Origin: Sycon ciliatum
Taxonomy: Eukaryota > Porifera > Calcarea > Leucosolenida > Sycettidae
DNA length: 64,000 nt
Direction: 5' to 3'
Assembly (NCBI RefSeq): GCF_964019385.1
Contig: NC_088655.1
Coordinates: 19,245,296-19,309,295 of the forward strand
The position numbers and the translations under genes were made by a program. Shown piece by piece: positions 1-64,000 of this stretch. Every line of letters begins with the position of its first letter. Position 1 is the stretch's first letter. The notes below the pieces were generated by a model. That model saw only the letters and a program-made list of their open reading frames with translations, made no database searches and was not told the origin of the DNA.

Positions 1-139
1 GTTACCTAGTTGATTCTACTTGATTCGAAAAGGATCCACCTGAAAACACACCAAGTTCATAAATCGAACGTGCAATGTGCAAATTTGCGATTTTCCAGTG
101 AATTCGACGCCATTTTGATAGATGGCCGCAGCTGAACAG

Positions 140-597
140 CCGTGTCCTGTACTTCATTACGTTTATTAAGGTGTACGTATAATTTCTCAAAAAAATTTAT
201 TGGTCTACAGTCGTGTCGGAAGGGTACGGTGGGACTGTAGACCTCTTACCTTCTAACACGTTATCACTATATCAGGTCGAGAGCGTATTGTAGTCACTCT
301 CTCTATTCCTGTACCTCATTACGTTTCAGGTGTACGTATAACTTTTCCAAAAAATTTAATGGTTTACGTCTTCAGATAGAGAGCGTATTGCACCCACTGT
401 CTACTCTCTGTAGTGCATTGAGATTTTGTTGATCGCACATGAAAATGGATACACAGACAAAGCAGGCCAAGTACATGGCGAGATGTCGCCAGAAGAACGT
501 CTTCAGATAGAGAGCGTATTGCACCCACTGTCTAGTCGATTTTGTGGATCGCACATGAAATGGATACACAGACATAGCAGGCCAAGTACATGAGAGA
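140..597. repeat. Imperfect local direct duplications
   Basis: Two pairs of direct repeats lie here. About 65 bases at 145-209 recur at 308-370, and about 100 bases from 366 recur from 497, an offset of 131. Substitutions and small indels separate the copies, so they are not recent. I see no convincing gene. The open frame at 598-903 has no recognisable motif and I do not call it. Confidence 0.7.
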
Positions 598-971
598 GTG
601 GACGATGTGCGGATCGACACGGCCTGCGGGTACTTCATTAAAGTTACCCGTGACATAACTAGGATAAAAGTTAATCACTGCAAAGACATTGCCAAGTATG
701 TGAGCACTTTGGACTTGACAGAAGAGTGCACGGGGGACGTTGACAAAACATACCGTGGTGACTGTCACTATCATGACAGCAGGGCACATCGCATGCAGCA
801 TCGCAGATCGTGTCGAATTGCGCATCATAATATTGCAAAATTGCTCCTGTGCATGCAAGTGGATTTCATTGCACTTCTCAGTTTGAGAAATGCTCGATTA
901 TGACAATTCTGCGTGTGAGTGCACTAGCCCTGAACATACATGTAGGTGACCCGTTTGTGGTGTCTCATAGC

Positions 972-1551
972 TAGCCCTTTCCCAAAGATGCTGGCCACTT
1001 TTTTCGGAACTTTTCGTTGTTTAGGAAGAAATCGCAACTTTCGCAACTTCCTTCATTTTCCGGAACTATTTCACAACTTCTCCGCAACCTTGGCGCAATT
1101 GGCCCATGGCATGGGGTCAAAAGGTCAAGTCACCGACTACATGTTGCATTGTTGGACAAATACATACTCGTGCTCGCTCATTTCTCGCCTGCCTTCAGGC
1201 TCATTTCTGAGAAACAGTAGATCAACGGTAGTTATGATATTTATGTGCATTCCCTTTTCCGTGCAGTGTAATGATGTACATGTACATGTAGGATACATGC
1301 AATAGGCTACTGGCAATGTGTAAAGGTGGTTCACAGCAGGAAGGGGTGTACGAGTTTGCTGTCGCAGCATTGCTATTTCTGCTCCCTGTTTTGTAGGTTT
1401 TGCACAAGAACTCTCCAATTTTAGTTGCGATATTGGCAACTTTTGAGCTTTTTCTGAAAATATGGATGCGATTTCAGCAACTAGCACTTGTTTTGGCACG
1501 GTTGCGAAAAGCAAAAGTTGCAAAAACTATGGCATCTTTGGGAAAGGGCTA
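972..1551. mobile_element. hAT-like non-autonomous DNA transposon
   Basis: The ends are inverted repeats beginning TAGCCCTTTCCCAAAGATGC (right end as its reverse complement). They are flanked by an exact 8-bp duplication, CTCATAGC, at 964-971 and 1552-1559. An 8-bp target duplication is the hAT signature. The 580-bp interior is rich in short GCAACTT-type repeats and has no transposase. Family assignment rests on target-site length and the TAG start only. Confidence 0.8.
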
Positions 1552-1865
1552 CTCATAGCCTACCTCACGACCTTCTGCTTTCTTCCTTCATCACTTGTAT
1601 CTTGCAGGTATCTCATCCCGTGACGCCCACATTGAAGTCTGAATTTGAAGTGTGAAGATGCTTCAGCAACCACATCGTACTTTTCCATTGTTTTCATTGT
1701 GCTTCTACTGTGCACATGTGGGGTAAACATGTGATGACATTGTATGCTGGCGACACGGTCAGATGTTGTCCATGCGTCTAATGTACACCTGCATGTTATG
1801 CATTGAAAACAGGCCCGTCGCACCGACTTTGGAGGTGGGGCGGCCATGGAAGGGGATGCGGGGTC

Positions 1866-2116
1866 CTCCCCCCGGAAAATTTCAAAAATTGAAGCCAATT
1901 GCAAGCATTTCCAGGTATTTGGTGCCATTTCAGTGTACGGTAACTACAATGAAAGTCTTTTTGATTCTGCAACAAACGAAGAAGACGCTACGATCGGGGA
2001 CAAACATTACCCTCCCCGGGAAAAAATTCAAAAATTGAAGCCAGTTGCAAGCATTTTCAGGCATTTGGTGCCATTTCAGTGTAACTGCAATGAAAGACAT
2101 TTTTCTGCAACAAGCC
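1866..2116. repeat. Diverged tandem repeat, period about 146 bp
   Basis: The segment starting TTCAAAAATTGAAGCC at 1881 recurs at 2027. The second copy is interrupted at 2116 by the BEL provirus and resumes at 10042 (ATGATCGGGGACAA, compare ACGATCGGGGACAA at 1990). This fixes the outer boundaries of the provirus, because the host repeat reads continuously once 2117-10041 is removed. Confidence 0.7.
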
Positions 2117-2480
2117 TGTTGTGAAACGACAAGTTCTCGAGAGTGAAAGGCCTTTTCGCTTGTGACATTGTGTTCATTTCAATGCAGCTGTATCCCGACT
2201 CCGCCGTACCGCTGATGTTTACGACGTGGCATACGCTACAGGCGCTATGTGCGGTTTGCTGTGTGCGCTGTAGTTGTATGTTGTATGTGTATGCTTTTCT
2301 CATATACGCTGTCATTTTCACGCTATAACTACCTGGTGGTTTTAGTGTTCAGTTGTTCCATTCATTGTTCATTGTTATTAGTCGATGGAAGTGAATATAC
2401 TGTTGAGAATAAATAGTTGTCCTCGTGCCGTGTGGGGTCGTTCGTTCCTCATACTTTAGAGAACCAGAGGGTTCACAACA
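2117..2480 (+). repeat. LTR, subtype 1, left
   Basis: 364 bp, TGTTGTGAAACGACAAG start and TTCACAACA end. It is nearly identical to 3497-3861. The AATAAA at about 2410 is a plausible polyadenylation signal. Confidence 0.88.
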
Positions 2481-2482
2481 TT

Positions 2483-2500
2483 TGGCGACCACGCCAGGAT
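2483..2500 (+). other. Primer-binding site of the first BEL unit
   Basis: TGGCGACCACGCCAGGAT begins two bases after the LTR end, the standard position for a tRNA primer-binding site. The same 18-mer follows the LTR at 4219-4236. I cannot name the tRNA. Confidence 0.65.
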
Positions 2501-2511
2501 ACGAAGCGAGC

Positions 2512-3153
2512 ATGGCACAGGAACTATGCCTATGGATCATTGAAGCCAGCTTTATCGCCAACGGAATTCGGTATGGATTCGAAGGCGATAGGTTGAGAGA
2601 ATACTTGGAGAAAAGGCTCCGACAGAGCGAGGAGTTTGAAGAGCGCGGTGCTAGACGGCAAGAATGTGCGCTCCGCACAGAGTTTAACGAAAAGCTCAAG
2701 AAGATGGCCGAGCGCATCGCCGTCAGTACATATTATGAGGAAGCAAAGCGAGATTTGCTTGCCTCGCCCGGAAGGACGCCGAACAAGGCGCGTAAGACTT
2801 TGCTTACAGACAAGCAGCGGTCAGAAGAGTACTTGAAGCCAGCGGGAGGATCAGATCCAAGGCCCACTGCGTCGGTACAGAGCATGGCGACATCGGTCGG
2901 AGACGCTCAGAAGCAGCTGGAGTCTCGGCCGAACGACGTAGAGGCGCAAGACGTCGAGGCGCAAGACGTCGAGGCGCAAGACGTCGAGGCGCAAGGCGTA
3001 GAGGCGCAAGTCGTAGAGGCGCAAGAGTTGGAGGCGCAAGACGTAGAGGCGCAAGAGGCGCAAGACGTAGAGGCGCAAGAGGCGCAAGAGTTAGAGGCGC
3101 AAGACTTAGAAACACAAGGCGTAGAAGTTAGCACGGAAAAAGTGAGCGGCTAG
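2512..3153 (+). pseudogene. Internally deleted BEL gag with VEAQ repeats
   Basis: The ATG at 2512 matches the start of the intact gag at 4248 (MAQEL versus MAEEL, then a similar glutamate/arginine-rich helix). Relative to 4248-5303 it lacks most of the middle capsid region and the zinc knuckle. It joins from about residue 73 to a segment matching YEEAKRELLASLGKTPDKA, then to the region before the knuckle. The C-terminal third is a tandem five-residue repeat, VEAQD and variants, encoded by 15-bp units at about 2936-3115. The protein is 213 residues and lacks protease, RT and integrase, so this unit depends on others for mobility. Confidence 0.75.
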
Positions 3154-3496
3154 ACTGTGTGGAACATGGAGATTAGATGTATGTTATCCGGTCCAGCGTC
3201 TGCCCCACGAGGCAGTGGCCCAGTAACGGTGTCATGTGTGACAGCCAAGATCTGCAAGCTTATCGGTTGTGTGTTGTCTGGTCCATCGTCCACCCCATGT
3301 CGAAGTGGATCGGTGACAGTGTCGTGTGCAACAGTCCACAGCGGCAAGCTTCGCGAAATCGAGTTGGCCGAAGTGGTGGGCTTTAGTGATATTCTACCAT
3401 GCCCACCACCGCAGCAGAAGATGACGCGTAGTATGCCCCAAATCGTTTGACTTGTGAGTTGTTGTACGGCGGTGAGAAGCCCTTTGGTGGGGAGAA

Positions 3497-3861
3497 TGTT
3501 GTGAAACGACAAGTTCTCGAGAGTGAAAGGCCTTCTCGCTTGTGACATTGTGTTCGTTTCAATGCAGCTGTATCCCGACTCCGCCGTACCGCTGATGTTT
3601 ACGACGTGGCATACGCTACAGGCGCTATGTGCGGTTTGCTGTGTGCGCTGTAGTTGTATGTTGTATGTGTATGCTTTTCTCATATACGCTGTCATTTTCA
3701 CGCTATAACTACCTGGTGGTTTTAGTGTTCAGTTGTTCCATTCATTGTTCATTGTTATTAGTCGATGGAAGTGAAATATACTGTTGAGAATAAATAGTTG
3801 TCCTCGTGCCGTGTGGGGTCGTTCGTTCCTGATACTTTAGAGAACCAGAGGGTTCACAACA
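3497..3861 (+). repeat. LTR, subtype 1, right
   Basis: 365 bp, nearly identical to 2117-2480. It is preceded by the purine-rich GGTGGGGAGAA polypurine tract at about 3486-3496. The next LTR starts only 15 bases after its end. Confidence 0.88.
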
Positions 3862-3876
3862 TTTGGGTGGGGAGAA

Positions 3877-4216
3877 TGTTGCAAACCACCAGTTCTCAAT
3901 TGGGAAAGGCCTTCGCGCTTATGTCATTGTATTCGTCGCAATGTTGTCTTTCGACTCCGCCGTACCGCTGATGTTGCTGCATGGCATACGCTATATGCGC
4001 TGTGTGTGTTTTGCTGTATACGCTGTTATGTCCAGTTTTATATGCGTATGTTTTTGCATGTACGCTGTTTTGCATGCTATAAATAGCTGGTGTTATTAGT
4101 GTTCATTGTTAATTATTCGATGAAGTGAAATATACTGTCTAAAGGAAAAGTGTTGTCCTCGTGCTGTGTGGTCGTACGATCCTGACAATTTAGAGAATCT
4201 TAGAGGGTTCACAACA
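3877..4216 (+). repeat. LTR, subtype 2, left
   Basis: 340 bp, TGTTGCAAACCACCAG start and CAACA end, followed by TT and the primer-binding site at 4219-4236. It differs from the right LTR (9500-10041) at only a few positions once the 9651-9839 insert is removed, so the insertion is young. AATAAA is absent from the expected place, which has TATAAATAGC at about 4078. Confidence 0.88.
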
Positions 4217-4247
4217 TTTGGCGACCACGCCAGGATACGAAGCGAGC

Positions 4248-5303
4248 ATGGCAGAGGAACTATGGAACAATTTGGAAGCCAGCTTTATCGACAATGGAGA
4301 GCGATTAGGATTAGAAGGCGAGTTGTTGAAGGTACATGTGGAGCAGAGGCTCCAACAGTACGCGGAGCGTGAGGAGCGCAGTGCCAGACGGCGAGAGGAG
4401 GCACTCCGCACCGAGTTTGCCAAAACACTAAAGGAGATTAACGAGCGCATCGCCAATGCGCATGAGGGTGAGGGTAAAGCCGCGATGGGAGGTACAGAGG
4501 AATCTCCCAGTCACAGCGGTGGGCGTCAACCGTTGATGAAAATCCCCTCATATGATGGAACGCAGCCATTGGAGCGTTATCTTGACCTGTTCGAGGACAT
4601 CTGTTCCAAGAACGAGTTCGAAGAAAGCGAATGGTTGCTGCGACTGCGCATCGCGCTAGCGGGTAGCAAAGCGGAGAGGATATGTATTGGATGCAATAAT
4701 TACGAGGAAGCAAAACGAGAGTTGCTTGCCTCGCTCGGAAAGACTCCGGATAAAGCGTGGAAGACATTGCTGACAGGCAAGCAGCGGTCAGATGAGTCGT
4801 TTCATCAATACGTTGTCCGTGTTTGCCGAGAGGTAGAGGTGTGGGCCACACTCGCTATGACAGAAGATGGCGAGGTGGACACCAAGTATAGCGCCGATAT
4901 AGGAAAAATGTCCCCGGTGCTGCAAGCAATGGCAAAGCAGGTAATCTTGGAGCAATGCGGACCTGAGATGAAGACGTACCTGGTCGAACGGCAGTGCTAC
5001 GGGATGTCACTGCGCCAGGTACAGGAGCACGGCGCGTCTTACCAGGTCGCGCACGGACGACAGGGTGATACTGCCAGGAAGCCAGTAGAACGATCCGTGC
5101 CAAGGCCCACGGCGTCGGCACAGTGCATGGCGATATCGGTCGCAGATGCAGAGAAGCAGCTAAAGTCGCTGCCACAGGAAGGGAGAAAGGGTTTTCTGCA
5201 GCGAGAGAGACTCTGCTGGAACTGCCTTAAGTATGGCCATATGCCAGAGAATGTCGGTCAGGCGCGAGATGCACGAAATGCCAGAGGAAACACCACCTGC
5301 TAA
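4248..5303 (+). pseudogene. BEL/Pao gag, frameshifted at the zinc knuckle
   Basis: This is the capsid/nucleocapsid polyprotein of the retrotransposon. The ATG at 4248 follows the primer-binding site. The 351-residue frame has an N-terminal charged helical region, a capsid-like middle (the segment YDGTQPLERYLDLFEDI is typical of retroelement gag), and a first CCHC-type knuckle CWNCLKYGHMPE near residue 330. The frame then breaks: the second half of the knuckle region continues in another frame into the pol ORF. A one-base deletion near 5250 best explains this. In the source element gag and pol probably formed one polyprotein. Confidence 0.82.
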
Positions 5304-6460
5304 TACATGATGTGTTGGATAGAGCAGGTTACAGCCGGGAGAAACCGACTGAGATAGTAACGGAGAAGAATGTTGGATCGTGTTGTCTACACTCGCCAAG
5401 TGTGCGGCTGATGACCGGAGTGGCACGAGTTGAGGGAAGAACTCGAAACGCGAAGGTTCGCGTGTTCCTGGACTCGGGTGCTGAAGCGTCATTCGTGACT
5501 GCAGCGTTGGTGTCAGCAATCGATGCAGAACACGTTGGGGTTGAAAATGTAGAGGTGAAGCCGTTCGGCGCGGAACCAACCCAACAGCGCATGGATAAGT
5601 ACGCCATCACGATCCAGGGTAGCTCCGCTAGCATTCGGGTACGCGCGTTCGTGAAACCAACGCTAGAGCTGGACCTGAAGTGCGCAAGTCCGCAGACCAT
5701 TGCGCAGTGGCACAGTTGGGGAGTAGAGCTGAGTGACAAGCCTCAACAAGGGACATCAGACGAAATACATATGCTGATTGGTGCAGACTATATCAACGCG
5801 GTACTGCACAGCAAAAAGGAAGTTAATGGTGAGACGGTGTGGAACACAGAGATAGGTAATGTATTATCTGGTCCAGCGTCTGCACCAAGTCGTAACAGTC
5901 AGCCGGTGACCGTGTCATGTGTCACAGCCCACATCGACAAACTATGGCAGTTGGATGAACCTCCAGAACAACATCAGCACCTGCCATCTTTCCCGCTATG
6001 TCGCCAGGGCAGCGGGTACCAAGTGGGTCTCTTGTGGCGAAATGAGCGTCGCCCAACGGATAACTATGCTCAAGCTAGAGTCATCGCAACGCGGCTTCTT
6101 GAAAAGCTGGAGAGGAATGGGAAGCGTGCGCTCTATGATGATGTGCTGATCAGGGAGTACCGCGAGCTTGGAGCAATTGAGCTGGAGCCATGTGAGAGCG
6201 ATGCCGGGTACTATGTACCGCATCATGGTGTATTCCGCGAGCACGCTGCAACCACGAAGTTAAGAGTGGTGTTCAATGCCTCGGCGACGGCGCCAGATGG
6301 CAAGTCGTTGAACGACATGGTTGACCCTGGACCGTCGCTATTGCCGAGTCTCGCAGGTATGCTATTACGGTTCCGTGAATATAAGAGCGCGCTGCAAGCG
6401 GACATCCGCAAGGCTTTCTTCATGGTCGCGGTTAATCCCGAAGACCGTCCCGTCCGTACC
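5304..6460 (+). pseudogene. BEL/Pao pol, protease and N-terminal RT
   Basis: This segment carries an aspartic protease with the catalytic motif FLDSGAEASFV at about 5465-5497, then the start of the reverse transcriptase (VVFNASATAPDGKSLND and LQADIRKAFFMV, the region of the first catalytic aspartate). It is open in one frame from 5312 to 6505. The true reading frame is lost at about 6450-6460, where RT sequence continues in the next frame (first clear residues FLWPGRSDSDE). This is a second single-base frameshift, independent of the one in gag. Confidence 0.85.
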
Positions 6461-8238
6461 TGCGTTTCTTGTGGCCAGGTCGAAGCGACAGCGATGAACT
6501 GTTAACCTGGAGGCTAACGAAACTGCCATTTGGCGTAAACTGCTCGCCATACATGCTTACTGCGGTGATTCAGCATCACTTGAAGGAGCTACGGGCGTTG
6601 TCTGCACCCAAGGAGGGAGATCGTATTGATCTCTTGCTCACGAGTTTCTACGTTGACGATTTGGTCTCTAGTGTCTCAAATGCCTCGGAAGCTAAGGAGA
6701 TGCAAGAGTTCAGCGTGCGTGTGCTTACGGATGCTGGCATGGAGTTACGCAAGTGGCGAGGCAACGAAATCCCGTGCGATCTAGAGGCCGGAGATAAAGT
6801 TCTCGGTCTGAAATGGAAAACCAGTGATGACTTGCTCAGCATAGCAGCGCTAGGCGAGTCCGATAGGACGTCTGTTTGGACCCGGCGATCCCTCCTCAAG
6901 TGTGTTGCGTCAGTATTTGATCCGCTAGGTCTAGCAGCACCGGCAGTTGTGCCGGGAAAGATACTGCTACAGCAAGCCTGGAAAGTCGGAGGCGACTGGG
7001 ATGATAAGTTGCCTGATGGCATCGCAGCCGCATGCGCGCAATGGTGGGGAGAGTTGGCCGAAGTGGTGAGCATTGACATACCACGTTGGATTTGCTGCAA
7101 TCTTGACACGCCGATTGCGCTTCATGCCTTCGCCGATGCCAGTGAGAAAGCGTTTGGATGTTGTTTGTATGCAGTCGTCAATGAACAGTCGCACTTGGTA
7201 TTTGCCAAGGCCAAAGTGGTACCCGTGTCTCCACCCACGTTAGCCCGCCTTGAGTTACAAGCAGTATGTCTAGCGGCTCGCTACGCTGAGTTTGTGGTGA
7301 AGGAGCTGCGTGTGACCGTCACGCAAGTCTATGGCTGGACTGACAGTCTCACTACCCGTCATTGGATCAGTAATCCGTCGTACAAATGGAAAACATTTGT
7401 GGCTAACCGCGTCAGTCAAGTCCAAGAGATATCGAAGAAGGTCGGCATTGTGTGGAACCATTGCCCGGGCCTTCACAACCCAGCAGATTTACCGTCGCGT
7501 GGGAGTAGTGCACAGCAGATCCCTAGTCCGTTCTGGAGGGGCGGACCAACCTGGATCACGGAGCCCAATGACTGGCCCACCGCATCCTCAACCGCAGCTA
7601 CAGATGAGTCCAGTGTAGAAGTACGAGTGTCAGCCACCACCTGTAGTCGAGAATCTGATAAGGAATGGTGGCTCCGATTCAGTAAATGGTCGAGGGCACA
7701 GGGCATGGTGACTCGGATGTTGCAGTGGAAGCACACTGAGCCTCGTGCTGAACTCTATTTTGCAGCAGACAACGTATTGTACCGCATCGTTCAAGCCGCA
7801 TGTTTTGCTGAGGATCTTGAGCTGATCAAGCAAGGTCAACAAGTGAAGCCTGGGTCGAAGGTGTATCAGCTTGCATCGTTTCTGGATGAGCATGGAGTGC
7901 TCAGAGCCGGGGGACGACTTCAGCACAGCGAGTTGGCGTATGGAGCCAAGCACCCAGTCCTGTTAGGCAAACATCATCTGACCGAGTTGCTGTTGGAGAA
8001 AATGCATGTTGAAAGGATGCACCAAGGTGTAGAAGGAGTCTTGTCGTTCATCCGTCAGAAATTTTGGATTATCGGTGGTCGACGGGCGCTACGCAACATT
8101 ACTCAGCGATGTGTTACATGCCGCCGCTACAAGGCTAAGGCTGCCTCAGAAGTCTGCCCGCCGCTGCCGGAAGACCGAGTTGTTCACGAGAGGCCGTTCG
8201 CAACTACCGGCATCGACTATGCTGGTCCGTTGTACGTG
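6461..8238 (+). pseudogene. BEL/Pao pol, RT, RNase H and integrase N-terminus
   Basis: It continues the RT with LPFGVNCSPYM and the catalytic FYVDDLVSS at about 6646-6672. The RNase H domain begins HAFADASEKAFG (about 7123) and has a TDSLTTRHWI segment. The integrase N-terminal zinc-binding HHCC region follows (about 7972-8130, ending RCVTCRRYK), then the core start with the first catalytic aspartate in GIDYAGPLYVR. A LINE fragment at 8239 interrupts the core. The open frame runs to 8307 only by reading into that insert. Confidence 0.88.
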
Positions 8239-8524
8239 CGCCGTGGTTGGTTGTTGGTTGGTTTTTTATTTCACTTCGCACATTCAAACGGGATGACGAC
8301 CCAATAAAATGACGGCGAAGGCTTAGCCTAGAAGTGGCTATGGAAGAACATAGTAAAAGCTATGGAAGCACAAAGTAAGAGAATAGGATACTAATGACTG
8401 CGGGTAAACGGGGGGAGAGAGAGAATACGATGTATCTGTGATACTACGTGCGGGTTACTGAACTTCACGGGGAGGGAGAGCAGAGCAATCAGCAGCAACT
8501 CGAACTACTCCCTACAGGCGTATG
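8239..8524 (-). mobile_element. 5'-truncated LINE 3' end inside integrase
   Basis: This is the reverse complement of the 3' end of the LINE at 54061-54892, including its (AACC)n tail, which appears here as GGTTGGTTG near 8245. A 7-bp duplication, GTACGTG, flanks it (8232-8238 and 8525-8531). The high similarity to the 54-kb copy shows recent activity of the LINE family and dates this hit after the BEL insertion. Confidence 0.85.
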
Positions 8525-9406
8525 GTACGTGAGTCATCTCCGAAGGTATGGATAGCATTGTTTGTGTGTGCCACCACCAGAGCAGTTCACTTGGAGGTGG
8601 TCGATAGTTTAAGTACTGAGTCATTCTTGATAGCATTTCGGAAGTTTGTCGCGAGACGTAGTTTGCCGTCTCGGATCAGGTCTGACAACGCTACAACGTT
8701 CAAGGCGGCATCTGACAAACTGAGTGTGCCATGGATGTTCAATCCTCCAGCTGCACCATGGCATGGAGGCTTCTATGAGCGAATGGTTGGTACAGTGAAG
8801 AGTGCCTTGAAAAAGGTAATGGGAACAGCGTTTCTGAAGGTCCAGGAGCTTGAGACCCTCTTGTATGAGGTTGAAGCAGTGGTGAATAGTCGTCCGCTAA
8901 CTTATGTGTCTGATAGCCTGGATGAGCCACCAGTAACCCCTGCAATGATGATGGGTGACATCTGGATGTCGTCAGAGAAGCCAGCAGGCACCCTGGACGC
9001 TGCGCAGATGTCATCGAGATTGCGTTACCTCAGTCGGACACTGGAGCACGTCAAGAATCGTTGGGAGGTGGAGTACCTAAGTCAGCTGAACAAACACCAA
9101 CAGACCATGTCGCGCCCTTTAGCTGTGGGTGATGTTGTCTTTGTTATCGATGATACCAAGCGCAAACAGTTCTGGCGTTTGGGACGGATCATCGAGTTAT
9201 TCCCTGGTCGAGATGGTAAGCGTCGTGTTGCCAAGGTTAAGTTGAGTACCAGTACCCTGTTGAGGCCGATCCAAAGGTTAGTGCCGTTAGAAGTATCGTC
9301 ACAGGACGTGGCTCCTGGGCTTGCAGATACCGCTCAACCTGCTATCGTCCCTCAGCAGCCAGCGTATGAACCGTCAGCACCGTTACCACCACCACGGCAG
9401 CAGTAG
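8525..9406 (+). pseudogene. BEL/Pao integrase core and C-terminus
   Basis: Integrase resumes after the LINE insert. It shows WIALFVCATTRAVHLE, the second catalytic aspartate in IRSDNATTF (about 8676), and the glutamate in WHGGFYERMVG (about 8760-8792), completing the DDE triad begun at about 8217. A DUF5641-like C-terminal region follows (LAVGDVVFVIDD, RRVAKVKL), typical of BEL/Pao. The stop at 9404-9406 lies about 95 bp before the right LTR. Host transcription could give an open frame from 8522, but the protein is only part of integrase. Confidence 0.87.
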
Positions 9407-9488
9407 ATGACGCGTTCTGGGCGCGTAGTCAGAGCCCCGGATCGTTTTTGACTTTTGTGCATTGTTGTACGGCGGTGAGAAGCCCTTT

Positions 9489-9499
9489 GGTGGGGAGAA
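9489..9499 (+). other. Polypurine tract of the second BEL unit
   Basis: GGTGGGGAGAA sits immediately before the right LTR, the position and composition expected for plus-strand DNA priming. The same string ends directly before the LTR starts at 3497 and 3877. Confidence 0.7.
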
Positions 9500-10041
9500 T
9501 GTTGCAAACCACCAGTTCTCAATTGGGAAAGGCCTTCGCGCTTATAGCATTGTATTCGTCGCAATGTTGTCTTTCGACTCCGCCGTACCGCTGATGTTGC
9601 TGCATGGCATACGCTATATGCGCTGTGTGTGTTTTGCTGTATACGCTGTTAATAAAAAAAATAAAAAATTTCACGGTTCGCGTGAAACTCGGCTGGAAGC
9701 CGGGTTTTCCGCATCCGCCGTGGGAACGCCACCACCCTCTAGGATCAAAGGCGCAGATGCAGCGCCTAAACGGTGGGAGGTGAGTAGATTAGACCCACCA
9801 CCAAGTGGTCAAAGACCGAAGTCCCATTAGCTGCATCCATGTATACGCTGTTATGTCCAGTTTTATATGCGTATGTTTTTGCATGTACGCTGTTTTGCAT
9901 GCTATAAATAGCTGGTGTTATTAGTGTTCATTGTTAATTATTCGATGAAGTGAAATATACTGTCTAAAGGAAAAGTGTTGTCCTCGTGCCGTGTGGTCGT
10001 ACGATCCTGACAATTTAGAGAATCTTAGAGGGTTCACAACA
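9500..10041 (+). repeat. LTR, subtype 2, right, carrying an insert
   Basis: It matches 3877-4216 except for a 202-bp gain made of the 9651-9839 insert plus one copy of its 13-bp target duplication. It ends CAACA at 10041, followed by AGCC of the outer duplication. Confidence 0.88.
9651..9839. mobile_element. 189-bp structured insert with 13-bp target duplication
   Basis: It is flanked by TGTATACGCTGTT at 9638-9650 and 9840-9852; the left LTR (about 4022-4034) has a single copy, the empty site. One end is A-rich (AATAAAAAAAATAAAAAA). The body has several GC hairpins: CGGCT/AGCCG, GGCGC/GCGCC, GGTGGG/CCCACC and CACG/CGTG. The duplication length points to target-primed reverse transcription. 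Read on the minus strand it ends in T-runs, like a pol III transcript. I do not recognise the RNA; a SINE of unknown head is the best guess. Confidence 0.6.
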
Positions 10042-10077
10042 AGCCATGATCGGGGACAAGGATTTGTCATGTGCTCC

Positions 10078-10105
10078 AAAAAAAAAAAAAAAAAAAAAAA
10101 AAAAA
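10078..10105 (+). repeat. A28 homopolymer
   Basis: A run of 28 A followed by CGGCCGAAAAAGTGGGGC. It could be the tail of an old retroposed sequence. No matching target duplication was found. Confidence 0.6.
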
Positions 10106-10705
10106 CGGCCGAAAAAGTGGGGCAGCCCCGGCTGTGACGGCCTTGGAAAAGGATTTGCCACTTGCGATCCTGGGACGAGTATCAGGTCAGCTTTGTCCTG
10201 TGTGGGCTGTATCAGATTGCTGTTCACTTCTCTATCTGTTGGATGTGTGACTTTCTGCAAGTTTCTGGGGTATGATGGCCTCTCCCTTGCTTGTCACTTT
10301 GTATGATATTACATTCTGTATTCGCTGCTTCCATGGCGTGGTCTGCAAACTGCAATCCTTGGGCAAATGTCATGTTTGCTATGTTGTGCTTTGGCCGTCA
10401 GCTTGTCTACACGCTGTAGTTGAATTATTTTTGTTTCACAACTGACTTCCTCAAGTACGGTGGCCACTGCTTTGCATGGCATTATATATGAAGAATTTCC
10501 TGTTTGTGTCTTGTGCATGTGCGTGGCCACGTGTGTGTGCCGTGTGCATACGCATGTTTGTGTATCTGTGTGCGGGGTAGCGCGGCGGGGAGGGCTGGTA
10601 TGTATCAGTGTGTTATTGCAGTCTCATGGCTACATACAGTACATCGCGTGCGCGTGGTCATTATGTTTACCTCCGGGGTTGGAGGGAACGGAAAAAGAAC
10701 TGAAA

Positions 10706-11147
10706 TTATCCATATAAAAACCGCTCTGTGAGCGGTTCTGAAAAACCTTTACTGGTACTGCCCCGTCGTAAAAGTAAGAAATTAGAACTGGCCCATTGTC
10801 CCCCCAAATGCGAACTGATCCACGTAAATCGCGAATGACGGGACCCGAACGCACCAGTAGCACGATGTTCCTACCTGTGGATGCAGATGGGGACGTTGGA
10901 CAACTTGGTCCGGACTATAGGCCATGTACTGTACTAGCGGTAGGTGGTGTTACCCTATGATAATTGCTGTCCTGTGCCCTCCCGACCTCGTGCTACTGGT
11001 GCGTTCGGGTCCCGTCATTCGCGATTTAGGTGGATCAGTTCGCATTTGGGGGGACAATGGGCCAGTTCTAATTTCTTACTTTTACGACGGGGCAGTACCA
11101 GTAAAGGTTTTTCAGAACCGCTCACAGAGCGATTTTTATATGGATAA
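10706..11147. mobile_element. Foldback element, about 157-bp arms
   Basis: Left arm 10706-10865 and right arm about 10988-11147 are inverted copies, with a spacer of about 120 bp. The tips read TTATCCATATAAAAA. The sequence just inside each tip (CCGCTC...GAGCGG on the left) can itself form a hairpin. No coding sequence. No clear target duplication. Confidence 0.75.
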
Positions 11148-11170
11148 TGTACATGTATAGTGTACACAAT

Positions 11171-11216
11171 CTGCGGACAGCATGCTGTTTCGTTCTTTTT
11201 GAACTCATCAGCGCAG
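11171..11216 (-). ncRNA. Hammerhead ribozyme, array unit 1
   Basis: On the minus strand: stem I CTGCG; core CTGATGA; stem II GTTC-AAAAA-GAAC; core GAAA; stem III CAG-CATG-CTG; TC; stem I partner CGCAG. All conserved core bases are present, stem I has 5 pairs and stem II 4 pairs. Predicted cleavage follows GTC, between 11176 and 11175. The short stem III (3 pairs) is typical of retrotransposon hammerheads, which often work best as dimers. Confidence 0.92.
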
Positions 11217-11398
11217 CACAGAGGAAATGAGGCCGAACCTGATAGCAATGGAAATAAAAATTTCCAATCAGGCCCGAACGTACCTTGCCAGAGTGCTCAA
11301 ACTGACAAGTCAGTGAGCTCTGCATAACGCAAACAGCAAAGGCACTACCCCACGCAAGAGTGCTCAACTGCTACAAGAGCAGGAGCGAAATACTCAAT

Positions 11399-11444
11399 CT
11401 GCGGACAGCATGCTGTTTCGTTCTTTTTGAACTCATCAGCGCAG
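11399..11444 (-). ncRNA. Hammerhead ribozyme, array unit 2
   Basis: Identical to the unit 1 ribozyme, 228 bp further along. Predicted cleavage between 11404 and 11403. Confidence 0.92.
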
Positions 11445-11626
11445 CACAGAGGAAATGAGGCCGAACCTGATAGCAATGGAAATAAAAATTTCCAATCAGG
11501 CCCGAACGTACCTTGCCAGAGTGCTCAAACTGACAAGTCAGTGAGCTCTGCATAACGCAAACAGCAAAGGCACTACCCCACGCAAGAGTGCTCAACTGCT
11601 ACAAGAGCAGGAGCGAAATACTCAAT

Positions 11627-11672
11627 CTGCGGACAGCATGCTGTTTCGTTCTTTTTGAACTCATCAGCGCAG
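11627..11672 (-). ncRNA. Hammerhead ribozyme, array unit 3
   Basis: Identical to the unit 1 ribozyme. Predicted cleavage between 11632 and 11631. Cleavage here and at units 2 and 4 would release exact 228-nt monomers. Confidence 0.92.
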
Positions 11673-11854
11673 CACAGAGGAAATGAGGCCGAACCTGATA
11701 GCAATGGAAATAAAAATTTCCAATCAGGCCCGAACGTACCTTGCCAGAGTGCTCAAACTGACAAGTCAGTGAGCTCTGCATAACGCAAACAGCAAAGGCA
11801 CTACCCCACGCAAGAGTGCTCAACTGCTACAAGAGCAGGAGCGAAATACTCAAT

Positions 11855-11900
11855 CTGCGGACAGCATGCTGTTTCGTTCTTTTTGAACTCATCAGCGCAG
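11855..11900 (-). ncRNA. Hammerhead ribozyme, array unit 4
   Basis: Identical to the unit 1 ribozyme and the first to be transcribed on the minus strand. Predicted cleavage between 11860 and 11859. Confidence 0.92.
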
Positions 11901-12067
11901 CACAGAGGAAATGAGGCCGAACCTGATAGCAATGGAAATAAAAATTTCCAATCAGGCCCGAACGTACCTTGCCAGAGTGCTCAAACTGACAAGTCAGTGA
12001 GCTCTGCATAACGCAAGCAGCAAAGGCACTACCCCACGCAAGAGTGCTCATGTATAGTGTACATGTA

Positions 12068-14345
12068 AATGCACGGGACACCAAAATAATAATGCAGTCA
12101 ACCTCGTCAAAAACGACCTCCGCAGTAGGACCAACTCAGGCATAGCTAGATAGTTTTGTGACGTACATGTACATATAGGGGCCAATTGACTAAAGAAATG
12201 CTCGACCTGAAGAAAAACGAATCCTCAAAAACGATCGTAACTGTTCTCATCCAGGATCAAGTTTTGAGGGATTGTTATTGAGCAAAGTGTACTGCAAGTA
12301 TACCTGTGCATACATACATAGCCCAGCTTCGGAAGGTGGCGTATGATAAATGCCGATGGAATTCATTGCGAAACAGCACTGTTAATTAGCCTGGCCATAA
12401 TAATACGATTACATCTGACATGCTTACCTGCCTACTTGTGCGCACGCATGCATTCTTGCCGGAGATGTCTACCTGTGGCGACAATAATTTTTTCATGGAC
12501 TGATCTTCTTTTTTAGTGTTTGCACACTCTTGGCTGCTGCTGTGGCGCTTTTGTATTTACATGCTGCTACGCTCTGTACGGCTGCACTAGCCGTGTTAAC
12601 TGTCGTACCCAGATGCACACATTCAATCCCTGGCTATGCTTTGGAATTGTTTTCGTTGCCTATGTCCTCATCTCTCTTCGTTTTGTTTTCGCTGCCTGGG
12701 CTCTCATTTATCTTTGCGTGCTTGCTTGCTTGTATTGCTGAGGGAACATATGCTGGTTTGTATTCGTGGGTCCCCATGGTGCATGGGCCACGCGTACTCA
12801 TCCGGCGGATATGTGTGAATAATAATAATAATACATACATGTACAAGGGCAGCATCAGTACGCACGGCTTGAGCATACACCAAGGCAGTTGAGTGTTTGA
12901 ACCAGGGAGTAGTAATTTTACTACATGAGCCCCGGCCAGCGAAAACCAGCACTTGTGTACTTGATATCAATCATCAAAATGTGACGTCAAAGTTTGGGAC
13001 GCGCAGTGAGCTGGCTTTTGAAGATTCTTTTCGATCGAGTGGGTGTCTTTGTTGTCAAAGGAGTTTCAAGTGTCTTCAAATGTCTCTGGTCAATTGATTT
13101 TAGCGCTAGGTGAGAGCTCGTCACACGGAGGTTGAGTTTAGACACAGCGATGGCGACAGGTGTCGCGACAAAGACTTAGGTCCAGAGTTGTCAGCGTGAG
13201 ACTCCCTGTACGAAGCGGCGCTGAAAGTTAGTTCGCGATCGGAATTATTTCTTTGTTGGCGATCTCGCTGAGTTTGTCCAGCAGTGGCGAGTGTCATATG
13301 CATAGCAACGAAGAGCCCTCATAAAATCGACACTGGATACTGGTGGCGACGATAGTCAGTGCTGAAGAAATAGCGACTGCGAGGAGAAGCTGAATTTCGA
13401 CCCGCTGAGCGATCCGTATTTCTACATCGACAACAATGATGTTGCAGACACTGGTGGAGGGCTTCTCACGGCGCAAAACAGAGCGTAGTATTCTCAGTAC
13501 TCTACCTTGCCAGACGACATCAAGCTGGCTGCTGCCTGTGTTGAGAAAGGGGATCCCTAAAAACTCAAACCGGCTGAACGCTTTGGGGCAACATGTTCAC
13601 GTGCTACAAAACGCCAGCATTCGCTCATATCATTGAAATACAATTATGCTGAAATCATGGTCTGAGTGAAAGTGTGCAAGGGAGTGGATGTCAGTAGTAT
13701 TGATCAGTACATCTATCAGTATGGCAAGCTTTGGGACAACGCCCAAACTGCCAGCGCAGAGGTCCCTGAACACAATTTGGAAGGCCAGCCACCAATCATC
13801 GTTTTGCACTCTGGTGTTGTAAAGAAGGTAGTGATGTATACGGAATATCGTCACTGTGACTTCTGAACTACTCATGCCTGCACAGGCTGCAGCACCAAGA
13901 GGGCAAGCCTGACTTGCATTCTATTTACTTACATGTACCTGTTCCACATCACAATCAGAAACTGTAGGATCAACTTGCATGGAGTCACTAGGCATGGATG
14001 CTGCGCCAACTGTACCGAATCTTGACCTCTCTGACTTCAAACTCTATTTTCCATGCTTTCGCTTATCAGATTGTTACCAAACTTGATAACTTGAATGATT
14101 AATAGTGTAGAAACAATTTCGAGGGAAAAAATAATTTTTGAAAAAATTACACATGTTCAGGTTTCTGCTGGCTGGGGCTCACATTTATTTGACTACTCCC
14201 TGCAATGGACTCAAAACGGGTTTATTCAAAACATACGACATCGAAAGAAGGAAGAAAACCAAAGATACAAGGGATGAAACTCGACGATGAAATCAAAATG
14301 AAAATTTGAAAAAAGCCTTATCCAAAGAAACTCAAGGCAAATATG
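12068..14345 (+). repeat. Dispersed repeat R1, copy 1, broken by insertions
   Basis: Pieces at 12068-12318, 12836-12922 and 14185-14345 are collinear with intact copies at 30321-30836 and 39412-39912 (landmarks GACACCAAAA, GGGCAGCATCAGTACGC, CTCAAAACGGG). The gaps hold other DNA: about 520 bp at 12319-12835, with no gene I can support, and the transposon at 12927-14180. R1 lies downstream of type A gene copies at both 14-15 kb and 40 kb, so it belongs to the duplicated block. Confidence 0.75.
12927..14180. mobile_element. DNA transposon with 4-bp target duplication
   Basis: Inverted ends GAGCCCCGGCCAGCGAAAACC (left) and its near-complement GGTTTCTGCTGGCTGGGGCTC (right) are flanked by ACAT at 12923-12926 and 14181-14184. 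The intact R1 copy at about 39730 has the empty site with one ACAT. The 1254-bp interior has no recognisable transposase. A 4-bp duplication is compatible with several superfamilies, so I leave the class open. Confidence 0.75.
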
Positions 14346-14989
14346 TACAAAGTACGAGCTAGTGTGCAGTGTATGTAAGTTAGTGCAGTAGATGTGAACG
14401 TGTTAGTGTGTGGGTGATAAGAGCTGGCAACCGAATGTACAATGTACATGACGTGTACATGTTACGTATGACTCAGAGTGCTAAAAAGACTGTCCATGCA
14501 TCATGCATGTAGTTTCGTTTACGTACATGCAGGATACTACATTGTCTACAACTTACAGTACAACTAACAAGCAAGGACAGGTACTAGGTAGGAATACTAC
14601 ACTAGGTACATACTGTAACATAGGAAAGGATCTACGGTACAAAGAGTTGGCATGAAGCTGCAGCAAACTCCTGCCGTGTGGTGCTTGCGCAATTGCAGGG
14701 ACCACTTGTTCCGTCATGTTGGCGGCCTGACCGTTAGTGGCGGTCCTGGATAGCATCCTTCCACCCTGTGATCACAAACAATGTGAAAGTGCAACACAAA
14801 TTCAAATCAGCATTGTGCGTACGGTATTGGATTCAGGTCATCGCAAACATGCCTGTGCATGTGTGTGGTCTTCCTGTGATGTAGTACTCAACAACAAAAT
14901 AGGGATAATACAGAGAGGATTGACAACTCTTTGCAAAGTAGAGTTATAATTCAAACGGTTGTAAGAACCTGCGGAGACCAGGCCCAAAC
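14346..14989. other. Duplicated 3' flank of a type A gene, no gene
   Basis: From about 14580 this matches 40025-40320 (landmarks GGAAAGGA, GCAGCAAACTCCTGCCG, CATGCCTGTGCATGTGTGTGG). The match marks the duplication joining the two minus-strand type A loci. I see no coding sequence. Confidence 0.65.
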
Positions 14990-15405
14990 TTACCTACGCC
15001 GCGTGACAATCACATCGCGCACTGTGCTTGCTACTTGTCCCAATGTTGTCAGGGCTGTTTTCCACCACGGTATTTCTTCCTTGACCTTTGCAGTCAGCTC
15101 CCCATTGATGCGCGCGAGCTCTGCCAGCTCCTTAGCGTTCTCCCTCATGTAATCCTCCTTGCTGATGCTCATCGCCTTCAGCTTCTTTTCCAGCTGCTGG
15201 AGTTTGCGCTCCGTCGCGGTTTTCTGCTGAATATGGCCATCGATCCTGCCCTTGACTTCGGCAAACAGAGGTGGAACGTAGACAGCCTGATAATGTAGAA
15301 TGATGTGCTCGATCATACGCTTTCGAGTTCTCCTGCGTACCTCGTAACTGTGGTCATCGCCGTCGTCTGGGTTGCTGACCATGAGGAAAGTGTTGATGCG
15401 CCCCA

Positions 15406-17710
15406 CACGGCTGATTCAGACTGCAAAAACCCGTGCACAGCATCTCGGGTTCGAGGCCAGGCCAGCAGTCACCGAAGTAGGGGATTTTCCCGTACTCAAG
15501 CGTACTCAAGGGCTGAGAATTTTCTCAGGGCCAGCTCTCTACACGCGGCTTCTCGGCCTCACCGAGCGGAGCCTGAGACACTGAAAACAACAAAAATAGC
15601 CTCGTGTGAGAGTACAGTAGCTGTAGCACAATCGCGTGTAAAAAACGAGTGCTTCTTTCTTCGAGCGAGCGACTTTTCAAGCGTTTCTTGTCGATTTCTT
15701 ACTCCTTTTTGAGCGTGTCTTTTGCTGTACGTAGCCCAGGGAAACTGCCCTGGGTAGCTAGTTGGGGAAGTTTTGGTGGCGGCGAGGGAAGTTTATTTGT
15801 ATAGCGGAAACCTTCATCTACAAAATACGTTAGTGTCATTGTGATCTGTAGGGTAGTTTTGTGTGCATGGTGTTCTTTCTGACGTCTCTTATGGCTGAAC
15901 AATGAGCTCTGATTTCAAAAATTTGAATTTTCACCTTGAGCATGTGGGTATGTTGTGTCGCTTGGGTGGATGTAAACTGCCCAGCCATCGGAGTGGTCGG
16001 AAGTCTTGGAGCCCTCTATTAATTTTATCTAGTGAAAGATTATGCATTGCAGATCTTCAATGTTCTAGGTATCAAGGTAGAAAAAGATGAAAGTGGTGTC
16101 CACCCCACACATTTCTGTAGGGCATGCTTACTATTTATCCAGAAGTCAGCAGAAAGTGAAACACCGTGTGATGTTGGTGGTGATATTAAGGGAGGGGATA
16201 GTGGTGGTGGTGGCTGTAGTAAGGCTCTGCCAAATGTACTAGCCTGGATGCCGCACACAGATGATAAATGCATTGTATGTGGGTGGATTGAGAGTGCAAG
16301 AAAGGGAGGTAGACCAAAGCAGGAGAAGAATCTTAAGGGGGCGTGCTCGGTGGATAACAAGAGCCAAAACACCGGGGAGAGTTTGTTGGGTGTCGATATT
16401 GACGAAGCCACGCTGTTCGGGCGAGCCACGCCTTCGCATGTATGTACTCTTGGAGAGGAAGGAGGTGAATTAATACACCACAAATTCAACCTCCTTCGCT
16501 CTGGCCTGCAGAACACAAACAAAGATGTTGACCGTCTAAAGGTCTTGGTCGTGCAGTACCTAACAACCACACTGCCGACACACCAGTGCTTAATTTATAA
16601 TGCACAACAATTGCAGTATTAAAGCCAAGGGAAAATTCCCAAATCTAGCTACCTATGGAGAAGTAAACTGTTTTGTCGCTCACAACATCAGCGCGGGTGG
16701 TGGCGGGCCATAGGTAGGTCAACATTATCACTCTGATACATTCAGAAATCATTTGAACAGCAAAACTGTAACTAATTACTTCAAACATGAGACAAAAGTC
16801 AAAATACAATGCAGCGATGCAATTTGAAATCAAAACTGTTCTGCACCACTGAAATCGAATTTACTACTTCTTATACTGCACCTTCTTTACTGCTGATGTT
16901 CAGCCACTGTGCAGATCCTGCTGTGCAGATCCTGCTGTGCAGATCCTGCTGTGCTAGCCTTGTGATCTCATATCAGAATCCAGCCAGAATAGTACAGCAG
17001 CTGCATGGGAGCATGCCTGTCCCAGGCCCGCCATGCAGATGCAGTGTGCCAACAGAACAGCACCAGAAAGGGGGGGGGGGGACTTGTCAAAATACTCAAG
17101 CGAGTGTCCATGAAAATTCTTTGCTTCCTCCTGCCAGGTTGAAAATCACGTGCACTGATTCAGCCACCAGGTGGCATGCGTCAACACATCTACGGGTAGC
17201 CCTGAATCCTGAACTAAACTCTAAAGGAACGTACAGTTCAGGTGCTGAGCACGTGCAGGAACTACACAACGTTCCTCGTCCACAGGCAAGTAGAGGACAA
17301 TGCACTGTGACATGATCCGTAATACTAGAACTTGAACTACTATAATTATTGTAGAAGTAATAACAATAGTTCCTGCACGAAAATGATGTTGTGTCGAAGA
17401 ACGGCATAAACCGAAGAGTCACTGGGTCTGGCAGATGTCGCCTTCATCTTTTATCGAAACTCCACGTCAAGACAGCGAACACTACACTTCAAAACCACTT
17501 GACTTGGCCTACAACGAGACGAACTCCAAACAACTCGACAATGTTTTTTTTTGTAGCTCTGTAGCTCTTTTGGCACCAAGCAAAAAAATATTTCCTTGCA
17601 CTGCGTGTAATCTCTGGGTGGGCACCGCCAAGGCGTTAAAAAGGTGGGTTTTTACCAAAAATGTGTAAAAGGACGCCATCTTGCCTTTTGAATCACGCGA
17701 AACAGCCGTG
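15406..17710 (+). mobile_element. Transposon with a RAG1 N-terminal-like ORF
   Basis: The ends are inverted: CACGGCTGATTC at 15406 and, reading inward from 17710, CACGGCTGTTTC. Comparison with the uninterrupted paralogue (41210-41235) gives a 3-bp duplication, CCA. CAC...GTG termini with a 3-bp duplication suggest a CACTA/EnSpm-type (CMC) element, but the ORF inside resembles the N-terminal zinc-binding region of RAG1. No DDE core is present, so this is a deleted, non-autonomous copy. The interior also contains three tandem 16-bp units at about 16911-16960 and a G11 run at about 17071. Confidence 0.82.
15902..16622 (+). pseudogene. RAG1 N-terminal-domain-like protein, degraded
   Basis: The frame from about 16032 reads IFNVLGIKVEKDESG, then HPTHFCRACLLFIQKS, and 40 residues later WMPHTDDKCIVCGWIESARKGGRPK. 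In vertebrate RAG1 the N-terminal region has the same order: a HPTEFCHNCW-type box, then a W.PHT..C.IC box, then a basic stretch. The upstream frame from 15902 reads HLEHVGMLCRLGGCKL, like the LCR(I/L)CG box that precedes these in RAG1. It is in a different frame, and the second cysteine of the expected CxxC is glycine. A frameshift between about 16005 and 16032 (frame 0 has a stop at 16020) and the missing start codon make this a pseudogene. RAG1-NTD proteins without the RAG1 core are known in invertebrate transposons (for example N-RAG-TP of molluscs). Residues after about 130 are not recognised. Confidence 0.75.
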
Positions 17711-18438
17711 CCAGGCTGGGGTGCAGAGCGACCGACTCCTTCTTGTAGGCCTTCGTCTTGGCCGCGATTACGTCTTCTCGCAGCTCCCCACCCGGCGTTC
17801 TCGTGCGAACCAGGGTGCAGAAAGGCGCCACTTGCGGCTGAAAGATCACGTCAATGACGGAATCGGAGGCCTGTCGCTCTTCCTGGGTGAATCGGCCATT
17901 GGTGACGAAGATGATCTGGTTGATCCCACCGCTGCACGTGTGTGCCAAATGCGCAAGCTCCAGTAGCACCTGCTCCTCGGTGAAGCGGTTGTCGCAGAAT
18001 CCGATGGTGTCGATGATCTTCACTGCGTAGTCGCGACCGGCGTATGGCACGAGGACGGTCTTAGTAGGCAAGCCCTCGGTCTTACTGGTCGGAGAACTTG
18101 ACTCCGGGAACAAGTCACCTTTGTATCGACCGGCAATGACGTTTGCCAAAGTGGACTTGCCCTTGCCAGTCCGACCCATTAGGACAATCGTGCGATCAAT
18201 CTTCTTTCCATCTGGACACGGTCTGTAGTCGTCGAAATTGTCCATCACAACCTTGCGTCAACCGAGTCAACTGAATACTAGTACCCGGGTGTCTGACGTA
18301 CGCTAGAGCAGTGAATGGTTCCACTAAAGACTTACTCGACTGAGATCCAATAGTTCACAAGTTAGTCACTCTAGCCTAGGCAGCTGTAAATTGCTCTGAA
18401 ATTTGTTCTGAAGTACTAGTAGCCGTTGAAATTGTGTG

Positions 18439-18447
18439 CTTTTATAC
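18439..18447 (-). promoter_or_regulatory. TATA box of the split type A gene
   Basis: GTATAAAAG on the minus strand, 194 bp before the ATG. The flanking AGCACACAATTTC is shared by all four type A copies, so the core promoter was duplicated with the gene. Confidence 0.7.
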
Positions 18448-18608
18448 GCTGGTCATACTATGTTTTGACCGGCTTCGTTGGAGGGTGGCAAAGGGTGAGT
18501 AATAGGTGTTTCGATGTCGTCAGACCACACTGACCACTAGCACATGATCGAAGTGCTGCTAGCACAACTACATGTATTTCAGTTTCTGTTTCAGCAGCGT
18601 TCCCCCGG

Positions 18609-18618
18609 GGAAAGTCCC
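18609..18618. promoter_or_regulatory. Candidate NF-kappaB site, proximal
   Basis: GGAAAGTCCC, the exact complement of the classical kappaB decamer GGGACTTTCC. It lies about 165 bp upstream of the TATA box. The type A gene at 41755 has the same decamer at the same spacing. Confidence 0.5.
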
Positions 18619-18711
18619 ACCAAAACCTAAACTAAAACGCTAAAGCCGGTGATCTTGACAACGAGGTCATCTATGTACATATACAGTCATGTATCTCTTT
18701 GGCTGTCGTGG

Positions 18712-18721
18712 GGAAAGTCCC
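18712..18721. promoter_or_regulatory. Candidate NF-kappaB site, distal
   Basis: A second exact GGAAAGTCCC within a local duplication: GGGAAAGTCCCA(C/T)CAAAACCTAAA occurs at both sites. Confidence 0.45.
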
Positions 18722-19695
18722 ATCAAAACCTAAAGGTGATCTTAACTACCGTACGAGTAGATGTATCTCTTTGGCTGTCCTGGTCCAGCTTTCTCCAGCG
18801 ATACCAAAGCAACAGATCGTTAGATGAAGGGACATCTCCCTATTCGTCCCGGTCATCCCGAACGGTAGACCCACTGCTACTACATGTACTAGTACTCAGT
18901 CACATGCTAGACTGTAGACATGTACGTTATTTTGTGTTGTCAAATTTTGTTGAGCTTGACTAAAAATACTATGTGGCGTGCATTTGTGTACTGTACCATC
19001 AACCACAAAACGAGATACCAGCACGTTCGGTTCCCTGAGTGCAGCAAAGGGCACCCCAAAAGTCGGAAAAGGCAATACACACACACTACAAAGTACGCGA
19101 TGCAATCATCATGATCATACCATGCACCGTGGCCCGGGTATTTACTAACACTAGTACTAGTAAACAGTTTCCTCTGAGACAAAAATGCGATAATACTCAT
19201 AAAAAGTACACACTTCAGGCTCATTACAAACATCTTGAAAGTTTTTGTCTTCACAAGTATACTTTCAAGCCTTCTCGGCAGGTGAAATACAGGCAAGGGA
19301 AAAGGAACAGGAACAGTGGATTAAATACAGTAAGAAGGTGGTAAAACATCTGGACGCACGCATCCGACAACACGCACCGCTACACCTTATTCCACAACAC
19401 GCACGATCCACTCGACCACGGAGGGGACGTCCAGCAAAGAATCATCCTGGTACAAGATGGTCCAACGCAGCGGCATCAACACCAAGCAACGTCACCTCAC
19501 AATTAACTAATAATAATAATAATAATGACAGTTCGCATTTCGCTCATTGCATGAGGTCAACGCATCTGTTAACAATTTCGAGCCAAGCAGCTCTATCAGA
19601 AGCAGATTGCACAGCATCCAGAAGCGACAGATTAATGCAATGTAAGACAATTAACTAGACCACCAGAAAAACAACCGGACAAGACACCTACTGGC

Positions 19696-20082
19696 GTGGC
19701 AGTGACAGGAACCGCATCAACCAGAAGAATGACAAGATCGGCAACGGCGGCGATGGCAGCGACTAAAGCACAGACAGAGGCAACGGCTAGGGTCCACTCG
19801 ACTAGCCATGTGAAATCGGATGTGTCCACCGCACATGCTGATTGTTCTGATGTTAGTTCTGATAAGTATGAGTCGTCCACAGCTAGTCATTTGTTTGAGC
19901 ATCCTGATTGTCGTGCTGTGTATCCAGATGATTGTTTTTCGATTGTGTCACGTGTACGCAGTGCTAGATTGCTGAATGTTTTGGAAGCTGTATACATCCA
20001 CACAAAGAAACCCAACCTTTGCAAGCAGAAACAAATCAAATTCACACTTAGGCTGTTAGGTAGGTCGTCAAAACCTCGTTAG
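19696..20082 (+). pseudogene. GIY-YIG endonuclease C-terminus, Penelope-like
   Basis: The last 70 residues include SHLFEHPDCRAVYPDD, FSIVSRVRSARLLNVLEAVYIHT and KKPNLCKQKQIKFTLRLL. This pattern (H in a SxHxxxH-like box, then ..LEAxYI..xKPxLCKQ) matches the tail of the GIY-YIG domain in Penelope-like elements. The GIY and YIG strands themselves are not visible, and the first 55 residues are low-complexity Ser/Thr/Ala. It is a remnant without RT. The endonuclease family is moderately certain; activity is excluded. Confidence 0.6.
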
Positions 20083-20285
20083 TTACATGTATGTCCAGTG
20101 GTTGTCTCTTGTTGTCGCACTACATGTCACGCTTATTGAGTTTTCTCGCATTTGCACCTTTGTGTCATTATTGCAATTTTCGCTGTTTACTTTAGCTATC
20201 TTCTTTCTTTTTTTTGCGCTGTTTTACCACCTTCTTACTGTATTTAATCCACTGTTCCTGTTCCTTTTCCCTTGCCTGTATTTAA

Positions 20286-22979
20286 GGTGGCGATCTACCT
20301 TCGCGGATAGTCCACCGTAAAATACAAACATCTCAGCCAATTCTTTTTGGAATTAGGTCAAATTTTCTGGAGACATTCATTATGTACCAAAGGACAAGGA
20401 GCAGCACAAATAGAGGACAGACTCCGCTCATGTCCATTGTTATTGCCGAATCACGATAATTGGCCGCACCCGCACCTCTTAACCGCAAAATTGAAATATG
20501 CATCCATCAGGTAGAAAATAACCAATTGCTACTGCGTTCCTAACATATAATTCTAGGTATTGAATATCAAGAAACAGTTGCAAAGTCCTTTAGATCACCA
20601 TGTCACAACAAAGCGTTTTGACGCGCGCATCCGCAAAAAAAGTCATGATCGGGTCCACAACCAATGTGAGAACAAGCAATGATGAATGGCTAAACGAAGA
20701 CATTCACGAACTAGCTGATGCATCACAGAGCTCAGAAATGTATAGGTTTAGGGGTATAGCACCTACCACTTTGCCGCAATCGTGGTAGAAAAATGCGGGA
20801 TAGGCTAAAAAGTTACCAAAAACACACAAAAAAGGTCTATCCAATTCCAGCCTACCTGCCTACAAATCTTCACATCAGAAGCCATCTGGCTCGTAGGTGA
20901 CCTCATTTTGGTCTCCTTGATGATTAGTAATGCTCTTCTTCAGTCTTCTTTACTTCTTCCTTGACTTCTTTGTCACTTCTCACACGTTCCCAGCTCTTCC
21001 TGGTTGTATCACAGTGGTGTTACTTAGTGCGGTGCCGAGCAGAAACGCGATGCTATCTGGTTTCAATGTTCAGCTAGAGTCTTCATTTCTTCTCTAAGGG
21101 CTTGTTCAATCATGAGCATTGCAGGTAAAATCGAGTCGGAAACCCAGCCTTCACTGGTGGCCTCTCTCCATGGGTATGGCAATAAAGGTGCTGATGAATG
21201 AGGCATATCCAGGGTGCAGCCATGCCGTTTCCGTCACATATGACGGCGATCGCATGCGGTTGCAGCACTGCCACTTTGGTAAACTGCCTCAGGTCCAGCG
21301 TAGCATTTCACATGTCTGCTTCTGAACTCATCTCGGAGAACATGACCACAGGTTGAATAGGATCGCGTTGCCGCCACAGGTCTTAGTATAAATGGGCGGT
21401 AGAATATTGAAAACTATGCAAAGCGTCACTGGCGGTGATGAATTCGGCGCATACTAAATACAGGCCTGTGGACTTCCAATTTGAAATTGAATTTCTCAGA
21501 AGTGAATGGACTTCTCTTCTCACCACACACAATGAAATCCCAAGGCAAATATCTGGGTTTGCCTGCTCGCTTAGTAGATCTACGATGGGATGTGGACTGG
21601 TACAGCTGACAGCATACTGATATGACCAGAAATAGCAGAAATCACTCAATATTTCACAGACTAACTCCAGTAGGCTATATTTTGCACTCACTGCCTGACG
21701 CCGAAAGAGAGAGAGACAAACTAATCACCACAATAGCTAGAACTGTTGTTGACATCGTCATCGTCAGAGTAGTCAGAGTTGGAGATGAAGTTGAAATACG
21801 TCTTCGCTTGGCAATTTTTTTGCCAATAAATTTGAATAGCGTCGTCAACGTCAGGGATATTTTCCGCGGATAGGTGGATATCGAGAGCTTCTGGCAGTCA
21901 GATTGGCTGCTTCGGACATCCAAGACGACGGACAGTACTCATTCCACCCGATCTTGGTGACAGGCGACGACGTGAGACGTCTCCAATAGACTTTCCAAAC
22001 ACAATTGTTTGAATTGAAGAAGGGCTGAGGCTTCCTGCAGCTTCATCTGTGAAAAGAATTCGGGTGGACACACCCATTCCCATAGCGCTGCATATCACAT
22101 CCGAACCAGTTCCGTTATTTTACAACGTTTCGGCACTTGGCCATCATCAGGTAATAACAATGAATACCGTGGAAGCCACACAAGAGCAGTATATACGCAG
22201 AGTGTAGCGCCAAAAAAGATGCGAATTATGTCACCTAGTATGGTCTTGTGACTCGTTGATGGCGGTTTGTACAATGGTCTTGGAAGCTGCAGAGGAGCGA
22301 GTGTCAATTGTCTTTTCTTTTGCAGTGCCGGCGAGAGGGATTGATCCCCAGATTTATTTCGAATTGTGTGCGGAAGCCAGCATCAACGAGTCACAAGACC
22401 ATACTAGGTGACATAATTCGCATCTTTTTTGGCGCTACACTCTGCGTATATACTGCTCTTGTGTGGCTTCCACGGTATTCATTGTTATTACCTGATGATG
22501 GCCAAGTGCCGAAACGTTGTAAAATAACGGAACTGGTTCGGATGTGATATGCAGCGCTATGGGAATGGGTGTGTCCACCCGAATTCTTTTCACAATTGTT
22601 TGAATACTTCACAAATTATCGAATTATTGATTTGCGCATGCGCACTGTGTCCATGATGACGTAATATGTGCCTATTGGTATGGCATGACTCAGCAGTGGT
22701 ATGTCTGACAAGCACAGAAAATTTGAACAAAATCCACAAGGATTTACCGTGAAAAGACCGATTTCTACGTTTTCCCCAAAAAGTTGCAATTGTGCAAGTC
22801 AAATATATGTTACATTCGGTCTTTGCAAGCTCATAGCAGCCATATGGATGAAGCAATCTCACTCAAATTTTCACAGATGATGTCTGGGATCTATACGAGC
22901 AATTTGGCACCGCATTGGACGAAATCAGAGCAAGTTGAAAATTTCACAAAATTTTGACCCCTGAAGGTAGATCGCCACC
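20286..22979. mobile_element. TTAA-target DNA transposon, 2.7 kb
   Basis: Inverted ends GGTGGCGATCTACCTTC, flanked by TTAA at 20282-20285 and 22980-22983. It interrupts the right arm of the palindromic element; the left arm (about 19280) gives the uninterrupted sequence. TTAA duplication is characteristic of piggyBac-like elements. The terminal bases are not the usual CCC, and no transposase is seen, so only the target preference supports the assignment. The interior has a nested foldback at 22049-22594; the rest (20320-22040) shows no gene. Confidence 0.72.
22049..22594. repeat. Long inverted repeat with hammerhead-like cores
   Basis: Arms 22049-22260 and 22382-22594 (about 212 bp) are near-identical inverted copies around a 121-bp spacer. 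Each contains CTGATGA, TGGC-CAAG-TGCC and GAAAC in hammerhead order (plus strand 22492-22515; minus strand 22150-22127). Stem II carries an extra U, and the bases after stem III are GA rather than UH, so self-cleavage is doubtful. Such motifs are known from Penelope-like terminal repeats. Inverted copies of one terminal repeat would fit a solo or deleted element. Confidence 0.65.
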
Positions 22980-23075
22980 TTAACCTGACGAGAAGGCTTG
23001 AAAGTATACTTGTGAAGACAAAAAACTTTCAAGATGTTTGTTATGAGCCTGAAGTGTGTACTTTTTATGAGTACA

Positions 23076-24790
23076 AGTACTAGTAGTAGTAGTAAATCTA
23101 CTGATTGACATAGTCGTGCTGTGTTGTGTACCATGGTGAACTGTGTAGCTTTGCGCTCACCATGAGTCATCGGGACTGATGCCAGCCTTGCCAGGGACTT
23201 CCCTGTCATTGAGATGTCACTGGAGTGGCGCATGTCAAGTTTTTGATTTGCCCCTACCATGCGCCTAGCGCCTAGCGCCTGCCTGAGAGCGGTAAAAAAG
23301 AGCTGACAATGTCATTGACAGGCAGATTCCGGGCACGGTGTTGGTTGGGGCTTGAGCGCAGGTGCACTAACAACCGACTTCCCCCACTTTCCTCTATGTT
23401 TTCCATGTTTTGGTAGATGTAGAGTGCGTCACGCAGCCAACGTGAACATTGCACATTCGCAGTTGTTTGAGGATTACCTTACCCGTAGCTCACCATAGAA
23501 GCAGGACTTCATCTGAACTCGCCAGGGAATCAAGACGGCCGCTTACACAGGAAGAATCCAGCGGTGCGACAAATGGACAGGCAGACGCACAATGCCAATG
23601 GAGCGCCCTGTACTTGCACATGTAACACCATACGCCCTATCCTCGCGGTATTGAGCATTTTCGCAAGCATTTAGCCACATGGCCTGTAGAACCGGAACAA
23701 GAACCTAATGATGGTCTTGAAAATAGTGTTACGTGCATAGATCGACGTTTCATGATTTCTTGCTCTATGTCTACAACGTGAATGTACCACTTACTGACCT
23801 TGCAACACCGTTACCATGGTTACGCACAAGAAGGACTGGCAGGGGGGGGGGGGGGGAGAGACTTCTGATACACCCACACTGCTTCCGAAGTCCAGTGCTG
23901 CACATGTTCTGCGTGCGCATCCTTGCATTCTACCCGTCTACTCGATTGAGCTGTTCTCTCTTCCCAAAGTTGCTCACAGTCACAGGAAACCTGAATTGTG
24001 CTCAGAGCCAGCATGCTAGTCAAGTGTTGCACTCCATTCAGAAGATCATGACATGGACTGGCTTGGATTTGGGGGCCTATCTTTGTTTTCTCTTCTTCAT
24101 GACTTGTATCTTCTCAACATCTGCCCACGCATGCCACTTCAAATACATGTACCTGCGAACAGTTTATTTGACAAGAAGGGCGGCAATGCAGCAGAACCGA
24201 CCAACAAAACAAACTAGCATCTTAAATAATGGGAAGACAAAATAAAGTAGAAAAGTGGAAAATGAGGAAAGAGTTTTCACGATGCAAACACAAGAGAAGT
24301 CTAATAAAAATTGGACTCTGAGGCGCCTGGACTTACATGCACATGGTGATATCTGGTACTACAATGGCGCTCACTATTTTCGCTTCAGGTGAAAATGACT
24401 GCCAGTTTGCGTTAACAGGAAGCAATGGGAGTTCAATATTCACAATTATCAAGTATCACACTCAAATATGTGTACAGTGCCACAGTCTTAGGCCAAAATA
24501 AAGTAGGAGCCTCGCACCAAATCAATAATAGTGTGTACTACATGTACATGTACAACTGTCCCCAAGCAGAGTTGCCCTTGACTTGCAACAGTGCTCAAGG
24601 GCTCTAACTGAAAAAATACAATGCATACAAGTAAGCTATTGGTGTTTTCTCAAGTACATGTATAGCCTATTGCCTATAGGCCATGTTTCTGTCACGACGA
24701 GACGAAAACAATACCGCCACAACGAATTGGAACACAACGTACAGTCCACCACCGTGCTACCTTGTTGCACTTTGCACTGTGGAGCATGGA
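23076..24790. other. Gene-free stretch with a dispersed repeat
   Basis: About 23130-23470 is related to 44190-44490 and to parts of 55440-55920 and 58972-59640 (shared CATGAGTCAT, GGGACTTCCCTGTCATTGA, CCCCCACTTTCCT). A G13 run lies at about 23841. No frame shows a recognisable domain. Open frames at 23733-24245 and 24425-24607 look random. Confidence 0.55.
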
Positions 24791-24794
24791 GAGA

Positions 24795-25709
24795 TCACAA
24801 GATGATGCAGTCGTCATCACCCTGCGACTCTGCTGCCTTTTGTTGGAGCTCCGCATTGGCACGCCTCATCTCCCGGACTTGTCTTTGCTGCTCCCGACGA
24901 AGTCTCGCCTGCTCCGCTTCTCTGGCCTTTAGCTCCGCTTGGAGGCGTTTCCGCTCCGCTTCCTGGCGCTTCTGCTTCTCCTGCTGGGCAGTTTGTGCGT
25001 CCAGGTGTTTGTTAACCCTTGCCACAGCACTGGTGTAACTTGGAGTCGCATAGCACTGCATGTAATGCAGTATCACGTGATCGAGAAGAGTCTTGTGAGA
25101 GCGTCGGCGCATCTGCATGCTGCGTTCGTCACCATCGTCCGGGTTGCTGATCATGAGAAAGGTACCGATCTGGGCGAGATTCGGATGCAGCCTGATCATC
25201 TCCTGGCGATACTCGGCAGTCTTAGCAGCTACCACAGCTTTGTCCAGTTCTTTGGCCGGTGTTGCTGTGCGAACGATAGTAGAGAACTTGGCCACGTTGG
25301 GCTGAAAGATTACGTTCATCATCGCATCCATGGTGGTTTTGTCCTCCTGAGTGAATCGACCACGTGTGACAAAGAGAATCTGATTGATTCCCCCGGTGCA
25401 CGTCTGAGCCACCTTAGCCAGTGCGTGTAGGACATCCCTTTCGGAAAGAGATGTGTCCCCGTAGCCGATGGTGTCCACAATCTTGATGGCATGGTCTTTG
25501 CCAGCGTACGACACTAGGACGGTGTGCGTCGGCAAACCACGTGTTTGGCTCGCGGGGCTGCTGGATTCCGGAAAGAGGCCGCCGCTATACTTTCCCGCCA
25601 GTACGTTTGCCACGGCAGACTTTCCGTTACCTGTTTTTCCCATCACGACGATTGTCCGATCTGGTTTGCGACCAGCGGGACAGCGTCGGTAGTCACTTGC
25701 ACTGGCCAT
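24795..25709 (-). CDS. Type B AIG1/GIMAP GTPase, CaaX CIIL
   Basis: A 304-residue GTPase of the AIG1 family, probably acting on intracellular membranes in defence or survival signalling; that role is known for plant AIG1 and vertebrate GIMAPs and inferred here. P-loop GKTGNGKS lies at residues 24-31, DTIG (G3) at about 79-82, and the AIG1 box GGINQILFVTRGRFTQED at about 106-123. The G4 position reads TIVRTATPAKE with no NKxD-type aspartate. Residues 225-295 are a charged coiled coil. The C-terminus is DDDCIIL, a CaaX box with leucine, which predicts geranylgeranylation. It lacks the basic patch of its relatives, so anchoring strength may differ. The ATG at 25709 is the first in frame. It is transcribed opposite to the next type B gene, 2.7 kb away. 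Confidence 0.9.
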   Translation of the reverse strand: MASASDYRRCPAGRKPDRTIVVMGKTGNGKSAVANVLAGKYSGGLFPESSSPASQTRGLPTHTVLVSYAGKDHAIKIVDTIGYGDTSLSERDVLHALAKVAQTCTGGINQILFVTRGRFTQEDKTTMDAMMNVIFQPNVAKFSTIVRTATPAKELDKAVVAAKTAEYRQEMIRLHPNLAQIGTFLMISNPDDGDERSMQMRRRSHKTLLDHVILHYMQCYATPSYTSAVARVNKHLDAQTAQQEKQKRQEAERKRLQAELKAREAEQARLRREQQRQVREMRRANAELQQKAAESQGDDDCIIL

Positions 25710-25960
25710 GCTGAGGCTGTAGACGCAATGAAGGCAGTGAATTGCAGCTGAATAGAGCAGTTGTCGAAACCCACTATTCCTCTATGCACTAGTCTTGGTT
25801 GAGCTTAACTTAACATACAGGCTAACTCCAGAAATATACCGGTTACCTTCTGTTGGCACTAAGCACACACAAAATGGATTGTCGAGGAGGCAAGAACTAT
25901 TTTTTCCAAACCTGGAAGAAGTAACCTTGGCATGGTGCGAGAGAGGGCTCGAGGTAACGT

Positions 25961-25968
25961 ATTTATGC
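25961..25968 (-). promoter_or_regulatory. TATA-like element of the 25.7-kb type B gene
   Basis: The minus strand reads TGGCATAAAT across 25961-25970, the same string found before the type B gene at 37356. It is about 252 bp before the ATG. Confidence 0.55.
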
Positions 25969-26441
25969 CAGTCTAGATAGGAGGCTTTCGCCAATGACGT
26001 AATGTGTTGAGCCGCATATACAGTGTGCATAATCATACAAATACATGTACATCAATTCGCTATCATCGCTTCAGCAATGGGCAGGTGTAAGGCAAGGTCA
26101 GGTAGATCAACGAGAAACGAAACTGTTCTGACCAGAGCGAATCATTTAGGGGAACTGACAGCACGTTTGGGCCACTGACCACTGACCGGGATAGATTGCA
26201 CATGATACACTTACATAATTATTATGCTTTGTAGCATTATGTCATACCCCAATATCAATATACTTTCTAGCTCCGCCATGAATAAGGCATGCTTAAATTT
26301 ATAGTAATCAAACTACTTCGAGTAGTATGATAGCGAAATTGTATTTCGAGATGCATCAACATTCCAATCCAAGGGAGAAGCCATGAAGTCCCCAACTCTA
26401 GCTCTGAGTCACGGGCCTGGAACCTTGTCCAGTTTCGAAAC

Positions 26442-26822
26442 TTGATCACTTCCAAGAATCGCGCTCACGAGTCGCGTGCGAAATGTGCTACCCGGAGTAC
26501 AAGTGACGGCTCATTCTTTGTTGCCGCGGGACTTAGCTTGTGCACATTTTCGCTGCGCTCACCTTCCCCTCTTCGGTCCTACGTAACCATGAAACTTCCA
26601 AGTTGGAAGGCTGTTGGTTTGCGTACTGGAGATGTGTTAGAGCTAGGTCTCGGGTCGCTGAATGTCTCAGTACTAGTAGCCTGTCAGTTTTGTGCCCTAT
26701 TATCGCACTTTCTGACCGTTTATCATCTCGTTACAGTCGTGGATAGTTGCTGCATAACTCGTTCTCATGTGCTTCTTCTCTTTTTTACAGACACTAGTAT
26801 TGTGCCGTATCATCATCAATAA
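26442..26822 (+). repeat. Repeat related to 48.5-49.2 kb
   Basis: It shares long stretches with 48650-48890 and, inverted, with 48990-49220 (TTCCAAGTTGGAAGGCTG, GAATGTCTCAGTACT, GCACTTTCTGAC). At 48 kb this family carries a hammerhead; here that part is missing. The open frame is not a gene. Confidence 0.6.
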
Positions 26823-26829
26823 TGACATA

Positions 26830-27018
26830 CAGTCCACTTCGCTAATAACGACTGCGGATATAACGACAATTCGCTAATAACGACAGAATTTCCATGCCCA
26901 GAGCAAAGTCCCATCCCACTGTAATACATAATAATGAGACTTCGGGTATAACGACACTTCGCGAATATGGACACCTTTTTGATGCCCCGCCGAGTGTCGT
27001 TATAAGCGAAGTTGACTG
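26830..27018. mobile_element. Tc1/mariner-pogo-like MITE, 189 bp
   Basis: CAGTCCACTTCGCTAATAACGAC at the left (cited in part) and its near-complement ending GAAGTTGACTG at the right, flanked by TA at 26828-26829 and 27019-27020. CAGT termini with a TA target fit pogo/Tigger elements. Confidence 0.75.
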
Positions 27019-28096
27019 TATATGTATGTGTGTGATCATTCCGAAGACGAGCTCGCGTGCGAAACGTGCGCCCCAAAACTAAACGTGTGTGGCACTTAAA
27101 TAAAGTCTTTCCAGGGGAAAACACCTACAGACTGTGTACAGTGTACAATGTGCGTGAACACCTAATCAACGATTTAGGCAATGACCGTGACTGTGAGCTG
27201 AAGTGAAGACATCAGTTGACAACTACGTTACGTATTAAAGTACACGTACGTGTGTCCTTGTGTGCGTCGCACTGTCCCCAGCTTTGCTCCTTGCCACAAG
27301 AACGCATTGACAGGATCAGAGTACATGTAGCACTAACAGTTCCTGTAGGCTGTAATCCTGTTGTTGTCTTTCGCTGCTACCACTACTAGTCACTACGACT
27401 ACTCAGTACTAGTCACTACGACTACAAAGTCATGAGAATGTGTGCTTGCACATGACATGTAGTCCGCTTCGGCACTGCTACGTGTATCAAAAAAGTAATG
27501 GTTTGGAGCACTCAGTGCCATGCCACTCACTCACACCAGGCACGCATGACTGCACTGCACCGTACTGTGGCATCGCGCGTGACTCATGCCTACTTTTCAG
27601 ATCCGGTTATTTCTCCCCTCAATGCATGCTATCATTGTTGTACAATGTACACTGTACAATGTACAATCATGTACATGTAAACCTACAATGACTATGCATG
27701 TGGTTGGTTTGATGACAATTACTGTTACAATGCCACAACGCCGCCGCAGCGCAGGTGAGGTTCTAACCATGCTAACACAGCGGTAAAGAAATCAATGACT
27801 GTGGAGCAACGCAATGAGCGCATGCATGAAAAGTTACCTACTCACTTGACAAAACAGCATTTTTTCATCTGTGCAGCCTGTCACTGGATCGCACTTGCGG
27901 GAATTCCCCCATAAATGATTCACGTCCCCATTACGGCTGCTCAGTGTGTTGTCACTTGTCAGCTGCCTAGTTCGTTGCAAATCGCATGATGTATGAAGAC
28001 GAAACACATGACACTGGCGAGCAGAGGCATGCATGAACTACTTACTTACTACGTTTGATTGAATGCATGAGTCGCGCGTGCCTCGACTGTCAGTGG

Positions 28097-28105
28097 CATA
28101 TAATA
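28097..28105 (+). promoter_or_regulatory. TATA-like element of the 28.4-kb type B gene
   Basis: CATATAATA, about 275 bp before the ATG, followed by AGCCAGAGAAAAT, which recurs at 37091 (TATA-like CATAAATA at 37084-37091) and in changed form at 51668-51690. This fits a shared core promoter with a roughly 240-bp leader. Confidence 0.55.
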
Positions 28106-28374
28106 AGCCAGAGAAAATAGTGTGCTACCTCAGTGCAAAGATATCTTCTCCAGACGAACGCTTGCATACGTTTCTCTGGTTCCAGTCCACTAGCGAGACG
28201 TGAACGTTCCAGCAGAATTTCTATAATACTTCTAGCTAAGCGTAGCCAATGTGGGTGAGTGAAATCAAGAAGCTATCAGAGAGGGGAATTTCACTGTATA
28301 ACTACAGCAACCTAGTGTGTCATTAGTGTCTGTCACTGAACGACGTGGTCTGTAGTGTAGACTGATTAAACAGT

Positions 28375-29307
28375 ATGGCCTGTACAAGTGACTATCGACC
28401 CTGTCCCGCTGGTCGCAAACCAGACCGGACAATCGTCGTGATGGGAAAAACAGGCAACGGAAAGTCTGCCGTGGCAAACGTACTGGCGGGAGACTACGAC
28501 GGCGGCCTCTTCCCCGAATCCAGCAACCCTGCGAGTGAAACGAGTGGTTTGCCGACGCACACCGTCCTAGTGTCGTACGCTGGCAAAGACCATGCCATCA
28601 AGATTGTGGACACCATCGGCTATGGGGACACCTCCCTGTCGGAGAAAGATGTCTTGAACGCACTGGCTAAGGTGGCTCAGACGTGCACCGAGGGAATCAA
28701 TCAGATTCTCTTTGTCACACGTGGTCGATATACGCAGGAGGACAAAACCACCATGGGTGCGATGATGAACGTGATCTTTCAACCCGACGTGGCCAAGTTC
28801 TCGACTATCGTTCGCACAGCAACACCAGCCAAAGAACTGGACGAAGCTGTGTTGGCTGCCAAGACTGCCGAGTATCGCCAGGAGATGATCAAGCTGCATC
28901 CGAATCTCGCCCAGATCGGTACCTTTCTCATGATCAGCAACCCGGACGATGGTGACGAACGTAGCATGCAGATGCGCCGACGCTCTCGCAAGACTCTTCT
29001 CGATCACGTGATACTGCATTACATGCAGTGCTATGCGACTCCAAGTTACACCAGTGTTGTGGCAAGGGTTAACAAACACCTGGGCGCACAAACTGCTCAG
29101 CAGGAGGAACAGAAGCGCCAGGAAGCGGAGCGGACACGCCTCCAACAGGAGCTAAAGGCCAGAGAGGCGGAGCAGGAGAGAGTTCGGCAGGAGCAGGAAA
29201 GAAAGGCCGAAGAAATGCGGCGTGCCAATGAGGAGCTGCGACGAAGGGCTGCAGAGGCGGAACGCAATCGACGCGGACGCCGCAAGAAGGGCTGCTCCAT
29301 AATGTGA
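28375..29307 (+). CDS. Type B AIG1/GIMAP GTPase, polybasic CaaX CSIM
   Basis: A 310-residue AIG1-family GTPase. GKTGNGKS is at 24-31, DTIG at 79-82, GINQILFVTRGRYTQED at about 107-123, and SNPDDGDE in the G5 area near 188-195. Residues 225-298 are a Glu/Arg/Gln-rich coiled coil suited to self-association, as in GIMAP assemblies. The tail RRGRRKKGCSIM combines six basic residues with a farnesylation-type CaaX box, the arrangement used by K-Ras4B for the plasma membrane. Vertebrate GIMAPs usually use transmembrane tails, so this anchor is unusual. The stop TGA shares its A with an AATAAA signal (29307-29312). It is 90% or more alike to the gene at 37356. Intronless as far as can be seen. Confidence 0.92.
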   Translation: MACTSDYRPCPAGRKPDRTIVVMGKTGNGKSAVANVLAGDYDGGLFPESSNPASETSGLPTHTVLVSYAGKDHAIKIVDTIGYGDTSLSEKDVLNALAKVAQTCTEGINQILFVTRGRYTQEDKTTMGAMMNVIFQPDVAKFSTIVRTATPAKELDEAVLAAKTAEYRQEMIKLHPNLAQIGTFLMISNPDDGDERSMQMRRRSRKTLLDHVILHYMQCYATPSYTSVVARVNKHLGAQTAQQEEQKRQEAERTRLQQELKAREAEQERVRQEQERKAEEMRRANEELRRRAAEAERNRRGRRKKGCSIM

Positions 29308-29312
29308 ATAAA
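29307..29312 (+). terminator. AATAAA overlapping the stop codon
   Basis: The last A of TGA (29305-29307) is the first base of AATAAA. The same overlap occurs at 38288-38293. In the 51980 gene it is ACTAAA. If used, the 3' UTR would be only about 10-30 nt. Confidence 0.55.
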
Positions 29313-30207
29313 GTCTGCAGCCGAGTTCTAGTACACGGATAGCTATGGAGTGAGATGGCAGGGGTGCAACCCAACACTTTGTTTCATGATCAAGTACAAT
29401 GCATATCCCTGGACATTCCATAGGATGCACCCAGATCTGCAATCTAGTGTAATACAGAACAGCAAGAGCAATCAAGGCTGGTTTGTCGCTACGGTACTTC
29501 TTGTTCCCGAACTTCAAGTAGCGACAAACACGCCTTGATTACCCTTATTGTTTTGAATCCCTTGACATATAATTGTTCTATCTCGAATAACCTAGCCCTG
29601 TTTTATTGCTCATTATGTAACATACCGCTATACTACCATCACTGTTTATCGGGTATGCTCTCCCTTTCCCCAGCTAGGGACTGATGAGCAAGGTTGTATT
29701 CTCAGCTGGAATATGACTATTTAGAGTAATTTCAACACAATCACGAACATACGCAATCCATTGAATTCTATTTTTTGCCTACTCGGAGAGAAAATTGGAA
29801 TCTTTTTCATCACTTCGAATACTAGCAAGTCCTATTGCGATATTTTTGGAAGGCCCATAACGCTTTCCACCGCTGTGCCTACATGCAGTTGTGTTGGGTC
29901 GTGATACCGTCACTCCTTGCGATCTCCACTAACATGGAGCTGGAGGCTAGGCATTGGCCCGTTCAATGAGGGGAAGGGATGGCCCACGAAGGTGCCACAG
30001 AGATGTCCAGGAGCTATGTCCCTAGACAACATGGAGATGGAACTCTTTGGAACTTTCCGCACCTAAAATGTAAGCCTTCCAAGTTTCTGTATTTCTTTAT
30101 TCACATACCGAACATGCATGATGCATACCAAAAACCACCAAATTCTTGCGATTGTTCTGGCGGAAAAATCGGGCCAAGGGCTAATCAGTAGCGTGGATTA
30201 TACATGT

Positions 30208-30302
30208 ACACGCTACAGTGTTGGCAACTGAAATCCGACCCCATTGCCGGCGCGGCGCGGCGCGGCGGCAAGGGGGTCGGATTTCAGTTGCCAGCACTGT
30301 AC
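30208..30302. mobile_element. Short foldback MITE, AACTGAAATCCGACCCC family
   Basis: Inverted arms read CAGTG(T/C)TGGCAACTGAAATCCGACCCC around a short GCGGCGCGGC core. A longer member is at 55987-56129 and a partial one at about 59688-59715. No coding capacity. Confidence 0.72.
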
Positions 30303-30320
30303 ATTGTACATGTATAACGT

Positions 30321-30836
30321 AGATGCAAGGGACACCAAAACAATAACGCAGTCAACCTCGTCAAAAACGACCTTCGGAGTAGGACCTACTCGGGAATAGC
30401 TACATGTAGATAGTATTGTGACATACATGTACATGTACATGTAGGGACCAATTGACTAAAAAAATGCTCGACCTAAAGAAAAACGAATCCTCAAAAACGA
30501 CCGTAACTGTTCTCATCCAGGATGGAGATTTGAGGGATTGTTATTCAGCAAAGTGTACTGCAAGTGCCTGTACATACATACAAGGGCAGCATCAGTACGC
30601 ACAGCTTGAGCATACACCAAGGCAGTTGAGTGTTTGAACCAGGAAGTAGTAATATTACTACATTTATTTGACTACTCCCTGCATGGGACTCAAAACGGGT
30701 TTATTCAAACAATACGACATGGAAAAAAAGGAAGAAAACCAAAGATACAAGGGATGAAACTCGACGATGAGATCAAAATGAAAATTTGAAAAAAGCCTAA
30801 TCCAAAGAAACTCAAGGCAAATGTAACAAGGTTGTG
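30321..30836 (+). repeat. Dispersed repeat R1, copy 2
   Basis: An uninterrupted copy, about 90% like 39412-39912. It abuts the broken type B gene at about 30838-30852, so the R1 insertion or a recombination at its end removed the 5' part of that gene. Confidence 0.75.
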
Positions 30837-30851
30837 TAAAAGAATCAACAT

Positions 30852-31689
30852 CGTGGCAAACGTGCTCGCGGGAGACTACGACGGCGGCCTCTTCCCCGAA
30901 TCAAGCAACCCTGCGAGTCAAACGAGTGGTTTGCCGACGTACACCGTCCTAGCGTCGTACGCTGGCAAAGACCATGCCATAAAGATTGTGGACACCATCG
31001 GCTACGGGGACACCTCCCTGTCGGAGAAAGATGTCTTGAGCGCACTGGCTAAGGTCGCTCAGACTTGCACCGAGGGAATCAATCAGATTCTCTTTGTCAC
31101 ACGTGGTCGATATACCCAGGAGGACAAAACCACCATGGATGCGATGATGAACGTGATCTTTCAGCCCAACGTGGCCAATTTCTCTACAATCGTTCGCACA
31201 GCAACACCGGCCAAAGAACTGGACGAAGCTGTGTTGGCTGCCAAGACTGCCGAGTATCGCCAGGAGATGATCAGGCTGCATCCTAACCTCGCCCAGATCG
31301 GTACCTTTCTCATGATCAGCAACCCGGACGATGGTGACGAACGTAGCATGCAGATGCGCCGACGCTCTCGCAAGACTCTTCTCGACCACGTGATACTGCA
31401 TTACATGCAGTGCTATGCAACTCCAAGTTACACCAGTGCTGTGGCAAGGGTTAACAAACACCTGGGCGCACAAACTGCCCAGCAGGAAGAATAGAAGCGC
31501 CTGGAAGCTGAGCGGAAACGCCTCCAACAGGAGCTAACAGTAAGAGAGGCGGAGCAGGAGAGACTTCGGCAGGAGTAGGAAAGAAAGGTCCACGAAATGC
31601 AGCGTGCCAATGAGGAGCTGAAACGAAGGGCTGCAGAGGCGGAAAGTAATCGGCGCCGACGCCGCAACCATAGTTTCTCCATAATGTGA
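30852..31689 (+). pseudogene. Type B GTPase, 5'-truncated, two stops, CaaX lost
   Basis: Homology to 28375-29307 starts at the codons for VANVLAG (residue about 33), so the start codon and the whole P-loop are missing. DTIG and GINQILFVTRGRYTQED remain. The first stop, TAG at 31492-31494, replaces CAG in the coiled coil; a second TAG lies at about 31576. The frame is otherwise kept to the TGA at 31687. The CaaX cysteine has become phenylalanine (FSIM). It cannot make a working GTPase. The open frame begins in R1 sequence. Confidence 0.9.
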
Positions 31690-32928
31690 ATGGAGTCTAT
31701 GGCAGAGTTCTGGTGTACAAGCAGTGATGGAGTAGGATGGCGGAGGTGCAACTCAACACTTTTTCTCATAATCAAGTATATCGCTGGGCATTTACTCGTT
31801 TTATTTCGAATAACCTAGCCCTATTTTAATGCTTATTATGTAGCATATGTCTTGTTTCCTGACTGTTTATTTCTTTAAAAATAGCGATTATTATACAATG
31901 TTATTATACAATGTATTATTACACAGGTCGATGGCCGCCGTGTATTTCCAGTAAAAGTCCCTGGCTTGGTCTAGACATACCCAGCTAGCTACAAAACAAG
32001 TGGCGGCCCAGCGATGGCAGCACTGACGCCGAGCTCAAGGAATATCACCCTGAACTCTGTTCCAGGTGCGGAAATTTGGCCACCGTGTGACTCTCGCGGC
32101 AGCACAGCGCCAAGGTCGAGGTCGGCTGAAGCATCGCTTGACGAAACAGTGTTGGTGGCCGCCGTGTATTTCCAGTAAAAGTCCCTGGCTTTAGCCTTCA
32201 TGTTGCCAATTTTGGTCACAAGAGGGTTCTGCTTCCTCTCCAAACAATTCTTTCAAATCAGTGTACTAGACCAAATTTCAGTGAATTCTCCGAGTCTCGC
32301 TACTACACCTTCCTCTTCATCAGACCCCGGGATTTCTCTGCATGTCCAGCCATGACTGTATCAATGTCGCCTCCGAGTGGTCGGTGAAACGGACGTGTTG
32401 CAACTCCAAAGCGAAAACAAGCGGCAGCTGGAAACAGCAAGAAAAAACTGCGATCCGCAAACTGCATCGACTCTCACACAACAAACACTGCGAAAACGGC
32501 ACGTAGATGAGAAACGTGCTTTGTACAGGGGTCCACGACTCACGTTCAGCGTGAATCCCACGTTCCCCGTTTTCGGCCATTTTTCGTCACTCACCTTGGC
32601 AACAAGCATGTTTACGGCGTGTTTACGTGGTTTTCTACCTAGTCTGGACAGGAACAGGAACGTAAACAAAAATAATGTTGACATACATGTACATGTACAT
32701 GCATAAAAGCGCTCGAAAAGTTGAGAGGGCATGCGATTGATGCGCCCAAGCATGTAGCTTGTCAAGTGCACGGGATGACTGTACATGTACACGTACACGT
32801 CGTTATGTACATGTACAAGTCATTGTTGCGGAGTATACATGTACAATCATGTAGATGTAGATGTAGATGTACATGTACATGTACATCTACATGACATTGT
32901 AGATGTACATGTACATGATGTATAATAA
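31690..32928. other. Gene-free stretch after the broken type B gene
   Basis: A 36-bp unit, GGCCGCCGTGTATTTCCAGT onward, is present twice (31931-31966 and 32156-32192). 32690-32930 is dense in TACATGTA-type palindromic runs. Open frames at 31989-32243 and 32361-32798 have no domain I recognise. Confidence 0.55.
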
Positions 32929-33051
32929 TCATACACGGTCTGGAGGGCTTGATGGCTGAATCATGTCTGAGCTCCCAGCCCAAGGGCCGTAGGCCAGAGG
33001 GCTGGGAGCGAGGGCATGATTCAGCCAGCAAGCTCGACAGACCGTGTATGA
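32929..33051. repeat. Short foldback repeat
   Basis: The left arm TCATACACGGTCTGGAGGGC pairs with the right arm ending GACAGACCGTGTATGA; the middle has CTCCCAGCCC/GGGCTGGGAG. Probably a small MITE. Confidence 0.7.
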
Positions 33052-33504
33052 TTGGATTTCTTACTTGACCCATGCGCACGCACGGAACGTAGCCTACTCA
33101 AACATTGAAACAAGCCAAAGACTAGCACAGTTCGGCGAAAAGTCACTCTGCACTAGTCACAGCCAGAACACACGAAGTAACAAGAGTCAAGAAGACAAGC
33201 GACATTCCCTTCTACATGCACTTCCACTTCTTTCTTCAAAACCCGCGCCTTGTCACATTATTGGCTACATCTCGTTGCCACTTGACCACGGGCATGATTG
33301 TCAATCATACCTGAAGTGACGTCAGTGTTGCCAAGGGCAGCGGGCATGATGGTTCAATCATGCCCGCGGCGGGAAAGGTGGTGATTAGACAATTCCTAGG
33401 ATACGGTCACGTGTCATGTAAGAATGTACAATCATGTACATGTACATCTACAATGTACTACTGTAGTAGTCTCCGTGTACATGTATATTGCAGATCGACT
33501 ACTA

Positions 33505-33980
33505 CAGTCGACCTACCCTTATAACGATAACCTCTAACGATATTTCCCTTATAACGATATTTTTCTGCCAAACCAAATCACTCCATTGACTTGTGTATAC
33601 AATGCCTAACCTCTATAACAATATTGCTATAACGATATTACCCCTATAACGATATAAAATGGGCTGTGACCAATCGACATTTTCCATTTTATAACAATAT
33701 CTAGCAGGGAATATGTTGAGCCTACTATCCAGGTAGGGCAAGCTTCACTTGATAAGTCGTTGGGACATGACGAAATGCAATGGGGCACCAGTGGGCACCT
33801 TGCTGTGCACATAATGTGCATGTATGTCAGTTTTTATGCTATGAAGAGTGTAAAAAATGAAAAAATCCATGCATTATGACATATGTATATGAAATGAACC
33901 AGTTACCCCTATAACAATATTACCCTTATAACAATATTTCTTGGTGTGACGCAAATATCGTTATAAGGGTAGGCCGACTG
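33505..33980. mobile_element. Tc1/mariner-pogo-like MITE, 476 bp
   Basis: Inverted ends CAGTCG(A/G)CCTACCCTTATA, flanked by TA at 33503-33504 and 33981-33982. The interior repeats TTATAACGATAT-like motifs. No transposase. Confidence 0.77.
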
Positions 33981-34909
33981 TACTATACTACATGCGCTAC
34001 AAGTACAAAGCCCAAAGCCATGAGTAAGACTAAATCATGCCAGTGCAATACAGTATTATTCATGTTGTAGACCTTCATGTACATGTGATAATCATTGTAC
34101 AGCTGTACACGTGTCTAATCTTGGTTTGATGAATGTTTTTGAACGCGAAACTCGGAGTAACGAGAAAGCTTTTAGTCTCTGTTGTTCTGCCTTGTGTACC
34201 TAATCTTCGATTCGTCTGTGGTATGGAGAGTGGAGACCTCCCTCCAGGTTGGGTGACGACTTACGAGTACGGAGGCGGCCTGCCCTGAACGTTAGGCCTA
34301 AGGGTATAACTGGGTACTTCATTTGTAGGGACATGTAAGCTCACTTTCCCTTCCTAGAGGAATACTTCCAACAAAAGAGTGCCAGTCACGCCAACGAGTG
34401 TAGCAATACATGTATGTGCATGCTAAACAATAGTAAACATATTATGTACATGTACATGTACATGCACTGTCTGTACTTGCCTCAAAACCTCACTATGTGT
34501 ATGTGTCGAGTCTAGTAGTCGGGGTTTTCAGATAGGAGAGAAGTAATTATAGTTTCAAAACCGTCAGCAAAATTTAATTTGGCACTTCTGACTTCGTACC
34601 ACTACCACTAACGGTACCGGTGCAGTTAGTTGTGCATGTGCAGTTTTGATACTGATAGCGACCTGGTGACTTGATCACTTCCAAGAATCGCGCTCACGAG
34701 TCGCATGCGAAATGTGCTACCCAGGCCAGACAGCCTGTGTCACTTGTGTGGCACTTCGCAGCAGGGGAAAACACCTACAATGGCAACATGACTGTCTGTA
34801 CATACTCATAATAATTATTGTTAGATTGTATAATACCTACTGTACAATGACTACTGCAAAAGTATTGTACAATCATATACATGTATCATCATCAGTGCAT
34901 GTGTACGTG
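33981..34909. other. Gene-free stretch
   Basis: No domain-bearing frame. 34672-34725 matches 26445-26500 (CACTTCCAAGAATCGCGCTC). TACATG runs occur at 34440-34465 and 34870. Confidence 0.5.
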
Positions 34910-35822
34910 TGTGATCATTCCGAAGACGAGCTCGCGTGCGAAACGTGCGCCCCAAAACGTGTGTGGCACTTTCCATGATCCAGGGGAAAACACCTACTGT
35001 ACAATGTGCGTGAACACCTAATCAACGATTTAGGCAATGACTGTGAGCTGAAGTCAGACAGTACGTAAGTACAATGCACAATGTACGTGTGTCCTTGTGT
35101 GCGTCGCACTGTTCCCAGCTCTGCTCCTTGCCACAAGAACGCATTGACAGGATCAGAGTAACACTTACAGTTCCTGTTGTTGTCTTTCGCTGCATGTAGC
35201 GCACTAGTCACTACGAGTACAAAGTCATGCAAATGTGTGCTTGTACAGTCATGTACAATATAGTCCGCTTCGGCACTGCTACATAGCAAAAAGTAATGAC
35301 TAATGGTTTGGAGCACTGAGTGATACTCACACCAGGCACGCATGACCATGATGACTGCACTGCACCCTACTGTACTGTGGCATCGCGCGCGTGACTCATG
35401 CCTACTTTTCAGATCCGGTTATTTCTCCCCTCATGCTCAATGCATGCTATCATTGTTGTACATTGATTATGTACAATCATGTACATGTAGACCTACAATG
35501 ACTATGCATGTGGTTGGTTTGATGACCCACAACTTGGCACAAGTTACTAAGGCACAAGGCCAGAACGCCGCCGCATGTGAGGTTCATAACACAGCGATAA
35601 AGAAATCAATGACTGGATCAACGCAATGAGCGCATGCATGAAAAGTTACTTACTTGACAAGACAGCATTAACACACACAGATGAAATTTTTTTCATCTGT
35701 GTAGCCTGTCACTACATCACACTTGCGGGAATTCCCCCAAAAATGATTCACGTCCCCATTACGGCTGCTCACTGCTCCCTGCATGTACTGTACTAGTGTG
35801 TTGTCACTTGTCAGCTGACTAG

Positions 35823-36280
35823 TAAGGGTTTCCACAAAATAATTCAAGAAAAAAATCTCAAAATTCAAATTCAAAATTCAAAAAAATTAAGCAAATTTCA
35901 ATGATAGAATTCAAAAAAATCGCAAAATTTAAAAAAATTCAGCCAATCACTCTGGTTGCGCCGAAACTTCTGGACATCACCATGGCAACACCATGGTAAC
36001 GCAAAATGGTGGCCGAAGAAAAATGGTTGTGGTCCATCTTCTGTCAATCTGCTTTCCAGTTCCGGTGATTATTATTATTATTTTTTTGATCCAAGGTTTC
36101 TCCACACAGGTCGATGGGACGATGGCATCCAACAGCTTACTGAAAACCCAAAACCAACCATGCAAGTGGGTAATGTATGGCAAAATTCAACAAAAGGGAC
36201 TCAAAATTCATAAAAAAATCAAAAAATCAAAAAATCGCCGAAATTCAGAAAATATTCAGAATTTTTTGTGGAAACCCCTA
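35823..36280. mobile_element. hAT-like MITE in the duplicated flank
   Basis: Ends TA(A/G)GGGTTTCCACAAAA in inverted orientation, with an 8-bp flank CTGACTAG/CTGACTAC (35815-35822, 36281-36288; 7 of 8 match). The equivalent position in copy 1 (about 27957-27975) is unoccupied, so it arrived after the duplication. The interior is A-rich. Confidence 0.75.
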
Positions 36281-36402
36281 CTGACTACTTTGTCGCAAAT
36301 CGCATGATGTAATACTAGTATGGCGAAACACATGACGCTGGCGAGCATGTGAGCACAGGCATGCATGAACTACTATACACTATTGAGTACTTACCTAGTA
36401 CG

Positions 36403-37014
36403 AAGTAGTGGTTGCGACTTCGGCGATGATTTGTAAGAAAGGGTTTGCTCCCCACACCGGAGCTCGCGCTATTCCGCCGACTTTACTTGACACTTGACTG
36501 ACTCACGACTGCCATCCAGAGCACACGAGAAGTTCATCGAACCGTCGACTCGGCAAACCTGCAAGAAAGCACCACTCCCTGCTCAATACACAGTGTTTCG
36601 GGGAATTCACCCCTCATCAGTTGAGCTTGAGTAGGCTGAGGAGGATTGTGCCTGAAGAGCACCACTTATATAGTGCTCTCCAGGCACAAACATCACCAGG
36701 GATACAAACTTACAGAGACGCTCCATTTCCAGCGCGACAAACACCTCGTGAACACCAGGTAGCAGCATGAGTCAGTGTCGCTCCTGGACGGTGAGACGGT
36801 GAGACCAGACGTTGAGGACCCTCAGTCGTTCGCAACGCTGTCACCTCCAAACCAACTAGTCGCAAGCCCGCGCTGGGCACAACAGTACGAAGTAGTGGTT
36901 GCGACTTCGGCGATGATTTGTAAGAAAGGGTTTGCTCGTGAGTCAGTCAAGTGTCAAGTAAAGTCGGCGGAATAGCGCGAGCTCCGGTGTGGGGAGCAAA
37001 CCCTTTCTTACTTA
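36403..37014. repeat. Hammerhead-bearing Penelope/retrozyme-like repeat
   Basis: A 50-bp segment, GTAGTGGTTGCGACTTCGGC onward, is present in direct orientation at 36409 and 36891. A segment with GCTCGCGCTATTCCGCCGAC is inverted between about 36459-36507 and 36938-36992. A hammerhead lies between them on the minus strand. Mixed direct and inverted terminal repeats with a ribozyme fit a Penelope-type terminal-repeat arrangement. The segment is absent from the paralogous flank at 28 kb. Confidence 0.65.
36581..36626 (-). ncRNA. Hammerhead ribozyme
   Basis: On the minus strand: stem I GCTCAA; CTGATGA; stem II GGGG-TGAATT-CCCC; GAAA; stem III CA-CTG-TG; TA; stem I partner TTGAGC. Stem I has 6 of 6 pairs and stem II 4 of 4, and the core is complete. 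Cleavage would follow GTA, between 36587 and 36586. The 2-bp stem III suggests dimeric action. Confidence 0.88.
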
Positions 37015-37355
37015 CCTAGTAGCAGTAGTACCTGCTTACTGCCGTATACTTTTGAATGCATGAGTCGCGCGCGCCTCGACTGGCATAAATAAGCCAGAGA
37101 AAATATTGTGCTACCTCAGTGCAAAGATCTCTTCTCCAAACGAACGCTTGCATACGTTTCTCTGGTTCCAGTCCACTAGCGAGACGTGAACGTTCCAGCA
37201 GAATTTCTATAATACTTCTAGCTAAGCGTAGCCATTGTGGTTGATCGAAAGTCAAGAAGCTATCAGAGAGGGAAATTTTTACTGTTACCTAGTGTGTCAT
37301 TAGTGACTGTCACTGAACGACGTGGTCTGTAGTGTAGACTGTGTATTTAAACAGG

Positions 37356-38288
37356 ATGGCCTGTACAAGTGACTATCGACCGTGTCCCGCTAGGCGCGAA
37401 CCAGACCGGACAATCGTCGTGATGGGAAAAACAGGCAACGGAAAGTCTGCCGTGGCAAACGTACTGGCGGGAGACTACGATGGCGGCCTCTTCCCCGAAT
37501 CCAGCAACCCTGCGAGTGAAACGAGTGGTTTGCCGACGCACACCGTCCTAGTGTCGTACGCTGGCAAAGACCATGCCATCAAGATTGTGGACACCATCGG
37601 CTATGGAGACACCTCCCTGTCGGAGAAAGATGTCTTGAACGAACTGGCTAAGGTGGCTCAGACGTGCACCGATGGAATCAATCAGATTCTCTTTGTCACA
37701 CGTGGTCGATATACCCAGGAGGACAAAACCACCATGGATGCGATGATGAACGTGATCTTTCAGCCCGACGTGGCCAAGTTCTCGACTATCGTTCGCACAG
37801 CAACACCAGCCAAAGAACTGGACGAAGCTGTGGTGGCTGCCAAGACTGCCGAGTATCGCCAGGAGATGATCAAGCTGCATCCGAATCTCGCCCAGATCGG
37901 TACCTTTCTCATGATCAGCAACCCGGACGATGGTGACGAACGCAGCATGCAGATGCGCCGACGCTCTCGCAAGACTCTTCTCGACCACGTGATACTGCAT
38001 TACATGCAGTGCTATGCGACTCCAAGTTACACCAGTGTTGTGGCAAGGGTTAACAAACACCTGGGCGCACAAACTGCTCAGCAGGAGGAACAGAAGCGCC
38101 AGGAAGCGGAGCGGACACGCCTCCAACAGGAGCTAAAGGCCAGAGAGGCGGAGCAGGAGAGACTTCGGCAGGAGCAGGAAAGAAAAGCCGAGGAAATGCG
38201 GCGTGCCAATGAGGAGCTGCGACGAAGGGCTGCAGAGGCGGAACGCAATCGACGCCGACGCCGCAAGAAGGGTTGCTCCATAATGTGA
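37356..38288 (+). CDS. Type B AIG1/GIMAP GTPase, polybasic CaaX CSIM
   Basis: 310 residues, the closest relative of the gene at 28375 and part of the same duplication. GKTGNGKS at 24-31, DTIG at 79-82, GINQILFVTRGRYTQED after it, coiled coil about 225-300, tail RRRRRKKGCSIM (seven basic residues then CaaX). I start at the ATG at 37356, which aligns with the other type B starts; an upstream in-frame GTG at 37341 is not a credible animal start. The stop overlaps AATAAA (38288-38293). The P-loop and G3 motifs are intact, so it is probably functional. The G4-type aspartate is missing, as in all copies here. Confidence 0.92.
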   Translation: MACTSDYRPCPARREPDRTIVVMGKTGNGKSAVANVLAGDYDGGLFPESSNPASETSGLPTHTVLVSYAGKDHAIKIVDTIGYGDTSLSEKDVLNELAKVAQTCTDGINQILFVTRGRYTQEDKTTMDAMMNVIFQPDVAKFSTIVRTATPAKELDEAVVAAKTAEYRQEMIKLHPNLAQIGTFLMISNPDDGDERSMQMRRRSRKTLLDHVILHYMQCYATPSYTSVVARVNKHLGAQTAQQEEQKRQEAERTRLQQELKAREAEQERLRQEQERKAEEMRRANEELRRRAAEAERNRRRRRKKGCSIM

Positions 38289-39411
38289 ATAAAGTCTGCA
38301 GCCGAGTTCTAGTACACAGGGAGCTATGGAGTGCGATGGCAGCGGTGCAACCCAACACTTTGTTTCATGATCAAGTACAATTATGTATATTCTTGGACAT
38401 TCCATATGATGCACCCAGATCTGCAGATCTAGTGTAATACAGAACAGCAAGAGCAATCAAGGCTGGTTTGTCGCTACGGTACTTCTTGTTCTCGAACTTC
38501 AAGTAGCGACAAACACGCCTTGATTACCCTTATTGTTCTGTATCCCTTGACATAATATAACTGTTCTATTTCGAATAACCTAGCCCTGTTTTATTGCTCA
38601 TTATGTAATATATCGGTAGACTACCATCACTGTTTATTGGGTATGCTCTCCCTTTCCCCAGCTAGAGACTGATGAGCAAGATTGTATTCTCAGCTGGAAT
38701 ATGACTATTTAGAGTAATTTCAACACAATCACGAACATACGCAATCCATTGAATTCATTATTGCCTACTCGGAGAGAAAATTGGAATCTTTTTCATCACT
38801 TGGAATACTAGCAAGTCCTATTGCGATATTTTTGGAAGGCCCATAACGCTTTTCACCGCTGTGCCTACATGCAGTTGTGTTGGGTCGTGATAAACTCCTG
38901 GTTTGCAATCTCCGCTAACATGGAGCTGTAAGCTAGGTATTGAACCGTTCAATGAGGGGAAGGGATGCCCCAAGAAGGTGCCAGAGAGATGTCCACGAGC
39001 TATGTCCCTAGGCTACACAGAATTGGAACTCATTGGAACGTTCCCCACCAACCAACCTTCCAAGTTGCTCTATTTCTTTATTCACATACCAAACATGCAT
39101 TATGCATACCAGAAAACTACCGAATTCTGCCGATTTTCCTGCCCGCAAAATCGAGCCAAGGGCTAATCAGTACTACAATTTTGTTTTGTTTTCTTTAAAA
39201 GAAGCATAAAGATGAACTCTCCAAAAACAACAAGTAACCCCATAAAGGCCAAAAACTAACCCAAGAACATGTGCAACAACATGTTATTTAGAAAGACAGG
39301 ACAAGTGAATAATAATTATTATTAGACAGTCCATTGTTCATGATGGTCTCCATCAAAACTACAGTAGCATGTACACTATACATGTACAATGTACATGTGT
39401 AGTGTACATGT

Positions 39412-39912
39412 AGATGCACGGGACACCAAAACAATAACGCAGTCAACCTCGTCAAAAACGACCTCCGGAGTAGGACCAACTCAGGCATAGCTAGATAGTT
39501 TTGTGACGTACATATAGGGGCCAATTGACTAAAGAAATGCTCCACCTGAAGAAAAACGAATCCTGAAAAACGACCGTAACTGTTCTCATCCAGGATGGAG
39601 ATGTGAGGGATTGTTATTCAGCAAAGTGTACTGCAAGTACCTGTGCATACATACATACAAGGGCAGCATCAGTACGCACAGCTTGAGCATACACCAAGGC
39701 AGTTGAGTGTTTGAACCAGGGAGTAGTAATATTACTACATTTATTTGACTACGCCCTGCATGGGACTCAAAACGGGCTTATTCAAACCATACGACATGGA
39801 AAGAAGGAAGAAAACCAAAGATACAAGGGATGAAACTCGACGATGAAATCAAAATGAAAATTTGAAAAAAGCCTAATCCAAAGAAACTCAAGGCAAATGT
39901 AACAAGGTTGTG
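39412..39912 (+). repeat. Dispersed repeat R1, copy 3, with an empty site
   Basis: The most complete copy. Just before it, TGTGTAGTGTACA at 39396-39408 is the single-copy counterpart of the 13-bp duplication that flanks the hammerhead array at 11154-11166 and 12051-12063. It also gives the empty site for the 12927-14180 transposon. Confidence 0.78.
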
Positions 39913-40771
39913 TACAAGTAAAAGATTCAACTAAATCCCTAGACGAATGCTTTGAAAAGATGATATACATCCCTGATTGGGACAGTTTAACCCCGACCAT
40001 GATGCTATCCTCAATTTTTACCCTAGGTACATAGGAAAGGACCTACGGTACAAAAAATTTGCATGAAGCTGCAGCAAACTCCTGCCGTGTGGTGCTTGCA
40101 GGGACCACTTGTTCCGTCATGTTGGCATCCTGACCATTAGTGCGGTACTGGATAGCGTACATCCAAACTGTGATCACAAACAATTTGAAAGTGCAACACA
40201 AATTCAGATCAGCATTGTGCGTACGGTATTGGACTGTTCAGATCATCGCAAACATGCCTGTGCATGTGTGTGGTCTTCCTGTGATGTAGTACTCAACAAC
40301 AAAATAGGGATAATACAATTTTCAAGAGACATCCAGATGGATGCATCTTGTTGATTGCCATAATAAAGTAACACTTCGTTGTGGCTCTTTTTTCAGTCTC
40401 CGTTTTATGATAGCAGATCAATATACATGCACATTGTGATCATAATATGTTGGCAGTGGGGCTAGTTACCACAGCAACCTAAAAATGCTTCAGCGCATTC
40501 TAGTGCATCCAATTGAGGAGTTCAACCCTACTGCACGTTGGAGTAGGGGTTCAAAGAGATTGCATAAAGCTGCGGAAAAGGTACCCACATGAGTGGTTCT
40601 TGGTCGACTCATGTGAGACCCCTTGTGTACAGATAATCGTTCAATGACTCTCTCGAAAACAGGACACGTACCTGTATGAGGGCCAGGGAAGACAACAAAT
40701 TTCAAAGTCTTCACCACCATCATCGAGGAGAGGATTGACAATTGTTTGCAAAGTAGAGTTACATGTATAAT

Positions 40772-41755
40772 TCAAACGGTTGTAAGAACCTGAGGAGACC
40801 AGGCCCAAACTAACCTAGGCACAATCATATCGCGCAATACTGTGCTTGCTACTTGTCCCAGTTTTTTCAGGGCTGTTTTCCACCACGGAAGTTCTTCCTT
40901 GACCTTTGCAGTCAGCTCCCCGTTGATGCGTTTGAGCCTTTCCAGCTCCTCAGCGTTACTCCTCTTGAACTCCGCATCGCTGATGCGCGCAGCCGCCAGG
41001 TCCTCCTGAAGCTGCTGGAGTTTGCGTTCGGTCTCGGTCTTCTGTTGTATATGGCCATCGATCCTGCCCTTGACTTCGGCAAACAGAGGTGGAACGTAAA
41101 CAGCCTGATAATGCAGAATGATATGCTCGACCATACGCTTTCGAGTTCTCCTGCGTACTTCGTAGCTGTGGTCATCGCCGTCGTCTGGGTTGCTGACCAT
41201 GAGGAAAGTGTTGATGCGCCCCAGGCTGGGGTGCAGAGCGACCGACTCCTCCTTGTAGGCCTGTGTCTTGGCCGATATGACGTCTTCTCGCAGCTCCCCG
41301 CCCGGCGTTCTCGTGCGAACCAGGGTGCAAAAGGGCGCCACTTGCGGCTGAAAGATCACGTCAATGACGGAATCGGAGGCCTGTCGCTCTTCCTGGGTGA
41401 AGCGGCCATTGGTGATGAAGATGATCTGGTTGATCCCACCGCTGCACGTGTGTGCCAAATGCGCAAGCTCCAGTAGCACCTGCTCTTCGGTGAAGCGGTT
41501 GTCGCAGAATCCGATGGTGTCGATGATCTTCACTGCGTAATCGTGGCCCGCGTACGGCACGAGGACGGTCTTAGTAGGCAAGCCCTGGGTCTTACTGGTC
41601 GGAGAGCTGGACTCCGGGAACAAGTCACCCTTGTATCGACCGGCAATGACGTTTGCCAGAGTGGACTTGCCCTTGCCTGTCCGACCCATTAGGACAATCG
41701 TGCGATCAATCTTCCTTCCGTCCGGACACGGTCTGTAGTCGTCGAAGTTGTCCAT
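40772..41755 (-). CDS. Type A AIG1/GIMAP GTPase
   Basis: 327 residues from the ATG at 41755 (the preceding GTG is not used). GRTGKGKS at 24-31, DTIG at 79-82, GGINQIIFITNGRFTQEE at about 106-123, SNPDDGDD near 188-195. The G4 position reads TLVRTRTPGGE, lacking an NKxD-type aspartate. A coiled coil spans about 240-300, followed by WWKTALKKLGQ and a hydrophobic/basic tail with no CaaX box. The last 15 residues differ from the other type A tails, so the true end may have been altered. It is the intact paralogue that defines the break in the 15-18 kb copy. Upstream it has a TATA box and a kappaB-like site. Probably a self-assembling GTP-binding defence protein; the substrate beyond GTP is unknown. 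Confidence 0.92.
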   Translation of the reverse strand: MDNFDDYRPCPDGRKIDRTIVLMGRTGKGKSTLANVIAGRYKGDLFPESSSPTSKTQGLPTKTVLVPYAGHDYAVKIIDTIGFCDNRFTEEQVLLELAHLAHTCSGGINQIIFITNGRFTQEERQASDSVIDVIFQPQVAPFCTLVRTRTPGGELREDVISAKTQAYKEESVALHPSLGRINTFLMVSNPDDGDDHSYEVRRRTRKRMVEHIILHYQAVYVPPLFAEVKGRIDGHIQQKTETERKLQQLQEDLAAARISDAEFKRSNAEELERLKRINGELTAKVKEELPWWKTALKKLGQVASTVLRDMIVPRLVWAWSPQVLTTV

Positions 41756-41942
41756 CACAACCGTGCATCAACTGAGTCAACTGAATACTAGTACCCGGGT
41801 GCCTGACGTACGCTAAAGCAATGATTAGTTTCACTGAAGACTTACTCGACTGAGAGCCTATAGTTCCCAAGTAACTTAGTCACTCTAGGCAGCTGTTAAA
41901 TTGCTCTGCAATTTGTACTGAAGTAGACGCTCAAATTGTGTG

Positions 41943-41950
41943 CTTTTATT
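41943..41950 (-). promoter_or_regulatory. TATA-like box of the 41.8-kb type A gene
   Basis: AATAAAAG on the minus strand within the conserved AATAAAAGCACACAATTT context, 188 bp before the ATG. Confidence 0.6.
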
Positions 41951-42113
41951 CACTGGTCACACTCTGTCATGATCGGCTTCGCTGGAGAGTGGCAAAGGAT
42001 GAGTAATAGGTCACCAGGTGTTTCGATGTCGTCAGATCACACTGCCTAACAACTAGCACATGATCGTAGTGCTGCTGGCACAACTATCAATTATTTCAAG
42101 AGCATTACCGCGG

Positions 42114-42123
42114 GGAAAGTCCC
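42114..42123. promoter_or_regulatory. Candidate NF-kappaB site
   Basis: Exact GGAAAGTCCC about 164 bp upstream of the TATA-like box, the same spacing as at 18609-18618. Confidence 0.5.
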
Positions 42124-42129
42124 ATCAAA

Positions 42130-43009
42130 ACCCAAAAGGTGATCTTGACGACGACAGTACGAGTACATGCATCTGTTTGCCAGTCCTGGTCACACTTTGT
42201 CCAGGGTTATTCAAGCAACAGATGGTCAGATGAACGGACATCTCCCTATTCGTCATGGACTAAAGGTCATCCCGAAAGATACAAGTAGAACCAGTACTAC
42301 TACTTCTGCATGCACAAGAACAAACACAATTATTATTTGTGCTCTCACGTGATGTTGAGGTTGCTGTCACGTGATGTTGAGGTTGTCTAAAAATTTCAGT
42401 GAACTAACTTGTAGGCAACTTATTTTAAATACTTTGTCCTAAATACTAGTAGTAGTAGACTAGTAGTAGTGTCGTGTCCGTGTGTTGCTATCTGTAATGT
42501 ATTCCGTCTGCTCCTACATGTATCTTTGTGAAGTGTTTGCCGTGGCGTCGATGTGTCTCGTCTATGAATAGCGTTGGGAAACGTATCACTATTCGTGCTT
42601 TGCTGGCTGGCTGCTCGCGCCCTTCGCTCCTTCAGCTTGCACGCTACTATGTACTAGGACATAATAGCAGTATATAGGTATATGGGTTGTCGTTGTTCTT
42701 GTTGCTTCTCGGTTGCTTGGAACTTGGTCCTAGAGTGAAGCTTTGGTCTTCTTGTGTGGTGAGGGTGAGGAATGGGTATCTGGACTCCTGGTATATTTCC
42801 GTAAAGAACCTGGAATTGTAGAATCCTGATAGTATGTCTGGCCCACTCCCCGGTCATGACAGTAGTACAGTGAGTATGGTTAGTGACCGGGTGTACCGAT
42901 ATACCGGCTATAATGATAGAACTCGTCAAAATCAAAATCAAATCACAAAAAAATACAGCTAAAATATCACTTTAATTATACACTATTATCGGCTATACCG
43001 ATATATCGC
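42130..43009. other. Gene-free stretch
   Basis: No domain-bearing frame. 42895-43009 has CCGATATA/CGGCTATA-type short inverted motifs resembling 44100-44170, likely remnants of a small MITE. Confidence 0.5.
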
Positions 43010-43012
43010 TTA

Positions 43013-43801
43013 GGGTTGGTTCACATAAGCAAAATCGTCGCCGCAAGACATCGGCGGTGAGCCAGCTCCCGATCCGTTGCGCCTACGGTTCGAGTACCAA
43101 ATCTACTACAAAGTAGTACAGAATGTGCCAAAATGCTACGACAGGTTTGCCAATTAAAGCTTGAATTCTTTGTTTCTTCAGTAGTTCGAGGTCTTGCGGT
43201 GATGGCCACTTGGTGCTGCCTTTTACTGGAGATCATGAAACTACTTCTACACATTTTATTGCAGTCTAGTAAGCGATTGTGTCGAAATTATGCTTGCAAA
43301 CGTTGATGAAGTCACAAAAACTTGCCAATGTATCCATTATAATTTTATATTTGTTTCAATTGTATTTGTCTCATAACTTGCACAATGGTCAAGCAGATCA
43401 TCTGAGAAGGACGGGCTGGTATCCTGACTTATTTGCCGCCTTGAAGCGACTACAAGAATGGCGAACGGATCTCCTCTCTAGCTTCAATTTAGGAAAATTT
43501 AGGACGGACAAGTATTGCCATATTGGTTTGATATTTTGACAAAGTCTGGCTCCCGGCAGCCGGCGATCACCGGCGCGAACGGTTCACAAACCACTTTTGG
43601 TCAAAATCGTACGGGATCGGCGCCGGGGCAGATCGCAAGAGTTGGGCACTGTCCAACTTTGCCGGCGGTCCCTTGCGATATTTTACCGTATGATTTTGTT
43701 ACGACTGCACTGGTTCACACAATCGCAATGCGCCGGGAGAGGTGGTAAGAAGCCCACCGCCGGTGACTCCCGGCGCGTACCGGCGATATGTGAACCAACC
43801 C
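43013..43801. mobile_element. PIF/Harbinger-like non-autonomous element
   Basis: Inverted ends GGGTTGGTTCACATA, flanked by TTA at 43010-43012 and 43802-43804. A 3-bp TTA/TWA duplication is typical of PIF/Harbinger. The 789-bp interior has GC-rich palindromic CCGGCG motifs and no transposase. Confidence 0.78.
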
Positions 43802-44189
43802 TTATTGTGATGGGCTTCAGGAAGCAAACCGTATCAAATCCACAGGAAAATATCGCATAATTATACTGATCAAGAGTGATGATCACAAAACAAGTGTTCT
43901 TCCAATATACAGTAGTTCACTTCTTCCAAAACTGATCCAGTGTTGCCTGGATGCATCAGGCAGCAGACGTGATTGAGAGAAAATTCTTCCCTGTATGCTA
44001 AGCATCCGCAAGTACACGTGGCTGATTTTCATGCTTTTTCCAGCAGGTACGCATCATTTCATGCACAGTCATGTGCCATGTGTCAGTCATACATGCAAAT
44101 CGGCTATAGTGATGCACCGGATATAGTGATAAATTATCGAAAATCAAAGGGGCACGTTTGATATATCCACTATTTGCTGTAGTACTAGT

Positions 44190-44500
44190 ACGTGTGTGCT
44201 GCGTATGTGCTTTGCGCTCGGCATGAGTCATGTTGACTGGCGCCGGGGACTTCCCTGTCATTGAGTGTCTGCCAAGTAAGTAGTTTTGATATGCCCCTGC
44301 GATGCGGCATGCGCCTGAGACCTGGCGAAAAGGAGCTGAGAATGCATGTACATGATTGTAAAAATATCATGTACATGTACACATAAGTGACAAGCAGATC
44401 CAGGGCAGGTTGTTAATTGTTGTTGGGTCTTGAGCACAGGTGTGCCTCCCCCACTTTCCTTCCAGTTTGTTCTATGTTTAGTAGAAGTACAGTTATTGTG
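44190..44500. repeat. Dispersed repeat, relative of 23.1-23.5 kb
   Basis: It shares CATGAGTCATG, GGGACTTCCCTGTCATTGA and CCCCCACTTTCCT with 23130-23400 and with segments at 55.8 and 59.5 kb. Several changes separate the copies. Confidence 0.6.
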
Positions 44501-44942
44501 AAGCTTGCCTTTTGATCCTGTCTCTTGTTGTTGTGTACTTTCCACAATACTGTATTGCATTCCAATACACCAAACCACCACATTGCGCTCTTGGCCGATC
44601 CAAACTCTGCACTCACATCACCATCACCACAGCGAGGACAATTCCGGTATATACTACTTGGTCCGCGTCAGCGATATTGTCGCTTATCACTCCCTTAGTA
44701 TTGACTCACATAGATTTTTGCCATACCTAAGCAGTCAAATATTCCTGCATATTTCACTCCTTAGGGCTATATTGACTGCTTATATTTGACTGCTTAGGGG
44801 TTGCGCAGTTGAACAGTGCCTAGTGCAGCATTGTCACTCCATGAGTAGGTGGTGGTGCAACGGTTGTGCAATCATAAAACCGGGATTCATGAGGTTATCG
44901 TTCTGGAATTTGAAATACGGACTGTTTGTCGTGATAAATCTA

Positions 44943-45073
44943 ATATTGACTTCGTACTTGGTCAGTATAGCCTATAGGAAATAAAAACCTCGTAAAAGAC
45001 CTCGGCTTCGCCTCGGTCCTTTACTCGGCTTTTATTTCCTATATTGACCTCGTACTCAGTCAATATTTGATAC
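44943..45073. repeat. Palindromic repeat (TATTGACNNCGTAC family)
   Basis: The arms (CTAATATTGACTTCGTACTT and the complement at 45040-45073) face each other around CCTCGGCTTCGCCTCGG. The same palindrome is at 47567-47692. Confidence 0.75.
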
Positions 45074-45118
45074 ATATTGCTGACGCGGACCAAGTAGTAG
45101 ATTGATATTGACAATGAC

Positions 45119-45162
45119 CCTCGAGACAGCTGTTTCGCTCCTCCTGAGCTCATCAGTGGAGG
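45119..45162 (-). ncRNA. Hammerhead ribozyme, one stem I mismatch
   Basis: On the minus strand: CCTCCA; CTGATGA; GCTC-AGGAG-GAGC; GAAA; CAGCTG; TC; TCGAGG. All core bases are present. Stem I has one C-C mismatch next to the cleavage-proximal pair; the copy at 46942-46985 has the matching base. Predicted cut between 45125 and 45124. Confidence 0.8.
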
Positions 45163-46239
45163 CATATGATGTTGAATGAAAGAATAATAAGAATAGACTG
45201 ATCTTTATACGGCTAAATTGGCGCAATTGCGCTCATTCTGCATAGAAACGTGGCACACCCTAAGTGACAAAAGTGACAAAAGTGATAACAAGGTCAGGTG
45301 ATAACGACACGCGCTCTTGGCTGGGACAGGAACATGTGGCACGTGTGAAAAGGTGGGGGGGGGGGGCAAAAAATCAGCAGCCAGTCTAACACCAGAAAAG
45401 TAACATGACTGTAGTTATTGCATGTGCCACAAAAAACAAAAACAAAGATACTTCGGCTGACTGTACTTGTCCCATAGTGACGTGACGGGGAACGAACGAC
45501 GAAATGAACTGGCCGACGCGGCAGACACAGAGGCCCCTGAGGCAATCACTGTCCTGCCAGCCCGTCGCACACAGCCACACCACGCCGCCAAACCCGTTGA
45601 ACACGTACACTGATGTTGGCTGCGCCTTCAGTCAGCATCTTCCGCCGCAAAATAGCCTCTTGCCACACAGAGAGGCCCGTGGGGCATTCACTCCAGTCAG
45701 GGCTGTGCTGTGTCCGATGCTGCTAAATTTTGATCTAGCATTTGATGTTGAGGAACTATCCCGCTTGTCTCGTAATTTCAGTGTCGCTTTACGGCGCATT
45801 TGAAGTTGAGAAGAAGTACCGACGACCCGGCCATTATGGAATCCAATACACCACACCACCATAATTATTGCGCTCTTGGCCGATCCGAACTCTGCACTCA
45901 CATCACCATCACCACAGCTAGGACAATTCCGGTATATACTAGTAGATTGATATTGACAAAGACCCTCCTATTCTTATTATTCTTTCATTCAACATCATAT
46001 GCAAGACACCGCCCATGATGCGCTGTGAACCTTGTCACGCCCATTTCTGTGCTCTCTCGAAAGCGTCCAAGTATTCAAAATAGGTCACTTTTTTATCTGG
46101 TCACCAATGGTCAATCCTTCGCTCAGTTACGTTTTCGGTTTTCAACAGGGTTCTTTTTCCCGCAGACCTATCTGTAACCTATTCAGTTACCATCGGTGAC
46201 TTCTTTCACTTGTGATTTTTTTCTCCTCCCCTCCCCATT

Positions 46240-46826
46240 CGGGAGAATAAAGTTGAAGACACCACTGCAGCTGTACTTATGGTTGATAAATATGGTGGTA
46301 AAGACACACCTGGCAATATGGCGGTAAACACACGCCTGCCCACACAAGCTCTCTAGGCTGCAAAGTTCTGGCACAGAGCTCTCCTTCTCACCACCACCAC
46401 CATCAGTTGGCGCCTGGCGCCTGGTCGATGCATGGCTGGCGGTATCCGGCATAGCAGGCTGGTACATCAAGTAGCGCATGGCACATAGATGATGACACAG
46501 CAACGACATAGCTCGATTGCGACGTACGTTTCGTCCCCGTTAATTAACGCGTTGGACTCATCAGGCAATCTTCTTCTTGGATGTCTTCATACGGAGCTTG
46601 ACTCGGGAGAATAAAGTTGAAGACACCACTGCAGCTGTACTTATGGTTGATAAATATGGTGGTAAAGACACACCTGGCAATATGGCGGTAAACACACGCC
46701 TGCCCACACACGCTCTCTAGGCTGCAAACTTTGCAGCCTAGAGAGCGTGTGTGGGAGAGCGTGTGTGGGCAGGCGTGTGTTTACCGCCATATTGCCAGGT
46801 GTGTCTTTACCACCATATTTATCAAC
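46240..46826. repeat. Direct and inverted copies of one unit
   Basis: The unit beginning GGGAGAATAAAGTTGAAGAC occurs at 46240 and 46606 (offset 366), and its inner part recurs inverted at 46730-46826, making a perfect hairpin about TTTGCAGCC near 46732. One hammerhead lies between the direct copies. Confidence 0.75.
46515..46570 (-). ncRNA. Hammerhead ribozyme
   Basis: On the minus strand: stem I GATTGC; CTGATGA; stem II GTCC, a 17-nt loop, GGAC; GAAA; stem III CGTACG (self-complementary, 1-2 pairs); TC; stem I partner GCAATC. Six of six stem I pairs and a full core. The cut would follow GTC, between 46521 and 46520. The long AT-rich stem II loop (TTAATTAA) could make tertiary contacts with stem I. 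Confidence 0.87.
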
Positions 46827-46941
46827 CCTCCCCATTACTATTATTATTATTATTAAATTTGTCATGTCGCTCGCATGTATAAAAGAAGGCGCCATCGCAT
46901 GTTTGTGCTGCGACTTTAAATAAAACTCAACAACAACAATG

Positions 46942-46985
46942 CCTCCACTGATGAGCTCAGGAGGAGCGAAACAGCTGTCTGGAGG
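46942..46985 (+). ncRNA. Hammerhead ribozyme
   Basis: Plus strand: stem I CCTCCA; CTGATGA; stem II GCTC-AGGAG-GAGC; GAAA; stem III CAGCTG; TC; stem I partner TGGAGG. All pairs are perfect and the core is complete. The cut would fall between 46979 and 46980. It is the same family as 45119-45162, in the opposite orientation. Confidence 0.9.
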
Positions 46986-48151
46986 GTCATTGTCAATATC
47001 AATCTATATGCCGGAATTGTCCTCGCTTTGGTGATGGTGATGTGAGTGCAGATTTTGGATCGGCCAAGAGCGCAATAATTATGGTGGTGTGGTGTATTGG
47101 ATTCCATAATGGCCGGGTCGTCGCTACTTCTTCTCAACTGTGTTGCATTGTAAAAAACAAATAATTATAGTAAAGTACAGTGCGTCAAGCAGCAAACGTG
47201 AGCATTGTCATTACATGTATCAGCTGCCTGAGTGAGGATTCATTACATGTATCAGCTGCCTGAGTGAGGATTGCCTTCGCCCTGCCAGGCAGAGGGACAG
47301 CTACAGACTTGGAGGCTGAGGCTCAGTAGTCACTATCACTAGCCGTGCTGACACTAGGCACCTACGGATAATGCTGGCAGAAAAATTGGCAGAATTCGGT
47401 ACTTTTCTGGTAAGTTTCATGCATGTTTGGTGTGTGGATAAAGAAATGGAGCAGAATTCGAGGAATTGCCCGCCATAAGGTTTGTATGGTTCTGCCAATT
47501 TCACTGCTTTTCGAGCAGAATCTGCCAGTGCCTAACTGACACTGTGGACCACGATGAATATTATGTATCTAATATTGACTGAGTACGAGGTCAATATAGG
47601 AAATAAAAGCCGAGTAAAAGACCGAGGCGAAGCCGAGGTCTTTTACGAGGTATTTTATTTCCTATACTGACCAAGTACGAAGTTAATATTAGATTGATCA
47701 CGACTAACCAAAGCATGTGCGCAATCGCTAAAAAGGAGTCAAATATAAGCGGTCAGTATAGCCCTAAGGAGTGAAATATGTAGGAATATTTGACTGCTTA
47801 GGTAAGGCAAAAATCTATGGGAGTCAATACTAAGAGAGTGATAAACATGTACATGTATATGGAAAGGGCACACGCTCGATTCCACACATTTCGACTCCTA
47901 GTCCTAGTTTTGACCATGGACGATGTACGAGTACATGAACTTGCACCGTCAGTCAGTGTTCGGCTAATGCAACTGTTGCACATCACTTTTGATCCGAAAA
48001 GGCCTCTTCTACGGGCAGAGCGAAGCACAAACATCACCATGTACTGTATGATCATCACAGTGAATACTCAGAATAGTTAAACCCGACACGAATGAAAAAT
48101 AAAGAATAGAATAATATTTTTTGGAAAAAGATCACACACAAATAGAATAAA

Positions 48152-48960
48152 AAAGTTGGAAGGCTGTCGGTTAGCGCTACGGAGATGTGTTGAAGCTAGG
48201 TGTCAGGACGTCGAATGTCTCAGTACTCTGTCAGTTTTGTGCCTAGTTATTGCACTTTCTGACTGTATATAGTATCCAGTTACAGTGATGGAGAGTTACT
48301 CTTGACTCGTTTCCATAATGTCCTTTTCTTTTCTACATTTATTTATGGCTCAACATCCGAGTTTCAAATTGCACACCTGATGAGCCGTCACGAACCATAC
48401 GGCGAAACGTACGTCGTGGGAAACAACTTGTTTTGTAGTCGACTAGTCCATCACAATGTCATGCATGAGGAGTGCTGTAGGAGTTTGGCTTTCGGCTTGT
48501 ACAATTTGTTTTCGCAAAGCTTCCCCTTTCTGTGCTTATCTTTGACATTTATGACCCACCCAAGTTGGGTGGTGTGCTGCTTTGCTGCTTCGAATTGTAG
48601 TAAGACCGCTTTGTCAAATATCGTACTGGTCTCGTCATCGTCCAGTAACAATCGACATTCTTTGTTCCGTTGGGACTGTAGCTTTTGCTCGTTTTCGTTG
48701 CGCTTGCCTTCCCCTCTTTGGTCTTTTCATAACCTTGAACCTTCCAAGTTGGAAGGCTGTCGGTTAGCGCTACGGAGATGTGTTGAAGCTAGGTGTCAGG
48801 ACGTCGAATGTCTCAGTACTCTGTCAGTTGTGTGCCTAGTTATTGCACTTTCTGACTGTATAATATCCAGTTACAGTGATGGAGAGTTACTCTTAATTAA
48901 CTCGTATCCATAGTCCTTTTCTTTTCTACATTTATTTATGGCTCAACATCCGAGTTACGA
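48152..48960 (+). repeat. Tandem terminal-repeat-like duplication, period about 590 bp
   Basis: A segment of about 218 bp (GTTGGAAGGCTGTCGGTTAG at 48155 to CAACATCCGAGTT at 48365) recurs at 48745-48956. The unit between them contains a hammerhead. One and a third units in tandem with a ribozyme is what a hammerhead retroelement integrated from a concatemer or as paired terminal repeats would leave. The open frame 48302-48913 is a by-product. Confidence 0.72.
48374..48418 (+). ncRNA. Hammerhead ribozyme, short stem I
   Basis: Plus strand: CAC; CTGATGA; stem II GCCGT, an 10-nt loop, ACGGC; GAAA; CGTACG; TC; GTG. Stem II has five pairs and the core is complete. Stem I has three pairs, then an A-G mismatch. 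Predicted cut between 48415 and 48416. It shares GAAACGTACGTCG with the ribozyme at 46515-46570, so the two families are related. Confidence 0.8.
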
Positions 48961-48989
48961 ATAGAATAAAACATTATTATGTAAACACA

Positions 48990-49220
48990 TACAATATCCG
49001 TAAAAAGGAGAAGAAACACATGAGAATGAGTTAGTATGCAGCAACAATCCACGATTGTAACAAGATGATAAACAGTCAGAAAGTGCGATAATAGGGCACA
49101 CAACTGACAGGCTACTGAGCCATTCAGCGACCCGAGACCTACTGTGTACATGTGCATGTAAAATGTAGCTCTAACACATCTCCAGTGCGCAAACCAACAG
49201 CCTTCCAACTTGGAAGGTTA
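48990..49220 (-). repeat. Inverted copy of the 26.6-kb / 48.7-kb repeat
   Basis: Reverse complement of much of 26570-26790 (AACCAACAGCCTTCCAACTTG onward, cited in part). It faces the tandem repeat at 48152-48960. Confidence 0.65.
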
Positions 49221-49553
49221 AGGTGGCAGACTACCCAATATTCGCTGAAAAATCGAATTTGTAAATTCATATTGAGTGCGACGTCAGTTGAAAAAGCTTG
49301 AATAGCTGCAAAATGTCTGAAATTTGTGTCCCGATCTGACCAGCCGTTCAAGAGTTCTGGCCGAAAATGTGCCCTTGCAAGGAAAGATTTTTTTGTTGCA
49401 CGCTGTCATTTGTTGGCAGCAATGTATTTGAATGTGAGCAGACCGTGCGCAACTTGTCGTATCATGGAAACACGTGAAAGTGTGCAGAATTTTGCTCCAA
49501 GTCCAAAAATCACGTTTTTGAGCCACGTATTGGGCTGCACGGCGGCGGGCTTT

Positions 49554-49600
49554 GTCCTGCTGCACGGCGGCGGGCTTTGCCCGCCGCCGTGCAGCAGGAC
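49554..49600. repeat. Perfect 22-bp hairpin, TTT loop
   Basis: GTCCTGCTGCACGGCGG and the rest of the arm pair without mismatch around TTT. A third partial arm (TGCACGGCGGCGGGC) lies just upstream at 49535-49550. It could be the core of a MITE or a structured RNA. The flanks (49230-49916) show no gene. Confidence 0.75.
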
Positions 49601-49916
49601 TTTTGCCAGCACCCTCGTGACGTTGCAGATATGTGGCTTGATTATTGTAGTTGACGTTGATTTAGTGACTTTAGTCGTGTCAAGAAGTCAGGTAGGATTC
49701 AGTACTAGGCAGTAGCGGAACGTGAGTGGTAGTCTTTGCCGGTTTCTGAGGGTATCCTGGATTTGGTGTGCAGCGCTGTGGAAATGGCTTTTTATTATTC
49801 TTTATTTCCACGATGGCCCATGGCCAATAAGGAAGATAATATGATTCAAATCAGTCCAGAATCATATAAGATCAGTCTTGCAAGTAAGGAAACCAACACA
49901 TTGCAGGGGGATGGGG

Positions 49917-50678
49917 TCACGATGGGGTACAGTGTGAGCTACTACAGGAGCATATGGATGATAGAATGAGGCTAGACGCCATTGATTTAAACGCATGCTT
50001 GCTATTTGTTTCACGCAGGTCGGGGGGTAGTTGGTTGAAATTGTGAAGGGATAGGTTGATGGGTGAGTTGGTGTGTCGGTATGTGTGTGATGTTCTCAAT
50101 GTGTATGTTCTCATGTGTCGTAGTGCATATGGCTGCTCTGTGATTGGTCGTGCAAGGTGAGGCTGTTGCAGGTGAAGGGGAGCGCGGATGTACTTGATGT
50201 TGTGGGCAAGAGTAACCTGTCGTAAGAGTTGCCGGGAGACTAATGTGGGGAGTTGGAGATGATGAAGAAGTGAGCTGTGATGGACTGGTGCAAAAAGGGG
50301 GATCCGCAGGCAGATACGGGCTGCTCGTGGCTGAACGCGTTCTAATTGGTCCTTCTGCGTGCGGGTGGTGTTGGATAACACGAGACTGCCGTACTCTATA
50401 ACCGGGCGAATGTAGGCGGTGTAGATTACGAGCAGACTGGGGGTGTTAAGTTGGCCTCGTGTTTTACGAAGTTGGTGAAGGAGTTTTTTGGATTTGTTTA
50501 TTATGTGCGTGACATGTGAGTTCCATTGGAGGTTGTTTTGTAGTATGATTCCAAGGTGACGGTGTTCTTTGACTTGCTTTAGGGGTGTGCTTGCTTTGGA
50601 CGTCCCAGCACTGGATGTTGTATCAAAGGTACGACCTCGTAGCACGTATGTATGTATGTATGTATAACTCATAATCAC
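49917..50678 (-). pseudogene. LINE reverse transcriptase C-terminus, second family
   Basis: 253 residues open: VKEHRHLGIILQNNLQWNSHV, then INKSKKLLHQLRKTRGQLNT, YTAYIRPVIEYGSLVLSN and QKDQLERVQPRAARICL. This is the thumb and C-terminal region typical of CR1/L2/Jockey-type RTs. The catalytic FADD region is absent, so it is a 5'-truncated copy. A (GTAT)n stretch at 50645-50664 marks its 5' side. It is a different family from the 54-kb LINE. Confidence 0.8.
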
Positions 50679-51660
50679 AAGGTGATCGTAGAGGCATTAA
50701 TCAGCGAGAGAATTGTGAATGATCACGTGCTAAACCTAAAAAATTCAAAAATTGACTTGGGTCTGTGGGAGTCTGTGAGAGAACGCCAACTGGTTCCGTT
50801 GTGACAGATTCCAGGGCCACGCGCACGGACAGAATGGGCACGAAAATGTGAAAAAATTGTAAATGCATTTGTTTGGCTCCTGGGTGGCTCGCACACCGTG
50901 GCACTATGCCGGAAATTTTAGTTTTTCCGGCCTGGAAAGCCTGTCAGTAAGGCGCAAGAACTTGTAAATCATGTCCTGAGGGCCAGCATAGTGGCAGGAG
51001 TGTGTGGTCAAAACTTCACTCAAATCCATTGAGAAACACCAAAGTTACGGTCAATTGAATGCCATATGAAATTTATGGGTAGGCTGCCCCCGTAGTGGTT
51101 AATGGCTACGTAGGACCAAAGAGGGGATAGGCACCGGCGGAAAATGCCGGCAGAAAAATTGGCAGAATTCGGTACTTTTTCTGGTACGTTTCATGCATGT
51201 TTGGTATGTGGATAAAGAAATATAGCAAAATTCGAGGAATTGTCCGCCATACCCTTCATTTTGATGTACATTTTACACACGGTTTTCTACATTACATAAC
51301 TCTCGATATGGCATAATTTTTGCGTGGTTCCAGAGATTACGATTGATTATGGAGAGTAGATTGTAGGCTGAGTGTGCAATACACTCATGTACGATAATTA
51401 TGTACCTGCCATTGGATCACGCTGCGGGAACTCCCCCAAAATGATTCAACGTACCCCACCACTGCTGTTGAGGGTTGCAACGTTGACACCTAGCTAGTTG
51501 ACAAGTGTGTTGCAAATCGCGTGATGTACATGTAGATCTACATAATCATTGTATGACGCTGAACGCTGGATAACAATCATGACGCTGGCGAGCATAGGCA
51601 TTAACCTTACTTTAATACGGCTGTACTTTCTTACTACTTTTTCCTGCATGTGCCGCGCCT
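50679..51660. other. Gene-free stretch before the fourth type B gene
   Basis: 51120-51250 resembles 47370-47480 (GGCAGAAAAATTGGCAGAAT). From about 51400 it is the diverged counterpart of the 5' flank at 27870 and 35700. A TATA-like CATAAAAATA sits at 51668-51677. Confidence 0.55.
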
Positions 51661-51979
51661 CGACCGACATAAAAATATTAAAGCCCGAGAAAATCTTGTG
51701 CTACCTCAGTGCAAAGATCGCTTCTGCAGACGAAAGCTTGCATATATTTCTAGTTTCTGAGGTTCCAGTGCATTATAGTGACCTTTCCAGCAGATTTCTG
51801 TACTACCTCTAGCTAAGAGTAGCCATTGTGAGTGAGTGAAATCAAGAAGCTATCGGAGAGGGGAATTTCACTGTATAACTACAGCAACCTAGTGTGTCAT
51901 TAGTGTCTGTCACTCAACGACGTGGTCTGTAGTGTAGACTGTAGTGAAGTCTGTAGTATAGACTGTGTATTTAAACAGT

Positions 51980-52864
51980 ATGCCCTGTACAAGTGACTAT
52001 AGACCCTGTCCCGCTGGTCGCAAACCAGACCGGACAATCGTCGTGATGGGAAAAACGGGCAACGGAAAGTCTGCCGTGGCAAACGTACTGGCGGGAGACT
52101 ACGACGGTGGCCTCTTCACCGAATCTAGCAACCCTGCGAGCGAAACGAGTGGTTTGCCGACGCACACCGTCCTAGTGTCGTACGCTGGCAAAGACCATGC
52201 CATCAAGATTGTGGACACCATCGGCTATGGAGACACCTCCCTGTCGAAGAAGGCTGTCCTACACGCACTGGCTAAGGTGGCTCAGACGTGCACCGAGGGA
52301 ATCAATCAGATTCTCTTTGTCACACGTGGTCGATATACCCAGGAGGACAAAACCACCATGGATGCGATGATGAACGTTATCTTTCAGCCCAACGTGGCCA
52401 AGTTCTCTACAATCGTTCGCACAGCAACACCGGCCAAAGAACTGTACGAAGCTGTGGTGGCTGCCAAGACTGCCGAGTATCGCCAGGAGATGATCAGGCT
52501 GCATCCGAACCTCGCCCAGATCGGTACCTTTCTCATGATCAGCAACCCGGACGATGGTGACGAACGCAGCATGCAGATGCGCCGACGCTCTCGCAAGACT
52601 CTTCTCGATCACGTGATACTGCATTACATGCAGTGCTATGCGACTCCAGGTTACACCAGCGTTCTGGCAAGGGTTAGCAAGCACCTGAACGCACAAACGG
52701 CCCAGGAAGAGGAGCGGAAACGCCTCCAAGCGGAGCTAAACGCCAGAGAGGCGGAGCAGGAGAGACTTCGGCAAGAGCAGGAAAGAAAGGCCGAGGAAAT
52801 GCGGCGTGCCAATGAGGAGCTGCGACGAAGGCCTGCTGAGGCCGAACAATGCTCAATAATGTGA
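51980..52864 (+). CDS. Type B AIG1/GIMAP GTPase, CaaX without basic patch
   Basis: 294 residues from the ATG at 51980, which aligns with the other type B starts. GKTGNGKS at 24-31, DTIG at 79-82, GINQILFVTRGRYTQED intact. FPESSN has become FTESSN in the switch I region. The coiled coil is shorter than in the 28- and 37-kb genes by about 10 residues, and the segment encoding the basic run is deleted, so the tail is AEAEQCSIM: CaaX kept, polybasic patch lost. Farnesylation is still predicted but membrane choice should differ. The overlapping polyadenylation signal is altered to ACTAAA. The oldest type B copy by divergence of its flanks. Confidence 0.9.
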   Translation: MPCTSDYRPCPAGRKPDRTIVVMGKTGNGKSAVANVLAGDYDGGLFTESSNPASETSGLPTHTVLVSYAGKDHAIKIVDTIGYGDTSLSKKAVLHALAKVAQTCTEGINQILFVTRGRYTQEDKTTMDAMMNVIFQPNVAKFSTIVRTATPAKELYEAVVAAKTAEYRQEMIRLHPNLAQIGTFLMISNPDDGDERSMQMRRRSRKTLLDHVILHYMQCYATPGYTSVLARVSKHLNAQTAQEEERKRLQAELNAREAEQERLRQEQERKAEEMRRANEELRRRPAEAEQCSIM

Positions 52865-53870
52865 CTAAAGTCTGCAGCACGGTTCTAGTACACAGTTGGT
52901 GACGGAGTGAGATGGCGGAGGTGCAACCCAACACTTTGTTCTATGATCAAGTTCATCCATGGACATTTACTTGTTCTACATGTATTTCGAATAACCTAGC
53001 CCGGTTTTATTGCTCATTATGTACTTCGAAATAGCATACCGGTATACGATCCTCACTGGTTATTGGGCATGCTCTCCCTTTCTCCAGGGACTGCTGAGCA
53101 AGATTGTATTCTCAGCTGCCATTATGACTAACCGTACTCGCCCGATTAGTGCTCCTGGGTACTATTTTTTTCAATGCCCATCGCAGATGCGGCACTATCC
53201 AAGAGAGGGCACTATTTATTCAATGCTGGTACATTTATGTGATCCAGCATAAACCAAAGACGGCAAAGAAACACGGAGCCTGAAGTTTACTGTAAGCTAT
53301 CATGACTCCAGAGAAAGGGCAACAAGAACTGAGATCTTGATCGTGAAATCGCCAGTTAAAATGACATGGAGAAGATCATTACCAAAAGCATACCAAACTT
53401 CCACTTTTGCTGGGTTATGAGCCAAGGGGGGGGGGCACTATTCAAGAGAGGGCTCCATTTTTTCCACTGGTTCTTAGCGAATGGGACACTATTCGAGACA
53501 GGGCACTATTCAAGAGAGTGCCCTAATCCCGCGAGTACGGTATTTGAGTAATTTTAACACAATCGCGACCATACGCAATCCATTGAATTCTATTTATTGT
53601 CTACTCGGTGAGAAAATTGGGATCTTTTTCATCACGTGGAACACTAGCAAATCCTATTGCGATATTTTTGGAAGGCCCATAAGGTTTTCCACCGCTGTGA
53701 GTACATGCAGTTGTGTTGGGTCGTGATACAGTCCCGTTTTTGCAATCTCCACTAACATGGAGCTGCAAGCTAGGCATTGGACCGTTCTCTGTCATTCATA
53801 CACCACCATCAGTTCCACCCCTCCGCCCGGGAATGCTAACTGCTGCAACCAGCTTCTCCCAGCATGGCAT
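52865..53870. other. Diverged 3' flank of the type B block
   Basis: It matches the downstream flanks at 29580-29960 and 38570-38960 (ATTGCTCATTATGTA, GCATGCTCTCCCTTTC, GGAAGGCCCATAA) but with inserted CACTATTCAAGAGAGGG-type repeats at 53200-53520. No gene. Confidence 0.6.
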
Positions 53871-54060
53871 ACTGTAAAAGCCATAACGAAGTGCTAACTC
53901 TAACGAGTTAACGAGGAGAAATCTGTCGTTAAAATAGAAATCGTTATACAGAAATCGATACATATACTGTCCTATTGAGCGCTGAGAATGAGTGAGAATC
54001 GTTACCTTTGGTACACCGAAACTAGTCAATTTTGGGAAATCGTTATAATTATACCTTGAC

Positions 54061-54892
54061 AATCGCCTAGATTGGGACACCCATGTAAACTATGTGGTCA
54101 CCAAGGTTGCCAAGAAAATTGGCGCCTTGTGGCGGGCACGCCGAAGCCTATCAAGACGCTCTCGTCAGGTGTATGTGAAGGCGGTCTTAATGCCCGACCT
54201 GCTTTATGGCTCCTGCTGTTTTTCAGCCGCAATGCGAGAGGGTCAACTGAAACGACTGCAAACCACGCAAAACAGAGCCATCCGCTGTATCGATGGCAAC
54301 CCGCCCCGGACAGCCATGCAGCCGCTGCTCACTGCTCACTCCCTGTACCGTGTCAGCGAGCTCTACAGGCAGAAAATATTGATCACCATCTGGCGGTGCA
54401 TCAACGCCCGCACCAGCCCTGTGCTCGCCCAGCTTCTGACCCCGGCACAAGGCACCCCTACCCGCCATCAGCAGTCAAATGGCCTACTAAGCCAGGCAAA
54501 CCGTAGCCGCCGCGGTCAGCGGAGATTTTCTGTTGCTGGTGCTCTGCTGTGGAACGCTCTCCCTGGTGAGGTCCGCATAATTACCCGGCTACCTGAGTTT
54601 AAGCATGCATGTGTACCATACGCCTGTAGGGAGTAGTTCGAGTTGCTGCTGATTGCTCTGCTCTCCCTCCCCGTGCAGTTCAGTAACCCGCACGTAGTAT
54701 CACAGATACATCGTATTCTCTCTCTCCCCCCGTTTACCCGCAGTTATTAGTATCCTATTCTCTTACTATGTGCTTCCATAGCTTTTACTATGTTCTTCCA
54801 TAGCCACTTCTAGGCTAAGCCTTCGCCGTCATTTTATTGGGTCGTCATCACGTTTGAATGTGCGAAGTGAAATAAAAACCAACCAACCAACC
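54061..54892 (+). mobile_element. 5'-truncated LINE with (AACC)n tail
   Basis: It starts near ACAATCGCCTAGATT and ends AATAAAAACCAACCAACCAACC. It carries the C-terminal part of an RT ORF and a 240-bp 3' UTR. The same 3' end is inserted in the BEL integrase (8239-8524), and a decayed copy lies at 57845-58690. Confidence 0.85.
54094..54636 (+). pseudogene. LINE RT C-terminal fragment
   Basis: 180 residues: KVAKKIGALWRARRSLS, RQVYVKAVLMPDLLYGSCCF, LKRLQTTQNRAIRCI and RFSVAGALLWNALPGEVR. These match the post-catalytic region of CR1/Jockey-like RTs. No catalytic aspartates are included. The frame is open because the copy is recent, not because it is likely to be a host gene. Confidence 0.82.
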
Positions 54893-55986
54893 GTTATATG
54901 CGCCTCGTGAGAATAATGGCTTTTACAGTACGTGTTTATGTACTTCGAAGTACATGATTGTAACCAAGCCTCATTTTCATAACCTCATACACCTACATGT
55001 ACATGTACTCCCAGCAAGACGGAGAAGTAAAATCGGAGTTGCTGCCAGGCAGAGTAGCGTACAGGCAATGGATCAGCGAGAAGCGGGCCGCCAAAAGGTG
55101 CAAAAATAAGTAGAGAAGAAAGAAGCACAACGCAAAAACATTCTGCACTGAGGTGTTTCTATAGCTCTAGGGAGCAAGGTACAGTTCAGTGGGGTGAAGA
55201 CAAGGTGTGGGACTGGCGAATGGAATAGTCAAATTTAGCCATGGAATGCTGTCGCGCACAACCATTCCTGGCGCATCAGGTGCTGACAATATGCGTGACA
55301 TGAAGGCCTGCATTCCCTGGGATTACTTGCGCAGGAATGTCCTTCCATGCTGCAATGAGGGTGTAGGGAATGACCTCAGCAGGTAGTTCAGTGGTGCTGT
55401 CGGAGCAAGTGGCCATTGCAACTGGAAAGGGTGGCGAGAACCCTCAGACAACTGATAGTGTTCAATGTTCACGTTGTTTGTGTGACACACTGTACTTCTA
55501 CTAAAACATGCAAAACAAAAAGGAAAGCGGAGGGGGGGGGGGGCGGAAGTGGGAAGTATGTATGTACCTGCGCTGGAGCCCCAACAAACCCCATGCCCTG
55601 GATCGGCTCGTCACTGACATTCACAGCTCTTTTGCACTTGTAATAATAACTTTATTAGGATGACCAAAAGGCAAATCACATATCGAGGGGTTCAACGCAT
55701 TGAATGGTTGTGGTATGACAAAGAAAAGATGCAACCATTGTGTGTGTATGTATTTTCACGGCTCTCAGCCGCCGCATGGCAGGGGCAAGCGAAAGAATTA
55801 TTGTCGGTGTAGGTGACGTCTCAGTGACAGGGCCGTCCCTGGCACCTGTCAACATGACTCATGGCCAGCCCAGAGCGACATTTTTTTACTACACAGTACT
55901 CGTACACAACACTGCGCGTACAGTGCGTACAGCACGTATGACCATGACGTCATAGTTGTAGTAATCCACGGTACTACTACAGTGCT

Positions 55987-56129
55987 GGCAACTGAAATCC
56001 GACCCCCCCCCCCCTGAGCGGTGTGCTCACATCGCAAAGACCCAACACGGGATGGTAAAACTACGAAACAGAGGCCGTTAGAATGTGAACCCACCGCTCA
56101 GGGGGTCGGATTTCAGTTGCCAGCACTGC
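55987..56129. mobile_element. Foldback MITE in the type A upstream region
   Basis: Ends CAGTGCTGGCAACTGAAATC, inverted. It is the same family as 30208-30302. In the other block only the left end and part of the interior remain (59688-59780). Confidence 0.73.
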
Positions 56130-56327
56130 ACTTCTTACCAGTATACTTCCATCGCGTGCCTAGCCGTTTCTAGCTTTTGGGGTGCTCTTTGCTCCAGTCA
56201 GTAAGCCGGACGTGCCGGCAACTCGTCTGGTGGTACTTGTCCGTGTGGTCTGACGACATTGAAACGCCTATTACTCATCCTTTGCCACTCTCCAGCGAAG
56301 CCGATCAAGATTATAGTATGACCGGTG

Positions 56328-56334
56328 TATAAAG
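56328..56334 (+). promoter_or_regulatory. TATA box of the 56.5-kb type A gene
   Basis: TATAAAG, 190 bp before the ATG, in the conserved type A context followed by CACACACTTTCAACGGGTAC. No kappaB decamer is seen at the spacing used by the minus-strand type A genes. Confidence 0.68.
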
Positions 56335-56517
56335 GCACACACTTTCAACGGGTACTTCAGAACAAATTTCAGAGCAATTTACAGCTGCCCAGAGTGACTA
56401 ACTTGTGAACTATTGGCTCTCAGTCAAGTAGCTCTTTAGTGAAACGGTTCATTGCTCTAACGTACGTCAGACACCCGGGTACTAGTATTCAGTTGACTCT
56501 GTTGACGCAAGGTTGTG

Positions 56518-57459
56518 ATGGACAATTTCGACGACTACATTCCCTGTCCGGATGGAAAGAAAATTGATCGCACCATTGTCCTAATGGGTCGGACAGGCAA
56601 GGGCAAGTCCACTCTGGCAAACGTCATTGCCGGTCGATACAAGGGTGACTTGTTCCCGGAGTCCAGCTCTCCGACCAGTAAGACCCAGGGCTTGCCTACT
56701 AAGACCGTCCTCTTGCCGTACGCGGGCCACGATTACGCAGTGAAGATCATCGACACCATCGGATTCTGCGACAACCGCTTTACCGAAGAGCAGGTGCTAC
56801 TGGAGCTTGCGCACCTGGCACACAAGTGCAGCGGTGGGATCAACCAGATCATCTTCGTCACCAATGGCCGATTCACCCAGGAAGAGCGACAGGCCTCTGA
56901 TTGTGTCATTGACGTGATCTTTCAGCCGCAAGTGGCGCCCTTCTGCACCCTGGTCCGCACGAGAACGCCGGGCGGGGAGCTGCGAGAAGACGTCATCTCG
57001 GCCAAAACACAGGAATACAAGGAAGAGTCGATCGCTCTGCACCCCAGCCTGGGGCGCATCAACACTTTCCTCATGGTCAGCAACCCAGACGACGGCGATG
57101 ACCGCAGCTACGAGGTGCGCAGGTGTACACGAAAGCGTATGATCGAGCACATCATTCTGCATTATCAGGCTGTCTACGTGCCACCTCTATTTGCCGAAAT
57201 CAAGGGCCGGGTCGATGGCCATATTCAGAAAAAGACGGAGACCGAGCGCAAACTCCAGCAGCTGGAGGAGGACCTGGCGGCGGCGCGCATCAGCAAGGAG
57301 GATTACGAGAGGGAGAACGCCGCGGAGCTGGCTGAGCTCAAGCGCATCAACGAGGAGCTGACTGCGAAGGTCAAGGAAGAAATGCCGTGGTGGGAAACAG
57401 CCCTGAAAATGTTGGGGCAAGTAGTAGGGAAAGTAATTGGCGAGATTTTTTCTAAATAA
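56518..57459 (+). CDS. Type A AIG1/GIMAP GTPase
   Basis: 313 residues from the ATG at 56518. GRTGKGKS 24-31, DTIG 79-82, GGINQIIFVTNGRFTQEE about 106-123. G4-position TLVRTRTPGGE. The coiled coil spans about 235-295 (ERKLQQLEEDLAAARISKEDYE), followed by PWWETALKMLGQVVGKVIGEIFSK, a short amphipathic tail ending without CaaX. All GTPase motifs that the family keeps are intact, so it is probably functional. It is a tandem duplicate of the gene at 60124, in the same orientation. Confidence 0.92.
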   Translation: MDNFDDYIPCPDGKKIDRTIVLMGRTGKGKSTLANVIAGRYKGDLFPESSSPTSKTQGLPTKTVLLPYAGHDYAVKIIDTIGFCDNRFTEEQVLLELAHLAHKCSGGINQIIFVTNGRFTQEERQASDCVIDVIFQPQVAPFCTLVRTRTPGGELREDVISAKTQEYKEESIALHPSLGRINTFLMVSNPDDGDDRSYEVRRCTRKRMIEHIILHYQAVYVPPLFAEIKGRVDGHIQKKTETERKLQQLEEDLAAARISKEDYERENAAELAELKRINEELTAKVKEEMPWWETALKMLGQVVGKVIGEIFSK

Positions 57460-57844
57460 GTTGTGTGGCTGGTCTCCTCAGGTTCTGTTGGAGTTATAAT
57501 TCCAAATGAAAAAAACTGCCTTCACCTGTTCATAATTATAGTATTCTGTCCAATTGATCACGTGGGGAATAGGATTACATGTTTGATAATTATTATTCGC
57601 TATTATCCGCTTCACAGGTGTTTCCGTGTACAAGTAAATTCAGCCTTGCTGGTGTTTCCCCGGTTCGTTTTGCCTGCTGAAATATGTGCACAAGATCACG
57701 ATGTATACAAATGTATAATAATTATACATGTATGTCATGATTCACAGCTTGCAAAACATTTTTGGACTTTCTATAATATTTTGTGTGGAGCTCAAAGGTA
57801 AACTGTAGTCTCTTGCGGTGAAATCATCTGCTGTGGTTTTATTT

Positions 57845-58690
57845 TTACTTCGCACTTTCAAACAAGGACATAGTGAGAGATCAGGATGCTAAAAATCGAG
57901 AGTATAGTGGGGGGGGGGGGATACGATGTATCTGGAATACAACGTGTGGATTACTGAACTGTACGGGGATGGAGAGCAGAGCGACCAGCACTAACTCAAA
58001 ATACTCCCTACAGGCGAATGGCACACATGCATGCTTAAACTCGGGTAGCTGGGTAATTGTGCGGACCTCACCAGGGGGAGCGTTCCACAGCAGGGTAAGC
58101 AACAGAAATTCTCCGCTGACGGCAGCGGCTACGGTTTGCCTGGCGTAGTAGGCCATTTGACTGCTGATGGCGGGTATGGGTGCTGGGATACGAAGCTGGG
58201 TGAGCACAGGGCTGGTGCGGACGTGTATGCACCGCCAGATAGTGATCAATATCAATTTTCTGCCTGTATCGCTCGCTGACACCGTACAGGGAGTGAGCAG
58301 CGGCTGCATGACGGTCCGGGGCGGGTTGCAATCGATACAGCTAATGGCTCTGTTTTGCGCGGTTTGTAGTCGTTTCAATTGACCCTCTAGCAGTGCGGCT
58401 GAAAAGCAGCAGGAGCCATAAAGCAGGTCGGGCAATATGACCGCCTATACATACTGTCATACACCTCAGGAGAGCGTCTTGATAGGCTTTGGCGTGCGCG
58501 CCACAGGGCGCCAATTGTCTTGGCAACCTTGGTGACCACAATCATAGTTTACATGGGTGGCCAAATCTAGGCGATCTTCAAGGTGAGCGCCGAGGTAGCG
58601 CGCAGAAGACGACGAAGGGAGGAAATAGCTTTGGTGAAACCCCGTCAGCCCCGTCAGCCCCGTCAACCCCGTCAGCACTCTGGCACATAT
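57845..58690 (-). pseudogene. Decayed LINE copy, same family as 54 kb
   Basis: The minus strand matches 54061-54850 with several frame changes. Recognisable pieces are MPDLLYGSCCFSAALLEGQL, QNRAISCID and LLWNAPPGEVR. The 5' part encodes SSSSARYLGAHLEDRLDLATHV, not present in the 54-kb copy. There is a G-run at about 57909. No AACC tail remains. Confidence 0.78.
58640..58676. repeat. Four 9-bp units CCCCGTCAG/A
   Basis: CCCCGTCAGCCCCGTCAG and two further units. Polymorphic-looking minisatellite inside the LINE remnant. Confidence 0.75.
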
Positions 58691-59933
58691 TCAGCTAAGG
58701 ATGGACCACAGTTTAGCATCGCCGTATGGCAGGCAGTTTCCTAATCGCGTGATGCTGGCCGTAAAGTCTAAAGGACATAAAACAATCCAATGGCAACCGA
58801 TGGCAACCCCCTAGCCAGTGGCACCGTATACAGTGCTGTAAGAACCAGCTCGTTGCAGTTTTCCAAGACCGATTACATGTAGACACTGCATCATACGAAA
58901 ATCGTTGAAAGGAAAGGTCATTGCTGTAACGCTGCGTTTCATACACATACATGTAGCAGGGCTACGGTAATCCTCAGACAACTGATAATGTTCAATGTTC
59001 ACGTTGTTTGTGTGACACACTGTACTTCTACTAAAACATGGAAAACAAAAAAAGGAAAGCGGAGGAGGGGGGGGGCGGAAGTGGGAAGTATGTATGTACC
59101 TGCGCTGGAGCCCCAACAAACCCCATGCCCTGGATCGGCTCGTCACTGACATTCACAGCTCTTTTTGCACTTGTAATAATAACTTTATTAGGATGACCAA
59201 AAGGCAAAATCGCCTATCGAGGGGTTCACCGCATTGAATGGTTGTGGTATGACAAAGCAAAGAGGCAACCATTGTGTGTGTGTGGGGGGGGGGGGGGAGA
59301 GTTTCGAACTATGCACAGTAAGGGATAATTGTATGTATTTTGTTGTTTTTTTTTATTTGAATTCGCAATACCAAACGGGCAATAAGCCCAATTACATGGA
59401 AGCGAATAAAGGAATGCTAAGAATGAGGCATTTTGGTGAATTTTCACGGCACTCAGCAGATCAGGCGCCGGCGCATGGCAGGGGCAAACGAAAGAATTAA
59501 TTGTCGGTGTAGGTGACGTCTCAGTGTCAGTGACAGGCCAGGCCAGGGATGTCCCTGGCACCCGTCAACATGACTCATGCTGAGCGCAGAGCGACATTTT
59601 TTAGAAACTACACAGTACACAACACTGCGCGTACAGCACGTATGACCATGTCTAGTTACATTGTATACTATTGCACGGTACTACTACAGAGCTGGCAATT
59701 GAAATCCGACCCCTGAGCAGTGCGCTCACATCGCAAAGACCCAACACGGGATGGTAAAACTACGAAACAGAGACCGTAGACTTTTGGGGTGCCCTTTGCT
59801 CCAGTCAGTAAGCCGGACGTGCCGGCAACTCCTCTGGTGGTAATTGTCCGTGTGGTCTGACGACATCGAAACACCTATTACTCACCCTTTGCCACTCTCC
59901 AACGAAGCCGGTCAAGACATAGTATGATCAGTG

Positions 59934-59941
59934 CATAAAAG
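59934..59941 (+). promoter_or_regulatory. TATA-like box of the 60.1-kb type A gene
   Basis: CATAAAAG, 190 bp before the ATG, in the conserved CACACAATTTCAACGGCTAC context. Confidence 0.6.
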
Positions 59942-60123
59942 CACACAATTTCAACGGCTACTTCAGAACAAATTTCAGAGCAATTTACAGCTGCCTGGAG
60001 TGACTAACTTGTGAATTATTGGCTCTCAATCGAGTAGGTCTTTGGTGAAACGGTTCACTGCTCTAGCGTACGTCAGACACCCGGGTACTACTATTCAGTT
60101 GACTCAGTTGACGCAAGGTTGTG

Positions 60124-61089
60124 ATGGACAACTTCGACGACTACATTCCCTGTCCGGATGGAAAGACAATTGATCGCACCATTGTCCTAATGGGTCGGAC
60201 TGGTAAGGGCAAGTCCACTCTTGCAAACGTCATTGCGGGTCGATACAAGGGTGACTTGTTCCCGGAGTCCAGCTCTCCGACCAGTAAGACCGAGGGCTTG
60301 CCGACTAAGACCGTCCTTGTGCCGTACGCCGGCCGCGATTACGCAGTGAAGATCATCGACACCATCGGATTTCACGACAACCGGCACACTGAAGAGCAGG
60401 TGTTACTGGAGCTTGCGCATCTGGCACACAAGTGCAGCGGCGGGATCAACCAGATCATCTTCGTCACCGATGGCCGATTCACCCAGGAAGAGCGAACTGC
60501 CTCTGATTGTGTCATTGACGTGATCTTTCAGCCGCAAGTGGCACCCTTCTGCACCCTGGTCCGAACGAGAACGCCGGGCGGGGAGCTGCGAGAAGACGTT
60601 ATCTCGGCCAAGACACAGGCCTACAAGGAGACGTTGGTCGCTCTACACTCCAGCCTGAGGCGCATCAACACTTTCCTCATGGTCAGCAACCCAGACGACG
60701 GCGATGACCACAGCTACAGGGTACGCAGGAGTACACGAAAGCGTGTGATGGAACATATCATTCTACATTATCAGGCTGTCTACGTTCCACCTCGGTTTGC
60801 CGCAGTAAAGGACAAGATCGATGGCCACATTCAGCAGCAGACCGCGACCGAGCGCAAACTTCAGCAGCTGGAGGAGGACCTGGCGGCGGCGCGCATCAGC
60901 AAGGAGGATTACGAAGAGCAGAACGCCGCGGAGCTGGCAGAGCTCAAGCGCATCAACGACGAGCTGACTGAAAAGGTCAAGGAAGAAATGCCGTGGTGGA
61001 AAAAGGCCCTGAGCATGTTGGGACGAATAGCAAGCGTAGTTGTGCTTGGACCAATAGGCGGCACAGTATTTAACAAAATTATGGGCTAA
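60124..61089 (+). CDS. Type A AIG1/GIMAP GTPase
   Basis: 321 residues from the ATG at 60124. GRTGKGKS 24-31, DTIG 79-82, GGINQIIFVTDGRFTQEE about 106-123, G4-position TLVRTRTPGGE, SNPDDGDD near 190. Switch-adjacent FCDNRFTEE is FHDNRHTEE here, and HPSLGRI is HSSLRRI, so it has diverged most among the type A copies. After the coiled coil, PWWKKALSMLGRIASVVVLG continues into PIGGTVFNKIMG: the last 25 residues are hydrophobic enough for a weak membrane insertion. No CaaX box. Probably functional. Confidence 0.91.
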   Translation: MDNFDDYIPCPDGKTIDRTIVLMGRTGKGKSTLANVIAGRYKGDLFPESSSPTSKTEGLPTKTVLVPYAGRDYAVKIIDTIGFHDNRHTEEQVLLELAHLAHKCSGGINQIIFVTDGRFTQEERTASDCVIDVIFQPQVAPFCTLVRTRTPGGELREDVISAKTQAYKETLVALHSSLRRINTFLMVSNPDDGDDHSYRVRRSTRKRVMEHIILHYQAVYVPPRFAAVKDKIDGHIQQQTATERKLQQLEEDLAAARISKEDYEEQNAAELAELKRINDELTEKVKEEMPWWKKALSMLGRIASVVVLGPIGGTVFNKIMG

Positions 61090-61110
61090 GTTCGTTGTGT
61101 GGTTGGTTTC

Positions 61111-62779
61111 CTTAGGTTTTCATAGCTGTTTGAATTATAATTCTGACTGAAAAAAACTGTCAATCTTCTCATTGATGATGGCGGTAAATAGTGTGGAATT
61201 TGTAATCTTTCCTGGCCGTGATAAGAGTCCTGTCTCCTAGAGAGTTACTGAAAAAAAGAAACTGTGCATCATAGATCTCACATTATTCGACCAAGAATCA
61301 TTTCTGCACGTCGGTAACATTGCTGCCGCTTTGTGCAATCCCTAGATCCACTCCTAGCAGGGATGAACTCCTCATTTGTATCCACTAGAATCCGTAGAAG
61401 TATTTTGATAGTGTTTCCCCCAGTAATAAATGCAAGATATGTTTCGGGAGATTACTAGGCTGCTGGCATCCATAGGATAGTCAAATAGAACTTTTTTGAA
61501 AGTTCATGATCACGTGATCGGAAAGATGATTAGAAAGTTCAAAGGCAATACAGGCAATTATTACTGAGTCGCATCAGTCGCTGTTATCAAAGCAGATCAT
61601 TATAACGCTAATAGTAGTAGCTAGTAGCAACCGCTGATAGGAGTACTGAAGTAGTAGATTCAACATTTGAACTCTAGGCCAGGTTTGTGTCCTTCTAAAG
61701 TTCTAGCTACATGTAGGTCCAGAAGCGAGAATTGCGTCTCGTATAATATGCGTAAGACCTCTCAACTAGCCCTCGTAAGACCTCTCAACTAGCCCTCACT
61801 TGCTCATAATTATTATAGTGTTCTGTACAACTGATCACGTGGGGAATTACGATTACATGTTTGATATTATTATTATCCGCTTCATAGTTGTTTCAATTTA
61901 CAAGTAATTTCAGCCTTGCTGGTGTTTCCGCGGTTCGTTTTGCGTCTTGAAAATATACATGTACACGTATGCACGAGTACGCTGTGGTTGTCGCTGTTTT
62001 CCTGGCTGTCCACATGCGACACTACCTGCATGTACATGTACATGCATACATGTGCACTGTACTAGTACTAGCACGTGGGCCTCGTTTCAAGCCTGATTTT
62101 GCTTTGCTTTGAACATTCCGCCGTCATGACGATGTACTCAACTGCAGTCCATTCATTGGAAACTGGCACCCTAACTTGTTGGTGTCACCCGCACATGTAC
62201 ATGTAGTTGTAGATATCGTGAAAACAACAGTATATCCTGCATTGTGTGACCCTTGCAATTACATGTACTCCTTGCCACATATTAGGGCAGAAAAGTCCAA
62301 GAACAGGGAAATAGAAATTCAGCCAGGTTTTACAAAATTAGGACAGGTATGCCATGGAAGAATGTGTGGAGAAGCAGATCCCAAACCAAGATTTTTGAGA
62401 TTTAATATGGGTTTTGGATCCTCAATTCGGCCCAAATCCGACCTTCAAAAGCCAGCGGGACTGTTTCCGATGAATGGACTGTAATTATATTTTATGATCT
62501 ACAGCTTGCAAAACCAGTTTGGATAATATTTCAGATTAATCATGCTGAAATCCACTATACCGTTGTGTTGCTGATGAAAGAATAGAAGACAGCATTGTGG
62601 TGCATCGTGGCCGGTGTTCACCTGTCCAAACACACAATCTGTTCACGTGATGAATGTGGTGCTTTTTGATGTGCTGCATGCTTGGAGCCTGGATTACGAT
62701 GCGCGATACCCACTAGAATGTTTTCCCGCACGTTCGGGCTCTCCGCCTTCTCCGTGAATAAGCTTAACAACAAATAATA
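61111..62779. other. Gene-free stretch
   Basis: 61805-61945 repeats 57550-57680 (GATCACGTGGGGAAT, TTCAGCCTTGCTGGTGTTTC). A 25-bp unit CGTAAGACCTCTCAACTAGC is tandem at 61750-61797. Open frame 62176-62484 shows no domain and is not called. Confidence 0.55.
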
Positions 62780-62976
62780 TAGTAAAACCTGTAACTAAAG
62801 ACCACCGTGACTAGCGACCAGCCTGGTAATTACATGTAAGACCACTTCGCCAGGCAAGGGCGATCTCATTTTCATTATTATGGTTGCGCAGTGCAAACCC
62901 CTAACTAAGGACCACCTGCCACTAAAGACCGCTTTCTCTGGGCCAAAGGGGTGGTCGTTAGTCACAGGTTTCACTG
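62780..62976. mobile_element. MITE with TA target, 197 bp
   Basis: Ends (C/T)AGT(G/A)AAACCTGT in inverted orientation with TA at 62778-62779 and 62977-62978. Inner motif GACCACC recurs. Tc1/mariner-pogo-like. Confidence 0.72.
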
Positions 62977-63334
62977 TAATTGAAAAGGCGGCGAGGTGAC
63001 AAAAGTTTAACGATGGCAGTAAACAGAACCACCTGAAGCGTCATTTCACGACAGTTTTAATTCAGACGTCACGAACAAATTCTAGAGAAAGTGGTGATGG
63101 ACAAAGAAATAACACGGGTATGGGAGAGTGTGAGAGTGAGTGTGGGCGTATGTTTCGCGTACGTCTTCCATGTATTATCATTTGGTATTATCGTCCTGAA
63201 TGTTGCAAAGTGTATTCTGATTCATGTTATACATTTTGCGTCGTGGACGTCATGATTATTACACAAGTGAAAGTGTTGGAGGCTGTTTTCCAACGCATTC
63301 ACAAGTTCTGACCTTTGTGTTCAAAAAGAGAGTA

Positions 63335-63653
63335 TTACGGAGGATTAGCTAGACGGACTTCGCGTTTCTTGTTCGCGGACATTATTTTTTGGGTTCGCCA
63401 ACTGGATTGTGAACTTTCGCATTTTTTTCGTACGGAAAAGTAGTCGAAACACGAATCGCGGATTCATGTCAGGACAGTCATAAATTTACTACTCTGTACT
63501 GTCTGTGCACAATGTACCTGTACATGTACGTCGTGTCAACGTCATGCATGTGCTGTTTGCTAATCCTTCTCATCACGCGAATTCGGTCACTGAGTTCGAC
63601 TTTCCTTGGAGTGCGAACACGAACCCGAATTTCGTCTTGTTAATCCTCCGTAA
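63335..63653. mobile_element. MITE with TA target, 319 bp
   Basis: Ends TTACGGAGGATTA in inverted orientation, flanked by TA at 63333-63334 and 63654-63655. No transposase. From here to 64000 I see no gene. Confidence 0.7.
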
Positions 63654-64000
63654 TATCTACATGTATTTTAAATTGTTCAACCAGTAGAATGTTGTGTTCG
63701 TCTGACCTTGTCAGGTTAGAAATTTGTCACTAGTGTTGTTCATACTTAAAATTTGTCCCTTTGAGCGTTTCATTGTTATGTTTCACGCACCTATTATCGT
63801 GCAAGAACACCTTGTGATTCTTCTTTGGCCTTGTCTAGAAAAACTGAGACTTTTCACCTAGCATTCACACACGTAGTCATTCGCATACACCTACACCTCA
63901 CAGTTCCTCACTCTATCACATTCACCTGCTTCCACGCCTTCGTTTCACTCACCTTTTGTAGTAGCTCACATCGTTGGAACACTCTCACATCTTTTCTTCT

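Follow-up and report, generated by a model that had tools for sequence, protein, structure and literature searches.

A tandem hammerhead array in the calcareous sponge Sycon ciliatum, very probably a recent retrozyme insertion

Introduction

In a 64-kb stretch of the genome of the calcareous sponge Sycon ciliatum (the window, meaning the whole stretch of DNA that was analysed), a hammerhead ribozyme sequence recurs head to tail at intervals of 228 bp. The locus raises two questions: what kind of element such an array represents, and which machinery could have put it where it stands. Animal retrozymes are mobile elements that are thought to spread through circular RNA. The class has already been described in print (Cervera & de la Pena 2020), where both the enzyme that mobilises animal retrozymes and the use of the circle as its template are proposals only. 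No pairing of retrozymes with Porifera or Sycon was found in open-licence PMC papers, taken without their supplements, and the word Porifera is absent from the main text of the retrozyme papers of Cervera et al. from 2016 and 2020; a supplementary table may list a sponge.

The array, here called insertion A, very probably records a single recent integration of a metazoan non-LTR retrozyme, copied from self-cleaving RNA by a borrowed reverse transcriptase that is most likely Penelope-like. Read in this way, the array extends retrozymes to Porifera, a phylum that branches among the deepest of the animals, and supplies at least one insertion that is young and clean-edged. Three features lift the locus above the routine: (i) the phylum of the host, (ii) a total of four hammerhead insertions within 64 kb whose edges can be recognised, (iii) the Penelope-type inverted 5′ piece carried by two of them. 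Because edges and inverted 5′ pieces have been kept, a genome-wide edge map in Sycon ciliatum could test the questions of the enzyme and the circle.

Table 1. Positions, strands and supporting evidence of the features in the window
Feature	Position	Strand	Basis or detail
Left target-site duplication copy of A, CATGTATAGTGTACA	11152..11166	.	exact 15-bp match
Insertion A, tandem retrozyme array	11167..12048	− (ribozyme strand)	period-228 identity and Tandem Repeats Finder
Hammerhead 1 (inner 5 bp of stem I to partners)	11171..11216	−	cleavage 3′ of N17 at 11176
Hammerhead 2	11399..11444	−	N17 at 11404
Hammerhead 3	11627..11672	−	N17 at 11632
Hammerhead 4	11855..11900	−	N17 at 11860
Right target-site duplication copy of A, CATGTATAGTGTACA	12049..12063	.	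exact 15-bp match
Insertion B	36401..37008	−	54-bp direct repeat, spacing 487
Duplication of B, TACTTACCTAGTA	36388–36400 / 37009–37021		13 bp
Inverted 5′ piece of B	36936–37011		exact reverse complement of 36433–36508
Insertion C	46240..46825	−	129-bp direct repeat, spacing 364
Duplication of C, CCCTCCCCATT	46229–46239 / 46826–46836		11 bp
Inverted 5′ piece of C	46755–46827		exact reverse complement of 46645–46717
Insertion E	48153..48959	+	217-bp direct repeat, spacing 593
Duplication of E, AATAGAATAAAA	48141–48152 / 48960–48971		12 bp
D1, minimal hammerhead (stem III 2 bp)	46931..47006	+	core at 46948; sequence repeated at D2
D2, sister copy of D1	45098..45174	−	core at 45132; 96% alike over 77 nt
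AIG1/GIMAP-like frames	17652–18257, 24795–25781, 40772–41767	−	list of frames
AIG1/GIMAP-like frames	28366–29307, 30790–31494, 37338–38288, 51962–52864, 56506–57459, 60112–61089		list of frames

Tandem anatomy of the array

Insertion A is 882 bp long and consists of 3.87 head-to-tail units of 228 bp. When each base is compared with the base 228 further on, a single mismatch is found in 654 comparisons (11789 versus 12017); this sole difference between units is private to one of them, the pattern that repeated copying of a single template would give. The period-228 identity begins at 11167, and Tandem Repeats Finder calls the array at 11163–12050 (99%). An earlier note on this DNA had described four near-identical units: the near-identity stands, but the fourth unit reaches only ∼198–200 of its 228 bp. 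No second copy of the 228-bp family lies elsewhere in the window.

The unit has a GC content of 48.2%, and its longest stop-free run is 75 aa. A coding circle was considered, 228 being divisible by three, and is rejected, as no frame stays open all the way round a 228-nt circle. No frame of at least 130 aa overlaps the array, and the ORF for a telomerase-like RT and a GIY-YIG nuclease that marks Penelope-like elements is absent from it.

The hammerhead in each unit

A complete type I hammerhead, with core and stems intact by the full descriptor, is found in 4/4 units, all of which have the DNA pattern CTGATGAG...CGAAA...GTC. The RNA reads CUGCG-CUGAUGA-GUUC-AAAAA-GAAC-GAA-ACAG-CAUG-CUGU-C^CGCAG and, as judged by its sequence, would fold into a stem I of 5 bp, a stem II of 4 bp and a stem III of 3 bp with an A-U closing pair (4 bp in all), with the palindromic CATG (CAUG in RNA) as a loop. 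The core, stem lengths and GTC given in the earlier note thus hold for every unit, with one correction: the ribozyme strand is the minus strand. On the plus strand of the array, neither Rfam nor the full descriptor gives a hammerhead match.

The covariance check that had been proposed for the unit names a family but leaves the score low. The best Rfam family is HH9 (RF02275); three units score 28.8 bits and the fourth 26.1, all under its curated gathering score of 52. The corresponding E-values of 9.7e-5 and 7.1e-4 from a search of 1.4 kb become 0.0044 and 0.032 when the search covers the whole window. The exact core of the hammerhead has 0 matches in viral contigs and 0 in bacterial/archaeal contigs, collections that say little on an animal element.

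Folded as a 228-nt circle, the unit is predicted to reach −73.6 kcal/mol with 68% of its bases paired, against a mean of −63.4 kcal/mol and 64% paired in 200 dinucleotide shuffles (z −2.1, with 4/200 at or below the value of the unit). By this measure the predicted fold is moderately unusual only; the other polarity has a z of −1.9. The hammerhead fits within much the same circle fold at −68.5 kcal/mol, so that forcing it costs ∼5 kcal/mol relative to the MFE.

Edges of the array and the target-site duplication

The array is flanked by a target-site duplication, absent from the earlier note, which adjoins the insert directly on both sides. Its length is best given as 13–15 bp, because the next two bases of the array itself at the right edge are also CA. 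A second common string of 10 bp exists at the edges (11148/12058). The inverted-repeat search of the region lists no terminal inverted repeat for the insertion, and the array contains no inverted 5′ piece. Read along the ribozyme strand, the insert runs 9 nt beyond the last unit's cleavage site and stops there; the 3′ end of the RNA is at 11167 and the 5′ end near 12048–12050. Without the insert, the target reads ...GGATAATGTACATGTATAGTGTACATGTAAATG..., and a duplication of 13 bp would put the cut at ACA^TGTA on either strand. There are 55 occurrences of TACATGTA in the window, and the resemblance of the cut sites carries no weight.

Duplications were judged against a matched control of 2000 edge pairs for each insertion, taken elsewhere in the window with equal search widths and equal separation; start points at 11000–12200 were excluded, and the real edges of B, C and E were included along with other repeats. 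For A, 0/2000 pairs reach even 10 bp. Controls at or above the observed length number 0 for A, 0 for B, 14 for C and 6 for E, so that the duplications of A and B are firm, while those of C and E are good, though singly not beyond chance. An earlier control with random junction pairs and 3 bp of slack, in which 1/7932 reached at least 10 bp (that one 16 bp), was too kind because the edges of B, C and E came from wider searches.

A fold-back DNA element lies at 10705–11148, with 164-nt inverted ends that are 98% complementary; it ends 3 bp to the left of the duplication.

Other hammerhead loci in the window

The core pattern CTGATGAG N3-30 CGAAAC has 9 matches in the window, and the largest count in 100 shuffles is 0; the looser CTGANGAG N3-30 GAAA has 12, where 100 shuffles average 1.03 and never exceed 4. 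The full type I descriptor, which was composed after the array had been seen, recognises 8 hammerheads in the window; 100 shuffles yield none. Beyond the array, the core pattern occurs at five loci, which the full descriptor and Rfam back in part; three of them are insertions of other families (B, C and E; Table 1). Matches to microRNA families and one to a hepadnavirus signal were discounted, being far below gathering and placed at simple repeats and at the palindrome of C.

The hammerhead of B has its CTGA at 36620 and N17 at 36587 (GUA). That of C, at 46515–46570, scores 36.6 against a gathering score of 34 and is the only hammerhead in the window above Rfam gathering; the junction at the inverted piece of C is a near-palindrome with 37-nt arms, 92% complementary, around a one-base centre. 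In E, CTGA is at 48377 and N17 at 48415, and a second common string of 11 bp exists at the edges (48104/48959). With a stem I of just 3 bp and repeat copies that match at 93.7%, insertion E looks older. Sequences related to unit E lie at 26512–26789 and 48979–49224 (−), with 77–79% and 65–69% identity; neither the core pattern nor the full descriptor recognises a hammerhead in them, and they may therefore represent older copies of this family.

The two remaining loci, D1 and D2, are of one type. D2 has the core pattern but fails the full descriptor. No duplication was detected for this type: the longest common string at the edges tried for D (45780–45830 versus 47120–47170) is 6 bp. By eye, D-type loci have TATA-like boxes upstream, at ∼55–60 nt, and an ATG immediately ahead of stem I. 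This layout recalls the Penelope-like element of Anolis, in which the ORF begins within the hammerhead. The stretch 45804–46002 may be a D copy that lacks the hammerhead and has its 5′ part inverted. A short fold-back element at 44649–45102, with inverted ends of ∼29 nt, seems to interrupt the D2 element, and sequence related to it is found in the opposite direction at 47503–47844.

Two further ideas on the nature of the units were rejected. Loose A-box/B-box pairs of an internal Pol III promoter number 0 in A, C and E and two in B, where 142/300 mononucleotide shuffles also had one. For a tRNA-derived unit, ARAGORN (bacterial code) reports no tRNA in the window.

Neighbouring genes and elements

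The window houses a cluster of AIG1/GIMAP-like GTPases with at least nine frames, which by eye form two sequence groups; two frames were scanned by Pfam and both are AIG1. A BEL/Pao-type retrotransposon occupies 5231–9406 in several frames, with Pfam matches to Peptidase_A17, Integrase_H2C2 and DUF5641 above the cut-off and to RVT_1 and rve below it; 4194–5303 may be its upstream part. The frame 16023–16622 has a Pfam match to the RAG1 importin-binding family (30.3 bits, cut-off 23.3).

A proposed route of insertion

Each insert is longer than a single repeat spacing: A has 3.87, B 1.25, C 1.61 and E 1.36 (1.10 for B and 1.35 for C without their inverted pieces). The RNA 3′ end falls within the unit in every case, at a distance past the cleavage site of 9 nt in A, 186 nt in B, 281 nt in C and 544 nt in E, and with such distances a common 3′ end relative to the ribozyme is rejected. 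Since the 3′ end is internal in 4/4 inserts, the template cannot have been a self-cleaved linear monomer that was read from its cut end; either a circle or an uncut multimer is needed.

For insertion A, it is proposed that the transcribed RNA would self-cleave to 228-nt monomers that could be joined into circles, much as the earlier note had suggested, and that a host ligase would probably do the joining. An autonomous element, most likely a Penelope-like one, would lend the reverse transcriptase, which would nick the plus strand of the target and begin to copy within the circle at a point 9 nt beyond the cleavage junction; it would round the circle almost four times and then stop (or would copy along a multimer). 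A cut of the second strand ∼13 bp away would leave the duplication.

Target-primed copying by a Penelope-like enzyme is the most likely driver of A, with a LINE as a serious rival. It is rather unlikely that the same element was driven by a LINE-type reverse transcriptase, or copied from an uncut multimeric transcript and not a circle, or both. Duplications of 15 bp are termed LINE-like in excerpts of PMC4918200, and L1 twin priming also yields 5′ inversions, according to part of PMC2837659. Three frames in the window (49917–50696, 54049–54636 and 57881–58444) resemble the ends of LINE reverse transcriptases by eye; none has a Pfam match, and the first has 17 homologues, two of which carry RVT_1. 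A Penelope reverse transcriptase was not identified among the 9 of 47 listed open frames that were scanned against Pfam. Set against a LINE is the fact that A, B and C lack a 3′ poly(A) tail (at E a tail would be masked by the A-rich duplication), together with the partial tandem and head-to-head inverted piece, a layout that excerpts of PMC3846280 describe for Penelope, and the type I hammerheads that portions of PMC7761336 report in Penelope elements and retrozymes. Evidence on the template comes from a purified Penelope-like enzyme (Anolis PAc, with a hammerhead), which starts reverse transcription inside the template RNA; it inserts RNA with dead hammerheads too, ribozyme mutants being inserted normally (PMC11167929). 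Cleavage by the ribozyme is not needed by this enzyme, so that circles are not required and uncut RNA can serve as template.

Ordinary satellite DNA with a chance hammerhead, amplified by unequal crossing over, would also give head-to-tail units of high identity, but this origin is very improbable in view of the exact 13–15 bp repeat on both edges, the fractional insert, the absence of any variant common to several units and the similar layout of three other hammerhead insertions nearby. Less probable still is that a viroid-like or satellite RNA was endogenised, or that the assembly contains a concatemer of circular RNA. A hammerhead RNA of 228 nt is within the size range of small viroid-like RNAs, but ribozymes on both polarities, as in the viroid family Avsunviroidae, would be expected of such an RNA, and the array has them on the minus strand only; the insertion has a flanking duplication, further hammerhead families share the window, and a protein encoded in the window maps to a contig of 28.4 Mb.

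The retrozyme reading with a Penelope-like driver can be extended, tentatively and as a possibility that we would not yet call probable, to a series of hammerhead elements of differing unit size (228, 364, 487 and 593 bp) in calcareous sponges. These might grade from true retrozymes to Penelope-type repeats and share a single Penelope-like machinery of target-primed integration, which would begin within a circular RNA and run round it. If so, the shared layout of more than one unit, an internal 3′ end, a duplication of 11–15 bp and, in 2/4, a head-to-head inverted 5′ piece would be the genomic footprint of rolling-circle target-primed reverse transcription on ribozyme-made circles.

Comparison with known systems

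Penelope elements of Adineta vaga (Pen2a), as described in portions of PMC3846280, have a partial tandem, a head-to-head inverted 5′ copy, palindromic junctions and duplications of 8–10 bp. Insertions B and C resemble them in the partial tandem, the head-to-head inverted 5′ piece and a duplication of ∼10 bp, which for C is of a length matched by 14/2000 controls; C also has a palindromic junction. Self-priming on an antisense template is the explanation given there for the inverted copies of Penelope; it forms no part of the route proposed above and is at odds with plain copying of the ribozyme strand in B and C. Insertion A has a tandem and a duplication; it differs from Penelope-like elements in having no inverted piece, no RT/GIY-YIG frame and a stem III of 4 bp.

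The LTR retrozymes of plants, according to excerpts of PMC4918200, are non-autonomous retroelements with circular RNA, and like the array they bear hammerheads. The plant elements have LTRs, 4-bp duplications (PMC4918200) and type III hammerheads, whereas the array has a duplication of 13–15 bp and type I hammerheads.

Metazoan non-LTR retrozymes are characterised, in the relevant passages of PMC7229834 and PMC4918200, by tandem units of 150–450 bp with type I hammerheads, a GC content below 50%, no LTR signals and duplications of more than 4 bp. Such elements range from dimers to multimers, lack an LTR, a primer-binding site and a polypurine tract, have many copies dispersed over the genome and are expressed as self-cleaving RNA in linear and circular form. 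With unit lengths inferred from a partial second copy only, the spacing of C (364) is within this range and those of B (487) and E (593) are above it; the GC contents of B (54%) and C (51%) are above the published <50%. The array agrees with the class in its 228-bp units, the type I hammerhead in every one, a GC content of 48%, a flanking duplication of 13–15 bp and the lack of coding capacity, with no endless frame, all of which supports the earlier description of a retrozyme-like element. Nearest in form, by unit size and duplication length, are the cnidarian non-LTR retrozymes: passages of PMC4918200 give units of 220–240 bp for Acropora millepora and duplications of 15 bp for Nematostella vectensis, and over the published accounts the Acropora units span 220–245 bp. 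The likeness is one of features, not of sequences, and the host here is a calcareous sponge.
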